Shown here piece after piece: positions 1 to 64,000 of a stretch of DNA of 64,000 bases. The stretch spans positions 63,580,533-63,644,532 of the forward strand of contig OX485804.1 in the NCBI GenBank assembly GCA_950295325.1, written 5' to 3'. Position numbers and translations under genes: made by a program. Source of the DNA: Polytrichum commune (taxonomy: Eukaryota; Streptophyta; Polytrichopsida; Polytrichales; Polytrichaceae). Position 1 is the stretch's first letter; each line of letters begins with the position of its first letter. The notes beneath the pieces were generated by a model. That model saw nothing but the letters and a program-made list of their open reading frames with translations, was not told the DNA's origin and made no database searches.

Positions 1-3000
1 TTGGGAGATTTCGGCCGTATAACTGAGTTAAATTTGAAGAGTACAGGAAATCAACCGACCAATATGAGATAATGTAGGAAATTTAACCCCTCATGCTCAG
101 AAAATGGCGGAAATGAATTGGGTCTCCTGAGGGTATAGGCGGATATTGGCTGGTCTCCCGAGGGTATGGGCAGATATTGAATGAGGGAGGTTGTCAGCTG
201 TGTAGGTCATAGGAAACTTAACGATGCTTTTGCTTCATTATTGCATTTCATTGTTGACGGCTAGCGTTTAGAATGTATTATGAGTGTGTCTATGGAAGAT
301 CTTTGTGGTGATCTTGATAATGTACTAATGGAAGCCATAGCTTTATGAAGGAACTCTACAAAGTTTAGATGGTTGTTTTCACATCCACAAAGATACCTTT
401 CAGGGCGTTTTCCTCTTGAAGGTGAAGATGATATTGTTGATTTTGACTCTAATAGTTGGTGAATTTAATTTTTGTATACAGTATGGTATGTTAGGTTACT
501 CTTTTATCATGTTGTGGCCTCAAATCTAATATGAGGTTTTAAGACCTAGGTATGATAGAAGAGTTTATCCATGGCCATCAACCGGTTGATGGCTTAGTTT
601 AGGTTCAACTCCTGCTACGGATAAATTGTTGATCATTCTTGTTGGATGTTGATATCATTACATATTATTGTTGTATGATGATATGTTCTTTGGACATTGT
701 TGTTGAATGGTGTATGTTGTTTGTAGATATAATTGGAAAACCAACTTACTTATCAATGCCCGAGTTTTTGGCCGGTTGTCATTACAATGAAGAGGAAATT
801 AACTAGCACTTGAAAAAAAATATAGGATATTGGCCGATCCAAATTAATGACAACAAGTTTGCAACCGATCAAATCCTAAAAAAACTGGTAGAATTTATGA
901 AGGGACGGATTTTAGATGGTTGAGCTCAAAAATCTCCCGAACCCTGATGGCCATCGAAGTCGAGAGGTTGTGGGATTGAGTGGCCAAACTTTGTTGAGAG
1001 TCCAAAGAAATGGGCTGAAAATAGTCAATAAAATATAGTAATTGGAGCCTTCAGCCGGGCATAGTGTGAAGCTTCCAAAGGCCAAGCCCAAAGTTCAAAC
1101 CCAAAGGAGCATCCCACTTTGTTTTTGTCCAAAACAATCCCTCCAATCTAACGGCCAAGATCTTGTCAATGATTGATTTTTTTATGAAAAAAACCCGACA
1201 GCCTCTTGACCATAGTTTGGGTTTCTATTCCCGTCCGACCCAAGCTTCCTTCGAGAGTCCGTCGCCTTCTTCAAAAAGTAATCATTTTTAATTGCAACAG
1301 CCTTTGGACTTTGGCCTTAGTGTGAAGGGTCGAGAGGCCGAACTCTTGGTTTCTTGCAATATCATTGGTGGAAATCAATGGCCTCTTGACCTTCGGCCAT
1401 AGTGTGAAGCGCCCCTAAGGCGGTGCAAATTCTTCTTGTGTAGGAAGATAGAAATCAAGAGGACTGCAAAATATTCCCTAATATTATTCCTCATATTGAA
1501 ATTATTGTGAATTTTTGAAACCAAAAGTCGGTCCAAACATATTACCAATAGCTAGAGTATGCCATAACCACTCATTGTAATACCTCATTCCTCCTCACTT
1601 TAGCACTCAAAATCAGGTCATGTGTCATGGCACTATTGGCTCCGGCCTGATCGAAATTTTGTCCTAACCATATCAAAATTCAGTCTCAACCTAATCGAAA
1701 ATTTGGTATCATATAGATTGCCAATGGGGTCCTAATTGGGAATAGGAGCCTTTACTATACATTTGATTGGTATGAGGTCAAGTGAGGATCAACGAACAAA
1801 CACCATTAATCACACGTGCTAAAAAGAGATTGGACTTCGTCTTCAAGATTTTTCAACATCTCTACTTTCAATAATGAACACAACAGTGGAAGTACCTATG
1901 TACAATATAAATTTAAGGAAATCAACAACCATAAGTAAATCAAGAAAAATATGATTATTAATTTGGTATTTGTTGATGTTTTATTATAGATTTGCTAATA
2001 TAACATAAATTTTGAAGATGATGGAGAACAAGGGAAAAAAAACAACCACGTAACATCCGCATATCTTAAGGATGATGGACCTTTTCAACCTTTTTCTCTC
2101 ATGATGGGCCAATTTAAGGTACGGTAAGTGGGTCTTAAACAAACAAATTTGCACCCACTTCTTGTAGAATATGAAACATGCAATAAATGCAAGATGATTG
2201 GCACATCCAAATTGTTGCTGCAACCATTTGTTTGATAAGAAGATTTTATTCATCAAGTGAAAGTGAAGATTCCCATGCTCATCACATAGTCGTATACCTA
2301 GGTCATCCCAATTATGTTCACTATCAAGTCTAGTATGATTAATAAATTTTGAGCACTTAATCCAAACTATATTGAACATATGTTTTTTGGGTGACCCTCC
2401 TTAGATCCACACCTAACATGTGGGCATGAAAGCAACACCTCTAAATACTTTATGTAGTTTAGGGGATTTACCAAGAGAGAAATATTGCACTTGTGTGATG
2501 AACCTGTAATATTGGATTGTTGGGGGGAGACTGACCATAAAATCAATCTTAAAGGTCATGAGGGTCTTGTATTAAATAAGAGTATTTTTCACCTTTTGTT
2601 GAACACTTATTATAACACCATGTTGAGCGTGTAGATTCCAAATTAATCATTATGATTGGCCAAAGTTGGTGCCTTTCTTAATTCCTTCGTACGCCCTTCT
2701 AACACCGTCACTCTGATTGGCTAGAGTGGTGTTATTTTGTACTTAATGTTGCATATTACCAATAAGTTTCAACTTTGGCTCACTTTATGCACCATCACAC
2801 TTACTTGCATTTCATTGTTGACGGTTTATGAATGAAAAATAAGCAAAATTCAAGGTTGGTGTAATCTTCATTCACACATGCTTACCTTAAGGTAGGTCCA
2901 AAACAAAGACTTTCAACTATGAGCTCTCCACCGACTTCTTCTAGAATATTGAATATTCATACGAATCGATCAATAAATCGCCTCGGGTGAATCAACCCCC

Positions 3001-3335
3001 TCACTCATAACATGCCCAAATGAAGGTTGGGTTACATGAAGAGGAGCTACCTTGTATGGATCTTAGTTCGATGGGATCCACTTGGCAAGAAATCCCCTCG
3101 CCCATGACATTGCACACACATGTCACCTTATAGATACACATACTTAGGTAAAATCACCCTAGTATCAATATACTTTAGATTAGTGTTGACTCAAATAATA
3201 ACTCGGATATACAAAGATTCTCTCATCTTGACATATCCATCAAATACAAATATTTGATTGGTATTATAATTTTGATATCCACAAGTAGATTCTTTGACAC
3301 CATTATTGATGGTGGTTACCAATACCATGCAATCA
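1..3335. other. AT-rich intergenic DNA, no gene recognised
   Basis: No open reading frame here has recognisable domains or plant-like splice structure. A stretch near 280-470 reads for short distances like decayed coding sequence but is cut by stops and was not identified. Around 1035-1420 the phrase 'atagtgtgaag' recurs three times, and the right side ends in a form resembling the TIR of the MITE family at 40-56 kb, which suggests a fragment of an old MITE. Confidence 0.5.
121..180. repeat. Two-copy tandem repeat, about 31 bp
   Basis: Two adjacent copies of a unit beginning GGTCTCC and ending GATATTG differ at a few positions. It is a small local duplication with no known role. Confidence 0.7.
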
Positions 3336-4070
3336 CTGATGAAATTTTCTCCTTTACTATATGAGCTTTGTCATTCAACAATAGATGTGCCATACTATTG
3401 TCAACCTCAACCCTCATCTCCGAAATTCATACTAAGTGCAAACAAACCCCGATTTTAATTTTTTTTAATTTCCAAATATTGATGAAATTCTCTCTTCTAG
3501 ATTTACATACGTTTTATTCTTTCAAAACTAGTATTGTCTAGTACTAGCGCCGACCTCAAGCCCTTAATCTTCATATTTTCATACAAAGTGCAAACGAACT
3601 CCGATTTACATTTTCTTTATTGACATGTTGCTAAAATTTTCTTCTCTACATTTATATGAGCTTTTCATTTAACAATAGTACTACACAATACTAGTACCAA
3701 CCTCATGCCCTAAATCTCCACATTTTGATATAGAGTGCAAATAAACTCCGATTTCAATATTCTCTATTACAACAATGATGAAAATTTTTCCTCTACATTT
3801 ATATGAGCTTTGTCATTTAACACTAATACTATGCAATACTAATGCTAACCTCAAGCCCTCAATCTCCAAATTTTCATACAAATTGCAAATGAACACCGAT
3901 ATCAATTATTTGTTTTTTTTTCAATATTGATGAAATTATCTTCTTTATTTATAGGAGTTTTGCCATTCAAGACTAATGTTGTAAATACTTGTGTGGGCCT
4001 CAAGCCCTCAATCTTCAAATTTTGATACAATCCAAGGAGCTCCAATTTCAATTTGTTTTTTTTAATATGT
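3336..4070. repeat. Satellite-like tandem repeat, about 145-bp period, five units
   Basis: Five diverged head-to-tail units each carry the same ordered phrases: TGATGAAATTTTC, ATATGAGCTTTG, CATTCAACA, CAACCTCAAGCCCTCAATCTCC, then a TCATACAAAGTGCAAA-like stretch and CTCCGATTT. Units begin near 3338, 3480, 3627, 3777 and 3926. The spacing is regular while the sequence is clearly diverged, as in an old local satellite. No coding signal is seen. Confidence 0.8.
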
Positions 4071-5390
4071 ATGAATTCTCTCCTCTCCACTACTATGGAT
4101 TTTTCCCTCACACCACATTGTGGTGATCATTTTGAAGGTCACGAAGATGTGATGTGCCACAAATCTTTTGGTTGCTTGCTTAGACTTTAACTTGTTGTAT
4201 TTGCCTCATGCTTGTGCTTGTGGTTTAATTTTCTTAACAAGTTGGCCATTGGTTTTTGTGGCATTGAATCCTCTCTTTCATTTTTTGGCTACTTTCTTAA
4301 GCCTTGAGTTTGAGTTCAATTTTGTTCTTGGTTGTTGTCATTTTGGTATTCTCTGCATTAATTGACCTTAAGCTTCTTGGTAGTTGCTCTAGGTGTTGCA
4401 CTTGACGGTTTTTTTTTCTGATCTTCAAGCCAACTTGCTCTTCTTGGCGTGAATTGGAGACGGTTGTGGATAAGACCATTGAGAGGTTTACTTCCGCTTT
4501 AGCAACACATTTGTTTTATATTGCCAATTTGACAATCTTGATCCTAGATTTCTGAATATGATAACATCAATGAGATTTCCATTGGTAATAATCGTGTCAT
4601 CGGCATCATGAGTACAACATTAGGTATTGCAAGTAGGTTTTCTATTTTGCACACATTTTATGATATTAACATTTTTCTAGTGTCGTGCACATCGCATACC
4701 ATTCAAAAGATTGTTATGGATAAGTGGATGCATAAGTTTGGATTTAAGGTCCTTGACCATTAGACATGTTTTAATAGTCTTTCCTTTGCAACATACGTAT
4801 TTAAAAAAAATACAAGTAAGTGTACCACATATTCATGTTAGGCATTGAGATCTTCATGTAACACTATATTCGTTAAATTGAGACTTTCTCTAGTCTCAAA
4901 TTAATATATGGATCAAACAACATTCCGTGTTCCGAAACTATATTGAGAACAATCTCAAATATATTATATGTTCTAATATCCCAAATCTATTATGTGTGGA
5001 CATAAGCACATATGGTAGAGCACTCAACACCAACTTCATCAACAAAAACACTTTGGGTAGAGCACTCCAAACTAGTTTCACCCAAAAAACATATAAAACG
5101 ATTTCTATTATTAGCATGGTCAATAAAATATAGACCTTGCAACATACAAAATACATGCAATAAATGCATTTTTCTTCAATGGAAAATTTAGTCCCAAACT
5201 TAATAAAAAAATGAACTTCACAACTGTATTGAAATATAGTAAATGGATATTCATCCAACCCCAAACAATATAGCATTCGCACGTTCTACCCAAACTTTGC
5301 CCCAAGTTTGAGGAGCACACATATGAGTAATATATATTCGTTGAATTACATATTACACTATAATCATGCTAACACAATCCTCTCAACTTC
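4071..5390. other. AT-rich 3' flank of the minus-strand transposase-like gene
   Basis: No gene is recognised. A small tandem duplication at about 5015-5091 repeats 'TAGAGCACTC' with following CAACTTCA/CTAGTTTCA-like sequence. Reading frames here lack family similarity and are AT-biased. No terminal inverted repeat for the adjacent 5.4-21.7 kb block could be identified by eye. Confidence 0.4.
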
Positions 5391-6877
5391 TCATTCAACG
5401 TGGGTTGCTTCTTCTGCGATCCGAGCAAGGTTGTCTTTTGCAAAAGTTATGTACTTTTGAGGGATGGACACTGATCCACTATGATTTTTCCGTGGTTTCC
5501 ATGCTATGAATATGGAATCTGTATCTACCCAAGATGGACCGTGCTTAGAATCCACCTTCCACCGAAAGTTAGGGTTTGTATCCCAGTTTGTATAATGCCG
5601 AACAACATCTTCATTCCGTGTTGTCGATCGGTAGTACTCTACTTGTATTTGTCGAAAATGAGGGCTGGAAGTTACAAAATTTGGTTTGGACAAAGCTCTT
5701 GCCACCCACGCTGGCTTTGCATATGTCTCATCTCCAGGACTCAAAATGAGCATATAACCTTCATGACAATCCACTGCAATGCGGAAAGATGGTGGCGGAC
5801 GACTACTAGCAGGCCCCACGTAATGGTCGTCCACATCAAACTCCTCTCGAACCTCTCCATTTCCCAAAAGACTAGCCTCCGAAGCTTGTACATTGACACG
5901 TGTTTGTGGCCAAAACCCATGCCTTAAAGTAAGGGGTGTATCTTGATGAAGGTTTGCCAAAGCGCCACGAACACGTATCCAATATTGTATCCAACTTCCG
6001 TAACGAAGCCAACACGATCCACCAACATCCGCTACCCTCAAACTCTCCCAATATTGTATGAAGCATGATATGCCTTTACAAATGTCCTCCAAATTCTTCA
6101 TGGGCATTGGTTTGCAAGGCTTAGGCTCTCCGTCAGGCAACATCGTCTTTCCTTCCCCATCAACACGCCATACAAGGAAACCCTCCGGCGGGCTCCAGTC
6201 TTGTGATGTGCACAACAACTTGTATTGCATGGCGGGGACACCATCGTCACGCACGTAGAACCGAAATTGTTGTGCCTTCGTATGCCCGATCAATCGGTGT
6301 GCTCCGCTTCGAATATACGGTTCTATAAATGCCTTGAAGTCTGGAACCTCCTCGATCATATGGGGGATGACGGGAATGTTCTCCAAATCCATGTACGACT
6401 TCATCAACAATGGAATTGTTGGAAAATCCTCCTCGCGCAACTTCATGCTCCACCGCCCAAAAGATGCATCGATATCATCGTGCGTGTGGCCTACCAATAG
6501 AAATGACACAAAAACCTCCTTGAAAATGCCTTTCGCAACCAACAACGACCAATAAGCAAAAACATATCTACTTTTATTGTCCTTCGCACAATTGTCCAAT
6601 TGGACACGCAGAGTTGGGGGCAAATTCTTGGCAATCACATCTTCACTTGGTGGCTCCGGCAAGGAGTGCACGCAGACATCTCTTCCATCCAAGACCGCTT
6701 CATATAGAGGTGTTGATCCCGAGTTTTCAAATAACAATCTTGATGAATAGGACGGCGGTTTCTCCAAATCACGTAAAAGCTTTGCAAATGACCCTATCGT
6801 GTGGTTTGAATCCGCCGGATACAAATCAAGAGCATAATGAGCATATTTGACATCACCATGCCCATGTGCAATCATTC
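5391..6877 (-). CDS. C-terminal exon of a DDE/RNase H-like (DUF7869-like) transposase-type gene
   Basis: About 495 codons stay open from the acceptor (TTTGCAG just upstream of 6877) to a stop at 5391. Conserved-looking acidic motifs are LDNC with KDNK (aspartate codon near 6594-6596) and VGHTHDDIDASFGRW (about 6465-6495). With the aspartates of IIHDKMDH in the preceding exon they could form a DDD/DDE-type triad. This motif set resembles plant and protist DUF7869-type proteins associated with DNA transposons; I infer a transposase-like role but cannot prove activity. The last ~130 residues (GDETYAKPAWVARAL through IFIAWKPRK) look like a small beta-rich BAH-like module, tentatively. It is joined to the upstream exon by a 138-bp intron (7015-6878). 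The exon is intact, unlike its upstream partner. Confidence 0.72.
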
Positions 6878-7015
6878 CTGCAAAGCCACCCCAATGGTTT
6901 AATATTCAACTATAACACCAAAAAATTCACATGGTGTACATCTATGGCCCCAAGTACAAACCTAAAAGCACAAATTTGTGTTTAGGTAATGTAATGCAAT
7001 TGTTGTCAAAATCAC

Positions 7016-8458
7016 ATGTAACCGATACAAGAAGCTTAAAAAGGCCGTCCGTGGCTTTGATTCGATTTGCAAAACATGGTGAGGCTGTTTTGGCATGGTC
7101 CATTTTATCATGGATGATTGTAAGGACCTCCAAAGGCCTAGAGATGGACAAAACTCTATTTGTGTAGTAACCATTACGGTGTGCCTCTTGCATGTTCACA
7201 TGCTTGAAATAGTTCATTTGATGTGCTGCATAGGACTCTGTCCCCATCGTGTGTGCATCTCGAAGGCGTTTCAACTTCTCGCATTTGGAACAACAGGCAA
7301 ATTTGTCGCCTCGTCTTTTTGTGATGTATTCGCTAAAGTTCGATTTTTTGATTGCACTCAGTTTCGACAACGAAATAGGGTCCAACCCAGCCTCTCGCCA
7401 ACTGCGTTTACGTCCAACAATATGTCTTTCCATCTCGTGCCTGTAGGAAGAACCTTCTCCACAACCTTTTCACCGGTTGCGAGTGTGCGTGTTTTGTGCG
7501 GCATTGCATCGGCAAGGGGGACAATGATGGTTGCCAGAGTGGTTGTTGCTTGTCTCGTTGCTTCCCTTGGTTTCTTCAAGCTCGTATTCCCATGGTGACG
7601 AGACCGGCGTCCTTCCTTGGCATACGCGGCTTGTCTATAAAATTCCGCTTTCAACACACCGTGAATGGTGTACCATGCCGTACAACACACGTCTATGCTC
7701 TCAAGGGTGATGACCTTGCGACCCGCTCCGTTCACATGTATCGCCCTATGGACATCAAGCTTTTTGGTGGATCTGAGACGGAAATCTCCAAGCCACATTT
7801 CCTCGCGGATGGCCTTCAATTTATCCCTTGGGAACAATTGGCAACAACGATGTACACAACAATCCTTTGTGGTAACTTCTCTAATAGACTCCTCACATAG
7901 CAATCTTTGACGTTTACACTCATTTGTAGACGGAGTAGGACGTGCCAATGTATCGTACTTCCGTAGGCCTTTGCGTGGCCTAATGTGTGCTTGGAGCTCG
8001 TGTTGGATTTAGATGTGTCGTCGCTCATGGTCATGCAAGCTAACCCCCTCAATTGTCACATTCCTCAACGGCCACCTTCGCAACGAGAACCTATGAGTTG
8101 GATTCACTTCGGAATGTACAAGTGATTCCAATATAACAACTCCAACGTCATCGGTGCCAAGGGGGTTTTCATCAATGCAATCTTGTAGATGTGTGTTACG
8201 ACAAATACCCTCCGCCACAGCAACTCCATTGTCATTAACAAGTACCACATCCAAATTCACCCATGATGCTCGTGAAAGCCCCGCACATTCCACAATAGGG
8301 CAAGAAGGGGCAGATGGCGAAGGACTCCCCAAGTCATCTTCATCTGCACTGTCATCAAAACTATCCTCCCCGACAATGTCTAGCTCATCCCCAGACGTAG
8401 ATTGCGTGTTGCCCATGTCGTCAGAGAAGGAATCCCCTCTTCCACCAACTCCCTCCAT
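7016..8458 (-). pseudogene. N-terminal exon of the DDE/RNase H-like gene, broken
   Basis: The first good ATG is at 8458 (MEGVGG), just after a TGTGTAG acceptor-like site. It is followed by an acidic Ser/Asp/Glu-rich stretch, a Cys/His-containing region (CCVHRCCQLF), a basic region, then ISLSKLSAIKKSNFSEY and a Cys-containing GDKFACCSKC segment, ending with IIHDKMDHAKTASP, whose aspartates probably begin the catalytic triad (codons near 7109 and 7100). Three breaks are visible. There is an in-frame TAA at 8011-8009. The frame changes near 7381, where a one-base deletion would explain the switch at ERLGW/DPISLSK. The donor at 7016 (ACAT|GTGATT) creates a TGA across the splice junction with 6877. 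As it stands the gene cannot encode the full protein. Confidence 0.65.
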
Positions 8459-8658
8459 TGCGCCTACACACATGCACATGAAACCTCAACACACATGGAA
8501 AGAATGTAAGGGTCCAAAAAGAATCAAATATCGGAAAATGCAAGACACCATGATCAATGGGGACACCGAGGATGAAGACATTTCCAACACAACTACACTG
8601 TGAACTCCCAACACTGTGCGCAAGTCCAAAAAAAGTTCCAGAAAATATTTTGGTGGGG

Positions 8659-9470
8659 GTTTGGGTCGACCGGCCCAAACCTCATAAGGGTCATACTGAA
8701 ACCCTAACACACTGGGGTAGGGGTTTGGGTCGACCGACCCAAACCACACAAGGGTCAGACAGAACCCCTAACACATTGGGGTAGGGGTTTGGGTCGACCG
8801 ACCCAAACCTCACAATGGTACATCCACCCACACCAGGTACGGGTTTGGGTCGGTCGACCCAAACCTCATAAGGGTCAAAAAAAATTGAAAACATTGGGGT
8901 AGGGATTTGGGTCGACCGACCCAAACCTCATAAGGGTACATCCACCCACACGAGGTAGGGGTTTGGGTCGGTCGACCAAAACCTCATAAGGGTCAAAAAA
9001 AAAATTGAACACACTGGGGTAGGGGTTTGGGTCGACCGACCCAAACCTCATAAGGGTAGTACATCCACCCACACCAGGTAGGGGTTTGGGTCGGTCGACC
9101 CAAACCTCATAAGGGTCAAAAAAAAATTGAACACACTGGGGTAGGGGTTTGGGTCGACCGACCCAAACCTCATAAGGGTACATCCACCCACACCAGGTAG
9201 GGGTTTGGGTCAGTCGACCCAAACCTCATAAGGGTAAAAAAAAATTGAACACACTGGGGTAGGGGTTTGGGTCGACCGACCCAAACCTCACAAGGGTACA
9301 TCCACCCACACTAGGTAGGGGTTTGGGTCGGTCGACCCAAACCTCATAAGGGTCAGAAAAAAACCCTAACACACTGGGGTTGGGGTTTGGGTCGACTGAC
9401 CCAAATCTGTTAAGGGTCATACATAAACCCTTACACACAAGTGGACAGGTTTGGGTCGGTCGACCCAAAC
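8659..9470. repeat. Array of 14 palindromes, GTTTGGGTCG-NN-CGACCCAAAC
   Basis: Fourteen 22-base palindromes start at 8659, 8723, 8787, 8843, 8905, 8961, 9025, 9084, 9147, 9203, 9265, 9321, 9385 and 9449, so spacing alternates around 56-64 bp. The two central bases are mostly AC or GT, so consecutive copies mostly alternate in orientation from 8787 on. Linkers also alternate: one kind reads ACACTGGGGTAGGG, the other CATCCACCCACACCAGG, giving a roughly 118-bp double unit. A few arms carry single mutations. The array lies between the TATA box near 9780 and the first coding exon at 8458 of the minus-strand gene, so it is probably transcribed as a 5' leader or leader intron. Reading frames in it are only translations of the repeat. 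Confidence 0.92.
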
Positions 9471-9610
9471 CTCATAGGGTCAGACTCAAAACCCGCCAAC
9501 ACTAGTGGAAAGGTGAAGGTTCGCCCAAGTACACCACAAAATCCGGCGTATAATGCGGCGGATATTGCGTGGTGTGGTGAATTTGAGCTCATTGCAAACT
9601 TCACGGTGGG

Positions 9611-9669
9611 CTTGCATGCTGTGGGTAGGTGCTCATGAACTTGCATGCTGTGGATAAGTGCTCATGAAC
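9611..9669. repeat. Two-copy 30-bp tandem repeat in the leader of the minus-strand gene
   Basis: Two copies of a unit beginning CTTGCATGCTGTGG and ending GCTCATGAAC are adjacent and differ at two or three bases. They lie just downstream of the inferred transcription start of the minus-strand gene. Confidence 0.75.
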
Positions 9670-9739
9670 GGCAGCATGCACGAATCTTGAAGTACAGCTC
9701 CTACTAAGAGTTCTCTCTACGAATTCGGCAGCGGGAGAA

Positions 9740-9783
9740 GAGAAAAAAATGACCAACTTCTGGGGGGTGCGCCCCTTTATACT
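9740..9783 (-). promoter_or_regulatory. Core promoter of the transposase-like gene (TATA box)
   Basis: On the minus strand TATAAA occupies 9781-9776 within AGTATAAAGG. About 30 bases downstream (near 9748-9740) the sequence becomes pyrimidine-rich (CTCTTCTCCC), a usual start-site context in plants. Position and strand fit a leader running through the palindrome array to the first coding exon. This is inferred from motif and spacing only. Confidence 0.5.
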
Positions 9784-10383
9784 ATCCACCTCCGCTTCCC
9801 AGACTTTGTCATTGGATGCCTTCCCCGCCTTCTTCTCTTGCAAAGGTTATTTCAAACCTCCTGACAACATTCCCCGTTTTCTGTTTATAGTAGAAAAATG
9901 CGCATCTATGAATGCCCCTCTGATACCCCGGCCGTCATATGACTTAGTCTATGTTATTTAATCTATTTTTTTTGTTTTGTGTGGATATGACATACGCCAT
10001 TGGGAGGAAGGGTGGCGGCCACATTAATTTTTTCAAGTATCATCACGGCATATTTTAACCAATATGTAGACCCAAACACAACTCCATTCAATGCTTTCAA
10101 GTGTAAACCTATTTAGGTGGGGTTTGGGCCATTTGGAGGCTGCAATTATGAGAGAGTTTCCAAGGCTTGAGGCCATTGTCATGATGAATAGAATTATTTA
10201 TTTGTCTCCACTAAACCCTAAACCCTAGAACATTGCTCTATTATCTCGCATGCAAGTGTGGGAATGACAAACACGTTGTGGACGTTGTTAAGGGGATACT
10301 AACTACCAATGTCCCTTTTTAGTTCAATCTTTTAATGTTACTTGAATCCATCATCAAGTTCACTTCAAGTTTACTAATGTGTG
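9784..10383. other. Intergenic DNA between the two divergent genes, with a telomere-like motif
   Basis: No gene is seen. At about 10212-10229 there are two head-to-tail copies of the plant telomere unit (AAACCCTAAACCCTA). Such telo boxes occur in plant promoters and as interstitial remnants; nothing here decides between the two. Confidence 0.45.
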
Positions 10384-11220
10384 TGAGCAAAACATCCAAA
10401 ATTGGACCCTAAACCTTTATAACATCCACAACATGAAATACATATTGACTAAATACAAAACCAATTAGGATATCCTGTTTAAACGTCCCATATAGCATAT
10501 TCACATGATCAAGATTGTATTTACTATGACCTTCCGATTAGACTCTTCTTCATATTATGCAAACAATATATGTTATATCTTCCTCCATTATCTAATACAC
10601 GTGGAGAGAACAATGAACAACAACATGATTGCTTGAATGGCTTCATTTCATGTTGTGCTTCTCCGATTAACTTTTGCATCACATTCCATATATTCAATAC
10701 ATCATGAACCATGGTTTATTAGCGACTATGTGATTCCCTAAAGTGAGCAAAACATCCAAAGTTGCACCCCTAACCCCTATTAACATCCACAACATTTCAT
10801 GTTATTTGAATAAACACAAGAGCAATCAATATATCGCGTTTAAACGTCTCAAATAACAAATTAACATAATCAAGATCGTCTTTACTATAACCTTCCTATA
10901 AGACTCTTCTCACCAGTAAGACAATGTTATACATTGACATTGGATAGATTAATATGTTATAACCCTATCTCCTATCTCCTAAACCCTAAATCCTAAACAC
11001 CAAATGTAGTTGTGGTTCACTGATGCCCCCATATACAAACAACATCTATTTTATCTTGCGCCATCATCTAATATACATGGAGGGAACATGTATAACAACA
11101 TGATTGCTTGAATGGCTCCATTTGATGTTCTGCTTCTCCGATTTACTCTTATATCACAATCTAATATATATTAAATATATCGTGAACCATGGTTTATTGG
11201 CCACTCTGCGATTCATCAAA
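10384..11220. repeat. Tandem duplication of a 360-480 bp unit
   Basis: Unit one (10384-10741) and unit two (10742-11220) share ordered blocks: GTGAGCAAAACATCCAAA, TTAACATCCACAACAT, GTTTAAACGTC, AGACTCTTCT, ACAACATGATTGCTTGAATGG and CATGAACCATGGTTTATT. Unit two has an extra ~90 bp insert with CCTAAACCCTAAATCCTAAAC. Neither unit codes for a recognisable protein. It lies in the spacer between the two divergent genes. Confidence 0.8.
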
Positions 11221-11412
11221 GTCACAATATCAGGGATGTACTTAAAACTTGAGCATGTTAGCATTTTCAAATAAGGCTCATGCATTTCAAAACCCTTACA
11301 AAATGCAGTTGGGGAATGTATTCATTTAATAGGCTCCACACTCAAGTATTCTAAATTGTTCCACATGTTAGGGGGTGTGGGTAGATTTTTTTATTCATTC
11401 AATATCGTGTGA

Positions 11413-11672
11413 GTTGTTGGCATCATTGGTAAAGTCTAGATGTCAATGATTACATCGTTGAATATCACGCAATTGTATGGTTTTCCTAACATGCTCGAAC
11501 AAAAGAGAAACCAATGCCCTCAATGTGTTTGGAAAATTTAGGGTATGGTGTCATGTAAGTAAGGGTTAAGTATTCGTTTAGCACAAAGTTTTGTTGTAAG
11601 AATGCATTGGCTATATAAATGGTTAGTTTAGTAGAATAACACATTTTATGTAGCACCTTAGTGTACTCCAGA
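11413..11672. repeat. Direct repeat copy A (partner at 12627-12863)
   Basis: It begins GTTGTTGGCATCATTGG and runs through TCAATGATTACATCG, CAAAAGAGAAACCAA and AAAGTTTTGTTG to a TGTAGCACCTTAG end. The same blocks recur in order 1.2 kb downstream. The two copies flank 11.7-12.6 kb like ends of a decayed element, but no terminal TG..CA signal is convincing. Just beyond, around 11750, lies TATGTTGGATGAACGAGAGG, also found at the ends of the MITEs at 48.7 and 54.7 kb. Confidence 0.7.
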
Positions 11673-12626
11673 GTTCAAGGTACATACTATTTAAGGGCTT
11701 TATGTTGAATAGCCTTCAAGTTACATACTATTTAAGTTGCATACTATTTAAGGGCTTTATGTTGGATGAACGAGAGGTGCACTTGTGCACTTTAGAATTA
11801 TGTCTTGCTATAATTTTTTACCGACATTATCGTTTTTTACGAACTAAGTCATATCATAATTTTTCGTGTGCATACTACCTAGTTATGTTATTTGGATGAA
11901 AAAATACTTTCTATTAAATGTTACAGAAATGTGTAACTCCGAATGTTATGCCACACTAATTAGAAAAAATAGTCTAGTGGATTAGGAAATGATCACAAGC
12001 ACAAGGGATTGAAAACTTGAGAAACTTGTACAAAAGCTTTGGTGGGGTGCGAGGTGGGGGTGGGGGGCATTTTATACATCATAGTAGAGTTATACATGAA
12101 GTCTTGGATCAAACTTAGGTTTGAGAATATAACCATAAAGTCATCCAATTATTTCAAGGACTTAGAACCAATTTTAAAGCAGGACCACAACAACATAGTC
12201 TAATGTTTGGGTCGTCCTACCTAAACCATCCCAAATTAACGAATATAGTGATTAATACAAATGCAGCCTAAAAAATAAGTGACTTAGCCTATAAAATTTT
12301 GAGAGTGTAGGACAAAGAGCCTATGCACAATTTAAGAACATAGGATATCAACCTAGTATGTGATAAAAAACATGTAGGAAATTTTACCTACAAATTTTTT
12401 AAAAGAGAGGATTTTAGCCATTCATCCTTCTTCAAATTGGGAAATTAGTTGGCCTAAGTACATATCTTTAGGCTATATCTTGCAGGAAGAGTAGAGGTTG
12501 AATCAGAAGATGGTGAGGACTTTTACCCTTAAACTCATTTGAATTTTAGCAACCTTTCATAACTTATAATCAACGCTTTAAAAAACAGTTGGTTAATCCT
12601 TGGCCTTCAAACGTGGTGAAAGGCAT

Positions 12627-12863
12627 AGTTGTTGGCATCATTGGGAAAGTCTAAATGTCAATGATTACATCGTTATATGTCACGCAATTGTATTATTTTT
12701 CTAACTTGCTCAAACAAAAGAGAAACCAACGACTTCAACTTGTTTGGAAAGTTTAGTGTATAGTGTCATGTAAGTAGGGGTTAAGTATAAGCTTTGGCAT
12801 AAAGTTTTGTTGCAAGAATGCCTTGGCACCGCACCTTAGTATATTTCATGTAGCACCTTAGTT
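12627..12863. repeat. Direct repeat copy B (partner at 11413-11672)
   Basis: It shows the same ordered blocks as copy A with moderate divergence, in the same orientation. The DNA between the copies holds one diverged 22-base palindrome at 12205-12226 (GTTTGGGTCG then TC then CTACCTAAAC) and nothing else recognisable. Confidence 0.7.
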
Positions 12864-12949
12864 CATTGAAATAAGTAATACCCGCTAAGGGTTTAGAGTT
12901 AGGCTTTAGGATTTAGGGTTCCCCGAAATCCTAATTACGTGGGTACCCT

Positions 12950-13050
12950 AATCATGTGGGCCGCCTATTGGCGGGGGTGGGGCCAATTCCCGAGGCGAAC
13001 AAAACCCCAAACGTCACCTTTTCGAATTCTTTCTCTCTCTCTCCGCGCCA
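12950..13050 (+). promoter_or_regulatory. Candidate promoter of the plus-strand ParB-like gene
   Basis: Base composition jumps to GC-rich. An inverted CCAAT (ATTGG) near 12966 and a direct CCAAT near 12981 flank a GGCGGGGG box, so the block is itself nearly an inverted repeat. ACGTCA (bZIP-type core) follows near 13013, then a TTTCTCTCTCTCTCC pyrimidine run that could be the start region. A degenerate telomere-like stretch (AGGGTTT, TTTAGGG) lies just upstream around 12887-12920. No clear TATA box was seen. Confidence 0.4.
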
Positions 13051-13714
13051 AGCATTCCCTCTGCGCCTCGCTTGGAAGCGCCGCCTCTCCTGAAGCGCCG
13101 CGGCGATTCAGGCGCGGTATTCCCACCATTCTGCTTCTTCTTCATTATTTCTCTTTTTGCTCTTGCTCTTGCATAACTCTTATCCAATCTTAGGTTTTAG
13201 GAAGAGTCTTGAAAAGCACAGAAACTTGCGGAGGAAAGGTTTAGTGCGTGAGGGTAAAGGAACTTAGTAGAGGAGTTTTCAAGAGTGTTGTTTAAGAGTG
13301 TTGCAGAGTGTTGAAGAGTGCGGCAAGAAGTTAGGAGAACATCGTGTAGGAGGTTGAGATTGTGCTTGTGAGTATCAGGAGTTATTGTGTAGTGCAAAAG
13401 ATTTCAAAGTCGTTTGAGCGATTCTATAATTTTGTGATAGATTCAGGAGTTGCTTGAGACATTTAGAAGTCGTTTGAGAGATTCAGAAGTCGTTTGAGAG
13501 ATTCAGAAGTCTTTTGAGAGATCCAGTATTTGTTTGAGAGATTTCAGAGTTGTTTGTGAGATTTCAGAGTTGTTTGAGAGATTGAAGAGTTGTTTGAGGG
13601 ATTCCAGAGTTGTTTGAGATTGAATAGTTGTTTCAGAGATTCCAGAGTTGTTATTGAAGGTTATTGGAAAGAGACATCATCTACTCCAAAGTGTTTGCAG
13701 TGCAAATTTCAAAG
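13030..13714 (+). other. Probable untranslated first exon of the ParB-like gene
   Basis: The segment runs from the pyrimidine-rich start region to a good donor (AAAG|GTATTG at 13714/13715). The matching acceptor (CTTGCAG at 14371) falls immediately before the ATG at 14372, implying a 657-bp leader intron. No convincing long ORF exists in it. It contains the minisatellite at 13401-13655. The exon is inferred from splice signals and composition, not from a transcript. Confidence 0.45.
13401..13655. repeat. Minisatellite, about 20-24 bp unit (GATTCAGAGTTGTTTGAGA)
   Basis: Roughly ten imperfect units of GATT(C/T)CAGAGT(C/T)GTTTGAGA run head to tail. Early units read AGAAGTCGTTTGAGAG and later ones AGAGTTGTTTGAGAG. 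It lies within the inferred untranslated first exon, so it would be part of the mRNA leader. Confidence 0.85.
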
Positions 13715-13846
13715 GTATTGTGTTATGTTTCTGGTCTCTTAGTGTTGTAGCATACACAACACATAAGCATTGTTTATGCTATGTGCAAACTTTTAAAATA
13801 TATTAATAAAAAACACTTTGGGGAGACGACCCAAACAAGGACTGTT

Positions 13847-14345
13847 GTTTGGGTCGATCGACCCAAACAAAGGCAGACGTTTGAAACCCTCCACCCAAAC
13901 AAAGGCTGATGTTTGGGTCGCTCGACCCAAACACAGTCTTTTAAACCCTAAACTCATAAAGAAATCCATGATGTTAGATACAATATAAAATACAAATCCA
14001 CCCAAAACTAAATAATCCGATGTCAGCATACAAATGATGTTCACATATAATAATACAAACTAGGGTCCTCTCATTCTTGGGTCGCTGGACGCAAACAAGG
14101 GCTAATGTTTGGGTCGCTCGACCCAAACACAGTCTTCTAATTATAAACCCATCAAACAATCTATGATGTTAGATACAATATAAAATGCAAGTCCACCCAA
14201 AAATAAAAATACAATATCACCATTAAATGATGTTCACATATAACAATACACAAACCAACAAAATACATGCGGCAATCTATTACATTTCAATTACATCACG
14301 TGACTTCTATTCAGTTTGAAGAAGTTTGGGTCGACCGATCGAAAC
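13847..14345. repeat. Four 22-base palindromes in the leader intron
   Basis: Copies at 13847-13868 (centre AT, perfect palindrome), 13911-13932 and 14107-14128 (centre CT) and 14324-14345 (right arm partly mutated) share the arms GTTTGGGTCG and CGACCCAAAC. A half copy lies at about 13826-13837 and a damaged one near 14075-14097. Short flanks (TAGATACAATATAAAATGCAA-like and ATGATGTTCACATATAA) recur around 13970-14060 and 14165-14245, so larger units were also duplicated. Confidence 0.85.
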
Positions 14346-14371
14346 TAACATTGGGGCTTCATTCCTTGCAG

Positions 14372-15697
14372 ATGGCCCCAAAGAAACGACCAGGCGAAAG
14401 GTGGTTCATGCTTGCGCTAGACATGATATGGCAAGAGCACGAAACACCGGAAGATGACTCCTACATTCCTAAGGACGGGCTTGTCCTCGCGTGGTCTATC
14501 CAAGTGGTTAAGGGTTCGCAATACAAAATGATTTTTGTTGTGAAGGTTGGGACCGTGGAGAAGCACACATGGGCTACTCTTACGGGGTGGGAGGTGGCAT
14601 CGGTTCAGTCTCTTGGAGACTACGTGGATGTCATCCTCGAGAACAACGCTGTCCAGAACGCGCATATGTTTATGCACCAGTTCTCCGAACCCTTTGACGC
14701 TATCTATGCAAAAGAAACATGTGTAGAACCAGACATCATCAAACCGGAGTCCATATTCATCGATAACAGTACATCGAACACAAAGGTGTCGAGCCGATTC
14801 ACGAAACTAAAGCATGCAATCAGCGTGCTCAACAAAGCCCTGCAGAGCAAAACCAAGTCTCAGCAACCCGTGAGGCGGAAAGCTAAAACAGAGGAAGGTG
14901 TAGGGTCGTCAAGACCTCAATCGGTGAGGAAGCCGTGACCAGTACCGATTGACTCGCGGAGGACCACTCCCTCCCAAACACCTGCAGATAGCGAGACGCC
15001 TACACCTTCTGGGAGCCGTCAAACAACTCCATCCAAGAGGGCAAGAGAGTCATCTGTGATGACTGACGAGCCAGTCTCACCGGAGTTGCGCATGCCGAAG
15101 CCCGGCGAAGAGGTGGATGCAGGGGAGCTGCAGAAAATCGTGAACAATTTCACGACGAAATGCTCCCACTGTTTTTTCATGGGCAGGGATTTCAAGTTTG
15201 ACGTGAACATCAGCCAGTGCCATCTAGCGCCACCGGAAAAGTGTGTCCGGGCAAAGGAGGATGCCTACGTTGACTGGATAATTGCGCAAATCGTTTGCGA
15301 GCAGTTTAAAGACGACAGACAAACGATTGTAGTGATGCCACAGGGTCTCAAGAAAATGCCTACACCTGAAATGTGGCCAACAATTCAGAAGGGCGTTTTT
15401 TGGCTCATAGACGGCCAACACAACGTGGAGGCATCCAAGAAAATCCAACTCATGAATGAGTGGGATGATCCGAACAATCAGAAGGAGAAGCTGAAGGTTT
15501 GGAAGGCACTGGTGGTGTGGTCTGACGACGAGACCAAGCTCAGCGACATCTCCCGGTACTTCAATATGGGAAACAAAAAGAGGGCCTACCAAGCGTCCTG
15601 GATAAGGAATATCATGGCCTCGCGGGAGGTGTGGGAGTTCTATGGTAGGCCTCCCAAGGAGAGGGAGAATGCGAAGGACAAGAATCCCAAGTGGGAG
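14372..15697 (+). pseudogene. First coding exon of the ParB-like gene (ParB-type domain)
   Basis: The ATG at 14372 directly follows the acceptor CTTGCAG; 442 codons in one frame run to the donor GAG|GTGAGT at 15697/15698. Residues 1-100 form an unrecognised globular part. A Ser/Pro/Thr-rich linker follows and contains an in-frame TGA at 14936-14938, in a CGA-like context. The last ~170 codons resemble the ParB/sulfiredoxin fold: DVNISQCHLAPPEKCV, then IIAQIV..TIVVMPQG, then VFWLIDGQHNVEA (DGQHN at residues 347-351), then VWSDDE..ISRYFN. DGxHR is the hallmark of ParB-type nuclease/CTPase domains; here the arginine is replaced by asparagine. I infer a ParB-like domain; function is unknown. Confidence 0.6.
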
Positions 15698-15706
15698 GTG
15701 AGTATT

Positions 15707-15964
15707 GTTTGGGTCGACCGACCCAAACACCTGGTGCAACCTTGTTTATCTAGTTTGGGTTGCTCGACCCAAATAATTGTTGCAGTCTTGTGTTTTCTAG
15801 TTTGGGTCGATCGACCCAAACAATTGTTGCAGTCTTGTGTTTTTTTAGTTTGGGTCGATCGACCCAAACAATTGTTGCAGTCTTGTGTTTTTTAGTTTGG
15901 GTCGATCGACCCAAACAATTGTTGTAGTCTTGTGTTTTTTTAGTTTGGGTCGATCGACCCAAAC
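15707..15964. repeat. Six palindromes in coding intron 1, starting 9 bases after the donor
   Basis: Copies start at 15707 (centre AC), 15753 (damaged), 15800, 15848, 15895 and 15943 (centre AT, perfect palindromes). They are separated by about 25 bp of near-identical spacer (AATTGTTGCAGTCTTGTGTTTTTTA), so this is a tandem ~48-bp unit. The whole array lies inside the intron 15698-16054. Confidence 0.93.
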
Positions 15965-16054
15965 TCTTGTTGCAGATGTTGGTCATGATATGGTTTGAAA
16001 ATCACATGTACATATCTAACACGCATTCAAATGTTATGTTTGGTTCACGTCCAG

Positions 16055-17386
16055 GATTTCAAATACCAGATGATCAACAAATTCTCCTCCATTGATAATT
16101 CGAGCCACAAGTAGAAGAAATACAGCGACCTCAAGGGGGAGATTTACTTGATTACAGCATCGGACTCAGTTTGGAAGAAGTGAAAAACCGTGTTTGAAAA
16201 GTACGAGACGGGAGATTTGATCGATCCCGACACTGGCATTTATTTCAGCCAAACCTCGCGCTTCAAGCAGATGAAGCCTCTCGTGAGAGAGTTTTTTAGA
16301 ACTCTTCAAGGGCTGTCAGAGACGGAGGTGGAGAAAGCGGCATCGCACATCCTGCACGTGGCACCCACGGCGAAGAGGTGCTGGGTGCACCCGAAGATTG
16401 TCTTCCAAAAACCAAAATCCTTCGTTCCTTCATGCTACACCATGAAGGAATGGACGGACAACAAGAAAAAGAAGACGACTATCGTGCATGAGCTGCATAA
16501 ATTGGTGCCAGAGAGGAATATTGTCGTGGACGGCGAGGTTCATGAGGCTAACTGGAGATCATTCAAAGCTGAATATAAGTTCACCAGTGCCTCCATGGCG
16601 GCTCTAATAAGGGAAGCGGGTGACGATTTCTTGCGGGCCAAGATGGTGAAGGGTGGGAAGAACCGGGTGCTTCCGGATCACACAGCGCATGCGTTCTCGA
16701 ATTTCATCAAAGAGAAGAAGATTGTCCAGTTTGAAGGGGAAGCGTACTTCAACCTTGTCACCGTCGACCCTTTGAAAATTCAGGGTTGGCCAGGTCAAGA
16801 CGCCAGAATGGCGATAAGGACGAAAGCAAGGGACCGCTTTCCTTTTGGGATGATTGATTTCAGGAATATTCCTGGAAGCTCATTTGAGGGCACGATGAGC
16901 ACCCTCTTCTACGACCCCTTCCTGTCTAAGTTCGTCGATTATGCAAGCCCTAAGTTTAGGGAGGTAGATATCTGGCTTTGGATAGTCGAGGATAGGAGGG
17001 CGGAGCAGGTGTACGAGCTTGTCCGGAAACTGCAGCCGGAGTATGCAGTCTCCAAGTCTCACTACATCGCCGCACCAGCGGAGGGGGCTTACACGACGTT
17101 GAGGGACAAGAAGACCAAGTTCGTCAACGTCTTGTGTTTGTACTTCGTGTACAAAACGGAGTTGCTGAAGGTGCCGAACCACCCTATATCCCAAATGGAC
17201 AAACTCTTCCAAGTTCCAGAAGGGTTGGGTGCCAACAAGTGCCTCTACGACGAGGCTAAATACGCGAACTATCCTGTAGATGAGCTGCGTATGGAATTTT
17301 ACGTGAGAATGATGAGGACGCTGACGAGGAGAGGGGACTGCATCTTCAACGTCTTCGGAGGCTCGAAACCTATCTATGCTGCCATG
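16055..17386 (+). pseudogene. Second coding exon: degenerate methyltransferase-like domain
   Basis: The exon runs from acceptor CCAG at 16054 to donor ATG|GTAAGT at 17386, 444 codons, phase 0 at both ends, with in-frame stops TAG at 16112-16114 and TGA at 16181-16183. The rest is open. Downstream, VDIWLWIVEDRRAEQVYELV..LQPEY resembles the 'lWvtn..l..al.l...wGF' part of beta-class N6/N4 DNA methyltransferases. The end, ELRMEFYVRMMRTL then GDCIFNVFGGSKPIYAAM, aligns position by position with the permuted SAM-binding motif 'gd.vlDpFaGSGtt..Aa'. Key residues are altered (D to N, G to K), and the expected DPPY position (near GMIDFRNIPG) is not conserved. ParB-methyltransferase fusions are known in prokaryotic mobile elements. 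The assignment is inference. Confidence 0.5.
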
Positions 17387-17414
17387 GTAAGTGATTTTCT
17401 ATAGCTCGTGCGCA

Positions 17415-17508
17415 GTTTGGGTTGATCGACCCAAACTAGGGTCTTTGTTGGTTTGGGTCGATCGACCCAAACTAAGCTCTTTGCAGGTTTGGGTCGATCG
17501 ACCCAAAC
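17415..17508. repeat. Three palindromes in coding intron 2
   Basis: Copies start at 17415 (one mismatch, GTTTGGGTTG), 17451 and 17487, the last two perfect with centre AT. They are 36 bp apart with short spacers (TAGG/AAGCTCTTTG...). All lie in the 192-bp intron 17387-17578 and make up most of its unique sequence. Confidence 0.92.
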
Positions 17509-17578
17509 TAGATATTATTTTTGGTCTTGTTTATGTCCCTCGCCTAATTCTAATGTCTATATAACTTGGATTGTGTAG

Positions 17579-19064
17579 ATGTCGGGGCTGAGTATATACT
17601 CCTACATAGAGGATGGCGATCTGCCATTTTACAGGGCGCAGAGATCGCTGGCGAAGAAGATGGACATCCTCGATTGGATCCCGGGTAGCTACGTCGACGA
17701 GGTTGTTCAGGGGGGCGAAAACCCTCTTGATAGGGTGAGGCGGATCAACCCGGAAGAAATGGCCATGAGGGCCACAACCCAAGTACCCGAACCTCTGGTC
17801 GGGTTGCATCTGGGCAATCCGTCCCGCACAGAAGGTGGCGAGGTTGACGAGGAGGAGGAAGAAGAGGAGCACGAGGAGGCGGAGAAGGAAGGCGACGTGG
17901 AGGAAGGGGCAACGGGCTTCACGCAAGAATCCGAAGCCCCTCAACGGAAGAAGGCGATGCGGGCGGCAACCCCGCAGAGTAAGCTGGTGCCCGTCCTGAC
18001 GGTGGACGATGCACGGGACATGTACTCCAGGGACGCCACCGCCACGTTTAGGGAGAGGAGGAAGTTAAAGGGGAAGAAGCTGTATGGCAACTACTCCGTG
18101 GAGGAGACCATTGCCATAAGCAGCGAGGACGACGATGACATTGAGCTCGCCAAACGGCTAAGATCGGATCCCCCGTCCCCGACAGCGTTCGCTGGCATGG
18201 TTAGGGTGAAGCCCGAGGTCCTGACTGTGGAGGAGGCGAACGAGAAGATGAGGAGGGACGAGGAGCAGCGAGTCCGCCTGCAGAAGGCTGCCGCGGAAGA
18301 ACCCTCAATGCGGAACGAGGTCGCAGAGCTGAGGGCTCTCCTGTTGGAGCAGGAGCGTCAAAGGGCGATGGCCCAACCTCCGTCCCACGCTGACTTGATA
18401 TCACAAGTGATACAAGGAATGTGGGCGCAAGGTTTGGTGGTGGCTCCCTCCAGCTCCTTCCCGCACTTGCCCCCCGGCTTCCCTGCGCAGAGCATCCCTC
18501 AGCAACCTTTGCTGCAATCGTCTTTCAGTTTCCAGCACTTGATTCGGCCCCACCAAGTTCCGTACGCGCCGGTCCAGCAAGTGGATGACCCCAACATCTG
18601 GCGCGTCTCTGGAGCCTCCTCCCCTTTGGGCCCTCCACCACTTCGGCCCCCCATAGTCATGGCGCCCCCCCCACCAATCGGACGACCCCAGGATGTTTGG
18701 GTCGACCGACCCAAACCCACCATCCACTGTAGTGTCCGAAGGGCCCTCTCCAGATGCAGGACAGTTTGGGTCGGGCGACCCAAACCCCGTTGCAGCGCAG
18801 TCCTCCCTTGACCAACATGGGTGTCAACTAGACACGGCCATGCTAGATGTTGAAGGCCTGCAAGGGCCTGGTGATACCTCTACTCCTAACCAAATCGATG
18901 AACCCATGCATGATGCACATGCGGAGATTGGTTTAGGACAAGGGCCTGATGCCGATCGTTTGCAGGAGAAGGTTCCTGACGTCGTTGGAGAAGGCGGTGG
19001 CGAGAGAGGCGGGGCAGCGGGGACGGTGGAGGCTTCCACATCGTCGAGACATGACCAGGGTGAG
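17579..19064 (+). CDS. Third coding exon: acidic, coiled and proline-rich linker region (frameshifted)
   Basis: The exon opens at ATG 17579 right after acceptor GTGTAG. The upstream exon joins it in phase, so the ATG may be an internal Met rather than a start. It encodes a short N-terminal part (LSIYSYIEDGDLPFYRAQ), a Glu-rich acidic run near 17850-17910, a charged helical segment (ANEKMRRDEEQRVRLQ), a QPLLQ/Pro-rich part and a PPPLRPP segment. The frame changes at an eight-C run (18665-18672): upstream frame one is open, downstream frame two is open to GAG|GTAATA at 19064. Two 22-base palindromes (18695, 18764) lie inside the exon and are translated as FGSTDPN/FGSGDPN. No family recognised. 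Confidence 0.5.
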
Positions 19065-19107
19065 GTAATACACTGAGCCCTCCCAGTTTGGGTCGACTGA
19101 CCCAAAC
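18695..19107. repeat. Three palindromes, two in the coding exon and one in the next intron
   Basis: Copies are at 18695-18716 (centre AC), 18764-18785 (one mismatch, centre GG) and 19086-19107 (centre AC, one mismatch). The first two interrupt the proline-rich coding exon. The third begins about 21 bases after the donor at 19064/19065. Confidence 0.9.
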
Positions 19108-19549
19108 TTCTTGGGTCATTGTCTTGTTGGCCTGGTCGTGTCCCCCTTGCTAGGAGGAAATGCACACCCCTTGCCCCCCCTGCTCTACACTTGCTCCCCC
19201 TCCCCCCAACGTGCCCCCCCGCGATCCCCTTCGTCTCGTCTGCATTCGACTACGCTCGACCTTGGCGGCGCGCAACCAATTTTGTGGATGTAGAATTAGG
19301 ATAGTGTGAATGCCCTCGTTCACCGCGGTCCCCCCCCATCAAATTATACATAGAGATTTGTAAAAATAAAATTATTATTTTTGGCGCCCATATGTTTGCA
19401 TCCATGGCCCAATGTATGTTGTTCCCCTTGTATGTTTTTGTTGCCACCAATGGTCCAATTGTTCTTGTGTTTGCACAAAATTTCCGTTCTGCTTGAGATG
19501 GACATAGCATAACATAGTCCTCGCCGCCTTCTCTCGCTCGTCGCCGCAG

Positions 19550-20362
19550 GGTTCGGAGCATAGCGTCGCGGCTCCCCACCGATCCTCTCCGAGGAGTGTG
19601 GAGGACAGCGTGCTGGTCCCCCCGATTTTGCCCTCGCCACCTTCGCCTCCCAAGACCCGGTTCCTGGTGCTAGACCTCAACGGGGTCCTTGTCCAGTGCG
19701 TGCATTGTCCGAGGGTCCCCACGGTGCCTTTCTGCAAGCCCGAGGACACCAACTACGATGGACCCCCCGCGTACATCAAAAGCAAGCTAGTGTACCTCCG
19801 CCCATCCCTTCGGCGCTTCCTACAGGTCGCCCTATCCAAATGGTGGGTGTTCATTTGGAGCTCCATGAAGTCCGAGAATACCCAGGCCGTCGTGGAGTTC
19901 ATCTTCAAGGGACTCCAACCCCCGTGCTTGGTCCTAGGACAAGATTCTTGTAAAACATTATACACCCCCGAGGGTAGGGTTGTGAAGAAGCCCAACAACC
20001 CCGCCGTAAACCAATTTCTTAAGGTCTTGAAGCCAGTCGTATGGGACCAGCGTCCGACCATGGTCGGCTGTCCCTACGACGTTCGCCCCACCCGTGACAA
20101 CACGTTGATGGTGGACGACAGCGCTTCCAAAAACATTTTGAACCCGACCTCGAACTTCATAGTTTGCCCCACGTGGACGGTCGAGAAGGTCCAAGACCGC
20201 TTTTTGTTAGACCTACTTAAGTACATTCAAACGCTCATGGGGAGCGGACTACCCGTGCCCCGGTTCCTTAGTTGTAATCCGATAGGCGAAAGATACATGG
20301 ATCCGAAGGACTATATGTACAGAGAGTTGTATGCTCACGCGAAATATAATAAACTCATTTGA
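19550..20362 (+). CDS. HAD-superfamily FCP1/NIF-like phosphatase domain exon
   Basis: The acceptor CGCCGCAG precedes 19550, and phase 0 matches the upstream exon. The frame is open to TGA at 20360-20362. HAD motif I is FLVLDLNGVL (codon 19673 for the first Asp). The usual second Asp is Asn, as in a group of plant FCP1/NLI-interacting-factor-like proteins. Motif II is probably FIWSSM, motif III a Lys in GRVVKKP, and motif IV NTLMVDDSASKN (Asp codons 20114-20119). The C-terminal part (MDPKDYMYRELYAHAKYNK) is not recognised. The family acts on phosphoserine/threonine, typically of RNA polymerase II CTD; the Asn substitution makes activity here doubtful. It may end the protein or be spliced on to 20482; no clean phase-0 donor was found before the stop. 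Confidence 0.68.
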   Translation, partial: GSEHSVAAPHRSSPRSVEDSVLVPPILPSPPSPPKTRFLVLDLNGVLVQCVHCPRVPTVPFCKPEDTNYDGPPAYIKSKLVYLRPSLRRFLQVALSKWWVFIWSSMKSENTQAVVEFIFKGLQPPCLVLGQDSCKTLYTPEGRVVKKPNNPAVNQFLKVLKPVVWDQRPTMVGCPYDVRPTRDNTLMVDDSASKNILNPTSNFIVCPTWTVEKVQDRFLLDLLKYIQTLMGSGLPVPRFLSCNPIGERYMDPKDYMYRELYAHAKYNKLI

Positions 20363-20481
20363 GATACTACATGGTGTGCCATTGTGTGTGATATATTATG
20401 CCTCAATTGTATATCGATTTTCACATGCTCCCCCCTCCCCCCCTCCCCTTGGGTTTTGTTTTGTTTCTTTTTTTGCGCCAG

Positions 20482-20835
20482 CGTTTGGAGCCCTCGATTG
20501 AGATCGTCAGCGAATCAAACTTGGGGAGCTTCTTCTACGAGACCGTCTACGATGCCGCGTCCACCATCGACTACTCCAAGGAGCCTCTTGACGCCGGCGT
20601 CGTTGATAGCCCCCCACCCAAGCAAATCTTACGGCGATCTCCGTCCCCGTCGCTGCTCAAGGGCATAAATCGCAAATGCATCCGGACGTCCCCCTCTCGG
20701 CCCGGCGGCAGTATTACACCTCAACGGCGGCTGCGGATGGACACTCGGCCTACGAAGAGTGGAACCCTTCCTATTCCTTTGCGGGACGCCTTGCCCCTCC
20801 TCGCCAACTCCGACGCGAATGGCCCCGGTGACAAG
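20482..20835 (+). CDS. Coding exon of unknown function downstream of the HAD exon
   Basis: There is a good acceptor (GCGCCAG before 20482) after a pyrimidine- and T-rich tract, and a good donor (ACAAG|GTGAAC at 20835/20836). The exon is 118 codons in phase 0. It encodes RLEPSIEIVSESNLGSFFYE then a Ser/Pro/Arg-rich tail. No domain is recognised. How it joins the HAD exon is unresolved because that frame stops at 20362. Confidence 0.45.
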
Positions 20836-20960
20836 GTGAACCCCCCCACACATGGTTAACCGCGCATTACAATCATTTTGCTCTAAAAAAATGAACGTGT
20901 GACACGTTTGGGTCTTCCTCCCTAAACTAACACATGTGGTCTTGCATTGACGCGTTGCAG

Positions 20961-21278
20961 GTTGCTCCCACCCGTAGACCTATGCGGGCTAGTGCGTCCG
21001 TCGAGTTGGAGCGTTTCTACTCCATGACCAGAAATGCAAGACAGTCCACTTCATCGTATTCGAATTCTTCGTCGTATAATTCGGGCGGCCGACGGAATCC
21101 AAAATGTGTTATTGATGGCGGTCACCCCAAGAATGGCTATAGTCGCGGGGCGGAGATTTTCAGGAATGTTGAAGCAATGCGAGCAAAAGAAGCCGCAGCA
21201 AAAGAAAAAGAGGCAAAAGAAAAAAAAACAAAAGAAAATGAAGCAAAAGAAAAAGAGGTAGTCTCCGAGGCTAGATAG
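20961..21278 (+). CDS. Last coding exon, with Lys/Glu/Ala-rich helical tail
   Basis: The acceptor GCGTTGCAG lies directly before 20961 and phase 0 matches the donor at 20835. The exon encodes a short basic/serine-rich part, SYSNSSSYNSGG, then a highly charged repeat of the type AKEKEAKEKK (about 21182-21260), and stops at TAG 21276-21278. The tail would form a long charged helix. The intron before it (20836-20960) contains a decayed palindrome at 20906-20927. Confidence 0.5.
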   Translation, partial: VAPTRRPMRASASVELERFYSMTRNARQSTSSYSNSSSYNSGGRRNPKCVIDGGHPKNGYSRGAEIFRNVEAMRAKEAAAKEKEAKEKKTKENEAKEKEVVSEAR

Positions 21279-21420
21279 GCCATAGTAGGCGTAGGGTTTT
21301 GGGCCATAGGCAAGAACATTTTGGGTCACAGTATGCAATGGATGTGTGGTGTTAGCATGCTATGCATTTTACATGCCACACTTTGTATGTTTTTTTTTGC
21401 AATAATATAAGTGTCACATG

Positions 21421-21664
21421 ATTTCCCCTTCCATATGGTCTAAGGTTTGGATTGCCCTACCTAAACCATCACAAATATGAGTTTGGAATATTTTGTATGT
21501 TATATTATATTGGTTCACATATTTCCCCTTCAATATGATCTATGGTTTGGATTGCCCTACCTAAACCATATTCATACAAGTTTTTGTGCGATAATATGAA
21601 TGTTTTAAGATTTCCCCTTCAACTTGGCCTAAGGTTTGGATTGCCCGCCCTAACCAATCCCAAA
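21421..21664. repeat. Three tandem units carrying a diverged 22-base palindrome
   Basis: Units begin with ATTTCCCCTTC at 21421, 21521 and 21610. Each contains a 22-base near-palindrome at 21445, 21545 and 21634 of the form GTTTGGATTG-CC-CTACCTAAAC. The same length and outer arms as the GTTTGGGTCG palindromes suggest a diverged branch of the family. Related copies lie at 12205-12226 and 20906-20927. Confidence 0.8.
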
Positions 21665-22765
21665 TATGAGTTATTAATGGGGTTCTTGTTCTAAACACCC
21701 GCTTCAAAGTGTTCGCATCTTACAACTTTCTCCAATATGTGTTCCGTTTATCCTTGTTCTTATTTCTGTGAATGTCTCAAAATGCCCAAAAAGTCTCAAT
21801 TTAACGAATATAGTGTTATGTCTCATTGTCTGTAGATACATGAAGTTCAATGTTACCATTAACATTTTTTCATTTCTTTTGTTTGATGGAGATGTACGCA
21901 TTTAATTATTTTGTATTTATGATGAAGCAAAGTGCATCACGTATGGATGCATTTTTTTTAGGCCATCATTGTGTGATGGAGAATTGTCATATTCAACAAA
22001 TCTTTTTTTTGAGTGACATATTATTGAACAATGCTACGGTTGATGACTTGACTGTGACTAAACTAGCATTGAAGGGGATCACAAAAAAAATTCAGCAATT
22101 ATCATGAGTTTCAAAAATATTGTTGCCCCAAAAATTGAGTGGTGGTTGAACTTAATGTCTTGTCATGTATAACATCAATAATTCTTATTTTGCATCTTGA
22201 TATTTATATTATTTGTCTCTAAATTTATTCAACTTGTGAGGAAAAATATTTGTCATTCCAAGATCATGTATAAGGCATGACAAACTTTTGGACACAAGCT
22301 GGTATTTTTTTCCCTTGGCTGCAAAGTTTTACAAGGAAAACATCCAAGAGATGTTGGAGGAGGAGACACATACTCAAATCTTCTAATCATAGCAGCAAGT
22401 CTAGTTACATATCATATACCTCCCTTCATCCAAAATTTGATGACATGGCCATAAATTCAAATTGTTACTTAATTTTAGAATTATACTTGAATTGAATTGT
22501 CAAATGTGATTGGTCCATCTTCTCGTGGCTACAATCTTCCGCCATGGCTAGAAGACACAACACGCCTACACGTGAATTCATGATCACCCACCCATATTCG
22601 TTTTTTACATTGGAAATTTAGAGGTGGAGTCAAATTATACATGTTTGTAAAGGCAGTTAAACCCTCTAAGTAGCCTTTCATTTATTTGTTGGCAACTGTG
22701 TATGTTTTAATGAATTGGTGATTTCTATAAGATCTATGAATTTTGATCTCATTCATTGTGGACTA
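21665..22765. other. AT-rich intergenic DNA, no gene recognised
   Basis: Short reading frames here are AT-biased and lack domains. A phrase CAATTTAACGAATATAGTG near 21797 recurs as CAAATTAACGAATATAGTG at about 12232, so some of it is dispersed repeat. Confidence 0.45.
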
Positions 22766-23242
22766 TGTGGGAACACGCGAACACCAAAATATCCGGATTG
22801 GCGGTTTTAAGTGCCTAATCCGGGTTGTCCGGATGACCCTAGTATCGTCCAGGGATTCTGTGAAGTGTAGGAGGTCTAAAACTCTCCGTACCTGCTTATT
22901 TCTTCTTCCTTAGCCAAATTTCCGGAAATCCTAATTTCTGGATATTTGGTCTTTGGGGACATTCTTAGCCTTTTTCCGGAGTGCACCTCTCCGGATGTTA
23001 TTTCTAGGTCCTCTTTATAATACTTACCCACCCCTTTACGTCTACCCTCTAGAATAATTGGTTTCTTCCGGTGAAGACGTCCTTGATAAGGTTAGAATCC
23101 GGAAACTCCCTCACAACCAATCCGGATTGATCAGGTCCGTCCTGGCAGGTCACGCAGAGAGATCTGGATTGTTTCTTGGGACCATAGTGGCCAGAGGAGT
23201 CCGGATTCCGACCGGAAATCTAACTCGACGGGATGAGTAGGT

Positions 23243-23699
23243 GACCCGTACCACTTTCCGGATTACCCCGTCCAAAGACTGTGAGACCTCTTCAGAAGGT
23301 CGGATGGCGTAAGTCCGGCACCTTCCGGATCTTGCCCAGTCCTAACGACGGCTATCTCACATGGACGTTACCTAGGCATTCGGAACAATGAGGATCTCTT
23401 CCTACTGCACTCCGGAGGTGGCCTCCTATCCGGAATCCTTACTGATCCGGACCTCTCCTTCTCCGTCCGACGGATCTGTCCGGCTACCTCTACCTTGGAT
23501 TCTACTCAATCTGAGCTAACTGGGCGATCCGTACCACTAATCCGGACAGGTCCGTCTAAGGACGGTGGGACCTTTTCAGAAGATCAGATTGGCGTAAGTC
23601 CGGATCCCTTCCGGATCTCACCCAATCTTCCTAGCGGCTATCCCACCTAGACGTTACCCAACCTACCGGATTAGTGAGGTTTCCCTCCCACTACACTCA
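23243..23699. repeat. Imperfect direct duplication, 283-287 bp offset, inside the GC-rich element
   Basis: Copy one (about 23243-23412) and copy two (about 23526-23699) share CCGTACCACT, TTCAGAAG, GGCGTAAGTCCGG, CTTCCGGATCT, CGGCTATC, GACGTTACC and CACTC-ending segments. The unit lies 3' of the gag-like ORF in its untranslated part and does not code for a recognised protein. Confidence 0.75.
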
Positions 23700-24151
23700 G
23701 AGAGGATCTACAAGGCGATAACCGGATCTGATCCGGGTCTCCTCTCTCATGTCCTATCCGGAACTCCTATCCCTCATGCTCTCTCTTTCTCTTCCACTAA
23801 CGATCTCCGGATCATTCACACAAACATCAATAAAGAGAAGTCAAGGAGTGAGAAGCAAAGACATTTATTCGGAGTAGGAGTAATCACAATACAACAATGG
23901 AGAAGGAACCCTCCTCAAGCTCCTTATTCAGCCTTAAGTAGAGGCTCGAAAATCCCTAAACTGAGGGCGGCGGCCCAAGCGGCCGCCGCTTAAGAAAACC
24001 CTAACTACCCCCGGTCTCCCGGATTTCCCGGATCCAGATCCGGGTTTTCCGCTGACACTACCAAAGGAAAATTTTATTAATCGTCTTCAAAAACTCCTAA
24101 GTCCTACCTGCCTACCTCCATTCTGCCTAACTAATCTAGCTACTCCCCTAA

Positions 24152-26218
24152 CTAAGAAGACCGGTGCTTCTTCGGAGCCGATCCCTCCTTTGAGTGACTC
24201 CCTAACCCGCTGACGGCGGATGAGCCCCCTGCCGGCGACGCCTTCTGCAGCCGCGTGAGCATCCTCCTCATGTTCGGAGACGGAGCAACCTCGTCCTCCG
24301 AATCCGCTGCCCTCTCGGTCCGTGGGGTAGCGGTCCCTGGTGTCCCGGAGACTGTCCCTGGGGTTCCGGAAGCTGTCCCCATCCGGATGCTTCGGACTGG
24401 AGAAAGATCGCTTCCGGTGCCCTGCTCCGGATTCTGTCCGCCCGAGAGTGAAGCCGTCCGCGGATCCCTGTTGGAGGCCGCCCTCGAGTGTGGCGGAGGA
24501 AATGGACTCACCACTTGGCAGTCCCGTGGAGACGATGGCGAGGCGTGGGTCATAGGGGCCTTGCCCCTACTCGGAGTGGCCTCCCGATCGGAAGTCTGGT
24601 GCCGGATCGGCGTCCTAGCCCTATCCGGAGTTCGGGACCTATCCGAGTTCCGCGGAACAGGGGACTGGCCCCTTCCGGATCGGACCGACCCGGTGCTCTT
24701 CCGCCTCACCTGGGGAGAACGGACCCTTTCCGGAGCCCCTCCGGAACTACCAGGCCGAGAGCCGCCTCCTTGCTGGCTGGGTCCTGCAGAGGCCGGCGGA
24801 TTCTGAACTAGGGCTACTTCACCAACCACCTCGTAGAGGGTTCCGGTTGGTGACCCTGGCGGACCCGGATAGAGCACCCTCCGCGGTGTTCCGCTTGGCG
24901 GGACCACCCTCTGGATTTCCGCCAGGAGATCCTTCATCGTTCGTGAATACTTCACGAGGATGGGGAGGGTCTGCCTGGCGGAAGCGGGATCTCCGGACTC
25001 CATCATCCGGTCGTAGAGATGTGCTTTGTTAACGATCTCCGCCGGATGACCCACCAGTTCCCGGCTGAAGAACACTGCCTGCTCCGCATGGTACTTCCGG
25101 ATCTCCTCGCTCTTCTGACTCAGCTCCTGAGTCATGGCCGCTACCTGGGCGGTGAGGTGGGCATTCTCCGTCTTGGCCTGCTCCAGCTCCTTCCGATCCG
25201 CCCTCTTTGCCAATTCCCGGAGAATGTTTCCGGGTCCGCAGTCGTCCAGAGCATGGTTCGCCCCCTTGACGATGTGCTCCAGTCGGTAATACTGGGTCTT
25301 GAGGTCCTCCATCCCCTCCTGGAACCGCTTGAATGGATTCTCCGGAAAGTCCCAAGCGGATAGGTCCACATTTCGCCATGGGGTCTCCCGGCTGGGTCCG
25401 GCTTCCGGATGTTGGTGAGGGGGAGGGGGAGAGAGTGGCCTCGAGACGGTTGGTGGCGGGCTTCCGGGTGACGAGGGAGGTGCTTCCGGAAGAATAGGGT
25501 CGCTGGAGGTCTCCGTCTCGACGTCTCCGGCTTCCGGAAGCAGCTTGTAGGTGACCTCATCCGCCGCTATTGTGAGCAGAACCTCCTCCTCTGCCGTGAT
25601 GCAGTCGAAATGCTGGTAGAGGTGCAAAATGAAGGGGGAGAGGAAGGAGGGTTTCCGGCCAATATGGGGGAGGGCCCGCCCCACTATCTCCTAGATAATC
25701 AGCCCCAAGTTCACCGGCCGGACTCCGGACATGGCACCGAACAACGTGTTAGCCATGGTAAGGCTGATCCGCTTCGGCTTGTCCGGGTTAAGGATAGGCA
25801 GGAGGAATTCCAACACCCTCCTTTCCCTTAGGTTCCGGCAGTTCCCGGGGTGGAAACCGTCCTTCGGATCCGCGTCCCCTCTAAATTTTCCGGCGAACAA
25901 GCCGTCGCGGCGGCCAGCCCATTCTTCTGTAATCCCCCGAGGAAACCCGTAGACCCTGTTCCAAATATCCGGAGTCCAGTGTTCCGGATCTCTCCTCTTT
26001 GTCCTTAACCACTGATTTCCTCTCTCAAACTTAAACTCTCGGAGAGTATCTTCGGCTCGGAGGTTCCAGGGTTTGGCTAGCAACCCTGCGCAGCCCATAA
26101 CCCGGAGATCCTCCGCGAGCTCCTGTAGCTTCCTATCTTCCCTCGGAATTGCAGGGATGAGGGCTTTGAGCGGAACCGGGATAGGTTCCCTCTGATCCTC
26201 TTCCCGGGCTTCCGGCAT
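24152..26218 (-). pseudogene. Gag-like / plant-transposon-protein ORF split by an amber codon
   Basis: The ATG at 26218 starts a 689-codon frame ending at TAG 24154-24152, interrupted only by TAG at 25693-25691. Before it (176 codons) come WTPDIWNRVYGFPRGI, GDADPKDGF and RRVLEFLLPIL..MANTLFGAMSGV; after it EIVGRALPHIGRKPSF continues the same domain, so the stop splits one protein. The arrangement resembles the N-terminal domain of plant retroelement gag / 'putative plant transposon' proteins. The second half has a Pro-rich linker, a coiled coil (LAKRADRKELEQAKTENAHL region), then an Arg/Ser/Pro-rich tail (RSRTPDRARTPIR). No zinc knuckle, protease, reverse transcriptase or integrase is seen. 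Confidence 0.62.
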
Positions 26219-26873
26219 TTTCCTCTTCTCTCAATTCCCGGCTCAATCCTCTCTTCCGGATTCCTTCCCTTCCGTCTAATTGCCACAGAGTCCCGGCAAG
26301 CCCACGGCCGGTGACTGAAAAGTGCAGAGTCCCAGCAATCCCACTGCTGGCGGCTCGAAAGAATTAACACCTCACCACTCGTTCTCTCAACAGGTTGCCT
26401 TTTTCAGAAAAAAGTGGGAGGGAGAAGGAAGGGACCCTTAAATATCCTTCCTCCCCCTTCCTTCCCCTGTTACCGTTTGGTTTAACGAAAAACGGTTACC
26501 AACCGTTTTCCGGCGGTTCTCACCAACGGTTTTACTAACATTTTTACCAACGGCTCTCTTTTCCCCCAACCGTCATAAGGCCCGTTATAACCGCCACTTC
26601 CGGGCCGTTGGGTAATCTTGGCGCGTCCGTTACTTGGTCCGGACCAATGGTTTGGACCATGATTACATGGTCCGCCCATCCTATTTGACGGACCGGTCAT
26701 AGTACTTATTTAGAGTCGTTTTACCGCACAAGGCGGGGTTAGAACACTCTATTTCCTAGTACCATTAATTTTGTCCTAATAGACCCTATTATCCTTAGAT
26801 AATCAAGGTAAAATACGGAAATTGAATCCGTATTTCTGTATTTCCGTCTTTCCGTCGAATTTGGACTCCCACA

Positions 26874-29800
26874 GACTCAAGATTGTACATATACCTCCAC
26901 AATCTAAATTTCTCTACCTTCCAACAGAGTTTGGTTTTTGATTCCTTGTAAGTCGTGAAAACTTTTCTTAAGGTTATTAAAAGAAATACTAAAAAATATT
27001 TGAAAATGTGGGTGCAACTAATTTGGAATGGGAGCCAAAATTGGCGAAAAAAAAATGCTTAGTTTTACAAGATTAGCTTAATAATTCAAATTCTTTGAGT
27101 ATTTCTAAAAAACATGAGATTTCTATAACACTTTGACTTCTAGACATACTCTTTGGGTAGTGCAAAATTGGGTATCACGAGGAAGTATGTTCCCAAGAAT
27201 ATAAGTTTTGCATGCAACTAATTGGAAATACGAATAGCCAAACTTTAAATTAAAAACTGGTCACTTGGCTATTAGAATACTTTAAAAAAAACTTGTTTTT
27301 CATAATAACTAGAGCAAGGCATATTGATTATTTTTACACGATGATCTAGTTGGACGTCTTAGCACATCCTTTTTTTAAGAGCAACCTTGCCCAATACACT
27401 AGCACTACCTATGTACGTGTATCAGAGACTTATGAAACTTATTTTCAAACACTTTGACTTGAGCATGCTCATGCCATAGTGCTCATGAAATAGCAACCCT
27501 CAAAGAAAGATAGAGGTGAGCATATGTGTATGTGTAGAATGAGGGTTTTGGAACTAAGAGATCGTTTCAAAGTGAGAGTTCTATTTGTGTTTCCCATAAG
27601 AAATAGAGATGGGTTTCTTCAAATCAAAAAAATCTTCAAGCTTGGTCACAACTTTCAAGTAGGCTTAGGCAAGTTGGCGTGGTATTCTATAATATTAACA
27701 CTTAAAGGTTAAAGTTTGATTTTGCTTCTCACAAAAGATCAAGGTGTTTCTCCTTCTCAAAACAAAATTAGAATAATATGTTGCCTACCATCTTTAGAGG
27801 TTCAATTGGTAAGAGAATTTTTGTATTTAAGATTTTGTGAGAGTTTTCAACCACATGTTTATTAAGCAACAATAATTAGTGCTTTTGAAATAATTGATGT
27901 TGTTGGTTTTTGGATGCTTTCTCAAGAGATATAGTTGTTTTAGAGTGGACATGACATAGTTATTTCCATAGAGAGAGATATGTCTGATTCCTAAAAAAAA
28001 AGTACTTTCAAAACGGAATGAAAGAATTTTTTCGAATGGCAACTTGTTTTGTTTTCCATTGATGACCTTGTTTGTGCTTGGATTTTGAATAACTAATCTT
28101 CAAGCTTTCTTAGCATATTCAAGAGAATACTATTTTAGGTGATTGCTTTGAATTACAAATTTCTAAAATTGTTTGTCACAACCGCTCAATGAACTCAAAG
28201 GACATTGAAAGCTCGCTGCATATCTTTTAATTTTTGTGATATTTTAGCGTGGTATACTAATATAGGTATAGTGAAGCACAAACACAAATGATTTATGCGT
28301 TTATCGAATGTAATCTCTTTACAAATATGTGCATAGACATGCGTTGGAGAATAGAAAGTATTCATATTATTATTTTTTTATAAAGAATGATGTTATTCTA
28401 AATTCATTATTATTTTTATGGGTTGCTCATTAGAGTTACAATGTTTTTGTTTCAACCACATTTCATAATCTATTTCATTTTTAATTGATTTATCCTTAAT
28501 TTAATGGCAAATATTACAATTATTTTTTGTTATCCTTCATAATGAACTTTAATTCCATCAAATTTGTGGCATGTTTTGCAAATTGAGGTGGTCAAGCTTC
28601 TCTAGAAATATATTAATTTTTTAATTTTATAGCATATTTAAAAAAAATTTACAACAAGTATTGTACCTGGGTACGCAACTCCTATATTATACAGAGGAGG
28701 CATCAACATTAAAACGATTTAGAAAACAACTTTTGTAAAAATTCCATCAAATTATACAAAAATAAAAGGACCAAAAAATTGGGTAAAAATCAAATTAAAT
28801 AAAATGAGATGTAGAAAAAGTCGGGTTGCATATTTATTTTAAAAAAAACTCCACAACATGTATAAAGAATTGAAACACATATTTTTTTAGCCTATGCCTT
28901 TTCATAATTTTAAAAGATCCACACAAGTAGTTGCCTCCAATTAAAATTAAAGTTCATTGGCAATGTTTTTATTTATAATTTATTATTATTATTAGAAAGC
29001 CCAAAAAGTTGGGTAGTTTGGCCATTGTACCTATATTAAAGAAACTCATATAATTTGGTGTTTAATGAAATTATATGCTTCAAGGAATATTCATTTTTCT
29101 ATATATAATCACATTTTTGATTCCTTGTTGGAAGGGCTACATGAGTTTCCTACATTAAAACAAATTATATCACTCGAGATTAGACTAAAATGCATCATAA
29201 GTGATTATAAAATATGGGCCATATAATACGGGAGTTGCTTACCCGGGGTGTTGTAAGCAGTGTGATGATTGTAGATGCTATTATTTGAAGATGGTTGTGC
29301 CTTCCAACACCATGAAGAATAGAATGATGAAGGTTATATAGAGAATCGTGCTTCAGGATCCACAATGGCCTATAGCAATCTTAATAGCATGTATTACAAT
29401 TTGAAAATTCATGGTGCTCTTATATATATATAAAATTTGTAGTGTTACATATTTGATCGCCACATAATTGCACGAGATCTTAATTTTTTTGATGTGCTTC
29501 GGTTGCCATCAGTGAGCTCGTGCCGTGCAACTAACATGAAAAGCCAGTAGTTGTGAGCCACTCTAATTCATCCTATTTTGATGTTTGGTTGTATTAGTTT
29601 TTCTCTTACGTTTAATATGTCTCTTATATTCATTTGGAAGACACGTGTAATGCTGAGGGAACGGTTCAATTTTTTCATTCTATGCAGCACATAAAGTGGC
29701 TTGTCGTGCAATGATTTGTAACGTAATTGCCTTACCAACGGGAAAAACCATGAAACTTAATTTTCCTCCTTTTGATGTGAGGATTGTGGCTAAGTTCCTC

Positions 29801-31173
29801 GTTTATTTTAGAAGAAAGAGAATCATTCTTCACTTTGCAGATAATGAATAAGATGTTCATGTCAGATTCAAATATGGTGAGGAAAACAGCTACAGCCTCA
29901 ATTTTTTGGATATTCTAATCATCTTGTCCTTTTTGTGTGTTTAACATCCTGAGAGAAGTGGGCTAATTGGACAAAGTGACCACTTAAGACCCGTCGACCT
30001 AACTTTGAAGATGCCATCTCTTGTTGATAAATTTGAAGAGTTTGAAGTTTGAGGTTCACTGTGCGAAGCCAATATCAATTATAACCACACAGGGCATGCA
30101 CTAAGTTACGACTCACTGGGGACTGCAGCGAGGAGTAGCCAGTTAATGCGATGCATGTAACTGATGCACCACTTCAGAGTGATAGAAATGAGGCGGAGGG
30201 ATTCTACTTTGACAGTTTAGGGTTGAGAAGAGGTTCTATTTTCTCAACGATCTGACCATCTGTACAAATCTAGAATATTACGGCAACAGCTGAGACCATA
30301 AAGAGAAGGAAGAACTTCCAATGGATGCTGCTTGAATGTGGGTTGCAACGGCCAGAACTATGGACTGGAATGTGGATGCATATGTAGGGCCATAAGCAAT
30401 TAGAAAATGGTCATTCTAGGCTGGACACCTAAGTTGACAGATAATCAATGCTGATATGGAACAACGAAAGCACAAGATCCGAGGACAATCTGAGACATGA
30501 TGGACCAAATGCTGTCAGCATCCTTTAACCCCAGAAAGTCTACATAACAGACTACCATTGATCAACTCTTCCAAATTCGGGATTGATTTTTGATTAGTAG
30601 CAGCTATGGAGGTAGAAGGCCATGTACCAGTAGGAGCCACGTCACTCGAAGATTCCAACAAGATCGGATGGGTTTCTTGTCCTCAATTGCCATTTAGGCC
30701 TTTTCAACCCCCCTACCAGCAGGGAAGGTGCAGGGTTTTACCTGCCGTGGCTTAATTCTGGACCCTGGTATCAGCATCTTGTAACAGCTCCCTCATGAAG
30801 ATCTAGGCTTTCCATTAAGAATCTGCCAGATCATGAGAACACGAATATTTGACAGATTTTGGGAGAATCAACTGTACAAGAATTTGCAGCCTGACTTCAT
30901 GATATTGAAAATGCATGGGCCCCCTTCAGAGGTAGCTTCCAATGAGTCATAAACCGAACCATTGCATAAACATAACGTCAACTGGTCGTCGTCTGTAACA
31001 GCCGTAACAGCAAGAAAGTATGCACCTAATGCAGAGAGATCAAAAGCTCACGCAAGGATATACAACCCAAAGCCATGCTAGTATTCCTGACCACTTCCAT
31101 ATAAATGGTGTGATCTTGACCCATGGATGGAGACCCAATCATGGTCTTGGGATGCATCCAAATCACATGCTGG
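26874..31173. other. AT-rich intergenic DNA downstream of the BELL gene
   Basis: No gene or structural RNA is recognised between 26.9 and about 30.0 kb. From about 30.05 kb composition becomes more balanced and non-repetitive, continuing into the 3' side of the BELL gene, where an untranslated region is likely. The part at 29810-30040 is a dispersed repeat listed separately. Confidence 0.45.
29810..30040. repeat. Dispersed repeat, partner at 59553-59770
   Basis: Shared ordered phrases with the 59.6-kb copy are AGAA..ATTCTTCACTTTG, ATAATGAA(T/C)AAGAT, AACATCCT/ACATCCTAG then GAGAAGTGGGC, ACCACTTAAGACCC and ACCTAA. The copies are diverged and in the same orientation; the family is not identified. 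Confidence 0.6.
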
Positions 31174-31435
31174 TCAGAAACTAATGTGCATGCTCATGAC
31201 GTCAAGAGCGAGCAATTGATGTTCGGAATCTAGAGTATACAGGTCTAAAGTTTGGATGAATTCACCCTCCTCGAATAAATACTGTGACCGACTCCTCAAA
31301 CGGAAACAGCACGTTCCCGCAACACCATTCACTTCAGGATTACTGTGGGGGCCAGAAATTTGATCAAGCAATGTCCTACGACATCCAAGACAAGGGCACA
31401 AGCAATAATTGGAGGTCTGAGAGAATATTATCCAG
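31174..31435 (-). other. Out-of-frame downstream reading frame, possible former BELL C-terminus
   Basis: In a frame different from that of the homeodomain, an open stretch overlaps the last BELL exon and runs past the stop at 31436 to 31174. Its end reads SQYLFEEGEFIQTLDLYTL. BELL proteins normally extend beyond the homeodomain and carry a short VSLTLGL (ZIBEL) motif; a weak look-alike (CALVLDV) sits in a third frame near 31390. Whether this is lost coding sequence or 3' UTR is unresolved. Confidence 0.3.
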
Positions 31436-34400
31436 CTAATAACCTTTGCCTCCTTCGTACTGCTTGAAATTGTTGTTGCCCGAGTCGGCTTCATCAGCTT
31501 TCTCCTGCGTTCTTCCTGATGCTTCAGCCTCTTCAGCTTCCTTCTGTTCTTCCAAGTACATCTCCTCCACCATCGGTTTCCAAAGTCGAACTCGTGCGTT
31601 GATGAACCAATTGGAAACCTGCGTTGAAGAACCACACGTCCATTTGAGGCCCACTTGACGTTTATTATCATGATCTCATTGAACCAGAAATATCTGACCT
31701 TCATGCAGATGTGCATTCAAAGAATTCCTCACCACATTATGCATGAGATTGGCTTGCACGATTCATACATGCACTTAAAATTGCGAGTGACTTATCTCTC
31801 AGAGGCATCATAGCAATACCACCAAGTTTTAATTCAAGCCTGCATACCAAGAAAAACAGGAAGAGATTCTGGAACTTTCACCTGGCTTCTTGTGAGTCCT
31901 GTCTGCTTGGCGAGGCTCAGTTTATCCACGTCCTTGGGGTATCTGGTAGCATAACATGATACCGAGTCAGAAACATCTATGGTTTAGTGCAGGATAGAAT
32001 ACTTTTCACTATAAAAAAATCTACAGTCCATATGCGGGACTAGAAAACTAGGGTCCCTTTAGAGTCTCTTGAAATTGAAATGTGGCTCCGATGATGTTGG
32101 TAACAAGCATCCACACACTGATCATGCTTCCAGAGCTTGCAGGACGCAGACAATTCTTTGACTGCTGCATGAACATAGCAAACGGTTGAGACCCGGGGTG
32201 GCAAATATCTGTAGCAGGAGCAGGGGTCAGCGTCTTTAGAACCTGGTCTGGAGCTGCTGAGACATTTCAAGAAGCCCTATTTTGGAGCTGCTTCCATGTT
32301 ACATGCATTTCTAAGAGTATAAACTCCAAGAGAGTTCATGATTTTCTTAGAAACGGGAGTAAAGACCTAGGGGTCTGGATGATGACCACTCCTTGAAGAA
32401 AATATGCTTGTAATTAGTATTAAACGACACTAGACAATATAAACCTTTTCTAATTCAGACACAAATGGTATCGATGGGTTCATCTCGATGCCCTCTTTCC
32501 AAGCATATTTCTCACCTGTGTGAAATAACAAATCATCAAGTCTTTAGAAACATTTGAAGAGATTTACAAACAGTTGTTTTTACAGGGATAGTCGCCACTC
32601 CGCCTCCCGAAAGTTGTGAAATGTGGATTGTTTATTTGAAAGGACCCAACATGATGTGTAGATACAGTATATCAGAGCCTTCAATGCAAGTGTTTTGACA
32701 AATTGACAGGGAAAGATGAAAAAATCTTACGGCTGAAGAAAATGCTCAAACAGCCAACCCCTCAAGACCGAAACAGCACGTTCTGGAAGCCCTCGTTGTG
32801 GTCTCCATGCGTTCTGTTGCTGCATCTGCATGTCGAGCTGTTGCTGTTGGTGGCCGAGAGTGCGCTGTTGACGCATCTGCTGGTCGATGTAGCGCAGTCT
32901 TGTTATTTCTCCACCTCGAGGGTACTCCTCTTCCCCCAGTGCCCGTTTCACGACCTTCAGTTGATGCCTGATTGCATCCCTCAAGCACCTGCGATAGTAG
33001 ATGAACTAAGAGGACCAGCGTTTATGTAGGCTTGATGATCCATGCAGATTCAGAATGAAGATTCTCATGCAGGGGGGATGCAGGGGCACTCAGATTTTTA
33101 ATTAATCAAAATTTTCTACCATCTCACACCACATGAAGGTAGGTCGTCGTTACTACTTATACGAATCTCAACATTAGTCACTGGTCTGCTTTATGTACCC
33201 AAGACACATGCAAAAACATCGTTTCCAAACATACATCCCTTGAATAACATTGTGGTCTGCGAACCTATATATCTGGCCACTGCTGATGTCCTTGTACCTG
33301 AAGTGGCGTGACATTGCGTGGAGAGCTAAAATTGTATATGGAGTGGCTGCTCCTGGCCCAGCTCGAGAGTTGAAACGTGTTATCACCAATTGCAAGTGAT
33401 CACAGTACCGCCTGTACCTTGCCTCGACCTGCACCATTGACCATACATTTAAGGTAACAGAGATAATATTCAGTGGAGGGTGAATACGGCAGAGTTTACC
33501 ATTCAGGACTTGGAGTACACCGAAATGATCAGTTACTTTGAGGCACACATTGTGATCGATCAAGTCAAGGTCGTGTTCTTTAAGATGGCACTTTTTATAA
33601 TCTCGCTATGCTATGCATGGTCATAAAGTCTGCACTAGTACAAGAAAAGTGATCAGGCAACCGTCGATCATCTGTGGATCCCCAAGGTTAATAATCAAAC
33701 TTGTTCACGTGTCAAGGAGCATGTGGAATCCTGTTTTGTAATAATTAGGACACAAGTGATCGCATCCTAATCTTTGCTGAACTTGATGAAGATGACATGT
33801 GACTGGTCATTTGTACTAATCATCATATGGCTAAGCCAAACAGACGCAATAATTCATGATAATCTCGATTTGATGTGCTAAGCATATAATCTCTGGTAAG
33901 CACATTACAAAAGATTTCGACAACCTCACAACCGGCCAAGTTTTTGGAAGCCTACATCCTAAGGTGGACGTTTATAAGCATCAGAAGAGGCGGCCCCTTG
34001 GATCCGATGGCTTCTTACTCTTCAAGTTCTCCAACCAAAAATTTGGGAAGCAGGAAACTGACGAGTCTATGGAAACAGCACAGTTTAATATTGGTTTCAG
34101 GTTTTGACTCGGGCACTCCGAAAAATATGCTAACTTCTCCAACCAAAATTTGGTAAGCAGGAAACTGACGAGTTAATGGAAACAGCATGGGTTAGTATTC
34201 GTTTCGGGTTTCGACTCCGACACTCCGGAAAATATCTTAACTGTACCTCATCGAGCATCAAGATAAGCCTTCCTTTCTTCAATTCCAACTCCTCCCTGCT
34301 TTCTGTCATAGTTTGTTTCATTGCAGCCATCTGCGTAGCTGCATTGAGGCTCGGAAACGTCGAAGCTGGATCGTTTGAAGAGTCAGCAGCTTCGGTAAGC

Positions 34401-35650
34401 ATTGCGCCTGCACGATCGTCTCTTCCACTGTAATTAGTAAAATTGTTTTCCACGCTTGCCGAGCTCCCCGCACCGGCTGTATTGTATTGCTGCTCAGGGG
34501 ACGTGGCACGCCGCTTCGGAGCTCGTTTCCTCGACAACTGCGACACTCTACAGACCTCATTAAGAACATCTTGCGCAGTCTTCAAGAATCTTGATGTTGC
34601 TATCTGATGGCTGGCCGACGGCCGGGGCACGCCTGTGTACCCGGAGCTTTGGCTGGAGTCCATTTGGTTCCTGCCTCCTGTAACCTCCAGATTGTGTTGC
34701 TGGTATCCTGGTCCCATTACATCCTCTGCCGGCACTGGAGTATGATACCGGCTCATATGGAGGCCAGAATTGGCTGATCCCGTGAGATACCTGCTGGCTA
34801 ACTCTTTCGACTGAGCTATCGCCGCTTCTTGTGACTGTAGTGCTGCAGCAACAGTATGGAAGTGATCCGCTGAGGCAACGTCTCCCTGGACAGAGTGAAA
34901 TTGAAGTGCCGTCGATTGTTGTTGATGAGAAGATAATGACAAAGACAAACCTTGGCCGTTGCTCATCGAGAGTCCATGCGTATGGACATCCAAGTGTAAA
35001 GAATGTCCAGCAGCGTCATTCTGAAAATGATCCGTTTGATGCATATGCGACATGTCTTGGCTGGAATGCGTAACTCTATAATTGGCCAAGTCGGCGCCAA
35101 ATTGAGAGTGATCGTTCTGCGATAGTTTACTCATCGGGAGGAATGAGTGTTCACTTCCCACACTTCTCCAGTTGCTATAGCTCTGACTTCCAGTAACACT
35201 TTCTGAATGCGCCCCAAGGCCTAAAGGAATCTCAGCTTCTGCAGGCCCGGCGCCCTCTAAAGCTCGTCGGTGTATTGCTTTATCCGCAAAATTAAATGGT
35301 AGAAAGGGAGCTCGGTATTGATGCTCATTCTGTTCCTCGCAAGGTTGGTGCATGTCAGAAACTGTAGAAGTATGATCTGGATTCTGCGGAGGATACATTA
35401 ACGTCGTCATTACAGTGGAGCGGCCGTCGGAGCTCAAGCCGTTAGAAAATCCGGCATTCACGTAGTAGAGCTGCAATGCTTCCTGCTGTGATGAAGAAAA
35501 GTTGTAGCAGACGTTAGTACTTGGATCACCATCCTGCTGATGATGACCTCCATCACTTGGGGAGCGTCGGCTTGGGCCTCCTGTGAGTAGCTGGGCAGTT
35601 GGTGTGCTTGTTGGAGCTGTCTCCAGCATCCTTTCTCCACCTAATAGCAT
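31436..35650 (-). CDS. BLH: BELL1-like TALE homeodomain transcription factor, five coding exons
   Basis: Coding exons are 35650-34247, 33428-33298, 32988-32731, 31942-31882 and 31618-31436. All introns are GT-AG, phases agree, and the total is 678 residues. The first in-frame Met is at 35650; the frame upstream opens only 18 codons earlier and has no other ATG. Seen in order: a QGLSLSLSS box (~233-241), SKY-type [15 protein letters not shown] (~353-367), BELL domain (~454-530, [12 protein letters not shown] through [10 protein letters not shown]), then the TALE homeodomain from [12 protein letters not shown] (~573) with the three-residue PYP insertion (QPYPKD) and recognition helix [13 protein letters not shown] in exon 5. 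Exon 4 is 61 bp. Family members heterodimerise with KNOX proteins in the nucleus to control meristem or diploid development. The C-terminus is short: the frame stops 60 residues into the last exon, before any ZIBEL motif. Confidence 0.93.
34028..34243. repeat. Two-copy 108-bp tandem duplication at the intron 1 donor of the BELL gene
   Basis: Copies at about 34028-34135 and 34136-34243 share TCTCCAACCAAAA, AAGCAGGAAACTGACGAGT, TGGAAACAGCA and CGACTC..CACTCCG. The exon-proximal copy ends 3 bp inside the donor at 34247/34246, so the duplicated unit covers the first bases of intron 1 in the transcript sense. The second copy lacks a usable donor at the equivalent place. Confidence 0.85.
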
Positions 35651-38300
35651 GTCTTCCTTGGAGTTGCTGCTCGAAACCAGCGTCGAACTGCCAGACAAGC
35701 AGGTCTACTTGGAGTAAGTTAAGTGTTCCGAGACAAGGCCCCGAGAGTTAAGTTGTGTTAGTCCACAGTCATTATGTGGTGGACCTTATACTAATCGATG
35801 TGCTTTGAGAAGGCTTCTTGCTCGAGTTCAGCTCACAGGATCTCTGTGTAATGTCAGCTCTATGTCGGAGGGTAACCGCAATGGGACGCTATCAGCAGAC
35901 TATCGCTCTCGAGGGTTTACTCGTTGCAGGTGCGCCACTCGCCACACGGTCACCAGACTACAACGGCTTGACCATCACTGGCAGCTTAACAAGCCTCTCG
36001 AATGTGGCAGGACTTTTTGCACCTACAACAAAAGGCTTGAATACACTTCTCCAAGCAGGAGAAAAACTTGTGCTCGTCACTTTAAAAGTATGGCGGTCAT
36101 TACGAAACAGAGTGCAGCTCGGCTTGTCGAGTTCGACCACAGGGCATAGGGATATCAGTCAGGATCAACAAGAACATCCCTGTTTGGAGAAGAAAGAAGT
36201 TAATCTGTAATAATTACAAGGAGGAGATTAGCAATAGACGTCAGACTTGGATCGACATCCCTGCTCTGTTCTCGTGATGAGCATCCACGTCACCTTGTTC
36301 ATCACGAAGCAAAGGTCACCCGGAAATCTGTGAAATGTTTGTTCCTATTGAGAAACGGTCATGCGGTCGCGTGTGAATGTATTTGTGGAGTACAACCTAC
36401 AACTTGCGGCGACAGCTACCAAGCAAAGCCTCACTTCACTGTGATGCCTCTCAGAAGGCTGACCTTCATCCGATTAACCTACCTTTAAGCCCGTCGTTTC
36501 ACGTCCCCATGGGCACTCTGATTCGGCCCCACAGGATATACTAAAACCATCGATGTTTGTTCTTCATATACTGCCAAGGTTTCGGAATACACGCCTCTAG
36601 GTTCTGGAGCGGGGAAACTCCCCGCCGACTCTACAACTTGACAACAAATCGAGTGACCTCACCACTTGTAAGGCCTCAAGGGTAAAGAACACACTCATCA
36701 ATCAAACACGATCGACTTCATGAAAGGGACTTCCTCATATTTTTTCACATACCTCTCGCACGTAGTACTCGCTGCTACGGGCCGGGCCGCGACCGTCACA
36801 ATCACCTCGTGCACGACAAACCCCGCTCTCTCGTCTTTCTCATTCAAAACTATTATTAACCCTTCCTCTTCCACCTTCCCCCAGCTCCTCAAGGTCAACT
36901 CTGCAGAAGCCACCTTGATCTTCACCTTTTACACCTCCTACACCTCTTCAACAGAATATCTACAGCATCCGAACGGTCAACGCTGTCGTTCAAAGAGACT
37001 CGACATGCTGAGGAGCTGCGCCAAGCTTCTTCACACAAAAGCTCTGAAGCCGCAAGCACGAGCAAAAGCTTCCTATTAGCAAGAGACAAGCAAGCAATCC
37101 CCCTCAGTGGACAGACGTTGAGAGGCTTAGGAGCTCTTCTTCGAAAAAAATGAACAATCTCTCTTACATGATGAGATACTTCATTTAACCTTGAGCCAAA
37201 TCTTCCTATCAGCACTGGACAAGCAAGCCATAGACTTTCTCAGTGGACAGACTTCCAGAGGCTTAGGAGCTCCCTTTCGAACAAACAAACAATCTCACGC
37301 ACATGAGAAACTTCAAATAACCTTGAGCCAAAATTAGCAATGAACAACAAGGAAGCAACCCCCCTCAGTGTACAAACTTGAGGCTTAGGAGCTCTCCTTA
37401 GAACATACAAAACAATCTCTCTCACATGAGAAACTTCATTTAACCTTCAGCCAAATCTTCCTATTAGGAAGGGACAAGCAGGAAATAATAGCCTTCCTCA
37501 GTGGACAGACCTGAGGCTTAGGATCTCCTCCTTCGAACAAACAATCTCTCTCACATGAGAAACAACTTCATTTGATAACCCTGAGCAAAGTCTTCCTATT
37601 AGCAGCGGACAGGTAAGCAATCTCCCTGAGTGTCCACGAACCCGAGGCTTAGGAGCTCTCCTTGGAGCAAACAAAACAAAATCTCTCACATGAGAAACTT
37701 CATTTACCCTTGAGCCAAATGAAGTTCCCGTTTTAGCAATATTGAAGAAGCAAACAATCTCCCTCAGTGGACATTGAACGTGGAGGATTAGGAGCTCTCA
37801 CTCTCCTTGTCCTGTGTGAGAGTCTCTGTTGTCTGCACAATTGAGTAAGCTAGTACGAGAGCAGCTATGAATGTCACCGTCTAAGGAGAGTGACATGCAG
37901 CGATTGATGACATGCCTGCACCGGCGCAGGGGTTGTCACGGGGTTACCGCGCAGCCTGCAGCTGTAACTGCTACCACCGCTACTGCTCTGCTGCTGCTGC
38001 TGCCGACGAAATGAAATGACTCGGAGTGCAGCCATCGCGTCGCGGCTGCCTGCCTCCTTCCTCCTTCCTCCATAGCTGGGGCTGCTGGGGCTGGCCTTTT
38101 GCTTTCAATGAAAGCCTCGCCTTTGCTTGCCTTTGCTTTGCTGCCTCCCTCGCTCGCTCTCGCAGTTGCGTCTCACTGCGAGCCTCTCAACTTGATGTGA
38201 AGCGCCCCATGGACTACGTAGTATTAGTTGGCGCTAACTTAGATGGTGGAGGGGAGGGGAGGGGAGGGGAGGAATTTAGTGGAGCATCCACTATTTTACT
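35651..38300 (-). other. Upstream leader and promoter region of the BELL gene
   Basis: Composition is balanced and largely non-repetitive from 35.65 to about 37.0 kb, then a tandem repeat, then a GC-rich stretch at 37.9-38.2 kb. That stretch has GCAGCAGCAG, GAAGGAGGAAGGAGG and many short purine-rich runs on the minus strand, typical of a plant 5' leader. I infer a long leader, possibly with an upstream noncoding exon, but no splice pair or TATA box could be fixed. Short reading frames on both strands (for example 36698-36925 minus, 35818-36210 plus) have no recognised domain; those on the minus strand could be upstream ORFs. Confidence 0.4.
37069..37800. repeat. Tandem repeat, about 125-140 bp unit, five to six copies, upstream of the BELL gene
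   Basis: Each unit contains CTTCCTATTAGCA, GGACAAGCAAGCAAT, CCCTCAGTGGACAGAC, GAGGCTTAGGAGCTC, CGAACAAACAA, TCTCTCACATGAGAAACTTCATTTAACCTTGAGCCAAA in that order. Units begin near 37069, 37203, 37335, 37456 and 37590, with a partial copy after 37730. It sits 1.4-2.1 kb upstream of the BELL start codon. Confidence 0.88.
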
Positions 38301-38345
38301 TACTATGTGCCATGTCAATTCCCTAGATCTTGTAATTTTTTTTTT
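38205..38345. repeat. Copy of a degenerate ~140-bp dispersed repeat (others at 39.8-41.3 kb)
   Basis: It contains GTGAAGCxCCxxGGCCTACGTAGTxGTTAG, GGAGGGGAGGAATTTAGTGGAGCATCCACTA and a following TGTAATTTTT stretch. The same blocks recur several times between 39.78 and 41.31 kb. This copy abuts the GC-rich leader region of the BELL gene, and a fragment lies near 38920-38940. Confidence 0.65.
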
Positions 38346-39032
38346 TTCTTCTTGTTGACATAAAAATTGATTTTTATTTCATTGCCAAACCGTACAAGGT
38401 TATTGGGACCCGACAAAGAGTGTTCGGTGACTTGCTTGGGTGCACTAAGTGAAACCACATAACTCCAATAAGGGTGACTGGACACTTAGAACTAAGATTT
38501 AGGTTTATGTAGATTTATGCATGAAGTTTGGATAATTCAGCCGCCAATATGACGTACACTAGATCGCAAAACTACCATAGAAATATGGTGGTTGGCGAAC
38601 ATGGAATATAAACTTTCGAAGTTGTGGTTGTTGTGTGGTTGCTTTTGTTGTTGACGTTTGATGTTTTGTCCCCACAAGTGCACATCCCTTAGTATTTCTT
38701 GACAAGTGGCTTGTCCAAATATACTTAGATGTCATTTTGGGGCGTGATTAACTAAGCCGATGATGGGCGCTTCAAACAATGATTAACTCATGTAATTTTT
38801 TTAAGCTTTTGTTTTTTTGAGGCAGAGGCATAGAAATCATGTAAACTCTGTCATTTGCGTTTCTTTGGGTTGTTGATGTGAAGCCATATTGGCTTAATTA
38901 GTGATTGAATGAAGAAGATAATTTTAGTGGACCATCCAATGCACCCAAACGTCTAATAATTAGATACTGAGTGCATTCATTTGGGCGCGTTGGCACGAAG
39001 TTGTTGCGGTGAAGTAACTCCTCGAGAGCCAC

Positions 39033-39470
39033 ATGTTCATTGTATTTCCTAACAGTAAATGCCACATATGCACTCTTGACATTCCCAAAACCATTGCTCA
39101 TAGATTCTGGGATTGTCGAAAGAGCATGATGTTTCTCTGCCAACGTTGTGAATTCCATGACTTTACTGAGACCTCTTCTCTAGCACCATGGGATCTTTGG
39201 GAAGAAAATCTCATCATCACCTAACCAACATGCTAAGAATTTGGCTTCTCCTTAGAGGCATTACTTTTTGAATTGAAAGGAATAACATGACCAAGTCAAC
39301 AAAATTAGGTGGGATGTGAAGAAAGTCTATTAAACCATTTGGCAAGGTCTCTTAGATTATGCACACATTGCTTCCGATGGGAGAAAGCCTTAACTTTGGA
39401 AGCAGAGAAGGCTTGTGTTTATGACAAAGTCATGGATAACTTCAACATGATATTGGGCCGGGGGGGGGGG
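39033..39470 (+). mobile_element. Remnant of a LINE retrotransposon (zf-RVT region)
   Basis: One frame encodes a 63-residue stretch with CHIC, then KTIAHRFWDCRKS, then W.LWEEN, the C-x2-C...H-x-FWDC signature of the zinc-binding domain downstream of plant LINE reverse transcriptases. After a stop the other frames still read like the 'W.I.ERNN' segment that normally follows (around 39240-39300). No reverse transcriptase is present upstream, so this is a short decayed fragment. A long G run at about 39460-39476 follows it. Confidence 0.7.
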
Positions 39471-39779
39471 GGGGGCTAATAAACACACATGATTGTGGAA
39501 TACTAGGGCAGCTAAATTGCTAATGTTGGCTTAGTTAACCATGCTTATGATTGTCCGACTCCTTGCTTGGGGTTTGTAGTTCACGGGGGTCCGGGTACAC
39601 CCAAGAGAACCACCCCGCTCTCATTTTCAAGTGTCCGTGGCCTTGCATGTTTTTGGACAATGAAATAAAACATGTTTCATTCGTCAAATTACATAATTAA
39701 AAACACAAGTAATTTTCTTTTTGTGATATTCATTTCTCAATAGTCAAAGTAATAAAGTCTCTAGTGCTACACCAAAACC

Positions 39780-41318
39780 CCTGATTAGTGTGTGTGATAT
39801 ATTGATTTTTCAAAACTGATGTAACTTTCTATGGAGTTACATTACATTACATCTTTTACATGCTTATGTGAAGGAGCTCACGGCTTACATAGTTGTCACA
39901 TTATAGAGGGAGGACTTAAGTGGAGCAAATTGCGCTTCACCAAATAACTGATTAGTTGTGTGATGATATTTCAAAAGTCCCCTATTTTTTATGCACTTAT
40001 ACTAACTTACGTTGCATTTTGGGCCAGCTAATGTGAAGCAAATTCTTGTAGCCTACATATATTTTCACTAAAGAGAGAGGGAGGATTTAGTGAAGCATTC
40101 CATGCATGCTACTTAAATTGGTGTGTGTGTGGCATCATTTTTTTAGAATAGATTATTTCTTGTCATGCATCTTTTTGAGCCGTTTATGTGGATCAACTCA
40201 TCACTAGGTGGAAAAAATCGTCAATTGCAACCATCCATTTCAACCAAAAAAAGGGTTGCCATCCCCTGATTGGCACTCCCCTTCGGACACGCATTCATGT
40301 TATACATATGCCCATGTATGCATAGCCTAGATGTTTGTTAGGGCCACTTCACACACGAGCCAAGAGCCGTGACCATGAGATTGTGAGAGCCCAAAACAAA
40401 GTGTCCAAAGGCCGTCCCAACACACCCTCACAATTGTGTCGTGTGGTCATGGATCCTCAAGTGTAGTGTGAGCCATATGTGACCGGGCCCTCAACCAAAT
40501 GTTATTTCAAAGAATTTCTATTCATGCGGGTCCTCACACATGATAAAATAAACTAAGTCAACGGTTGTGAGCATTCAGAGTGCCATGGTCTCCTGGTTTT
40601 GTGTTAGGCCTACCTCCAAGAGGTGATTTTTGAAAAAAATCCAAGTGACCACGAAACATGATCCATTTGATGCCATGTAGGAATCCATGTAGACTTTACA
40701 TCCATCTTGCATTCACATTCTCCGTTGGTCCCTCAAGCGTAGTGTGAAGCAAAATTGGACCGGCTATGCCTTTTCCACCAATGAGAGTGCTTGAAATGCA
40801 ACGGTCACGGGCCCTCAATCTCGTGTGTGAAGTGGCCCTTAGACTACTCTAATTCGTATGCACGTGATATTGATTTTCTAGAAACTCTTGTAATGTTTTT
40901 GTTATGTGTCTCTTGGGGCTGCTAATGTGGAGCTCATCGCTTCGATAATTGTTAGATGGGGTATGAAATTAGTGGAGCTGCAAGCATGCACTAGACTAAT
41001 AGTGCACTTTTGTAGGCTATTGGTGTGAAGCTCATGGCCTGTAGGCTGTAAGTAGTTGCTGGATGGAGGGGAGGAATTTAGTGGAACATCCACTACATTA
41101 AACGTCGAGTTAGTGTTCATATATTGATCAATTTTCCAGGCTAGTATTTATTTCCTAGAATCCATGTCATTTTCTAAGGGTTCACACCCGGTGAATGTGT
41201 CATAAATAGACGCCTTCTTGGCCTGCTGATGTGAAGCATATCATGGCCTACGTAGTTGCTAGATAGAGAGGAGGAATGTAGCGGAGCTACCGCTACACTA
41301 AAATGTGTAGTTAATCAA
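39780..41318. repeat. Cluster of degenerate ~140-bp repeat units interrupted by a MITE
   Basis: Units near 39780-39945, 39950-40110, 40855-40990, 41010-41120 and 41150-41310 share GTGTGTGATATTGATTTTC-like, CTAATGTGAAGC..GGCCTACATAGTTG and GAGGAATTTAGTGGAGC..CCACTACA blocks. The MITE at 40341-40838 is inserted between the second and third units. Confidence 0.65.
40341..40838. mobile_element. Tourist-like MITE, copy 1
   Basis: A 498-bp element has terminal inverted repeats GGGCCACTTCACACACGAG and its complement, flanked by TTA at 40338-40340 and 40839-40841. Three-base TWA duplications with GGG-starting inverted repeats are the mark of PIF/Harbinger-derived MITEs. No coding capacity is seen. 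It shares over its whole length recognisable blocks with 45147-45638 and, inverted, with 56086-56586. Confidence 0.9.
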
Positions 41319-41680
41319 GGCCACTTTACACTAGATAGTAGAGCTTCAAGGCCCTTGACCATTGATTTACAAATGTTGTGATTGGTCAAGAAGCCGGAGA
41401 CGGTCCAAGTTTGCTTTGCACTAGTACCTCAATGCCCAAGACACTGGCAAAGAAATTTGAATGGATGGAACATCTACATGGCGTCCTATTTGTTAGCAAG
41501 TGGACACTAGCTGATGTTTCATGGTCTACCAGATATTACGTTAGACATGTCAAAAAGAGGTGGGTCTAACACAAAACTAAAAGCCGTGGTAATTCATTAA
41601 GTTGCCAAAGGCTCCAAGAAACACTATATTATCATGATGGAGATCTTAACCTGAACACACATAATTGCGGTCCCTCAATA
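41319..41680. mobile_element. Diverged relative of the Tourist-like MITE
   Basis: It begins AAGGCCACTTTACAC and continues with CCTTGACCATTGATTTACA..TTGTGATTGGTC, GCCGGAGACGGTCCAAGTTTGCTT, ATCTACATGGC and TGATGTTTCATGGTC. These match in order the copy at 56086-56586 with many changes. No clear right inverted repeat or target duplication remains. Confidence 0.6.
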
Positions 41681-43161
41681 TGCCTTGGGGTGCACCTTTC
41701 ATAACACATACGAGTATACGTGAGTGCACAAAAGGGGTATATATTATTTTGAACTTTATCGTAGTATGTATACACATGCTACACAAATTGTGACTCATAA
41801 TTATCTACATATATGAAGGACCTCTATGAGATATGCAACACTTGTACCTGTATGTATGGTAGTGTCACCACACTTTACGGGATAAGTATTTAATATAAGA
41901 TGAAACTAGGGTGAATCATTTTCTCGTGTATTTATCTCATTCATGCATTTATGGAAGGGGTTGTTGAGCTGAGAACAAGGCCACTTCGTACTTAGGGTTG
42001 CAAGTGGAACATGCCACACTTCTTTGTGGAGGTTGATCTAAGGGAATGCGGATGGTTGATGCAGGCGGTTGATGCAGGTAGTGATTACATGCATTAGGTG
42101 ACTTAGAAGTTAGGTTTTGTCGCAAAAACTAGCAAAATTTAATTGTTGAAATTACGAAGGTGCTCAAAACTCCTCCTTTCCTCAATTTTTTTTCCATGTG
42201 TTTCACATTGCCCCTACCTCCTTTTGGGTGCTCGTCACATTAGTGGCTTTGTGGATTCAATTGTGGAAGCAATAGCAGGCGTTTGTAGATCATTTTTTCA
42301 TCAATTGAATTCTTGGTTTTGAATAGGGAGCAGAGTGCTTGTTTTGTCCCCGAATTAAGTTGTGGCTATCATTAAAGCATGCATGATAGGCACCAATTAA
42401 CAAGTGGAATAAAATGGGTCAAGTAGCTTTCTTCTATTCAAGATGCTTTGAGTTTCAATTGATGTCAGAACTATAGGATGTAGGCAAGGAAAATCAAGAC
42501 AAGAACACACTTGAAGCTAGAATTGTCAGAAAAGTGGTAGACTAGAAAATTAGCTCCAATAAAAAGGTATAGTTTCTCGGGAGGGTTTGTAAGATGCATA
42601 CAAAAGTTGGTAATCATTGGGTGGAGTATAGGGATCCAATTGACTTGATGGACCATCCATCAAACATGAAGAATGGCTTATGTTGGTATAAAAAAAGGAA
42701 CCAACAGCAAGTGAACTTACAATGATACTAAACATTTGATGAAAAACTTAGAAACTAAGATGCTTAGGAGTTACATCTGGGGGATGAAAAAATCTTCAAC
42801 AACATTCTTGATGAATGCTAGGGTTTTGCATTATACATATGACAAAGGTTGATTGTTATTCAAAAGTACATTAAATGTGTATTTATGTTAACGACTATAT
42901 ATGAATTTTTATGTATATATATTGTCACTTGTATGTTTATCACTGAAATTGTTCGTATAATGCTCAATTTTTAATTTTTATTAAATAAAATAAAATAAAA
43001 TAACCTTGTGTATAGGGGGTTTTTAGAGTATGTTGCGAAGGCACATGGCTCTTGGTTTTAATGAAAGGTGCACCTCCCGGGTAAATTCCCAAGGGTCGAC
43101 TCTTCATGCCACGTATGAACTAATGTGACTGTAGGAAGGGATATTATTTGAGGCGTTAGCT

Positions 43162-43201
<40 letters not shown>
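43162..43201. repeat. Compound TA/GA microsatellite
   Basis: An uninterrupted TA run is followed directly by a GA run. Similar simple repeats occur at 53661-53699 (TA then CA) and 60223-60241 (TTG). Confidence 0.9.
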
Positions 43202-43202
<1 letters not shown>

Positions 43203-43394
43203 TATTTTCCTCTAGTGTATACACTTAAAAAGGCTATTGATTTTTTTTTTCATGAAGGTAGATGTACAAAAGGGGCCCCTAAAGTTTAGAGGGAAACTGA
43301 CAATAGATGTGCTAGTTTCACCCATTTCACCTCATTTCTTTCAAATGACTTGTGTTTTAGGGACATATTATTATGAGTTATATCCTATGGATAA

Positions 43395-43640
43395 GAATCT
43401 GGTCAATGGCTTTCTCGTTGGAAAGTGAAAGTGGATTATATATGTAGTAAAGGCATGTCTATTTCATGATTTATTTTCAGTGCATGTAAAGTAGGCATTT
43501 ATCACATTGAAATAAAAAGCATAGTATAAATACACAAGTCCATTTTTGAGCCTATTGTGAGTACGTATACATTTGTTTTTCATCTTTAAATTCCCCGTAT
43601 ATAAGGGGTTTATTTCATAGTCACCCACGCACATCATTTA
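43395..43640. repeat. Dispersed repeat, inverted partner at 60280-60485
   Basis: TCAATGGCTTTCTCGTTGG, AAGTGAAAGTGGATTATATATG and GGCATTTAT match the complement of the 60.3-kb copy. A related end, GAAAGGTGCACCTCCC, is at 43060, and its inverted partner GGTGCACCTTTATTG is at 60287. The family is not identified. Confidence 0.55.
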
Positions 43641-45146
43641 GGTTCCCAATGAAGGGTCCACGCCCTGGGGGTCAATATTATCCACTTTCACTTACCACTG
43701 AGCTTGAGGGCCCATCAACTGCCAAAATTGGATTTCTATTTCCCATGATACGGCCTTTGGGTGATTTTCAAGGGCCCTTGGATTTCCATAGTCATGGCTC
43801 TTGGCTTTTGTGTAAAGTGGCCCCTTGTGTGTGTGTGAGATATTAGTTTTCGATTTTCATATGTTAATCATTTGAAAGACTTTGTTAGTGTATTTGTAGG
43901 ATTGTTTGAAGTGGGGTTTTGGGTGGCTCTCCTTGTAAGCCTGATGGAGTAGCAGAGTGCATGGCCTTTGTGGTTAAAAGATGGAAGGAAGATATTTAAA
44001 GGAAATAAAAAAAAATGTCTCTAAGTTGTAATTAGTGTGTGTGTAACACTAATTTGTCCAGAATCCAGGTATAATATTTCTCAAAGGCTGATTGAAAAGA
44101 AATATGGATGTCAAAAGATGCCATGTTCCAATGTGGCTTTCTTTATTGAAGCACGTGGTAGATCTGTATTCATTGATAAATGGAGGGAAGGAAATTATAA
44201 TAGAGAGTGTGGGAAATTAATGAAGGTGATACAAAATTTCCTAATGTTATGAGATTAGTGTCACCAAAGGATTTAGGAAGCATTGTTCATCCCAACACTA
44301 ATCATTGAAAGTACTATTCATAGCATCATTATTTACTAAAAGTATCGGCACTATCATCTTGTCATTATTCACTAACAAGCATGTGTTTGTATATACCTTT
44401 TTTTTATCGCTCTACAAGCACCTCAGAGCACACACTAACACTTCTGAAATCACCGCAGGGAAGGTGGGTGGGGGGGATTAACGCATTAGCAGGGTTTTTA
44501 TGCACTGTGCAACCGAGGGGTATTTCTATGGGGGAGTTTTGAAGTAGAGGAGATATTAAATAGACAATTGCATTACCTAATTTTCTAATTAGTATTTTTT
44601 TGGAATACCACATTATTACTTAGAATTGAGAGAGGACAATGATACTTTATTGTGTTCCTTCGTTATAAGAAAAAAGAACTTTGTATAAGGGCTAAATTAA
44701 AGAATAGTTGCACCAATCATCACAAGTTTAAGAGCTTAAACAACAAAGAAATATCATGAAGCAACATATGCATAACCTATATTCACATAGTACTTGTTTT
44801 TCATCCATCCATGCATGGTGTATTACAAGTTGCATAGTACATTCTTTATTATGAAGCATTAATCACATCTAAAACAATAGAATTGGTTATATTATGTACA
44901 ACACTACATTGAGGTAGGCATTGGGATGACACTACGAAAATACTAGTAGGATCATGAGTTTGAATTTCAGAAGGAGGAACCACATAAACATAAACTAGAT
45001 TCTTAAATTATTTTATTTTATTTTTTAAAAGTAAAAACTAAACATAAACATAAGAAGAAGAAGAAGAAGAAGTTCACATGAATGTAGAATTCTATTGCCC
45101 AATGCCAACATTCATAAACTGTGCCATCATATAATACAATTACTTA

Positions 45147-45638
45147 GGGCCACTTCACACACGAGCCAAGAGCCGTGACCATGAAATTGTGAGGGCCCAA
45201 AACAAAGTGTCTAGAGGCGGTCCTAACACATCCCCAAAATTGTGCAGTGTGGTCACGGATCCTCAAGTGTAGTGTGAAGCATATGTGACCGGGCCCTCAA
45301 CCAAATGCTATTTCAAGGAATTTTTATTCATGCGGGTCCTCACACATAATAAAATAGATTAAATCAACAGTTGTGAGCATTTGGAATGACATGGTCTCTT
45401 AGTTTTGTGGTAGGCCTACCTCCAAGAGGTGGTTTTTGAAAATAGTCCAAGTGACCATGAAACATGATCCATTCAATGCCATGTACGAATCCATGTAGAC
45501 TTTACATCCATTTCACATACTCTGTTGGTCCCTCAAGCGTAGTGTGAAGCGAACTTTGACTGGCTCCGCCTTTTCCACCAATGAGAGTGCTTGAAGTGTG
45601 ATGGTCACGGGCTCTCGGTCTCGTGTGTGAAGTGGCCC
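45147..45638. mobile_element. Tourist-like MITE, copy 2
   Basis: Same orientation as copy 1. Inverted repeats extend about 34 bp (GGGCCACTTCACACACGAG then C/A..CCGTGACC). The left flank is TTA, the right flank TAA, so the target duplication is imperfect by one base. The interior matches copy 1 closely, including CTCAAGTGTAGTGTGA and ATTCATGCGGGTCCTCACAC. Confidence 0.9.
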
Positions 45639-46463
45639 TAAGTTGTTTTTCAAATAACCTTTTGGGTGACAACACATGGACATTACTTGGAGATCTTTTT
45701 GTCCAATGATAAGGACATCATCTTAAATGGTTAAAAATATGCGTCCTCCCTATTGAGGACACACAAGTATATATCCACATTATATCACATAATATGCAAG
45801 GAAAGGCACACTTTCTAGTACCTCTTCTTAGTCTACGCCATCGTGACCTATGAGACGACTTGATGATTCGATCGGCCATGTTGACCCAATTTAAGAAACG
45901 GAAAAAAAAAAACACTAAGTATTAAGATGATGATGATGATGTGTCATGTCCGTTTCATGTGTGCCCAAAATCATAATAACCAACCACCGTGTCCATATTT
46001 ATGAGGAATACATTTTTGATGTTGTGTTAGATGTTTTTTTCATCCAAGTCCCTAGGATGAATGTCCCTAGTCTCCGTTCAATCGTCAATGTTGCGTCTAT
46101 CCGTCCATCCATCTATCCATGATCCATCACATCCTTTGCCTCCCTTTCCCTACTTTTGAGTCCTTGAAATCCTTCTTATGTTGCTTTGTTCTCCCAAGTG
46201 GTTTTGTCTGTAATTGCTTCTTGTTTCGGAACACCTCGCGTTGCCAATGTGAACGGAACTTAAGACAATTAATAAATGGCCTTCCATTAATATACACTAA
46301 ATATTGTATTTAGTGTCATCAATTTTATTTGTCTTGATCAATACTAATTATAAACCCACCCATGTAGTGTCACTTACACTAGGAGTAAACTTAACATGGT
46401 CTTTTGTTCTCGGTAAAAAAAATTGGGCATTATAGATTTAAAATGTCGCAATTATTCTCACTT
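45639..46463. other. Intergenic DNA, no gene recognised
   Basis: AT-rich sequence with short unsupported reading frames. A TATTTAGTGTCAT phrase near 46300 and 48805 hints at dispersed repeat, but nothing longer was aligned. Confidence 0.4.
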
Positions 46464-46700
46464 CACTAGTAGAAAACTATGCCAAAAAGAACCGCAGCCA
46501 AAATCAACTGTGATTCTTTTGATCAACCTAACATGTAATCGCTAAACGACTGCAAATTAATTTTTTTGGTTTAACGATTAATTTTTTTAGAAATTTTAGG
46601 GCTCATAATATACTGTTGGAAAGGTCTTGAAAATACCTTTCCAATGGTATATTACAAGCCCCCAAAACTTCAAAATTGCAATCGCAAACATGGAGAGGAG
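46464..46700 (+). mobile_element. Candidate CACTA-type transposon end
   Basis: CACTAGTAGAAAACTATG at 46464 matches the usual CACTA-element terminus followed by A-rich sequence. The next ~120 bp carry repeated short motifs (AACCGCAGCC, ACTGTGATTC, GTAATCGCT, CTGCAAATTA) like subterminal repeats. The opposite end (..TAGTG) was not found, so only one terminus is claimed. Confidence 0.4.
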
Positions 46701-47550
46701 TGACCTAGTGACTCTCCGGGGTGCTAAAGGGATCATGCATCTCATGATGGGAATCCCACACAACCCCAAGAACGGCGAAACACCTAAAACACGATTAATG
46801 GAAGCCAAAATGAAACGGGCTAATCTTCCAACAAACCCTAGAGTTTGACCTACGGTAGAGGAGGCATTGCCTCATATTTTCACATACCTCACATTTCAAG
46901 GTGATGATCGCATAAAGAAACCCCAAGATTTTCTAGGGATAACTAAATTTCACATGTGATGCTTATTCATTCCAATAAAGAGTATGGTCCCGGCAAGCAC
47001 AACTACTCTAATTAAAGTTGGTTTACAAGGCTAAGCTACTACAAGAACTTGCAAGGCAACGAAGATCTGATAGATCCCACCTATAATTCCACTTCAACTC
47101 ATAATGTTCGTGAGGCGGATAGATGAAACATTATAACACTTTTCGGAGGATTATTTTTTTTAGTGCAAGATATTTATAATTGTGTACGATTCCTAGATCA
47201 CATCCATATTGGTAATTAAACCAATGCCGCCGTGATTTGCATGGTCTCCATCATCTACACTTCACGGTGATTTTGAGGATGTGAAACATCGTATACTAGT
47301 CACGGTGTTTATCGGCATATGTGGGTTGTTGGTAGGATGTCCCCACTATCAAAGAATGCCACCGTCCTTTTATATCTACACCAATTCGTGCAATTCAGTT
47401 CACCACCCAACATTTGAATTTAGGGTCCCAAGCGAACGTCCTGCATCGGTGAGAGAAATATGCAAATCCACCATCATGGTAGATTTGTAACTTTTCAACT
47501 GACGTAGGATAATTTCTCAATGACACAGGTCGAGACTCAATTATCTAGTA
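46701..47550. other. Intergenic DNA, no gene recognised
   Basis: No protein domain or RNA gene is seen. Reading frames of up to 73 codons are not supported by any motif. Confidence 0.4.
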
Positions 47551-47819
47551 CAGTATCCTCCCGCTTAAGTACGCACCCGTTTAAGTACATATCCCAGTTA
47601 AGTACGCATTTTTTGGCAAAAAAATTAGGGTTCAAGATTTCTTAGTTGAACATGTCGTGAATCGTCATTTGGTGTAAGTTTTGAAGTTTTTTTTGCGTTT
47701 GGCTTTGAGGTCAACCGCTCGCGATTTGGGAAACCCTAAATCCTAAAGTACGCACCTACCAGCTAAGTACGCACAAAACTGCGCATGTTCAAGTTACATA
47801 CTTAAGCAGGAGGTTACTA
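47551..47819. mobile_element. Pogo/Tc1-mariner-like MITE
   Basis: A 269-bp element begins CAGTATCCTCCCGCTTAAGT and ends with the near-complement (ACTTAAGCAGGAGGTTACTA), flanked by TA on both sides. TA target duplication and a CAGT start are typical of pogo/mariner derivatives. The subterminal motif TTAAGTACGCAC, or close variants, occurs about five times, at both ends. No ORF. Confidence 0.8.
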
Positions 47820-48522
47820 TATTCATTTTTTTATGTTGATTTAATAGGACCCTACTTTAGCAACATTCTACACTACTTACAAGAATGTATTGCCATAGTA
47901 GCTAAGCACATGAATTTGTCGTTTTATTTATAGTGGTTGCAATATGGGTGAAATAACCAAAGTTATAATTTTTGTGATATGGTTTAAATCCAAGGTAATT
48001 CAATGTAACGGCACATATTAGTGCAGCCACTCTGTAACTAGTATGAGCATCCCAACCCTTTGTACTCATACATAATAAGACATCACCTTAACATGATCCC
48101 CGGGCTACCTTTTTGGAAAGATGAAGAACGGTGAAACGACGGCCATTGCAACCACCATGTTGTCCGCCGTTATACATGGACATAATGCATATTAAGCTCT
48201 TTAATCCGGGGTATTATGTCCATACTAATGGAGGTTGTCATGCATGTGTGCTCAAATTGTTCATAAACCCAACAATGATTGTGATTGGAGTCACTTGCCA
48301 ACCATGCTCTTGGAGCTTGAAGGTGTAGCGGCAAAAAAACATTGTACTTGTTCTAAGTTCCAATAATATTAATTGCATTTGTGAGGTCTCTATCGTGATG
48401 GAAGCGGGATTAGAGGATGTCAAGGGTTACGTTGTCGGTTGGTGAGGTGGAGATGAGGTTGTTTGATGGGATGCCGGTTTTAACTTGTCAAAAGACTGTG
48501 ATTTGTTAGACTACACATTGAC
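47820..48522. other. Intergenic DNA, no gene recognised
   Basis: No supported features. Short reading frames around 48131-48423 have no motif. Confidence 0.4.
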
Positions 48523-48767
48523 GGAGAGAGAGAGGGAAGTATCGTATACGAGCGTACTTTCTCATCCATCCAACATCCAAACTTGACCCCTATACGTTTG
48601 TTGCCAATTCATTTAAAATGGTCTCAAGTAGACCAATTATGGGTTTTAAACCCTAACTCTAGTGCTGAATGAACTAAACAAAGTAACCTTCGGATTACAT
48701 GCTATTTCAGGGTTTCTATGTTGGATGAATGAGAGGTATACTTGTATGCAATAATTTCCTCTCTCCC
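48523..48767. mobile_element. MITE with GGAGAGAG ends, short copy
   Basis: The ends form inverted repeats of about 55 bp: the left (GGAGAGAGAGAGGGAAGTAT..CATCCATCCAACAT) and the complement of the right (GGAGAGAGGAAATTATTGC..CATTCATCCAACAT) match with gaps. The interior has no coding capacity. A longer relative is at 54066-54772 and a single end near 11750. Confidence 0.65.
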
Positions 48768-51010
48768 ACATTCACCTAGCGTATAGCTACACTAAATATG
48801 ATATTTAGTGTCATATGGTATTAATGTCACTATGGCAACTTTTTGGATGACACTTCTAATGAATAAGCAAGCAAATATTGTCATGGATGATGGATGAGTT
48901 CATCCATTGGCCAAAACCCTACCTTGTTTTTCAAGCAACTTGTGATGAAATATTGTCACGGATGATTGAAAATTGGATGAAAATTTACTTGCTAAGTGAC
49001 ACAAATTGCAACATTGTATTTCTGTAATCCCCCAAAAAATTGACAAGGAATGACAAGTAATGTTGGGTTAATATTCAACGTAGATGGGTCTTAAATGGTT
49101 ACTTTTTCCAACTAGCATACTTGTCTTCCTAGAATATGAAACCACAAAAGTAGCACAAGTTGGTTAGCAAATCTAAATTAACGTCATAGCCACTTTCCTC
49201 ACAATTTTCAGAGCTTGTTTGAATTCATTATGAAGTCATCATCAAACCGAAGGATTTTGTGCTCGTCAATGGTCATATGGGTCCCCCTCCCCCACCAATT
49301 ATGTGATCTATTAAGTTTAGAGCGGTAATTTTGAGCATGTACTCCATATCTATTTTAAATAAGCAACTTTTTGGCATATGTTCTTATATGCACACCTAAC
49401 CACACACCACTCAAATATAGGTGTATGTTTGAGATAAGTAACCAAATTATGCACATCTACGTTAAGAGCTTGTTAGCATGCCGATAGCTCATAGACTTGT
49501 GTTGACGCTGAATTTTAAAGTTGGGGAAATACATGTTGGACTTCCTTTTCCAACTCTGCCAACTTTGAAAAAAACTTTGGGATCTAGAATAGTAGGTTGC
49601 ACGTCTAAAATAAATTTTTCCAATGGGACCCGCCTTGGCCTTTACAAGGCTAGCTTGGCCCATCCATTCCAATATGTCAAGCTAGCAAGATGGTAATAAT
49701 ATAGCCTGACGCAATATACAAGCCTTCAGAAAATTTGGGTGACTGGACATGTATGTGAGGGATATGCTCTCAGTCTTCCATTTTAGCCAAATCACCTAGA
49801 GTTTGATTGAGAGACTTTACAAATAACTATGTTGTCCATCTTTACTGACCTTCCTTTTTTGGTTCAAGCTCATGCCTTTAGAAGTTACATGACATATTTT
49901 ATAATTAGAAGAGAATTGAGTATTTTTCTTATATAATATATTAGTGGTTCTACACTGCTATACATGCAATTAGGTTGTCCCACTCTAATTTATTGACATT
50001 CCACAATATTTTGAATATTATTACCACAATAGCAAAATACAATATCTAATGCTTTGTTGTGGTTGCTATACGGATGAGGAAGCAAAGTTATAAGTGAGTC
50101 TTTGCGGTTTGGTTCAAACCCAAGGTAAGTTGCATCATGGGTAAAGAGGCAAACTATTCACAAAAGCAACCTAATAGCACAAATCAGTGTAGAATATACA
50201 AGCTTGTTTTCTTTAGTTGGTCGATTTCAAGTTGGTTGCTTGCCAATTATCCTCATTCAATTTGGAGGTTATAGTTCCAAAAAAAATCTAGAGTGGTTGC
50301 TAAATTCTCATTGAGGATATTGCCTTTTAAATAACCATGTTGGCATGGTTGCAAGGTGGTTGCCAAGTGCTTCATGATTACCATCACTATATGGATAGTT
50401 GCCGCTAGTTCTTTGACACTACAAGGTAGATTTCAAGTTTCTAAATCTATTCGTGTCGTACATTTGAATATCTAAAATCTACCTTGTGATGACAAAGAAC
50501 TAGTGGCAATAGTATGTGATCCTTGTAATGCCTGAAGATTACCAAGTGGCTTAGGCTGGGAACCCCCACCAATAATATACAAGGTTAGTACATTGGGATG
50601 CAATGTTGCAAGGTGTAGTTTATTTTAATACCTAATCTTCCAAAAGTGAGAACATGGAGGAATTATTACATGTATATCCACTTAATGTTGACAAACCAAA
50701 TGAGTGCACCAATGTGGGCAACCTCCTAACAAAAGTTAGAAACAAAAATCCTCTTAATAATAACCTTTCTTTCATGTTAGAATTTCTTAAACATAATGCC
50801 TCAATAGCTAGGTTGTTAGCTTATGACCCTTGTATTAAAGGAGGAGGGGGGGGGGGGGTTCATCACATCAAAAATTGATCAATTTTCTTATAGATAGATG
50901 TCTTTGAAATCTTCCACGCATTGGCTAATATTATATAAACATCAACAACTTATACCACTTCATGTTCTAATATAAGTAATTAGAACATGCATCATATATA
51001 CGGGAGTCAT
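48768..51010. other. Intergenic DNA, no gene recognised
   Basis: AT-rich. A G run near 50846-50859 and short reading frames (for example 50654-50878) carry no recognisable domain. Confidence 0.4.
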
Positions 51011-51682
51011 GAACGGGGAGAACTGGCTACTAGTTACAGATGAACTAGTTAAGTTTGAGAAATAACCGGTTGAAGTTCAAGACTTTAGGAAAATTACCCC
51101 ATCATTTTAGAAGAAATTATAGAATATACCCCAATTTAATAAGGAAAATTAAAAGATGTCAACATGTATCCAATTGGACTTGGAAACACTAGGATCTCAA
51201 CTAATTATGCCCAAAAATCTCCCTGGACATTGTATGGGAGTTGTGTGTCCAAAACATGGGGGGTGAATTTAACATAGCTGACAAGATACCATATGGGTGT
51301 ACAAAAGGGTATTTGATGAGAGTTTGGTTTACAAAGTAGACATAAGTGAATCCAATGTATAGAGTTCCACCTAGCATTTTATAAACATATGCATGGTAAT
51401 TTCAAATAGAATAGATTTACAAGTATGTTTTTGTTTTTGTCGACTTGCACAAATATGGTTATTAGTGCCTGGGGAGATTTTTGCGCAATTGGTCAAAAAT
51501 CCTAGTATTACCAAGTCCAATCAGTTCCATGTTGTGATCTTTCAGTTTTCCTTTCTTAATTTGAGATTTATTTTATAAATTCCTCTACAACGATTAGTAA
51601 TTTCCTTAAGTTTTGAACTTCAACAAGTTATTTCTCAAGCTCAAGTGGTTCATCTATAACTAGAGGTCAGTGCTCCTCGTTC
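51011..51682. mobile_element. Foldback element with ~240-bp terminal inverted repeats
   Basis: The left arm (51011 to about 51265) and right arm (about 51440-51682) are inverted copies. GAACGGGGAGAACTGGC pairs with the complement GAACGAGGAGCACTGAC. Further in, ATGAACTAGTTAAGTTTGAG and TTGAAGTTCAAGACTT pair, and innermost CCCTGGACATTG faces GTGCCTGGGGAG. The ~170-bp centre is unrelated. Long-armed elements without genes are common in MULE- or foldback-type families; the superfamily is not decided. A single right-type arm recurs at 54420-54680. Confidence 0.75.
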
Positions 51683-52602
51683 GTTGACAATTATCATGAG
51701 CCCAAACCTAGTGAACTTTTCATTGATAATGGGAGCCATGTGTGTGCAAGACCCGTTGTTAAAACACCTTATATACAAAAGAAAAAGTATAACGTGAAAG
51801 AAGATTGAACATGCAATCATACAATGGATAATTGTCCATAGTATGAACTTGCGATAAATTCAAAATCCTACTTGAAAACATACATTAATTTCAACAATCA
51901 CACCATGAAGACCGTTATCCCATGCCTACTCAAATATGTACAATTAGGTTGACCTCACAAATAGGTCGACTCTTTATCCATGCAAAATACTAATATGACA
52001 TAACTTACCTGATAAAAAGGTCAATGTTGGCAAAACATTATAGCAACACGTAACTCCAAATGGTAACCCACGCTAACTAGACAAAATCGTGTAGCCTAAA
52101 GGTGGGACACAAATTTTGAGTTGCAAAGCCTCTTTGCAGAACTCCTCCATGAGTTGGTTTGCCATACATGATGCTCGCTACAAGTTTTCCAAAATCTAAA
52201 AATGTGAATAGCAAAATCATAGTTACATATTAACCCTATATTGCCCTATTTTTGAGAGCCCCCATGGGTTCTCTCTCAGAAAGAGAAGTCACTATGGAGC
52301 CACATCATGCCTTTCACTTGGTTGCAAGATCCTTTTTACGTTTCAAAAATAGTTAGGTGCAAGTCTCATTCAATTTTGTATTAAATTTGAAGGAGAACGA
52401 TGTTTCAAAGTTTTTTTGAAAACTTGTCAAAGGTCCCTAAGACATGAGCCTCGTGAGTATTACTTGTTGGAAGATCATGTTTCTTAGTATTGTGGCCAAC
52501 ACCCCGGACTAGACATATTTCAAAATTGACATCCAAATTGTCTCATTGTGAGAGACAATACATTCATTTGGTGAATGAATTTTGACCACATCTACAATAG
52601 GC
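51683..52602. other. Intergenic DNA, no gene recognised
   Basis: No supported feature. It contains the left target-site copy of the hAT-like MITE at its end (CAATAGGC, 52595-52602). Confidence 0.4.
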
Positions 52603-53100
52603 CACGGGTAGATCACTTAGTGCATTTTAAAAACGACGTGCGGCATAATATAGAGAGGATTAAAATCATTTGAAATAAAAATTATAAAGGAATTCCAAAT
52701 AATGAAGGGGCCCTTAAATGTAGACAATCCCATTATAAGTAAGTTAGATGGACATAAAACGTGGGCCATTATTTTTTTGTAAAATTAATATAGGGGCTGA
52801 AGATAAGGATCCTAGAAGGTATGTTTAGTATGGTATGTAAATGGGTTTAGGACTCACGGGGATGGATGATAATTGGGATTTCCATCTGTCCAAAATTACT
52901 TAAAAGGAATATAGAGTACAAAAAATTGCAGTGACTTGGACAATATAAGTAATGGAAGGGTGCAAACAAATGGGCCATTTTTGAAATTTAAGTAATCATA
53001 GGGATGCTTTAATTCATCCCTTGAAGGTAAATAGCCCCAAAACAAAAAAACCCCCAGCCGCACGTGGTGCACAAAAATGCCTTAGAGTGATCTACCCGTG
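52603..53100. mobile_element. hAT-like MITE with perfect 8-bp target duplication
   Basis: A 498-bp element has inverted ends CACGGGTAGATCACT and complement AGTGATCTACCCGTG, extending with gaps to about 45 bp (GACGTGCGGC / CACGTGCGGC). The octamer CAATAGGC flanks it exactly at 52595-52602 and 53101-53108. An 8-bp duplication with CA-starting ends is diagnostic of hAT-type insertion. No coding capacity. Confidence 0.92.
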
Positions 53101-53108
53101 CAATAGGC

Positions 53109-53657
53109 ATATGAAAGATCTCCAAATCTAGAAACTCAAATCCTCACTTACATGTACGTCAAACTTATATATATATATATATTTTGTATCAAACGTAATC
53201 ATCCTCCACCACATGATCCAATTTTTTTTTAAATTCATCAGCTACCCTATCTTAGGGACCTTGAACTCTATGACTGTGCGTTCTTCTCACACTTTGTTGA
53301 AATGAAGAGATTTTCTTTTCTTTTTCTTTTGTATCTTCATAACGGAGATGATATCAAGTTGATATCCACGTACAAATGACTAATTCATAAAGTATGTTGA
53401 TGATGATGAGGTCAATTGCCCTTGACATCCATGGTGGTATGAAAAGTTCCAAGTGTATTGGAATGCACCTAGACACATTTAAGAATTAAGGTGTACGGTG
53501 ACCCACAAGTATACCCATGTATACATTTAGAACACATGAGAATTGTGATGGTAGGTACATGTGAAGTCATAGTTCATCGCCATCTCTTAAACTATGAAAG
53601 TGCTCATCATAGATCATGTACTTTTCATTCACGAGACAATGTGCAATTTAGAGTCGG

Positions 53658-53697
<40 letters not shown>

Positions 53698-54065
53698 GCA
53701 CCTATATGTCATGATTTAGTTGTTGTTAGTTATGGGTCACTCACCTTACATTATTTGCAACCATCCCTTTTGTGCAAACTTCCAAGACCGTCCCTCTCGA
53801 CCCCACATGAGCTCGATGGGAGGCCGGACGGCCGGGGGAGAAGTCGACTCGTATTAAGTTTAAATTGTACGCGTCAATCAATTGCCGAGCTTTGGACGCT
53901 CCAAAGACCCAAGTTAAAGCCAAGCCCCACGGCACCACTATGTATAGCTTATTAAGTGGTACGACGGGAAGAAGAAGAAGAAGAAGTAGAAGGGAAAAAA
54001 AGCAAAGGTGCGTGTTTTTGGAAGCCCGACTTGTCGCTCATGACTTTGTCATGGACGTGCAATAT
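53109..54065. other. Intergenic DNA with TA/CA microsatellite
   Basis: There is a TA(14)-CA run at 53661-53699 and a GAA run near 53970-53990. The reading frame across the microsatellite (53491-53955) encodes a YIYIYI stretch and is not supported as a gene. Confidence 0.5.
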
Positions 54066-54772
54066 GGAGAGAGGGGGAATTATGTATCGTATATGAGTGT
54101 TGCTTCCCATTCATCCAAGCATAGTTACCTGGAGGTTACTTTTTGAAGTTGATTTGACATCATAATTAGTTTCAACTCGATGCCGTGGAGTTAGGAAAGT
54201 GTTATGTGCAGGATAGGTTTACAAATCTCGACAAGACAAAAGAATCATGATGTAAGATAGGGGTCAACACTTAGTGCCTGCCTTCAGAACCATACGTGAG
54301 ATTGATAGCTGTGCAATATGTCGAACTTTGCTTCGAGGACCATGTAAACAAAAATTTGATTAAACAACATAAAAAAAGAGGTTTGAAGAAATGTTTGAAC
54401 ATGATTTTCTAGCATAAGGACCCCTGAATTAGTCTACTCAAGGTCATTTGAGATGAATTCACGTTTGGGGATATTATTGGACATAATTGGTCAAGATCCT
54501 TGTTTCTAAGTCCAACCAGTTACACATTGACATCTTTATGCTCTTTTGGGGGTCTATTCTATAGATTCCTCTAAAATGATCGGTAAATTTCTCTGATGTC
54601 TTGAACTTCAACTAGTTAATTCTCAAACTCAATTGGTTCATCTGTAACTAGCAGTTGGTTCTCCCTATTCCCTAAGATGAGTTGGCAATAAACATTTAGA
54701 GGGCCAAGTTCTTATGTTGGATGGATGAGAGGTACACTCATAAATGATGATTCCCTCTTCTTGTGCAACATG
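54066..54772. mobile_element. MITE with GGAGAGAG ends, long copy
   Basis: The left end GGAGAGAGGGGGAATTATG..GTATATGAGTGT..CATTCATCCAA pairs with the complement of the right end, AAGAAGAGGGAATCATC..TTATGAGTGTACCTCTCATCCATCCAA. The family is the same as 48523-48767. Its interior holds, at 54420-54680, a copy of one arm of the foldback element at 51011-51682, so one element probably inserted into or captured part of the other. Confidence 0.65.
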
Positions 54773-55489
54773 AAGGAAGGTGGTGGGATTGATTGATAAC
54801 TCTAAAATTGCAATGCATGCCAAGCGCCCTTGTCGCCATTAAGTCATCATAGTAGAGTTAATCTTAAAGTCTTTCAAAAACTCATGGTTCTAGTTTGGTA
54901 GGGAGTTTTGGTTTTATTTTTGACAATTTATAATATTTACAAGATCTTCAAGTGGTGCCGGAACCCCCAATATTAGTGAAATTAAGGATTCGCGTTTGAC
55001 TTTGGCTCAAATACATGGCTGTATGAACATGAATTTCATGGCAAACTTTTGAAGGCACCTTTAGATCTCATCGGTAGTCATTTAGGGGCTAGAGTAAACC
55101 CATCCTTATAACATGTCAAAGTCTTAAATGTTTTTCATTGAAACCCAAGTTTAATGAGCCGGAACCCTCTAAGATTTTACATCACCATGACAATCATGCA
55201 ATGGGGAAGGGTTCAACATTGTCATCAATCACTTCATCTTCACAACGTTAATCCAACATGAAAATGAGGACGTTAACACAGAGCGAAACACGTTGATTTT
55301 GGTAAGGATAGAGTTTGAGATGTTGGTTGGTGCAAACATGATTTTGAAGATAGGAGTTGACTCACTATTTAAAAGTAGCTTGAGTTAGGAACAAAGCCAC
55401 ACCGAATTGTGCAAACGGTAGACTTACTAAGCATACAAACGAAGTGATTTAAGGCTATTCTTGTGAACAAAAGCCAGTCTTGGAGGAAG
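54773..55489. other. Intergenic DNA, no gene recognised
   Basis: No supported feature apart from scattered short direct repeats. Confidence 0.4.
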
Positions 55490-55740
55490 GAGGCACCACG
55501 GGCCTTGGCTTGGTGGTTAGGGCTCATGGCCCCCAATGAGGAGGTTGTGGGTTCTATTCCCCATGCCGGCGTGGTGCTCACCACCTTAGTCCACCCAACT
55601 ATGGTGGGGGGTCCTTGGACCTTGTTGTATGGGTACCTCAAAGCCCTTTGGGGGGATTCCATGTCCGGTATCCTCAAGGCACTAGTGGCTAGCTAGGAAC
55701 TAGTATAGTGTGTCACTATAGTGCCCACCCCGAGAGGGGT
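55490..55740 (+). mobile_element. tRNA-derived SINE
   Basis: An RNA polymerase III A-box-like sequence (TGGCTTGGTGG, 55505-55515) and a B box (GGTTCTATTCC, 55550-55560) are about 35 bp apart, as in tRNA genes. They are set in a tRNA-like 5' part that starts GGCCTTGGCTTGGTGGTTAGGGCTC, and are followed by about 170 bp of non-tRNA body. The tRNA-like part does not fold as a full cloverleaf, so it is not called a tRNA gene. Exact ends and target duplication were not determined. Confidence 0.65.
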
Positions 55741-56085
55741 TAGTAGTCCTGCATCACTAGTATTATGCCATGAGGGTATAATACCAAGGGTGGGTCGAAC
55801 GGGCATTCCAATCACGCTGATCACATGGTCAACGTTTCTTCTCTCTTGGAGGAAGGCCACATAAATGTGTTGTGTGATCCCTCTCCGTTTATTGCGAAAT
55901 AAATAGGACACAACGAGACCATTTTGAGAAACAATGTGTGTCGACATAACGTGTAACATGGACTAATTCTAACCAAGACTAGATTAAATCGTTCATATTG
56001 TCCTAGTGTTGATTCTCAGAGGAGCTTAAGACACAAATTGGAGTTTCTTTTGTCTTTGACCCCAATGTAAACCCACCCTTACTAA
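55741..56085. other. Intergenic DNA, no gene recognised
   Basis: No supported feature. TAA at 56083-56085 is the target duplication of the next MITE. Confidence 0.4.
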
Positions 56086-56586
56086 GGGCCACTTCAAACA
56101 CGAGACTGAGAGCCCGTGACCATTGCACTTCAAGCACTCTCATTGGTGGAAAAGGCAGAGCCGGTCCAAGTTCGCTTCACATTACGCTTGAGGGACCAAC
56201 AGAGTATGTGAATGCAAGATGGATGCAAAGTCTACATGGATTCCTACATGGCAACGAATGGATCATGTTTCATGGTCACTTGGGTTATTTTCAAAAACCA
56301 CCTATTGGAGGTAGGCCTATCACCAAACCGGGAGTTCATGACACTCCGAACGCTCACAACCGTTGATTTATTCTATTCTATCATGCGTGAGGACCCACAT
56401 GAATAGAAATCACTGAAATAACATTTGGTTGAGGGTCCAGTCACATAATATGACTTCACACTACACTGGAGGATCCGTGACCACACTACATGATTTTGGA
56501 GGTGTGTTGGGATGGCCTTTGGACACTTTGTTTTGGGCTCCCACAATTTCATGGTCACGGCTCTTGGCTCCTGTGTGAAATGGCCC
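56086..56586. mobile_element. Tourist-like MITE, copy 3, inverted
   Basis: A 501-bp element with ends GGGCCACTTCAAACACGAG and complement-type TGTGTGAAATGGCCC is flanked by perfect TAA duplications (56083-56085 and 56587-56589). Its sequence is the reverse complement of copies 1 and 2 (40341 and 45147). Confidence 0.92.
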
Positions 56587-59552
56587 TAATACGATGTCAA
56601 AGTCGTCTTAAGTGTATATTGATTGGATCGCTTTCAAAGGTTCAAAGTTGGAAGCCTTGGATTTAAGTCTTAGATTGGCATGTCATGCAACCGAGAAGAG
56701 TCCAACACATCCGAATCACTCCATTTGTAACTCGGTCATCAATGGAACCAAAAACTCACTATAATTATATAGAATACATAGAAATTGTATCATTTGATTA
56801 GCTACCAAAAAAGGGCTGATACTGTATTACTGTAGTGGGAAAAATTTGGTAAAACAAAATGCTACAAATTAGTTATTAAAAACATAGATTTTGGAATTTT
56901 CAGGGATCCCTAAAATTTTCAAATTTTACCATAATTATGATAATACTAATGATAATTTTCCTGCTTAGGAGGCAATACATACGATTTGAGAGTTGTGCAG
57001 AAGTGGCTAGTACTACGATAGATCCTATGCAGATTTTTTTTAATTATAGAATTGACCCTCCATATGTGAAGGAGTGTATGTGATGGGTACATGGAGGGTA
57101 CTTAATGGCTTCAACAATACAACAACCACCGAAAATGATGACTTTGGCATTTTTTAAACTACCTTGTTTTCAACTCTCCAAAGGGTGAGATGAAACTTGG
57201 ACCTCTTAAGGGTTGTGTGTATGTGTGTGTGTGTGGGTGGGGGGGGGGGGTTGGGTTTAAAAAAAAATTATAAGTAAATTAATAGATTTTTGTAGGAATT
57301 TTTATGTGATAATTGAAAAAAGGTTTGATTGTGTGCCAAATATCATACAAGGTTATCAAGACTTAAAAAAAAGAATGAAAAGCAGGCAAGCTTTGTAGGG
57401 TGCACTTGGGTGGGAACCATACATAGTGTGTCAAAGTCCAAATACAACTTGAAGATGGGAGAAGTAGGTGAAATTGTGAGCCTAGTGACTTGCGTTAGGT
57501 CAAGAAGTTGGAACAATATAGGTTCTCATTTTGGTAAAATTTTTAGAAAACCCAAAAAAACATGCTTTTTCTTTCATTTGGAGCGGCGAGCCCCAGGTGG
57601 AGGAGGGGGGCACCATGCGTTATGATAAATAATTTTATATATTTATTATAATGGGATATTAATGTCATTTGGTCATATTGGAAAGAACTCTAGAGGATGA
57701 ACCCACTGGTGTTTTATTTGACAAAATTAACCATCTGTATTTCTTGCATGCAATAATGGATAATTAGAGAAGAACAAAGAAACTCGTGAATCTTAGGATA
57801 TAATAAGGGTTTTTTAATTTATATTTGAAAAAGAAAAAGAAAAAGTATATATATTCTTATAATAACACATTTATGCTTCATTGTGAACTTATTATAAATT
57901 CTCATAGCCCTTATTTTGGCAATTTGACCCATGCTTAGCATAGATGGGTTGCTGCCCAAGGGATTGGAACCCTCAAGTTCATCATGACCCCATCTTGAAC
58001 TCAAGGGTTTAGAAATATGATCAAGTTTAGAATATTTAAGATCATGAAATTTGTGTATGCACTAGGCACTCAAAGGAAGGTACTTATTTGTGGACATAAA
58101 TAGTCTGGATAATTTTTTAACAAATCATTACCATAATGTACATTTGAGTACTTGCAACAACAATAGAGAACTCTATGATAGCAAAAAAACAACTTAAAAG
58201 ACGCTTCTTCTTCTTCGTTTTGGATGCGGTGAACTTGTACGTTTTTGGGCAATGTAAATTTTTTTTTCTCTGTCTTTTTATAATATCAATAAATACCTTG
58301 ATAAAATTTACCACTTTTATAGCCTTAAATGGTAAAATTTTATGATTTCAGCACACTTTACCAACATTGTGGTCCAATTTACCATGCTTGCACCATAGAG
58401 GTAATTTGTTTGTTCAAGAGGCACTTCATTACTCAAGAGTTGATTACATTTATTTTTCATACAAATTTCTAAAGGTATGTGTGGCACAATTACCATTGGC
58501 TTCACTTATGGTCGGTGTTGTCACTAAGGTAAACATGACATTCAACTTATTTTAAGCGCATTTTATGGCTCTTGATGGCCCCTCCCTGAGTAGGCTTGAA
58601 ATTTATCTCTTTGAGTTGGGCCCCACCACTATTGCTAAGGTAATGGGGGTCTAGTGAAACTTGACCCTTGCAAATGTGTGGTTAATTTATCTCAAGTGGA
58701 TCCTTCTACACTAATTTGGGGGACTCTAATGCTAATTACATGGTCAAAATGACTAAGAAACATCATTACAAGACCCATATCAAAGAGGTGTGTGTCTAGC
58801 ATTGGCCGCCCCTCCCCATTTCAAAACAAGGCTCGCAAACAACTAAAACTAAAAATAACACTAAAGGGTTGCGTTTTATCACACATAGTGGAGGTGGGTG
58901 ATAACCCAAAGAAATATTATGAACATGACCAACAATATTTTCAGCCAAATTGTCCCTTAATCTAGGATCAGAGTTCCAATATACCATAGTGCATTGACCA
59001 CTTTGTTTATTTACAGACATCCATTTATTAAAATTTGTGTTTTTATATTAGGAAATATTAATTTTGGAGATTTAAAAAATAATATTTCCAAGTATTTTTT
59101 ATTTTCTAAAAATAATATAATTAGTGCCGAAGTGGTAAGAATGCTACGGTAGTTTGATGGGACCCAATTCTTTTGTTAGGCATCTCATTGGATGGTTGCA
59201 ATATCACTTAAATGTGAGCTTCTAAACTACCATCAAGTTGCATGTATGTGTTGGTCCGAATTTCAACATCATGTCCATAGGTAGTTGTCAAGTGGTAGGG
59301 TGGGAAACCCTTAATATCCGATCATTTTTCTTATTAGGACACGTAGTATATTTGAGTGTGGATGTGGTTTAGTGTGCTCCAAGAACGGATACCAAAAAGT
59401 CATCACATGGTTAAAATAGATTGGACTCTGGGCTCAATATATAATCACAATTCTAGGCTTAATAATCAACACAATTTTTTTGTTTTTTTGTTTTTGTCTT
59501 TTTCAGTAGGGAAGGGGGGGGGGGGAAGTTTGACATATATGACCATTTAATG
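56587..59552. other. Intergenic DNA, no gene recognised
   Basis: AT-rich. A TG run followed by a G run lies at 57220-57251. A B-box-like GGTTCCAATCC on the minus strand near 57965 suggests a decayed SINE but has no A box at the right spacing. No protein domain is seen in the reading frames at 57329-57625 or 58070-58555. Confidence 0.4.
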
Positions 59553-59770
59553 AGAAGAAAAATCTTCACTTTGATAATGAACAAGATATTCATTTGAGCT
59601 TTAAAAATTATGAGAAAAGTGTATACGACCTTGAATTGATATGCTAACCATCTTTTACTGATTGCGTGTTTTCACATCCTAGGAGAAGTGGGCCATTCAA
59701 AAAATGTAACCCATTTAAGACCCATCCACCTAAGATATATCTCTTCTCCACCTTGGAATTGGTTGTGACA
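59553..59770. repeat. Dispersed repeat, partner at 29810-30040
   Basis: It shares with the 29.8-kb copy AAATCTTCACTTTGATAATGAACAAGAT, ATGCTAACCATCTT-like, CATCCTAGGAGAAGTGGGC and CATTTAAGACCCATCCACCTAA blocks in order. The two lie about 30 kb apart. Confidence 0.6.
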
Positions 59771-62265
59771 GCTCATATTCCACCCAACCATGCATATAAC
59801 ACGTTTTGTTTGTTTGTTTGTTTGTTTTGTTGTGGTTTGCATAATGATTTTGGGGGTTGGACCAATCATTTGGTGCCAAGTGGCTCATTGAGGTTAAGAA
59901 GGAAGGAACAATAGGTGATCAAGTTATCTTTAAAATGTCTATAGTTGTAATTAGAAATATTCACCTTGTGTGTTACGTAGTAACCATTAGCAACTTGAGA
60001 TTGTATTGATATCCTTGGCATCAAAAGTGTTGTGTCATGTTAACTATTTAAAGGGGTAAAACATAGTTTGCCATGTCATCAAGTGTCTCATGATAGTGAC
60101 TTTCTTTGGTTGTCTTCCACTGATCACAAGACTTTGATTAAAGTGGATTGATGATAAATAGTGTGGGCTACACTAAGCCATATACACACATATATATAGT
60201 GTAGTGTATAATAAACTAATATGTTGTTGTTGTTGTTGTTGTGGGGGTTTTTGGGAATTCTTTAGGGTCTTTTCACTGCGGGCTTGGTGCACCTTTATTG
60301 AAAGCATACGTCATATTTAATTTAATACCCCTATACATAGTTTACGAGTGGACACAAAATGGGATATACATACATAAATGCCTCTGCTACATATACAAAA
60401 TACAAATATAAAATAAACATTTATTGCATATAAAATCCACTTTCATTTTCTAATAAGAAAGTCATTGAACATTTTTGTCATCCAGACCATGCAACTCAAT
60501 GATTACATCAAGCAAACAAAGATAAGAGCATGATGACTTAGCCACAATCTAGAGAGAAAAACTCTAGGGAGCCCATGAACGCTCCATGAGCCTTCAATTT
60601 GCAAAAACCTAGAACCTAAATGCAAATCCCAACAAGAATAAACAAGGTAGTCACTGAGAACTATTACCATATGAGAATAATGGATGAAAACGTGAATCGG
60701 ATGGAACTAGCACATGTGTTGTCAATATTATCTCTTAACCTTAGGGCCCATTCTATATATCTACCTTTACTTCAACATTCTTAAAAACCTTATAAAATAT
60801 ACACACTATAGAAAAATAATAGCTCTCCCTTATATATATTATGCACACTAATGCCTCAAATAATACCCCTTCTTACACTCATGTTAGTTCATACATGGTA
60901 TGAAGAGTTCACCCCTAGGTCACTACTTAGTGCATGCAATGCTAAGTTAAACTCTTTGCAACCCACTTGCAACTTCCCACATAAAAATTTCTTGTGGCCC
61001 AAAATTGGGGGCTTTGTTTGTGACCCCACATACGACGTGCAAGGACTGAGATAAGGACCAATGCACAAATTGCATGTTGCATGAACTTATTGAACCTTTG
61101 AACGTCCAATGATGTGACATAAGGTAGGCATACCTAAAACCAACACTATATGAGTCCAGTGTCATACATTTGAAGCCCCAAAATGTATGAATTTGGCATA
61201 TACGTAGGTGATAAGCATGTTTAACACAAATGAACTCAACATCTGAGCAAAGTGTCACATGTCTACAAAATCTCATGTATCACCTCAAAACATATAGCCG
61301 TTTGTCATCGAAATGTCAAACATGCTCATCACCTAGTACGGTAAATGTTGATTTTAGGTTTAATTTTGGCTTTGGCTATTTGTATGTTATTGGCTGGTAT
61401 AGGAAATGAATCCCCACCTTGATTGTGTGGACATAATTGGAGGAATGTGTTAGATGTGTTTATACAAACCCTTTGACCTAAGGTCACTAGAGTCACTCCT
61501 TTAAGAGTGAAGTGATCTTCCTAACTTTGACATTTGTCATTAAGTTTTTGACCTATACACTTAAGTTTTGAGATTTCATGCTACATAGAACTAGTGTCCA
61601 TGATCAACTAATTTTCATGTACATCAATTAATGAAAAAGACTCACTAATTCCAAAAATTGTATATATTATGAGTTCATGAAGGTTGTGAGCCATCAAGTC
61701 ATAAATGAGCTAGTACCCAATTGAACTATGACCTACACAACATTTAGTGTACGTACGAGCTCCCAACATAGTTCGACTTTCACTTGGCAGCCTGCAAGAT
61801 TGTTCATTTGAAGGATGTTGTTAGAATATATACCCATTTGATTCTCAAAATGAATCCCCAATACCCTAAATTTTTTTAAGATTCAATAAACTTACATCCA
61901 AGCAATTAAAAAAGACCGTATCTTTTATAGCGTTGTGTGTTCTAAGTTTGAACGGTCTTGGCTCATTCTGACCGTTTAAGGGCTCTAAATTTGATGAAAA
62001 CATTCTTCACTCGTAGACAAGAAGAGATGAATAAGAATGAAAATGGAATAAAAAATCAGCATCACAATTAATGAGAGTCTTTTAGAAATAGTTATGAGGA
62101 TCTGTAGTTGGAATGGCACATGGTTCTAAAAATGACCCCCTCTCAAATGTTCAATATGGATACATCAAATACCAATCAGATCAACCAATACCATGCAAAA
62201 TCTATGAGATCGGTTTTAGAACGGAGTTGGTTTGTCTACCTTTTAGTGGAATGCGGGTTAGCTAA
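59771..62265. other. Intergenic DNA, no gene recognised
   Basis: AT-rich. It includes a TTG microsatellite (60223-60241) and, at 60280-60485, the inverted partner of the 43395-43640 repeat. No supported coding region. Confidence 0.45.
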
Positions 62266-62836
62266 GGGCCGGTTTACACCATGGACCATGAAATCGGACC
62301 ATGAAATATGGTTGTTTTCCATGGTCCGACTTGATGGTTCAACATCCATGGTCCCATTTCTTAAAAAATCAATTTACAAAGCCTTTGGGCCCCTCACTAG
62401 GTGCAAACCGAATGTGGACCAAGAGGAATGACCATGCACCAAATGTGAATGTGCTGATTTTTTTTAATATATGCCCAAAAAGGACAGTTTTGAAATAAAT
62501 AAATAAAATTTGACCATTCTCTTGTCTTCACTTCATTCATCTTCTCTTCCCCAAAAAAATTGATTGAAAATTTACTATAACATCATTTCTCTGCCATGGG
62601 CCCTTGCCTTTTTTTACTAGGGCACCGCTTTTGCCTCTCCCACCGCAAAACCCGTTGAACCATGTCAATGAATAATGTAAGCCTTACAATATGTCTTTTG
62701 GAGACCTCGAACTCCATGGTCACTCTGACATTTTTTCCTTGGTGTACACCGAAGTGGTCCCGGGACGAGTTCAACAGCCAATCACAAATTTTACAAGACC
62801 TTGGGACGACTTCACGGTCCATGGCGAAGACAACCC
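62266..62836. mobile_element. Second Tourist-like MITE family, diverged
   Basis: The left end GGGCCGGTTTACACCATGGACCATGAA pairs with the complement of the right end, GGGTTGTCTTCGCCATGGACCGTGAAG. The inner part (CCATGGACC.TGAA) is well matched, the outermost bases less so. TAA lies immediately left and a TTTA immediately right, consistent with an eroded TWA duplication. The interior contains CATGGTCC several times. No coding capacity is supported. Confidence 0.5.
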
Positions 62837-64000
62837 TTTAGTACACCCCTTAAATTCTTGAATCATAAAACCCCAACTACTCCCAAGAAGATGTTGTTGT
62901 TAGTCAAGGGGGTTGTCAATATGTGAATGTCCACGATGGACATGGAGGGAGAGCGACATCCATGGACCGCCGCATGCACGTTTCCCTTCTATGTGTACCA
63001 AGTTAATGTCACCCATGCACCTAAGGAAATTTACAAGCATGAAATTATTTGTACTTATTAGAATCTCACGAACTTGAGAGCTACTTAATGCTAATGACAC
63101 CGAGAGGCCGAGTGACTTAATAACCTCTTGATTATGAATCAATCGAGTCGATAAGAACCCGCTATTAGACAACGCTGTCTGTCAGCCCATGTTGTTGGAA
63201 ATCTTCTCGTGGGTCAGGCTCACTCGGTGTCGATGGAAACATCTCATTCCTCACCAACTTATGACTCATGCGATTACAATCTCCCCATGATTCTCGTCAA
63301 AATTACCAAGCGTTCGAGTCGCAATTTTGAATCCATTGAGTCAAGGAATGAATGTGACAATTAATTATCGGGAGGACTCGCTTCTCGTCGTCATCGGCTT
63401 CCGATTCTTCTTCTTTAGACAAACGAAACAACATTGTTTCACCACCCAAAAATCTTAGTATATAATGGAATGTAACGTTCCTCGGTGTAATGTAATGGTG
63501 GTGGAGGTGGTGGTGGTGAGGTTGTTGCTCCGCTGTTTGCAGTAGTTATGAGAATGGTGGACGGAAACTTGGATCTAGATGATAGACTTGGACCACCGGG
63601 GTAGCACTGGAGAGACCGCATTCAAATTAATCATGATAATGATTTATTTGCACTTGTGGGTGCAACGAGCCGGGACGACAACGTTTTTGAAACCTAAGTT
63701 ATTGAGGTTTAGAATTTATGGTCGTCAATGCAAACACAATCGCCATTTGGAACTCTGTGTACCCTGATGCCAATTCTTGATAACTTAGCCTTAGTTTGGA
63801 CACTTGACTATTAGATATATCTATGTCTTTAGTCTTTGGGTTTCACTTTTCTAATTTACTTCAATTCATTACAATAATGAATTAAGGGGCTAAATAAATA
63901 CCCCTGTTCATAATTATATGGACCATGAATTAGATGAATAGGTAACTGAATGGTTTATTTAAGTTTTCCGGCCATCAAAATACCCCCTACAATAATACCC
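62837..64000. other. Intergenic DNA, no gene recognised
   Basis: No protein domain, RNA gene or clear repeat was seen up to the window end. A GGTGGTGG run lies near 63490-63520. Confidence 0.4.

Follow-up and report, generated by a model that had tools for sequence, protein, structure and literature searches.

Introner-type or MITE-made introns are recognized by a repeat that sits in most introns of a gene, and the bacterial parS site is palindromic. Of anti-silencing factors that transposons encode and a motif guides, the case described in the literature excerpts consulted is VANC (PMC5735166, PMC10398659). VANC proteins are the anti-silencing proteins of the Arabidopsis VANDAL transposons (PMC5735166, PMC10398659). 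Their motifs are found in introns and upstream regions, form tandem repeats, and differ between related elements (PMC5735166); that of VANC21 is YAGTATTAY (PMC5735166, PMC10398659). The ParB-parS system of bacteria offers a second comparison (PMC8367383, PMC8494293). A third is with the Sola DNA transposons, which have a 4-bp target-site duplication (TSD), inverted repeats of 11-1124 bp, and known lengths above 15 kb, and are present in the moss Physcomitrella (PMC10741241).

How does the locus at hand compare? The window, meaning the whole 64,000-nucleotide stretch of Polytrichum commune DNA that was analyzed, contains a DNA transposon of family 1 with two divergent genes and about 1,000 copies by a first-look count. 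Going by the excerpts cited above, it shares with VANC and VANDAL an element-encoded protein and tandem, family-specific motifs in the element's non-coding DNA, that is, in introns and upstream regions. In place of the short VANC motif there is here a 22-bp dyad whose 2-bp centre is free; the candidate protein, for which anti-silencing would be a putative function, is predicted to have a ParB/sulfiredoxin (Srx) fold; and a 4-bp TSD and a DUF7869 gene set the element apart from VANDAL. The likeness to bacterial ParB-parS consists of a predicted ParB-type domain and a palindromic site, but here these belong to a eukaryotic transposon with 22-bp sites by the dozen, against 16 bp for parS (PMC8494293), no ParA is found among the open frames scanned (window and family 2), and there is no sequence-profile match to ParB. 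The element resembles Sola, as excerpted, in its TSD, an inverted-repeat length within the range, and a length above 15 kb; of candidate transposase domains, DUF7869 alone was matched in the window element. Unlike introner- or MITE-made introns, intron 1 is common to lineages with differing repeats, and it is neither coextensive with the repeat nor dependent on it.

The features of the element are collected in Table 1. It is collinear with copies at C3:36941172 and in C1:1176001-1196000, a stretch that stops short of the element's left end, and the 4-bp flanks are identical at 8 of the 9 family-1 copies with both ends read. The minus-strand gene, its upstream palindrome array, and the plus-strand gene all lie within this one transposon. 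The DUF7869 gene comprises the open frames 5391-6875, 6942-7433, 7358-7948, and 8009-8479, the first of which matches PF25273 at E 1.8e-40; no description of DUF7869 was found in open-licence papers. In the plus-strand gene, the family-2 exon that corresponds to exon 4 likewise matches the NLI-interacting-factor (NIF) domain (E 3.7e-11), and a PDB sequence search with the NIF exon gave no useful match. The window copy of this gene is decayed, with in-frame stops in exon 1 (14936-14938) and exon 2 (16112-16114 and 16181-16183) and an additional frame change in exon 3. In the host genome, a frame with a POX domain points to a land plant.

Table 1. Features of the palindrome-bearing transposon, in window positions.
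Feature	Start	End	Strand	Remarks
Target-site duplication ATGT, left	4856	4859		
Whole transposon, family 1	4860	21817		16,958 bp; collinear copies, similarity ends at these bases
Left terminal inverted repeat, 28 bp	4860	4887	+	
DUF7869-domain gene (PF25273), putative transposase	5391	8479	-	Presumed role
14-palindrome array, 56-64 bp spacing	8659	9470		Upstream of DUF7869 gene
Leader-intron palindromes of plus-strand gene	13847	14345		At 13847, 13911, 14107, 14324; degenerate at 13879, 14075
Exon 1, DGQH-motif protein, homologous core with predicted ParB/Srx fold	14372	15697	+	Alignments A1, A3; L044 model
Intron-1 palindromes, six	15707	15964		Starts 15707-15943
Exon 2	16055	17386	+	83% aa in C1:612k subfamily; similar family-2 exon (by eye)
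Intron-2 palindromes, three, 36-bp spacing	17415	17508		At 17415, 17451, 17487
Exon 3, holds two exonic palindromes	17579	19064	+	
Exonic palindromes, exon 3	18695, 18764			
Intron-3 palindrome, one	19086	19107		
Exon 4, NLI-interacting-factor (CTD phosphatase-like) domain	19598	20362	+	PF03031 E 1.3e-13
Exon 5	20485	20836	+	Conserved, 91% aa in C1:612k subfamily
Decayed palindrome, last intron	20906	20927		
Right terminal inverted repeat, 28 bp	21790	21817	-	
Target-site duplication ATGT, right	21818	21821		

The palindrome has the form GTTTGGGTCG-NN-CGACCCAAAC, 22 bp in a 10-NN-10 design. At three mismatches or fewer, GTTTGGGTCGATCGACCCAAAC has 30 matches in the window and none in 100 dinucleotide shuffles; with the centre left free, there are 37 matches versus 0.48 expected. 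An earlier note on this DNA had assigned four copies to the leader intron of the plus-strand gene, six to coding intron 1, three to coding intron 2, one to the next intron with two in the exon before it, and a single decayed copy to the last intron, sparing only the intron near 20.4 kb. All of these were recovered, and the spared intron indeed has none. In the leader intron the arms are perfect at 13847, 13911, and 14107 and carry 2 mismatches at 14324. At the two exonic sites, the homologous exon 3 of the C1:1176k copy reads open through both. The left terminal 3.8 kb of the element has no palindromes save a degenerate match at 5051. The 14-copy array upstream of the DUF7869 gene, missing from the earlier note, is perhaps a leader intron of that gene; elsewhere, palindrome arrays reach up to 16 sites. 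Across the genome, 10,046 sites were counted with the centre of six free, and a reversed control gave 0. Is the palindrome then equally common everywhere, as the earlier note allowed it might be? Among the matches listed there is clustering, and the seven clusters listed on C1 lie in high-copy elements, three in the window element and four in a second one.

In relatives of the plus-strand gene, down to 24% identity, the 22-bp length and the 10-NN-10 layout recur with different palindromes. In a survey of 14 loci hand-picked from 97 exon-1 matches, with palindromes of fewer than 6 G+C left out, all 14 had a palindrome of their own, and shuffling each locus once produced 2 sites altogether. Six of them (L039, L042, L046, L047, L049, and L050) carry one to three further palindromes of another kind; L050, the exon of which is broken by a stop, belongs to this survey and not to alignment A1 or the intron-1 comparison. 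Genome-wide, the palindromes of three other lineages occur at 644, 71, and 211 sites (centre of two free), again with 0 in reversed controls. The homologous intron 1 holds one to five palindromes of the lineage's type (at most one mismatch) in 15 of 15 intron-bearing copies, and one intronless copy is without them. Intron 1 is missing from one subfamily, whose reading frame runs open across the joint. The earlier note had remarked that the first copy in intron 1 starts 9 bases past the donor. This is true of the window, and the distance is 8-9 bases in 24 family-1 copies, but it is not general because other lineages show 45-140.

The number of palindromes in intron 1 varies from 2 to 7 among the 24 family-1 copies, a set that includes L004/L005 and L029/L030, which are absent from the 15-copy comparison. 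Over 98 intron-1 sites in these copies, the arm positions are 92-100% conserved and the two central positions 89% and 56%, figures that favour the arms because the sites were picked by arm match; the flanking columns are 37-96% conserved because the copies are related and the arrays duplicate. Between compartments, arms are 94.7% identical versus 29.4% for flanks (random, 29.8%; 349 pairs). As the protein diverges, so do the half-sites (Mantel rho 0.90, p 0.0009, 8 half-sites), a correlation that is also expected from plain joint descent of sites and gene. To judge from the sequences, each lineage's palindrome has the look of a private address, one that would guide an element's protein to its own DNA.

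What kind of protein might read such addresses? The family-1 exon 1, modelled whole, was poor (pLDDT 40) and was left out of the fold search. The core of a relative, L044, 31-32% identical to the window family, gave an AlphaFold2 model from 16 aligned sequences with pLDDT 67 and pTM 0.67 (blocks within 51-170 at 64-93), and this conserved core is predicted to fold like ParB/sulfiredoxin. Among the best 50 of 198 Foldseek rows, ranks 1-42 are ParB, Noc, KorB, sulfiredoxin, free serine kinase, SbnI, and one unnamed Pyrococcus protein, and unrelated chains start at rank 43, with E about 1. The best match is 6sdk_A (E 1.1e-3, probability 1.00), none falls below E 0.001, and the TM-scores of the ParB rows are about 0.3-0.44. 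VIA-align superposed the model on ParB 6sdk_B with Z 8.5 (2.2 A over 97) and on Noc 7ng0 with Z 8.6 (2.3 A over 96), the latter being close to the level that the tool calls common. By sequence, 15 members searched at E 5 matched no ParB family of Pfam or NCBIfam; the likeness to the ParB/sulfiredoxin superfamily is one of predicted fold in the L044 core and not of a curated profile. PHROGs gave only single weak ParB matches to the exon-1 protein (E 0.09 and 0.2), a PDB-sequence search with it found nothing relevant, and of four pattern matches in IMG/VR viral contigs none was confirmed as a relative. No DNA-binding domain was identified in the plus-strand gene's protein.

The explanation we consider fairly probable is that the ParB-fold protein encoded by the element's own plus-strand gene uses the palindromes as sequence-specific landing sites. 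The earlier note had offered protein-binding sites as one possibility; the conserved arms, the variable 2-bp centre, the lineage-specific arms that track the protein of the same gene, and the predicted ParB/Srx core all speak for it, while binding itself is what we infer from them. A dimer would read the two 10-bp half-sites over the free 2-bp centre, much as ParB does on parS, and each lineage would thereby recognize its own copies. With less confidence, the protein may load at the many sites in both genes, then spread over or mark the element, and so might sustain its transcription in the face of host silencing; a possible role of the NIF phosphatase-like exon is to act on RNA polymerase II. 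Such a scheme would resemble VANC of the VANDAL transposons with another protein and another type of site, and by that analogy the sites probably serve self-specific expression or anti-silencing. The most inclusive version remains tentative, and we hold it with some doubt: a eukaryotic ParB-parS-like module in plant DNA transposons, in which an element-encoded ParB-fold clamp would load on lineage-private intronic 22-bp palindromes, spread, and keep the element active, with a code re-written as lineages split and used also in a MULE-like element of a different kind.

Could another protein of the same transposon be the binder? If the putative transposase with the DUF7869 domain were, the palindromes would be internal transposase or repressor sites. 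In each of three DUF7869 lineages (that of the window, that of C2:3662501-3682500, and that of the C3, C6, and C7 loci), an array of palindromes particular to the lineage lies upstream of the DUF7869 gene. The third was considered as a negative control, a DUF7869 lineage without the module, and rejected, as all three of its loci have palindromes of their own, in most of which the arms mismatch at one position; the palindromes thus go with the DUF7869 gene too. In one of these loci, a search of 9.5 kb gave a short match to the ParB core (E 2e-4) some 1.5 kb past the array, in a reading of the loci that leaves out 1 kb between L074 and L076. Against a DUF7869 binder, sites occur all through the introns of the other gene and hardly at all in the leftmost 3.8 kb of the element, and no similarity to DUF7869 or MULE was found in the 10 kb that precede a family-6 copy and a family-4 copy (one of each), both with palindromes. 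We regard this alternative as unlikely. The ParB-fold protein might instead bind the palindromes to partition, pair, or replicate an extrachromosomal form, and not for anti-silencing. This would suit the predicted fold and the many dispersed sites per element, but the open frames scanned hold no ParA-like family and the intronic position would seem to fit transcription control better, which makes it improbable in our estimate.

The remaining alternatives dispense with a binding protein. Tandem arrays and a variable copy number would be natural for neutral, self-amplifying micro-repeats, yet arrays within one element have common arms and differing spacers, the 10-NN-10 length is kept across lineages with different arms, and single or paired sites occur in exons; we give this reading little credence. 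Still less can be said for RNA hairpins that control splicing, an effect considered in the earlier note. The intronic position and the short donor distance in family 1 would agree with it, but arrays with as many as 16 sites, and the sites in exons, would not, and it is not needed because the donor distance varies between lineages and one subfamily, its frame open across the joint, does without intron 1. The same note had entertained creation of the introns by insertion of the repeat, which the presence of a palindrome in nearly every intron of the gene might suggest. This is scarcely credible because intron 1 is common to lineages with unrelated palindromes, often several and away from its borders, and because sites are also found in exons and in the upstream array.

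In a search of open-licence papers, no title or opening of an abstract described ParB with plant transposons or parS with eukaryotic transposable elements. If landing sites for a ParB-fold protein are the true explanation, the consequences are 3-fold. (i) Self-specific addressing, with a second system on a different protein fold, would be a general transposon answer to silencing. (ii) A ParB-type fold and parS-like sites would be placed in a eukaryotic mobile element. (iii) Eight half-sites and alignable proteins in one genome would form a natural table for reading recognition rules, which might yield sequence-specific tools for plant epigenomes.

One further observation concerns the second high-copy element, which is MULE-like and carries the window's palindrome, paired there with another candidate protein, a circumstance that counts against the ParB-fold reading. 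A relationship between the ParB-fold exon and this element's DGNHR protein was not accepted (profile comparison, 4% probability, E 0.0099). The loci at C1:434k, 458k, 471k, and 2151k, which have nothing similar to the window element except palindromes, had been candidates for a spread of the palindrome outside elements; this was rejected, as they align with one another around their palindromes and are copies of the second element.

The palindromes that the earlier note had described in the introns of the plus-strand gene (13847-19107) are present at the positions it named, and a 14-copy array at 8659-9470, absent from that note, adds to them. With up to three mismatches allowed, the 64-kb window holds 37 matches to GTTTGGGT-N6-ACCCAAAC against 0.48 expected. 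The exact pattern occurs at 10,046 sites in the 407.8 Mb (64 contigs) of genome searched, the reversed control at none. The sites listed of these 10,046 form seven clusters within the first 2.16 Mb of contig C1. Three are the window element: C1:612k, a subfamily whose pieces are 77-92% identical in DNA, C1:1180k, and C1:2115k, assigned from an exon match within the cluster. The clusters at C1:434k, 458k, 471k, and 2151k have, beyond the palindromes, no similarity to the window element, and the first three align to C1:2151k at 90-97% around the palindromes. Among the sites listed, the palindromes lie in high-copy elements.

What kind of element is this? Stretches of C3 and C1 are collinear with the window as far as 21817, the C3 copy from 4859 onward, and a 28-bp inverted repeat, AACACTATATTCGTTAAATTGAGACTTT, lies at both ends. 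Eight of the nine copies having both ends read are flanked by an identical 4-bp target duplication (ATGT four times; TAAT, ACAT, TGAT, and AGAT once each), while the end of another element adjoins the ninth. At C5:2493486, two copies meet tail to tail through their terminal repeats. Rough first-look counts give 1,119 and 1,106 candidate ends genome-wide (40 scored each) and 962 candidate copies of part of exon 1 (150 scored). The element carries two divergent genes, a minus-strand DUF7869 gene, whose product is perhaps the transposase, and the plus-strand palindrome gene, decayed in the window copy by stops and a frame change, with longer open exons in other copies. The 4-bp duplication, inverted repeats, and size resemble those of Sola transposons, described from Physcomitrella (PMC10741241), a possible placement for the element. 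Degenerate palindrome-like copies, GTTTGGATTGCCCTACCTAAAC, recur at 21445, 21545, and about 21635, with a period of ~100 bp and no more than 400 bp from the right end, where they are perhaps subterminal transposase sites; further degenerate relatives lie at 12205 and 5051.

Features in the window and sites of an inserted repeat at other loci
Feature	Position	Remarks
DUF7869 gene	minus strand of window element	PF25273, E 1.8e-40
20-base tandem repeat	window 13379-13638	untranslated leader of plus-strand gene
NLI-interacting-factor (RNA polymerase II CTD phosphatase-like) domain	window 19598-20362	exon of transposon gene, two families
Open frames	window 24155-26218, minus strand	stretch up to 61% G+C, no Pfam match
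Open frame with POX domain	window 34133-35698	PF07526, E 4.1e-11; plant host gene, presumably BEL1-like
~610-bp repeat	C3:36952007 (L002); L028 at 7619; L036 near 2702; L027 at 8046	inserted in several elements

The arms of the palindrome are kept while their surroundings are not. When sites from different compartments of the window element are compared (seven compartments with 14, 4, 6, 3, 2, 1, and 1 sites; 349 pairs), the arms are 94.7% identical, whereas the 20+20 flanking bases agree at 29.4%, against 29.8% for random flanks. For sites of one compartment, flank identity is 62.5%, a level that tandem duplication would produce. Intron 1 holds 98 sites over 24 copies (20 fetched, the window, C3:369, C1:117, and C1:612; 2-7 per copy), with conservation of 92-100% at arm positions, 89% and 56% at the two centre positions, and 37-96% at single flanking columns, though these sites are neither unbiased nor independent, having been picked by arm match from related copies whose arrays duplicate.

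The window's palindrome, GTTTGGGTCG, also occurs in a second element (C1:471001-488000, stretches L028 and L036, and C1:2151001-2169000). At C1:2151k this encodes a transposase-like gene that we read as MULE-like; its SWIM match is weak (E 0.075) and falls short of the Pfam cut-off. Palindromes lie between two frames of this gene and also form an array upstream of another gene, in which a DGNHR motif comes before a methyltransferase-like stretch (VVDLTCSTGASILATRACGRHLLAFE); the DGNHR exon has 1,168 candidates genome-wide (first look, 150 scored).

Do other lineages carry palindromes of their own? A second DUF7869 element, family 2 (C2:3662501-3682500), matches the window at 52 and 33% identity in two stretches and at 39-42% in further exons. 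It has no GTTTGGGT site; its own palindrome, CCCACGGGTG-NN-CACCCGTGGG, occurs at 644 genomic sites (control 0). The second gene of family 2, read at C1:48468001-48478000, has the exon order of the window gene, including an NIF phosphatase-like exon (E 3.7e-11). The family 2 palindrome recurs in the leader of this gene and in introns 1-3, and one copy falls within exon 3; intron 4 and the DNA after exon 5 hold its 18-bp core. With family 2 exon 1 as the query, there were 97 matches, with identity down to 24-29%. All 14 loci hand-picked from these carry a lineage-specific 10-NN-10 palindrome (sites with at most one mismatch), with half-sites CCCACGGGTG (one locus), CCCACGGGCG (two), GTTCCTCTCG (six), CTTCCACTCG (one), (A/C)TTCCACTCG (one), CTTTCACTCG (two), and CTTCCTCTCG (one). 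One shuffle of each locus yielded two sites in total, and the 42 kb of the window that lie beyond the element yielded one. Two of these lineage palindromes have 71 and 211 genomic sites (control 0), clustered among the sites listed. The innermost G is common to all eight half-sites, the window's included. Protein distance correlates with half-site distance (Spearman 0.90, permutation p 0.0009, one representative per half-site), a relation that both shared descent and co-adaptation would produce. A stronger point is that separate arrays in one element have the same arms despite unrelated spacers, in the window element and at the family 2 sites.

Which gene do the palindromes belong to? A more distant DUF7869 lineage, sampled at three loci as a control in which palindromes were not expected, could not serve as one: at every locus, sites resembling (G)GGTGAGGCA-NN-TGCC(T/C)CACC(C) form arrays upstream of the DUF7869 gene, and in most of these sites the two arms differ at one position. 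A short stretch about 1.5 kb beyond one array matches the ParB-fold core described below (33% identity across 57 residues; E 2e-4, search space 9.5 kb), so this locus may hold the whole module as well. Presence alone cannot assign the palindromes to the DUF7869 gene or to the ParB-fold gene.

The exon-1 protein was identified by no sequence profile among those searched, and in an alignment of 15 relatives, the NGQH/DGQH motif and a block of residues that do not vary are common to all. For one relative, L044, the conserved core (31-32% identity with the window family) was modeled from 16 aligned sequences (pLDDT 67, pTM 0.67). Foldseek ranks 1-42 are ParB, Noc, KorB, sulfiredoxin, free serine kinase, SbnI, and one unnamed Pyrococcus protein, with no match below E 0.001 and TM-scores of about 0.25-0.55; rank 43 is unrelated (E about 1). 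VIA-align superposed the core on Noc 7ng0 (Z 8.6, 2.3 A, 96 residues) and ParB 6sdk_B (Z 8.5, 2.2 A, 97 residues); best Z values of 7-8 are common with this method, but here the leading rows all belong to one superfamily. A ParB/Srx-type fold is therefore likely for the core; membership in ParB proper would be a further step.

ParB is described as nucleating at parS and spreading by sliding with CTP (PMC8367383). Arabidopsis VANC21 is reported to occupy introns, intergenic regions, and terminal non-coding regions of VANDAL21, at motifs that lie in tandem repeats and differ between related families, and VANC to induce methylation loss throughout elements (PMC5735166). The window element system resembles VANC in palindrome placement, tandem growth, and lineage specificity, and ParB in predicted fold and the dyad symmetry of the site. 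Since its anatomy matches both, we take the palindromes as putative loading sites for the element's own ParB-fold protein, which probably binds them. Such a self-specific system would keep the element expressed, although anti-silencing by this protein is a more tentative proposal.

In every copy aligned, exon 1 ends at the same W, after which comes the donor (GT in 14 of 15, AT in L043), and all 15 intron-bearing copies have one to five lineage-type palindromes in intron 1 (at most one mismatch). In L038 (C1:33084401-33089000), exons 1 and 2 form one open frame with no palindrome there; this subfamily has lost intron 1 or never gained it. Together, these observations support the intron borders independently of RNA data. 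Intron 1 itself predates the palindromes within it. Both exonic palindromes are read through by the open exon 3 of the C1:1176k copy. A repeat of ~610 bp, 86-87% identical, is inserted in several elements, including exon 2 of the C3 copy.
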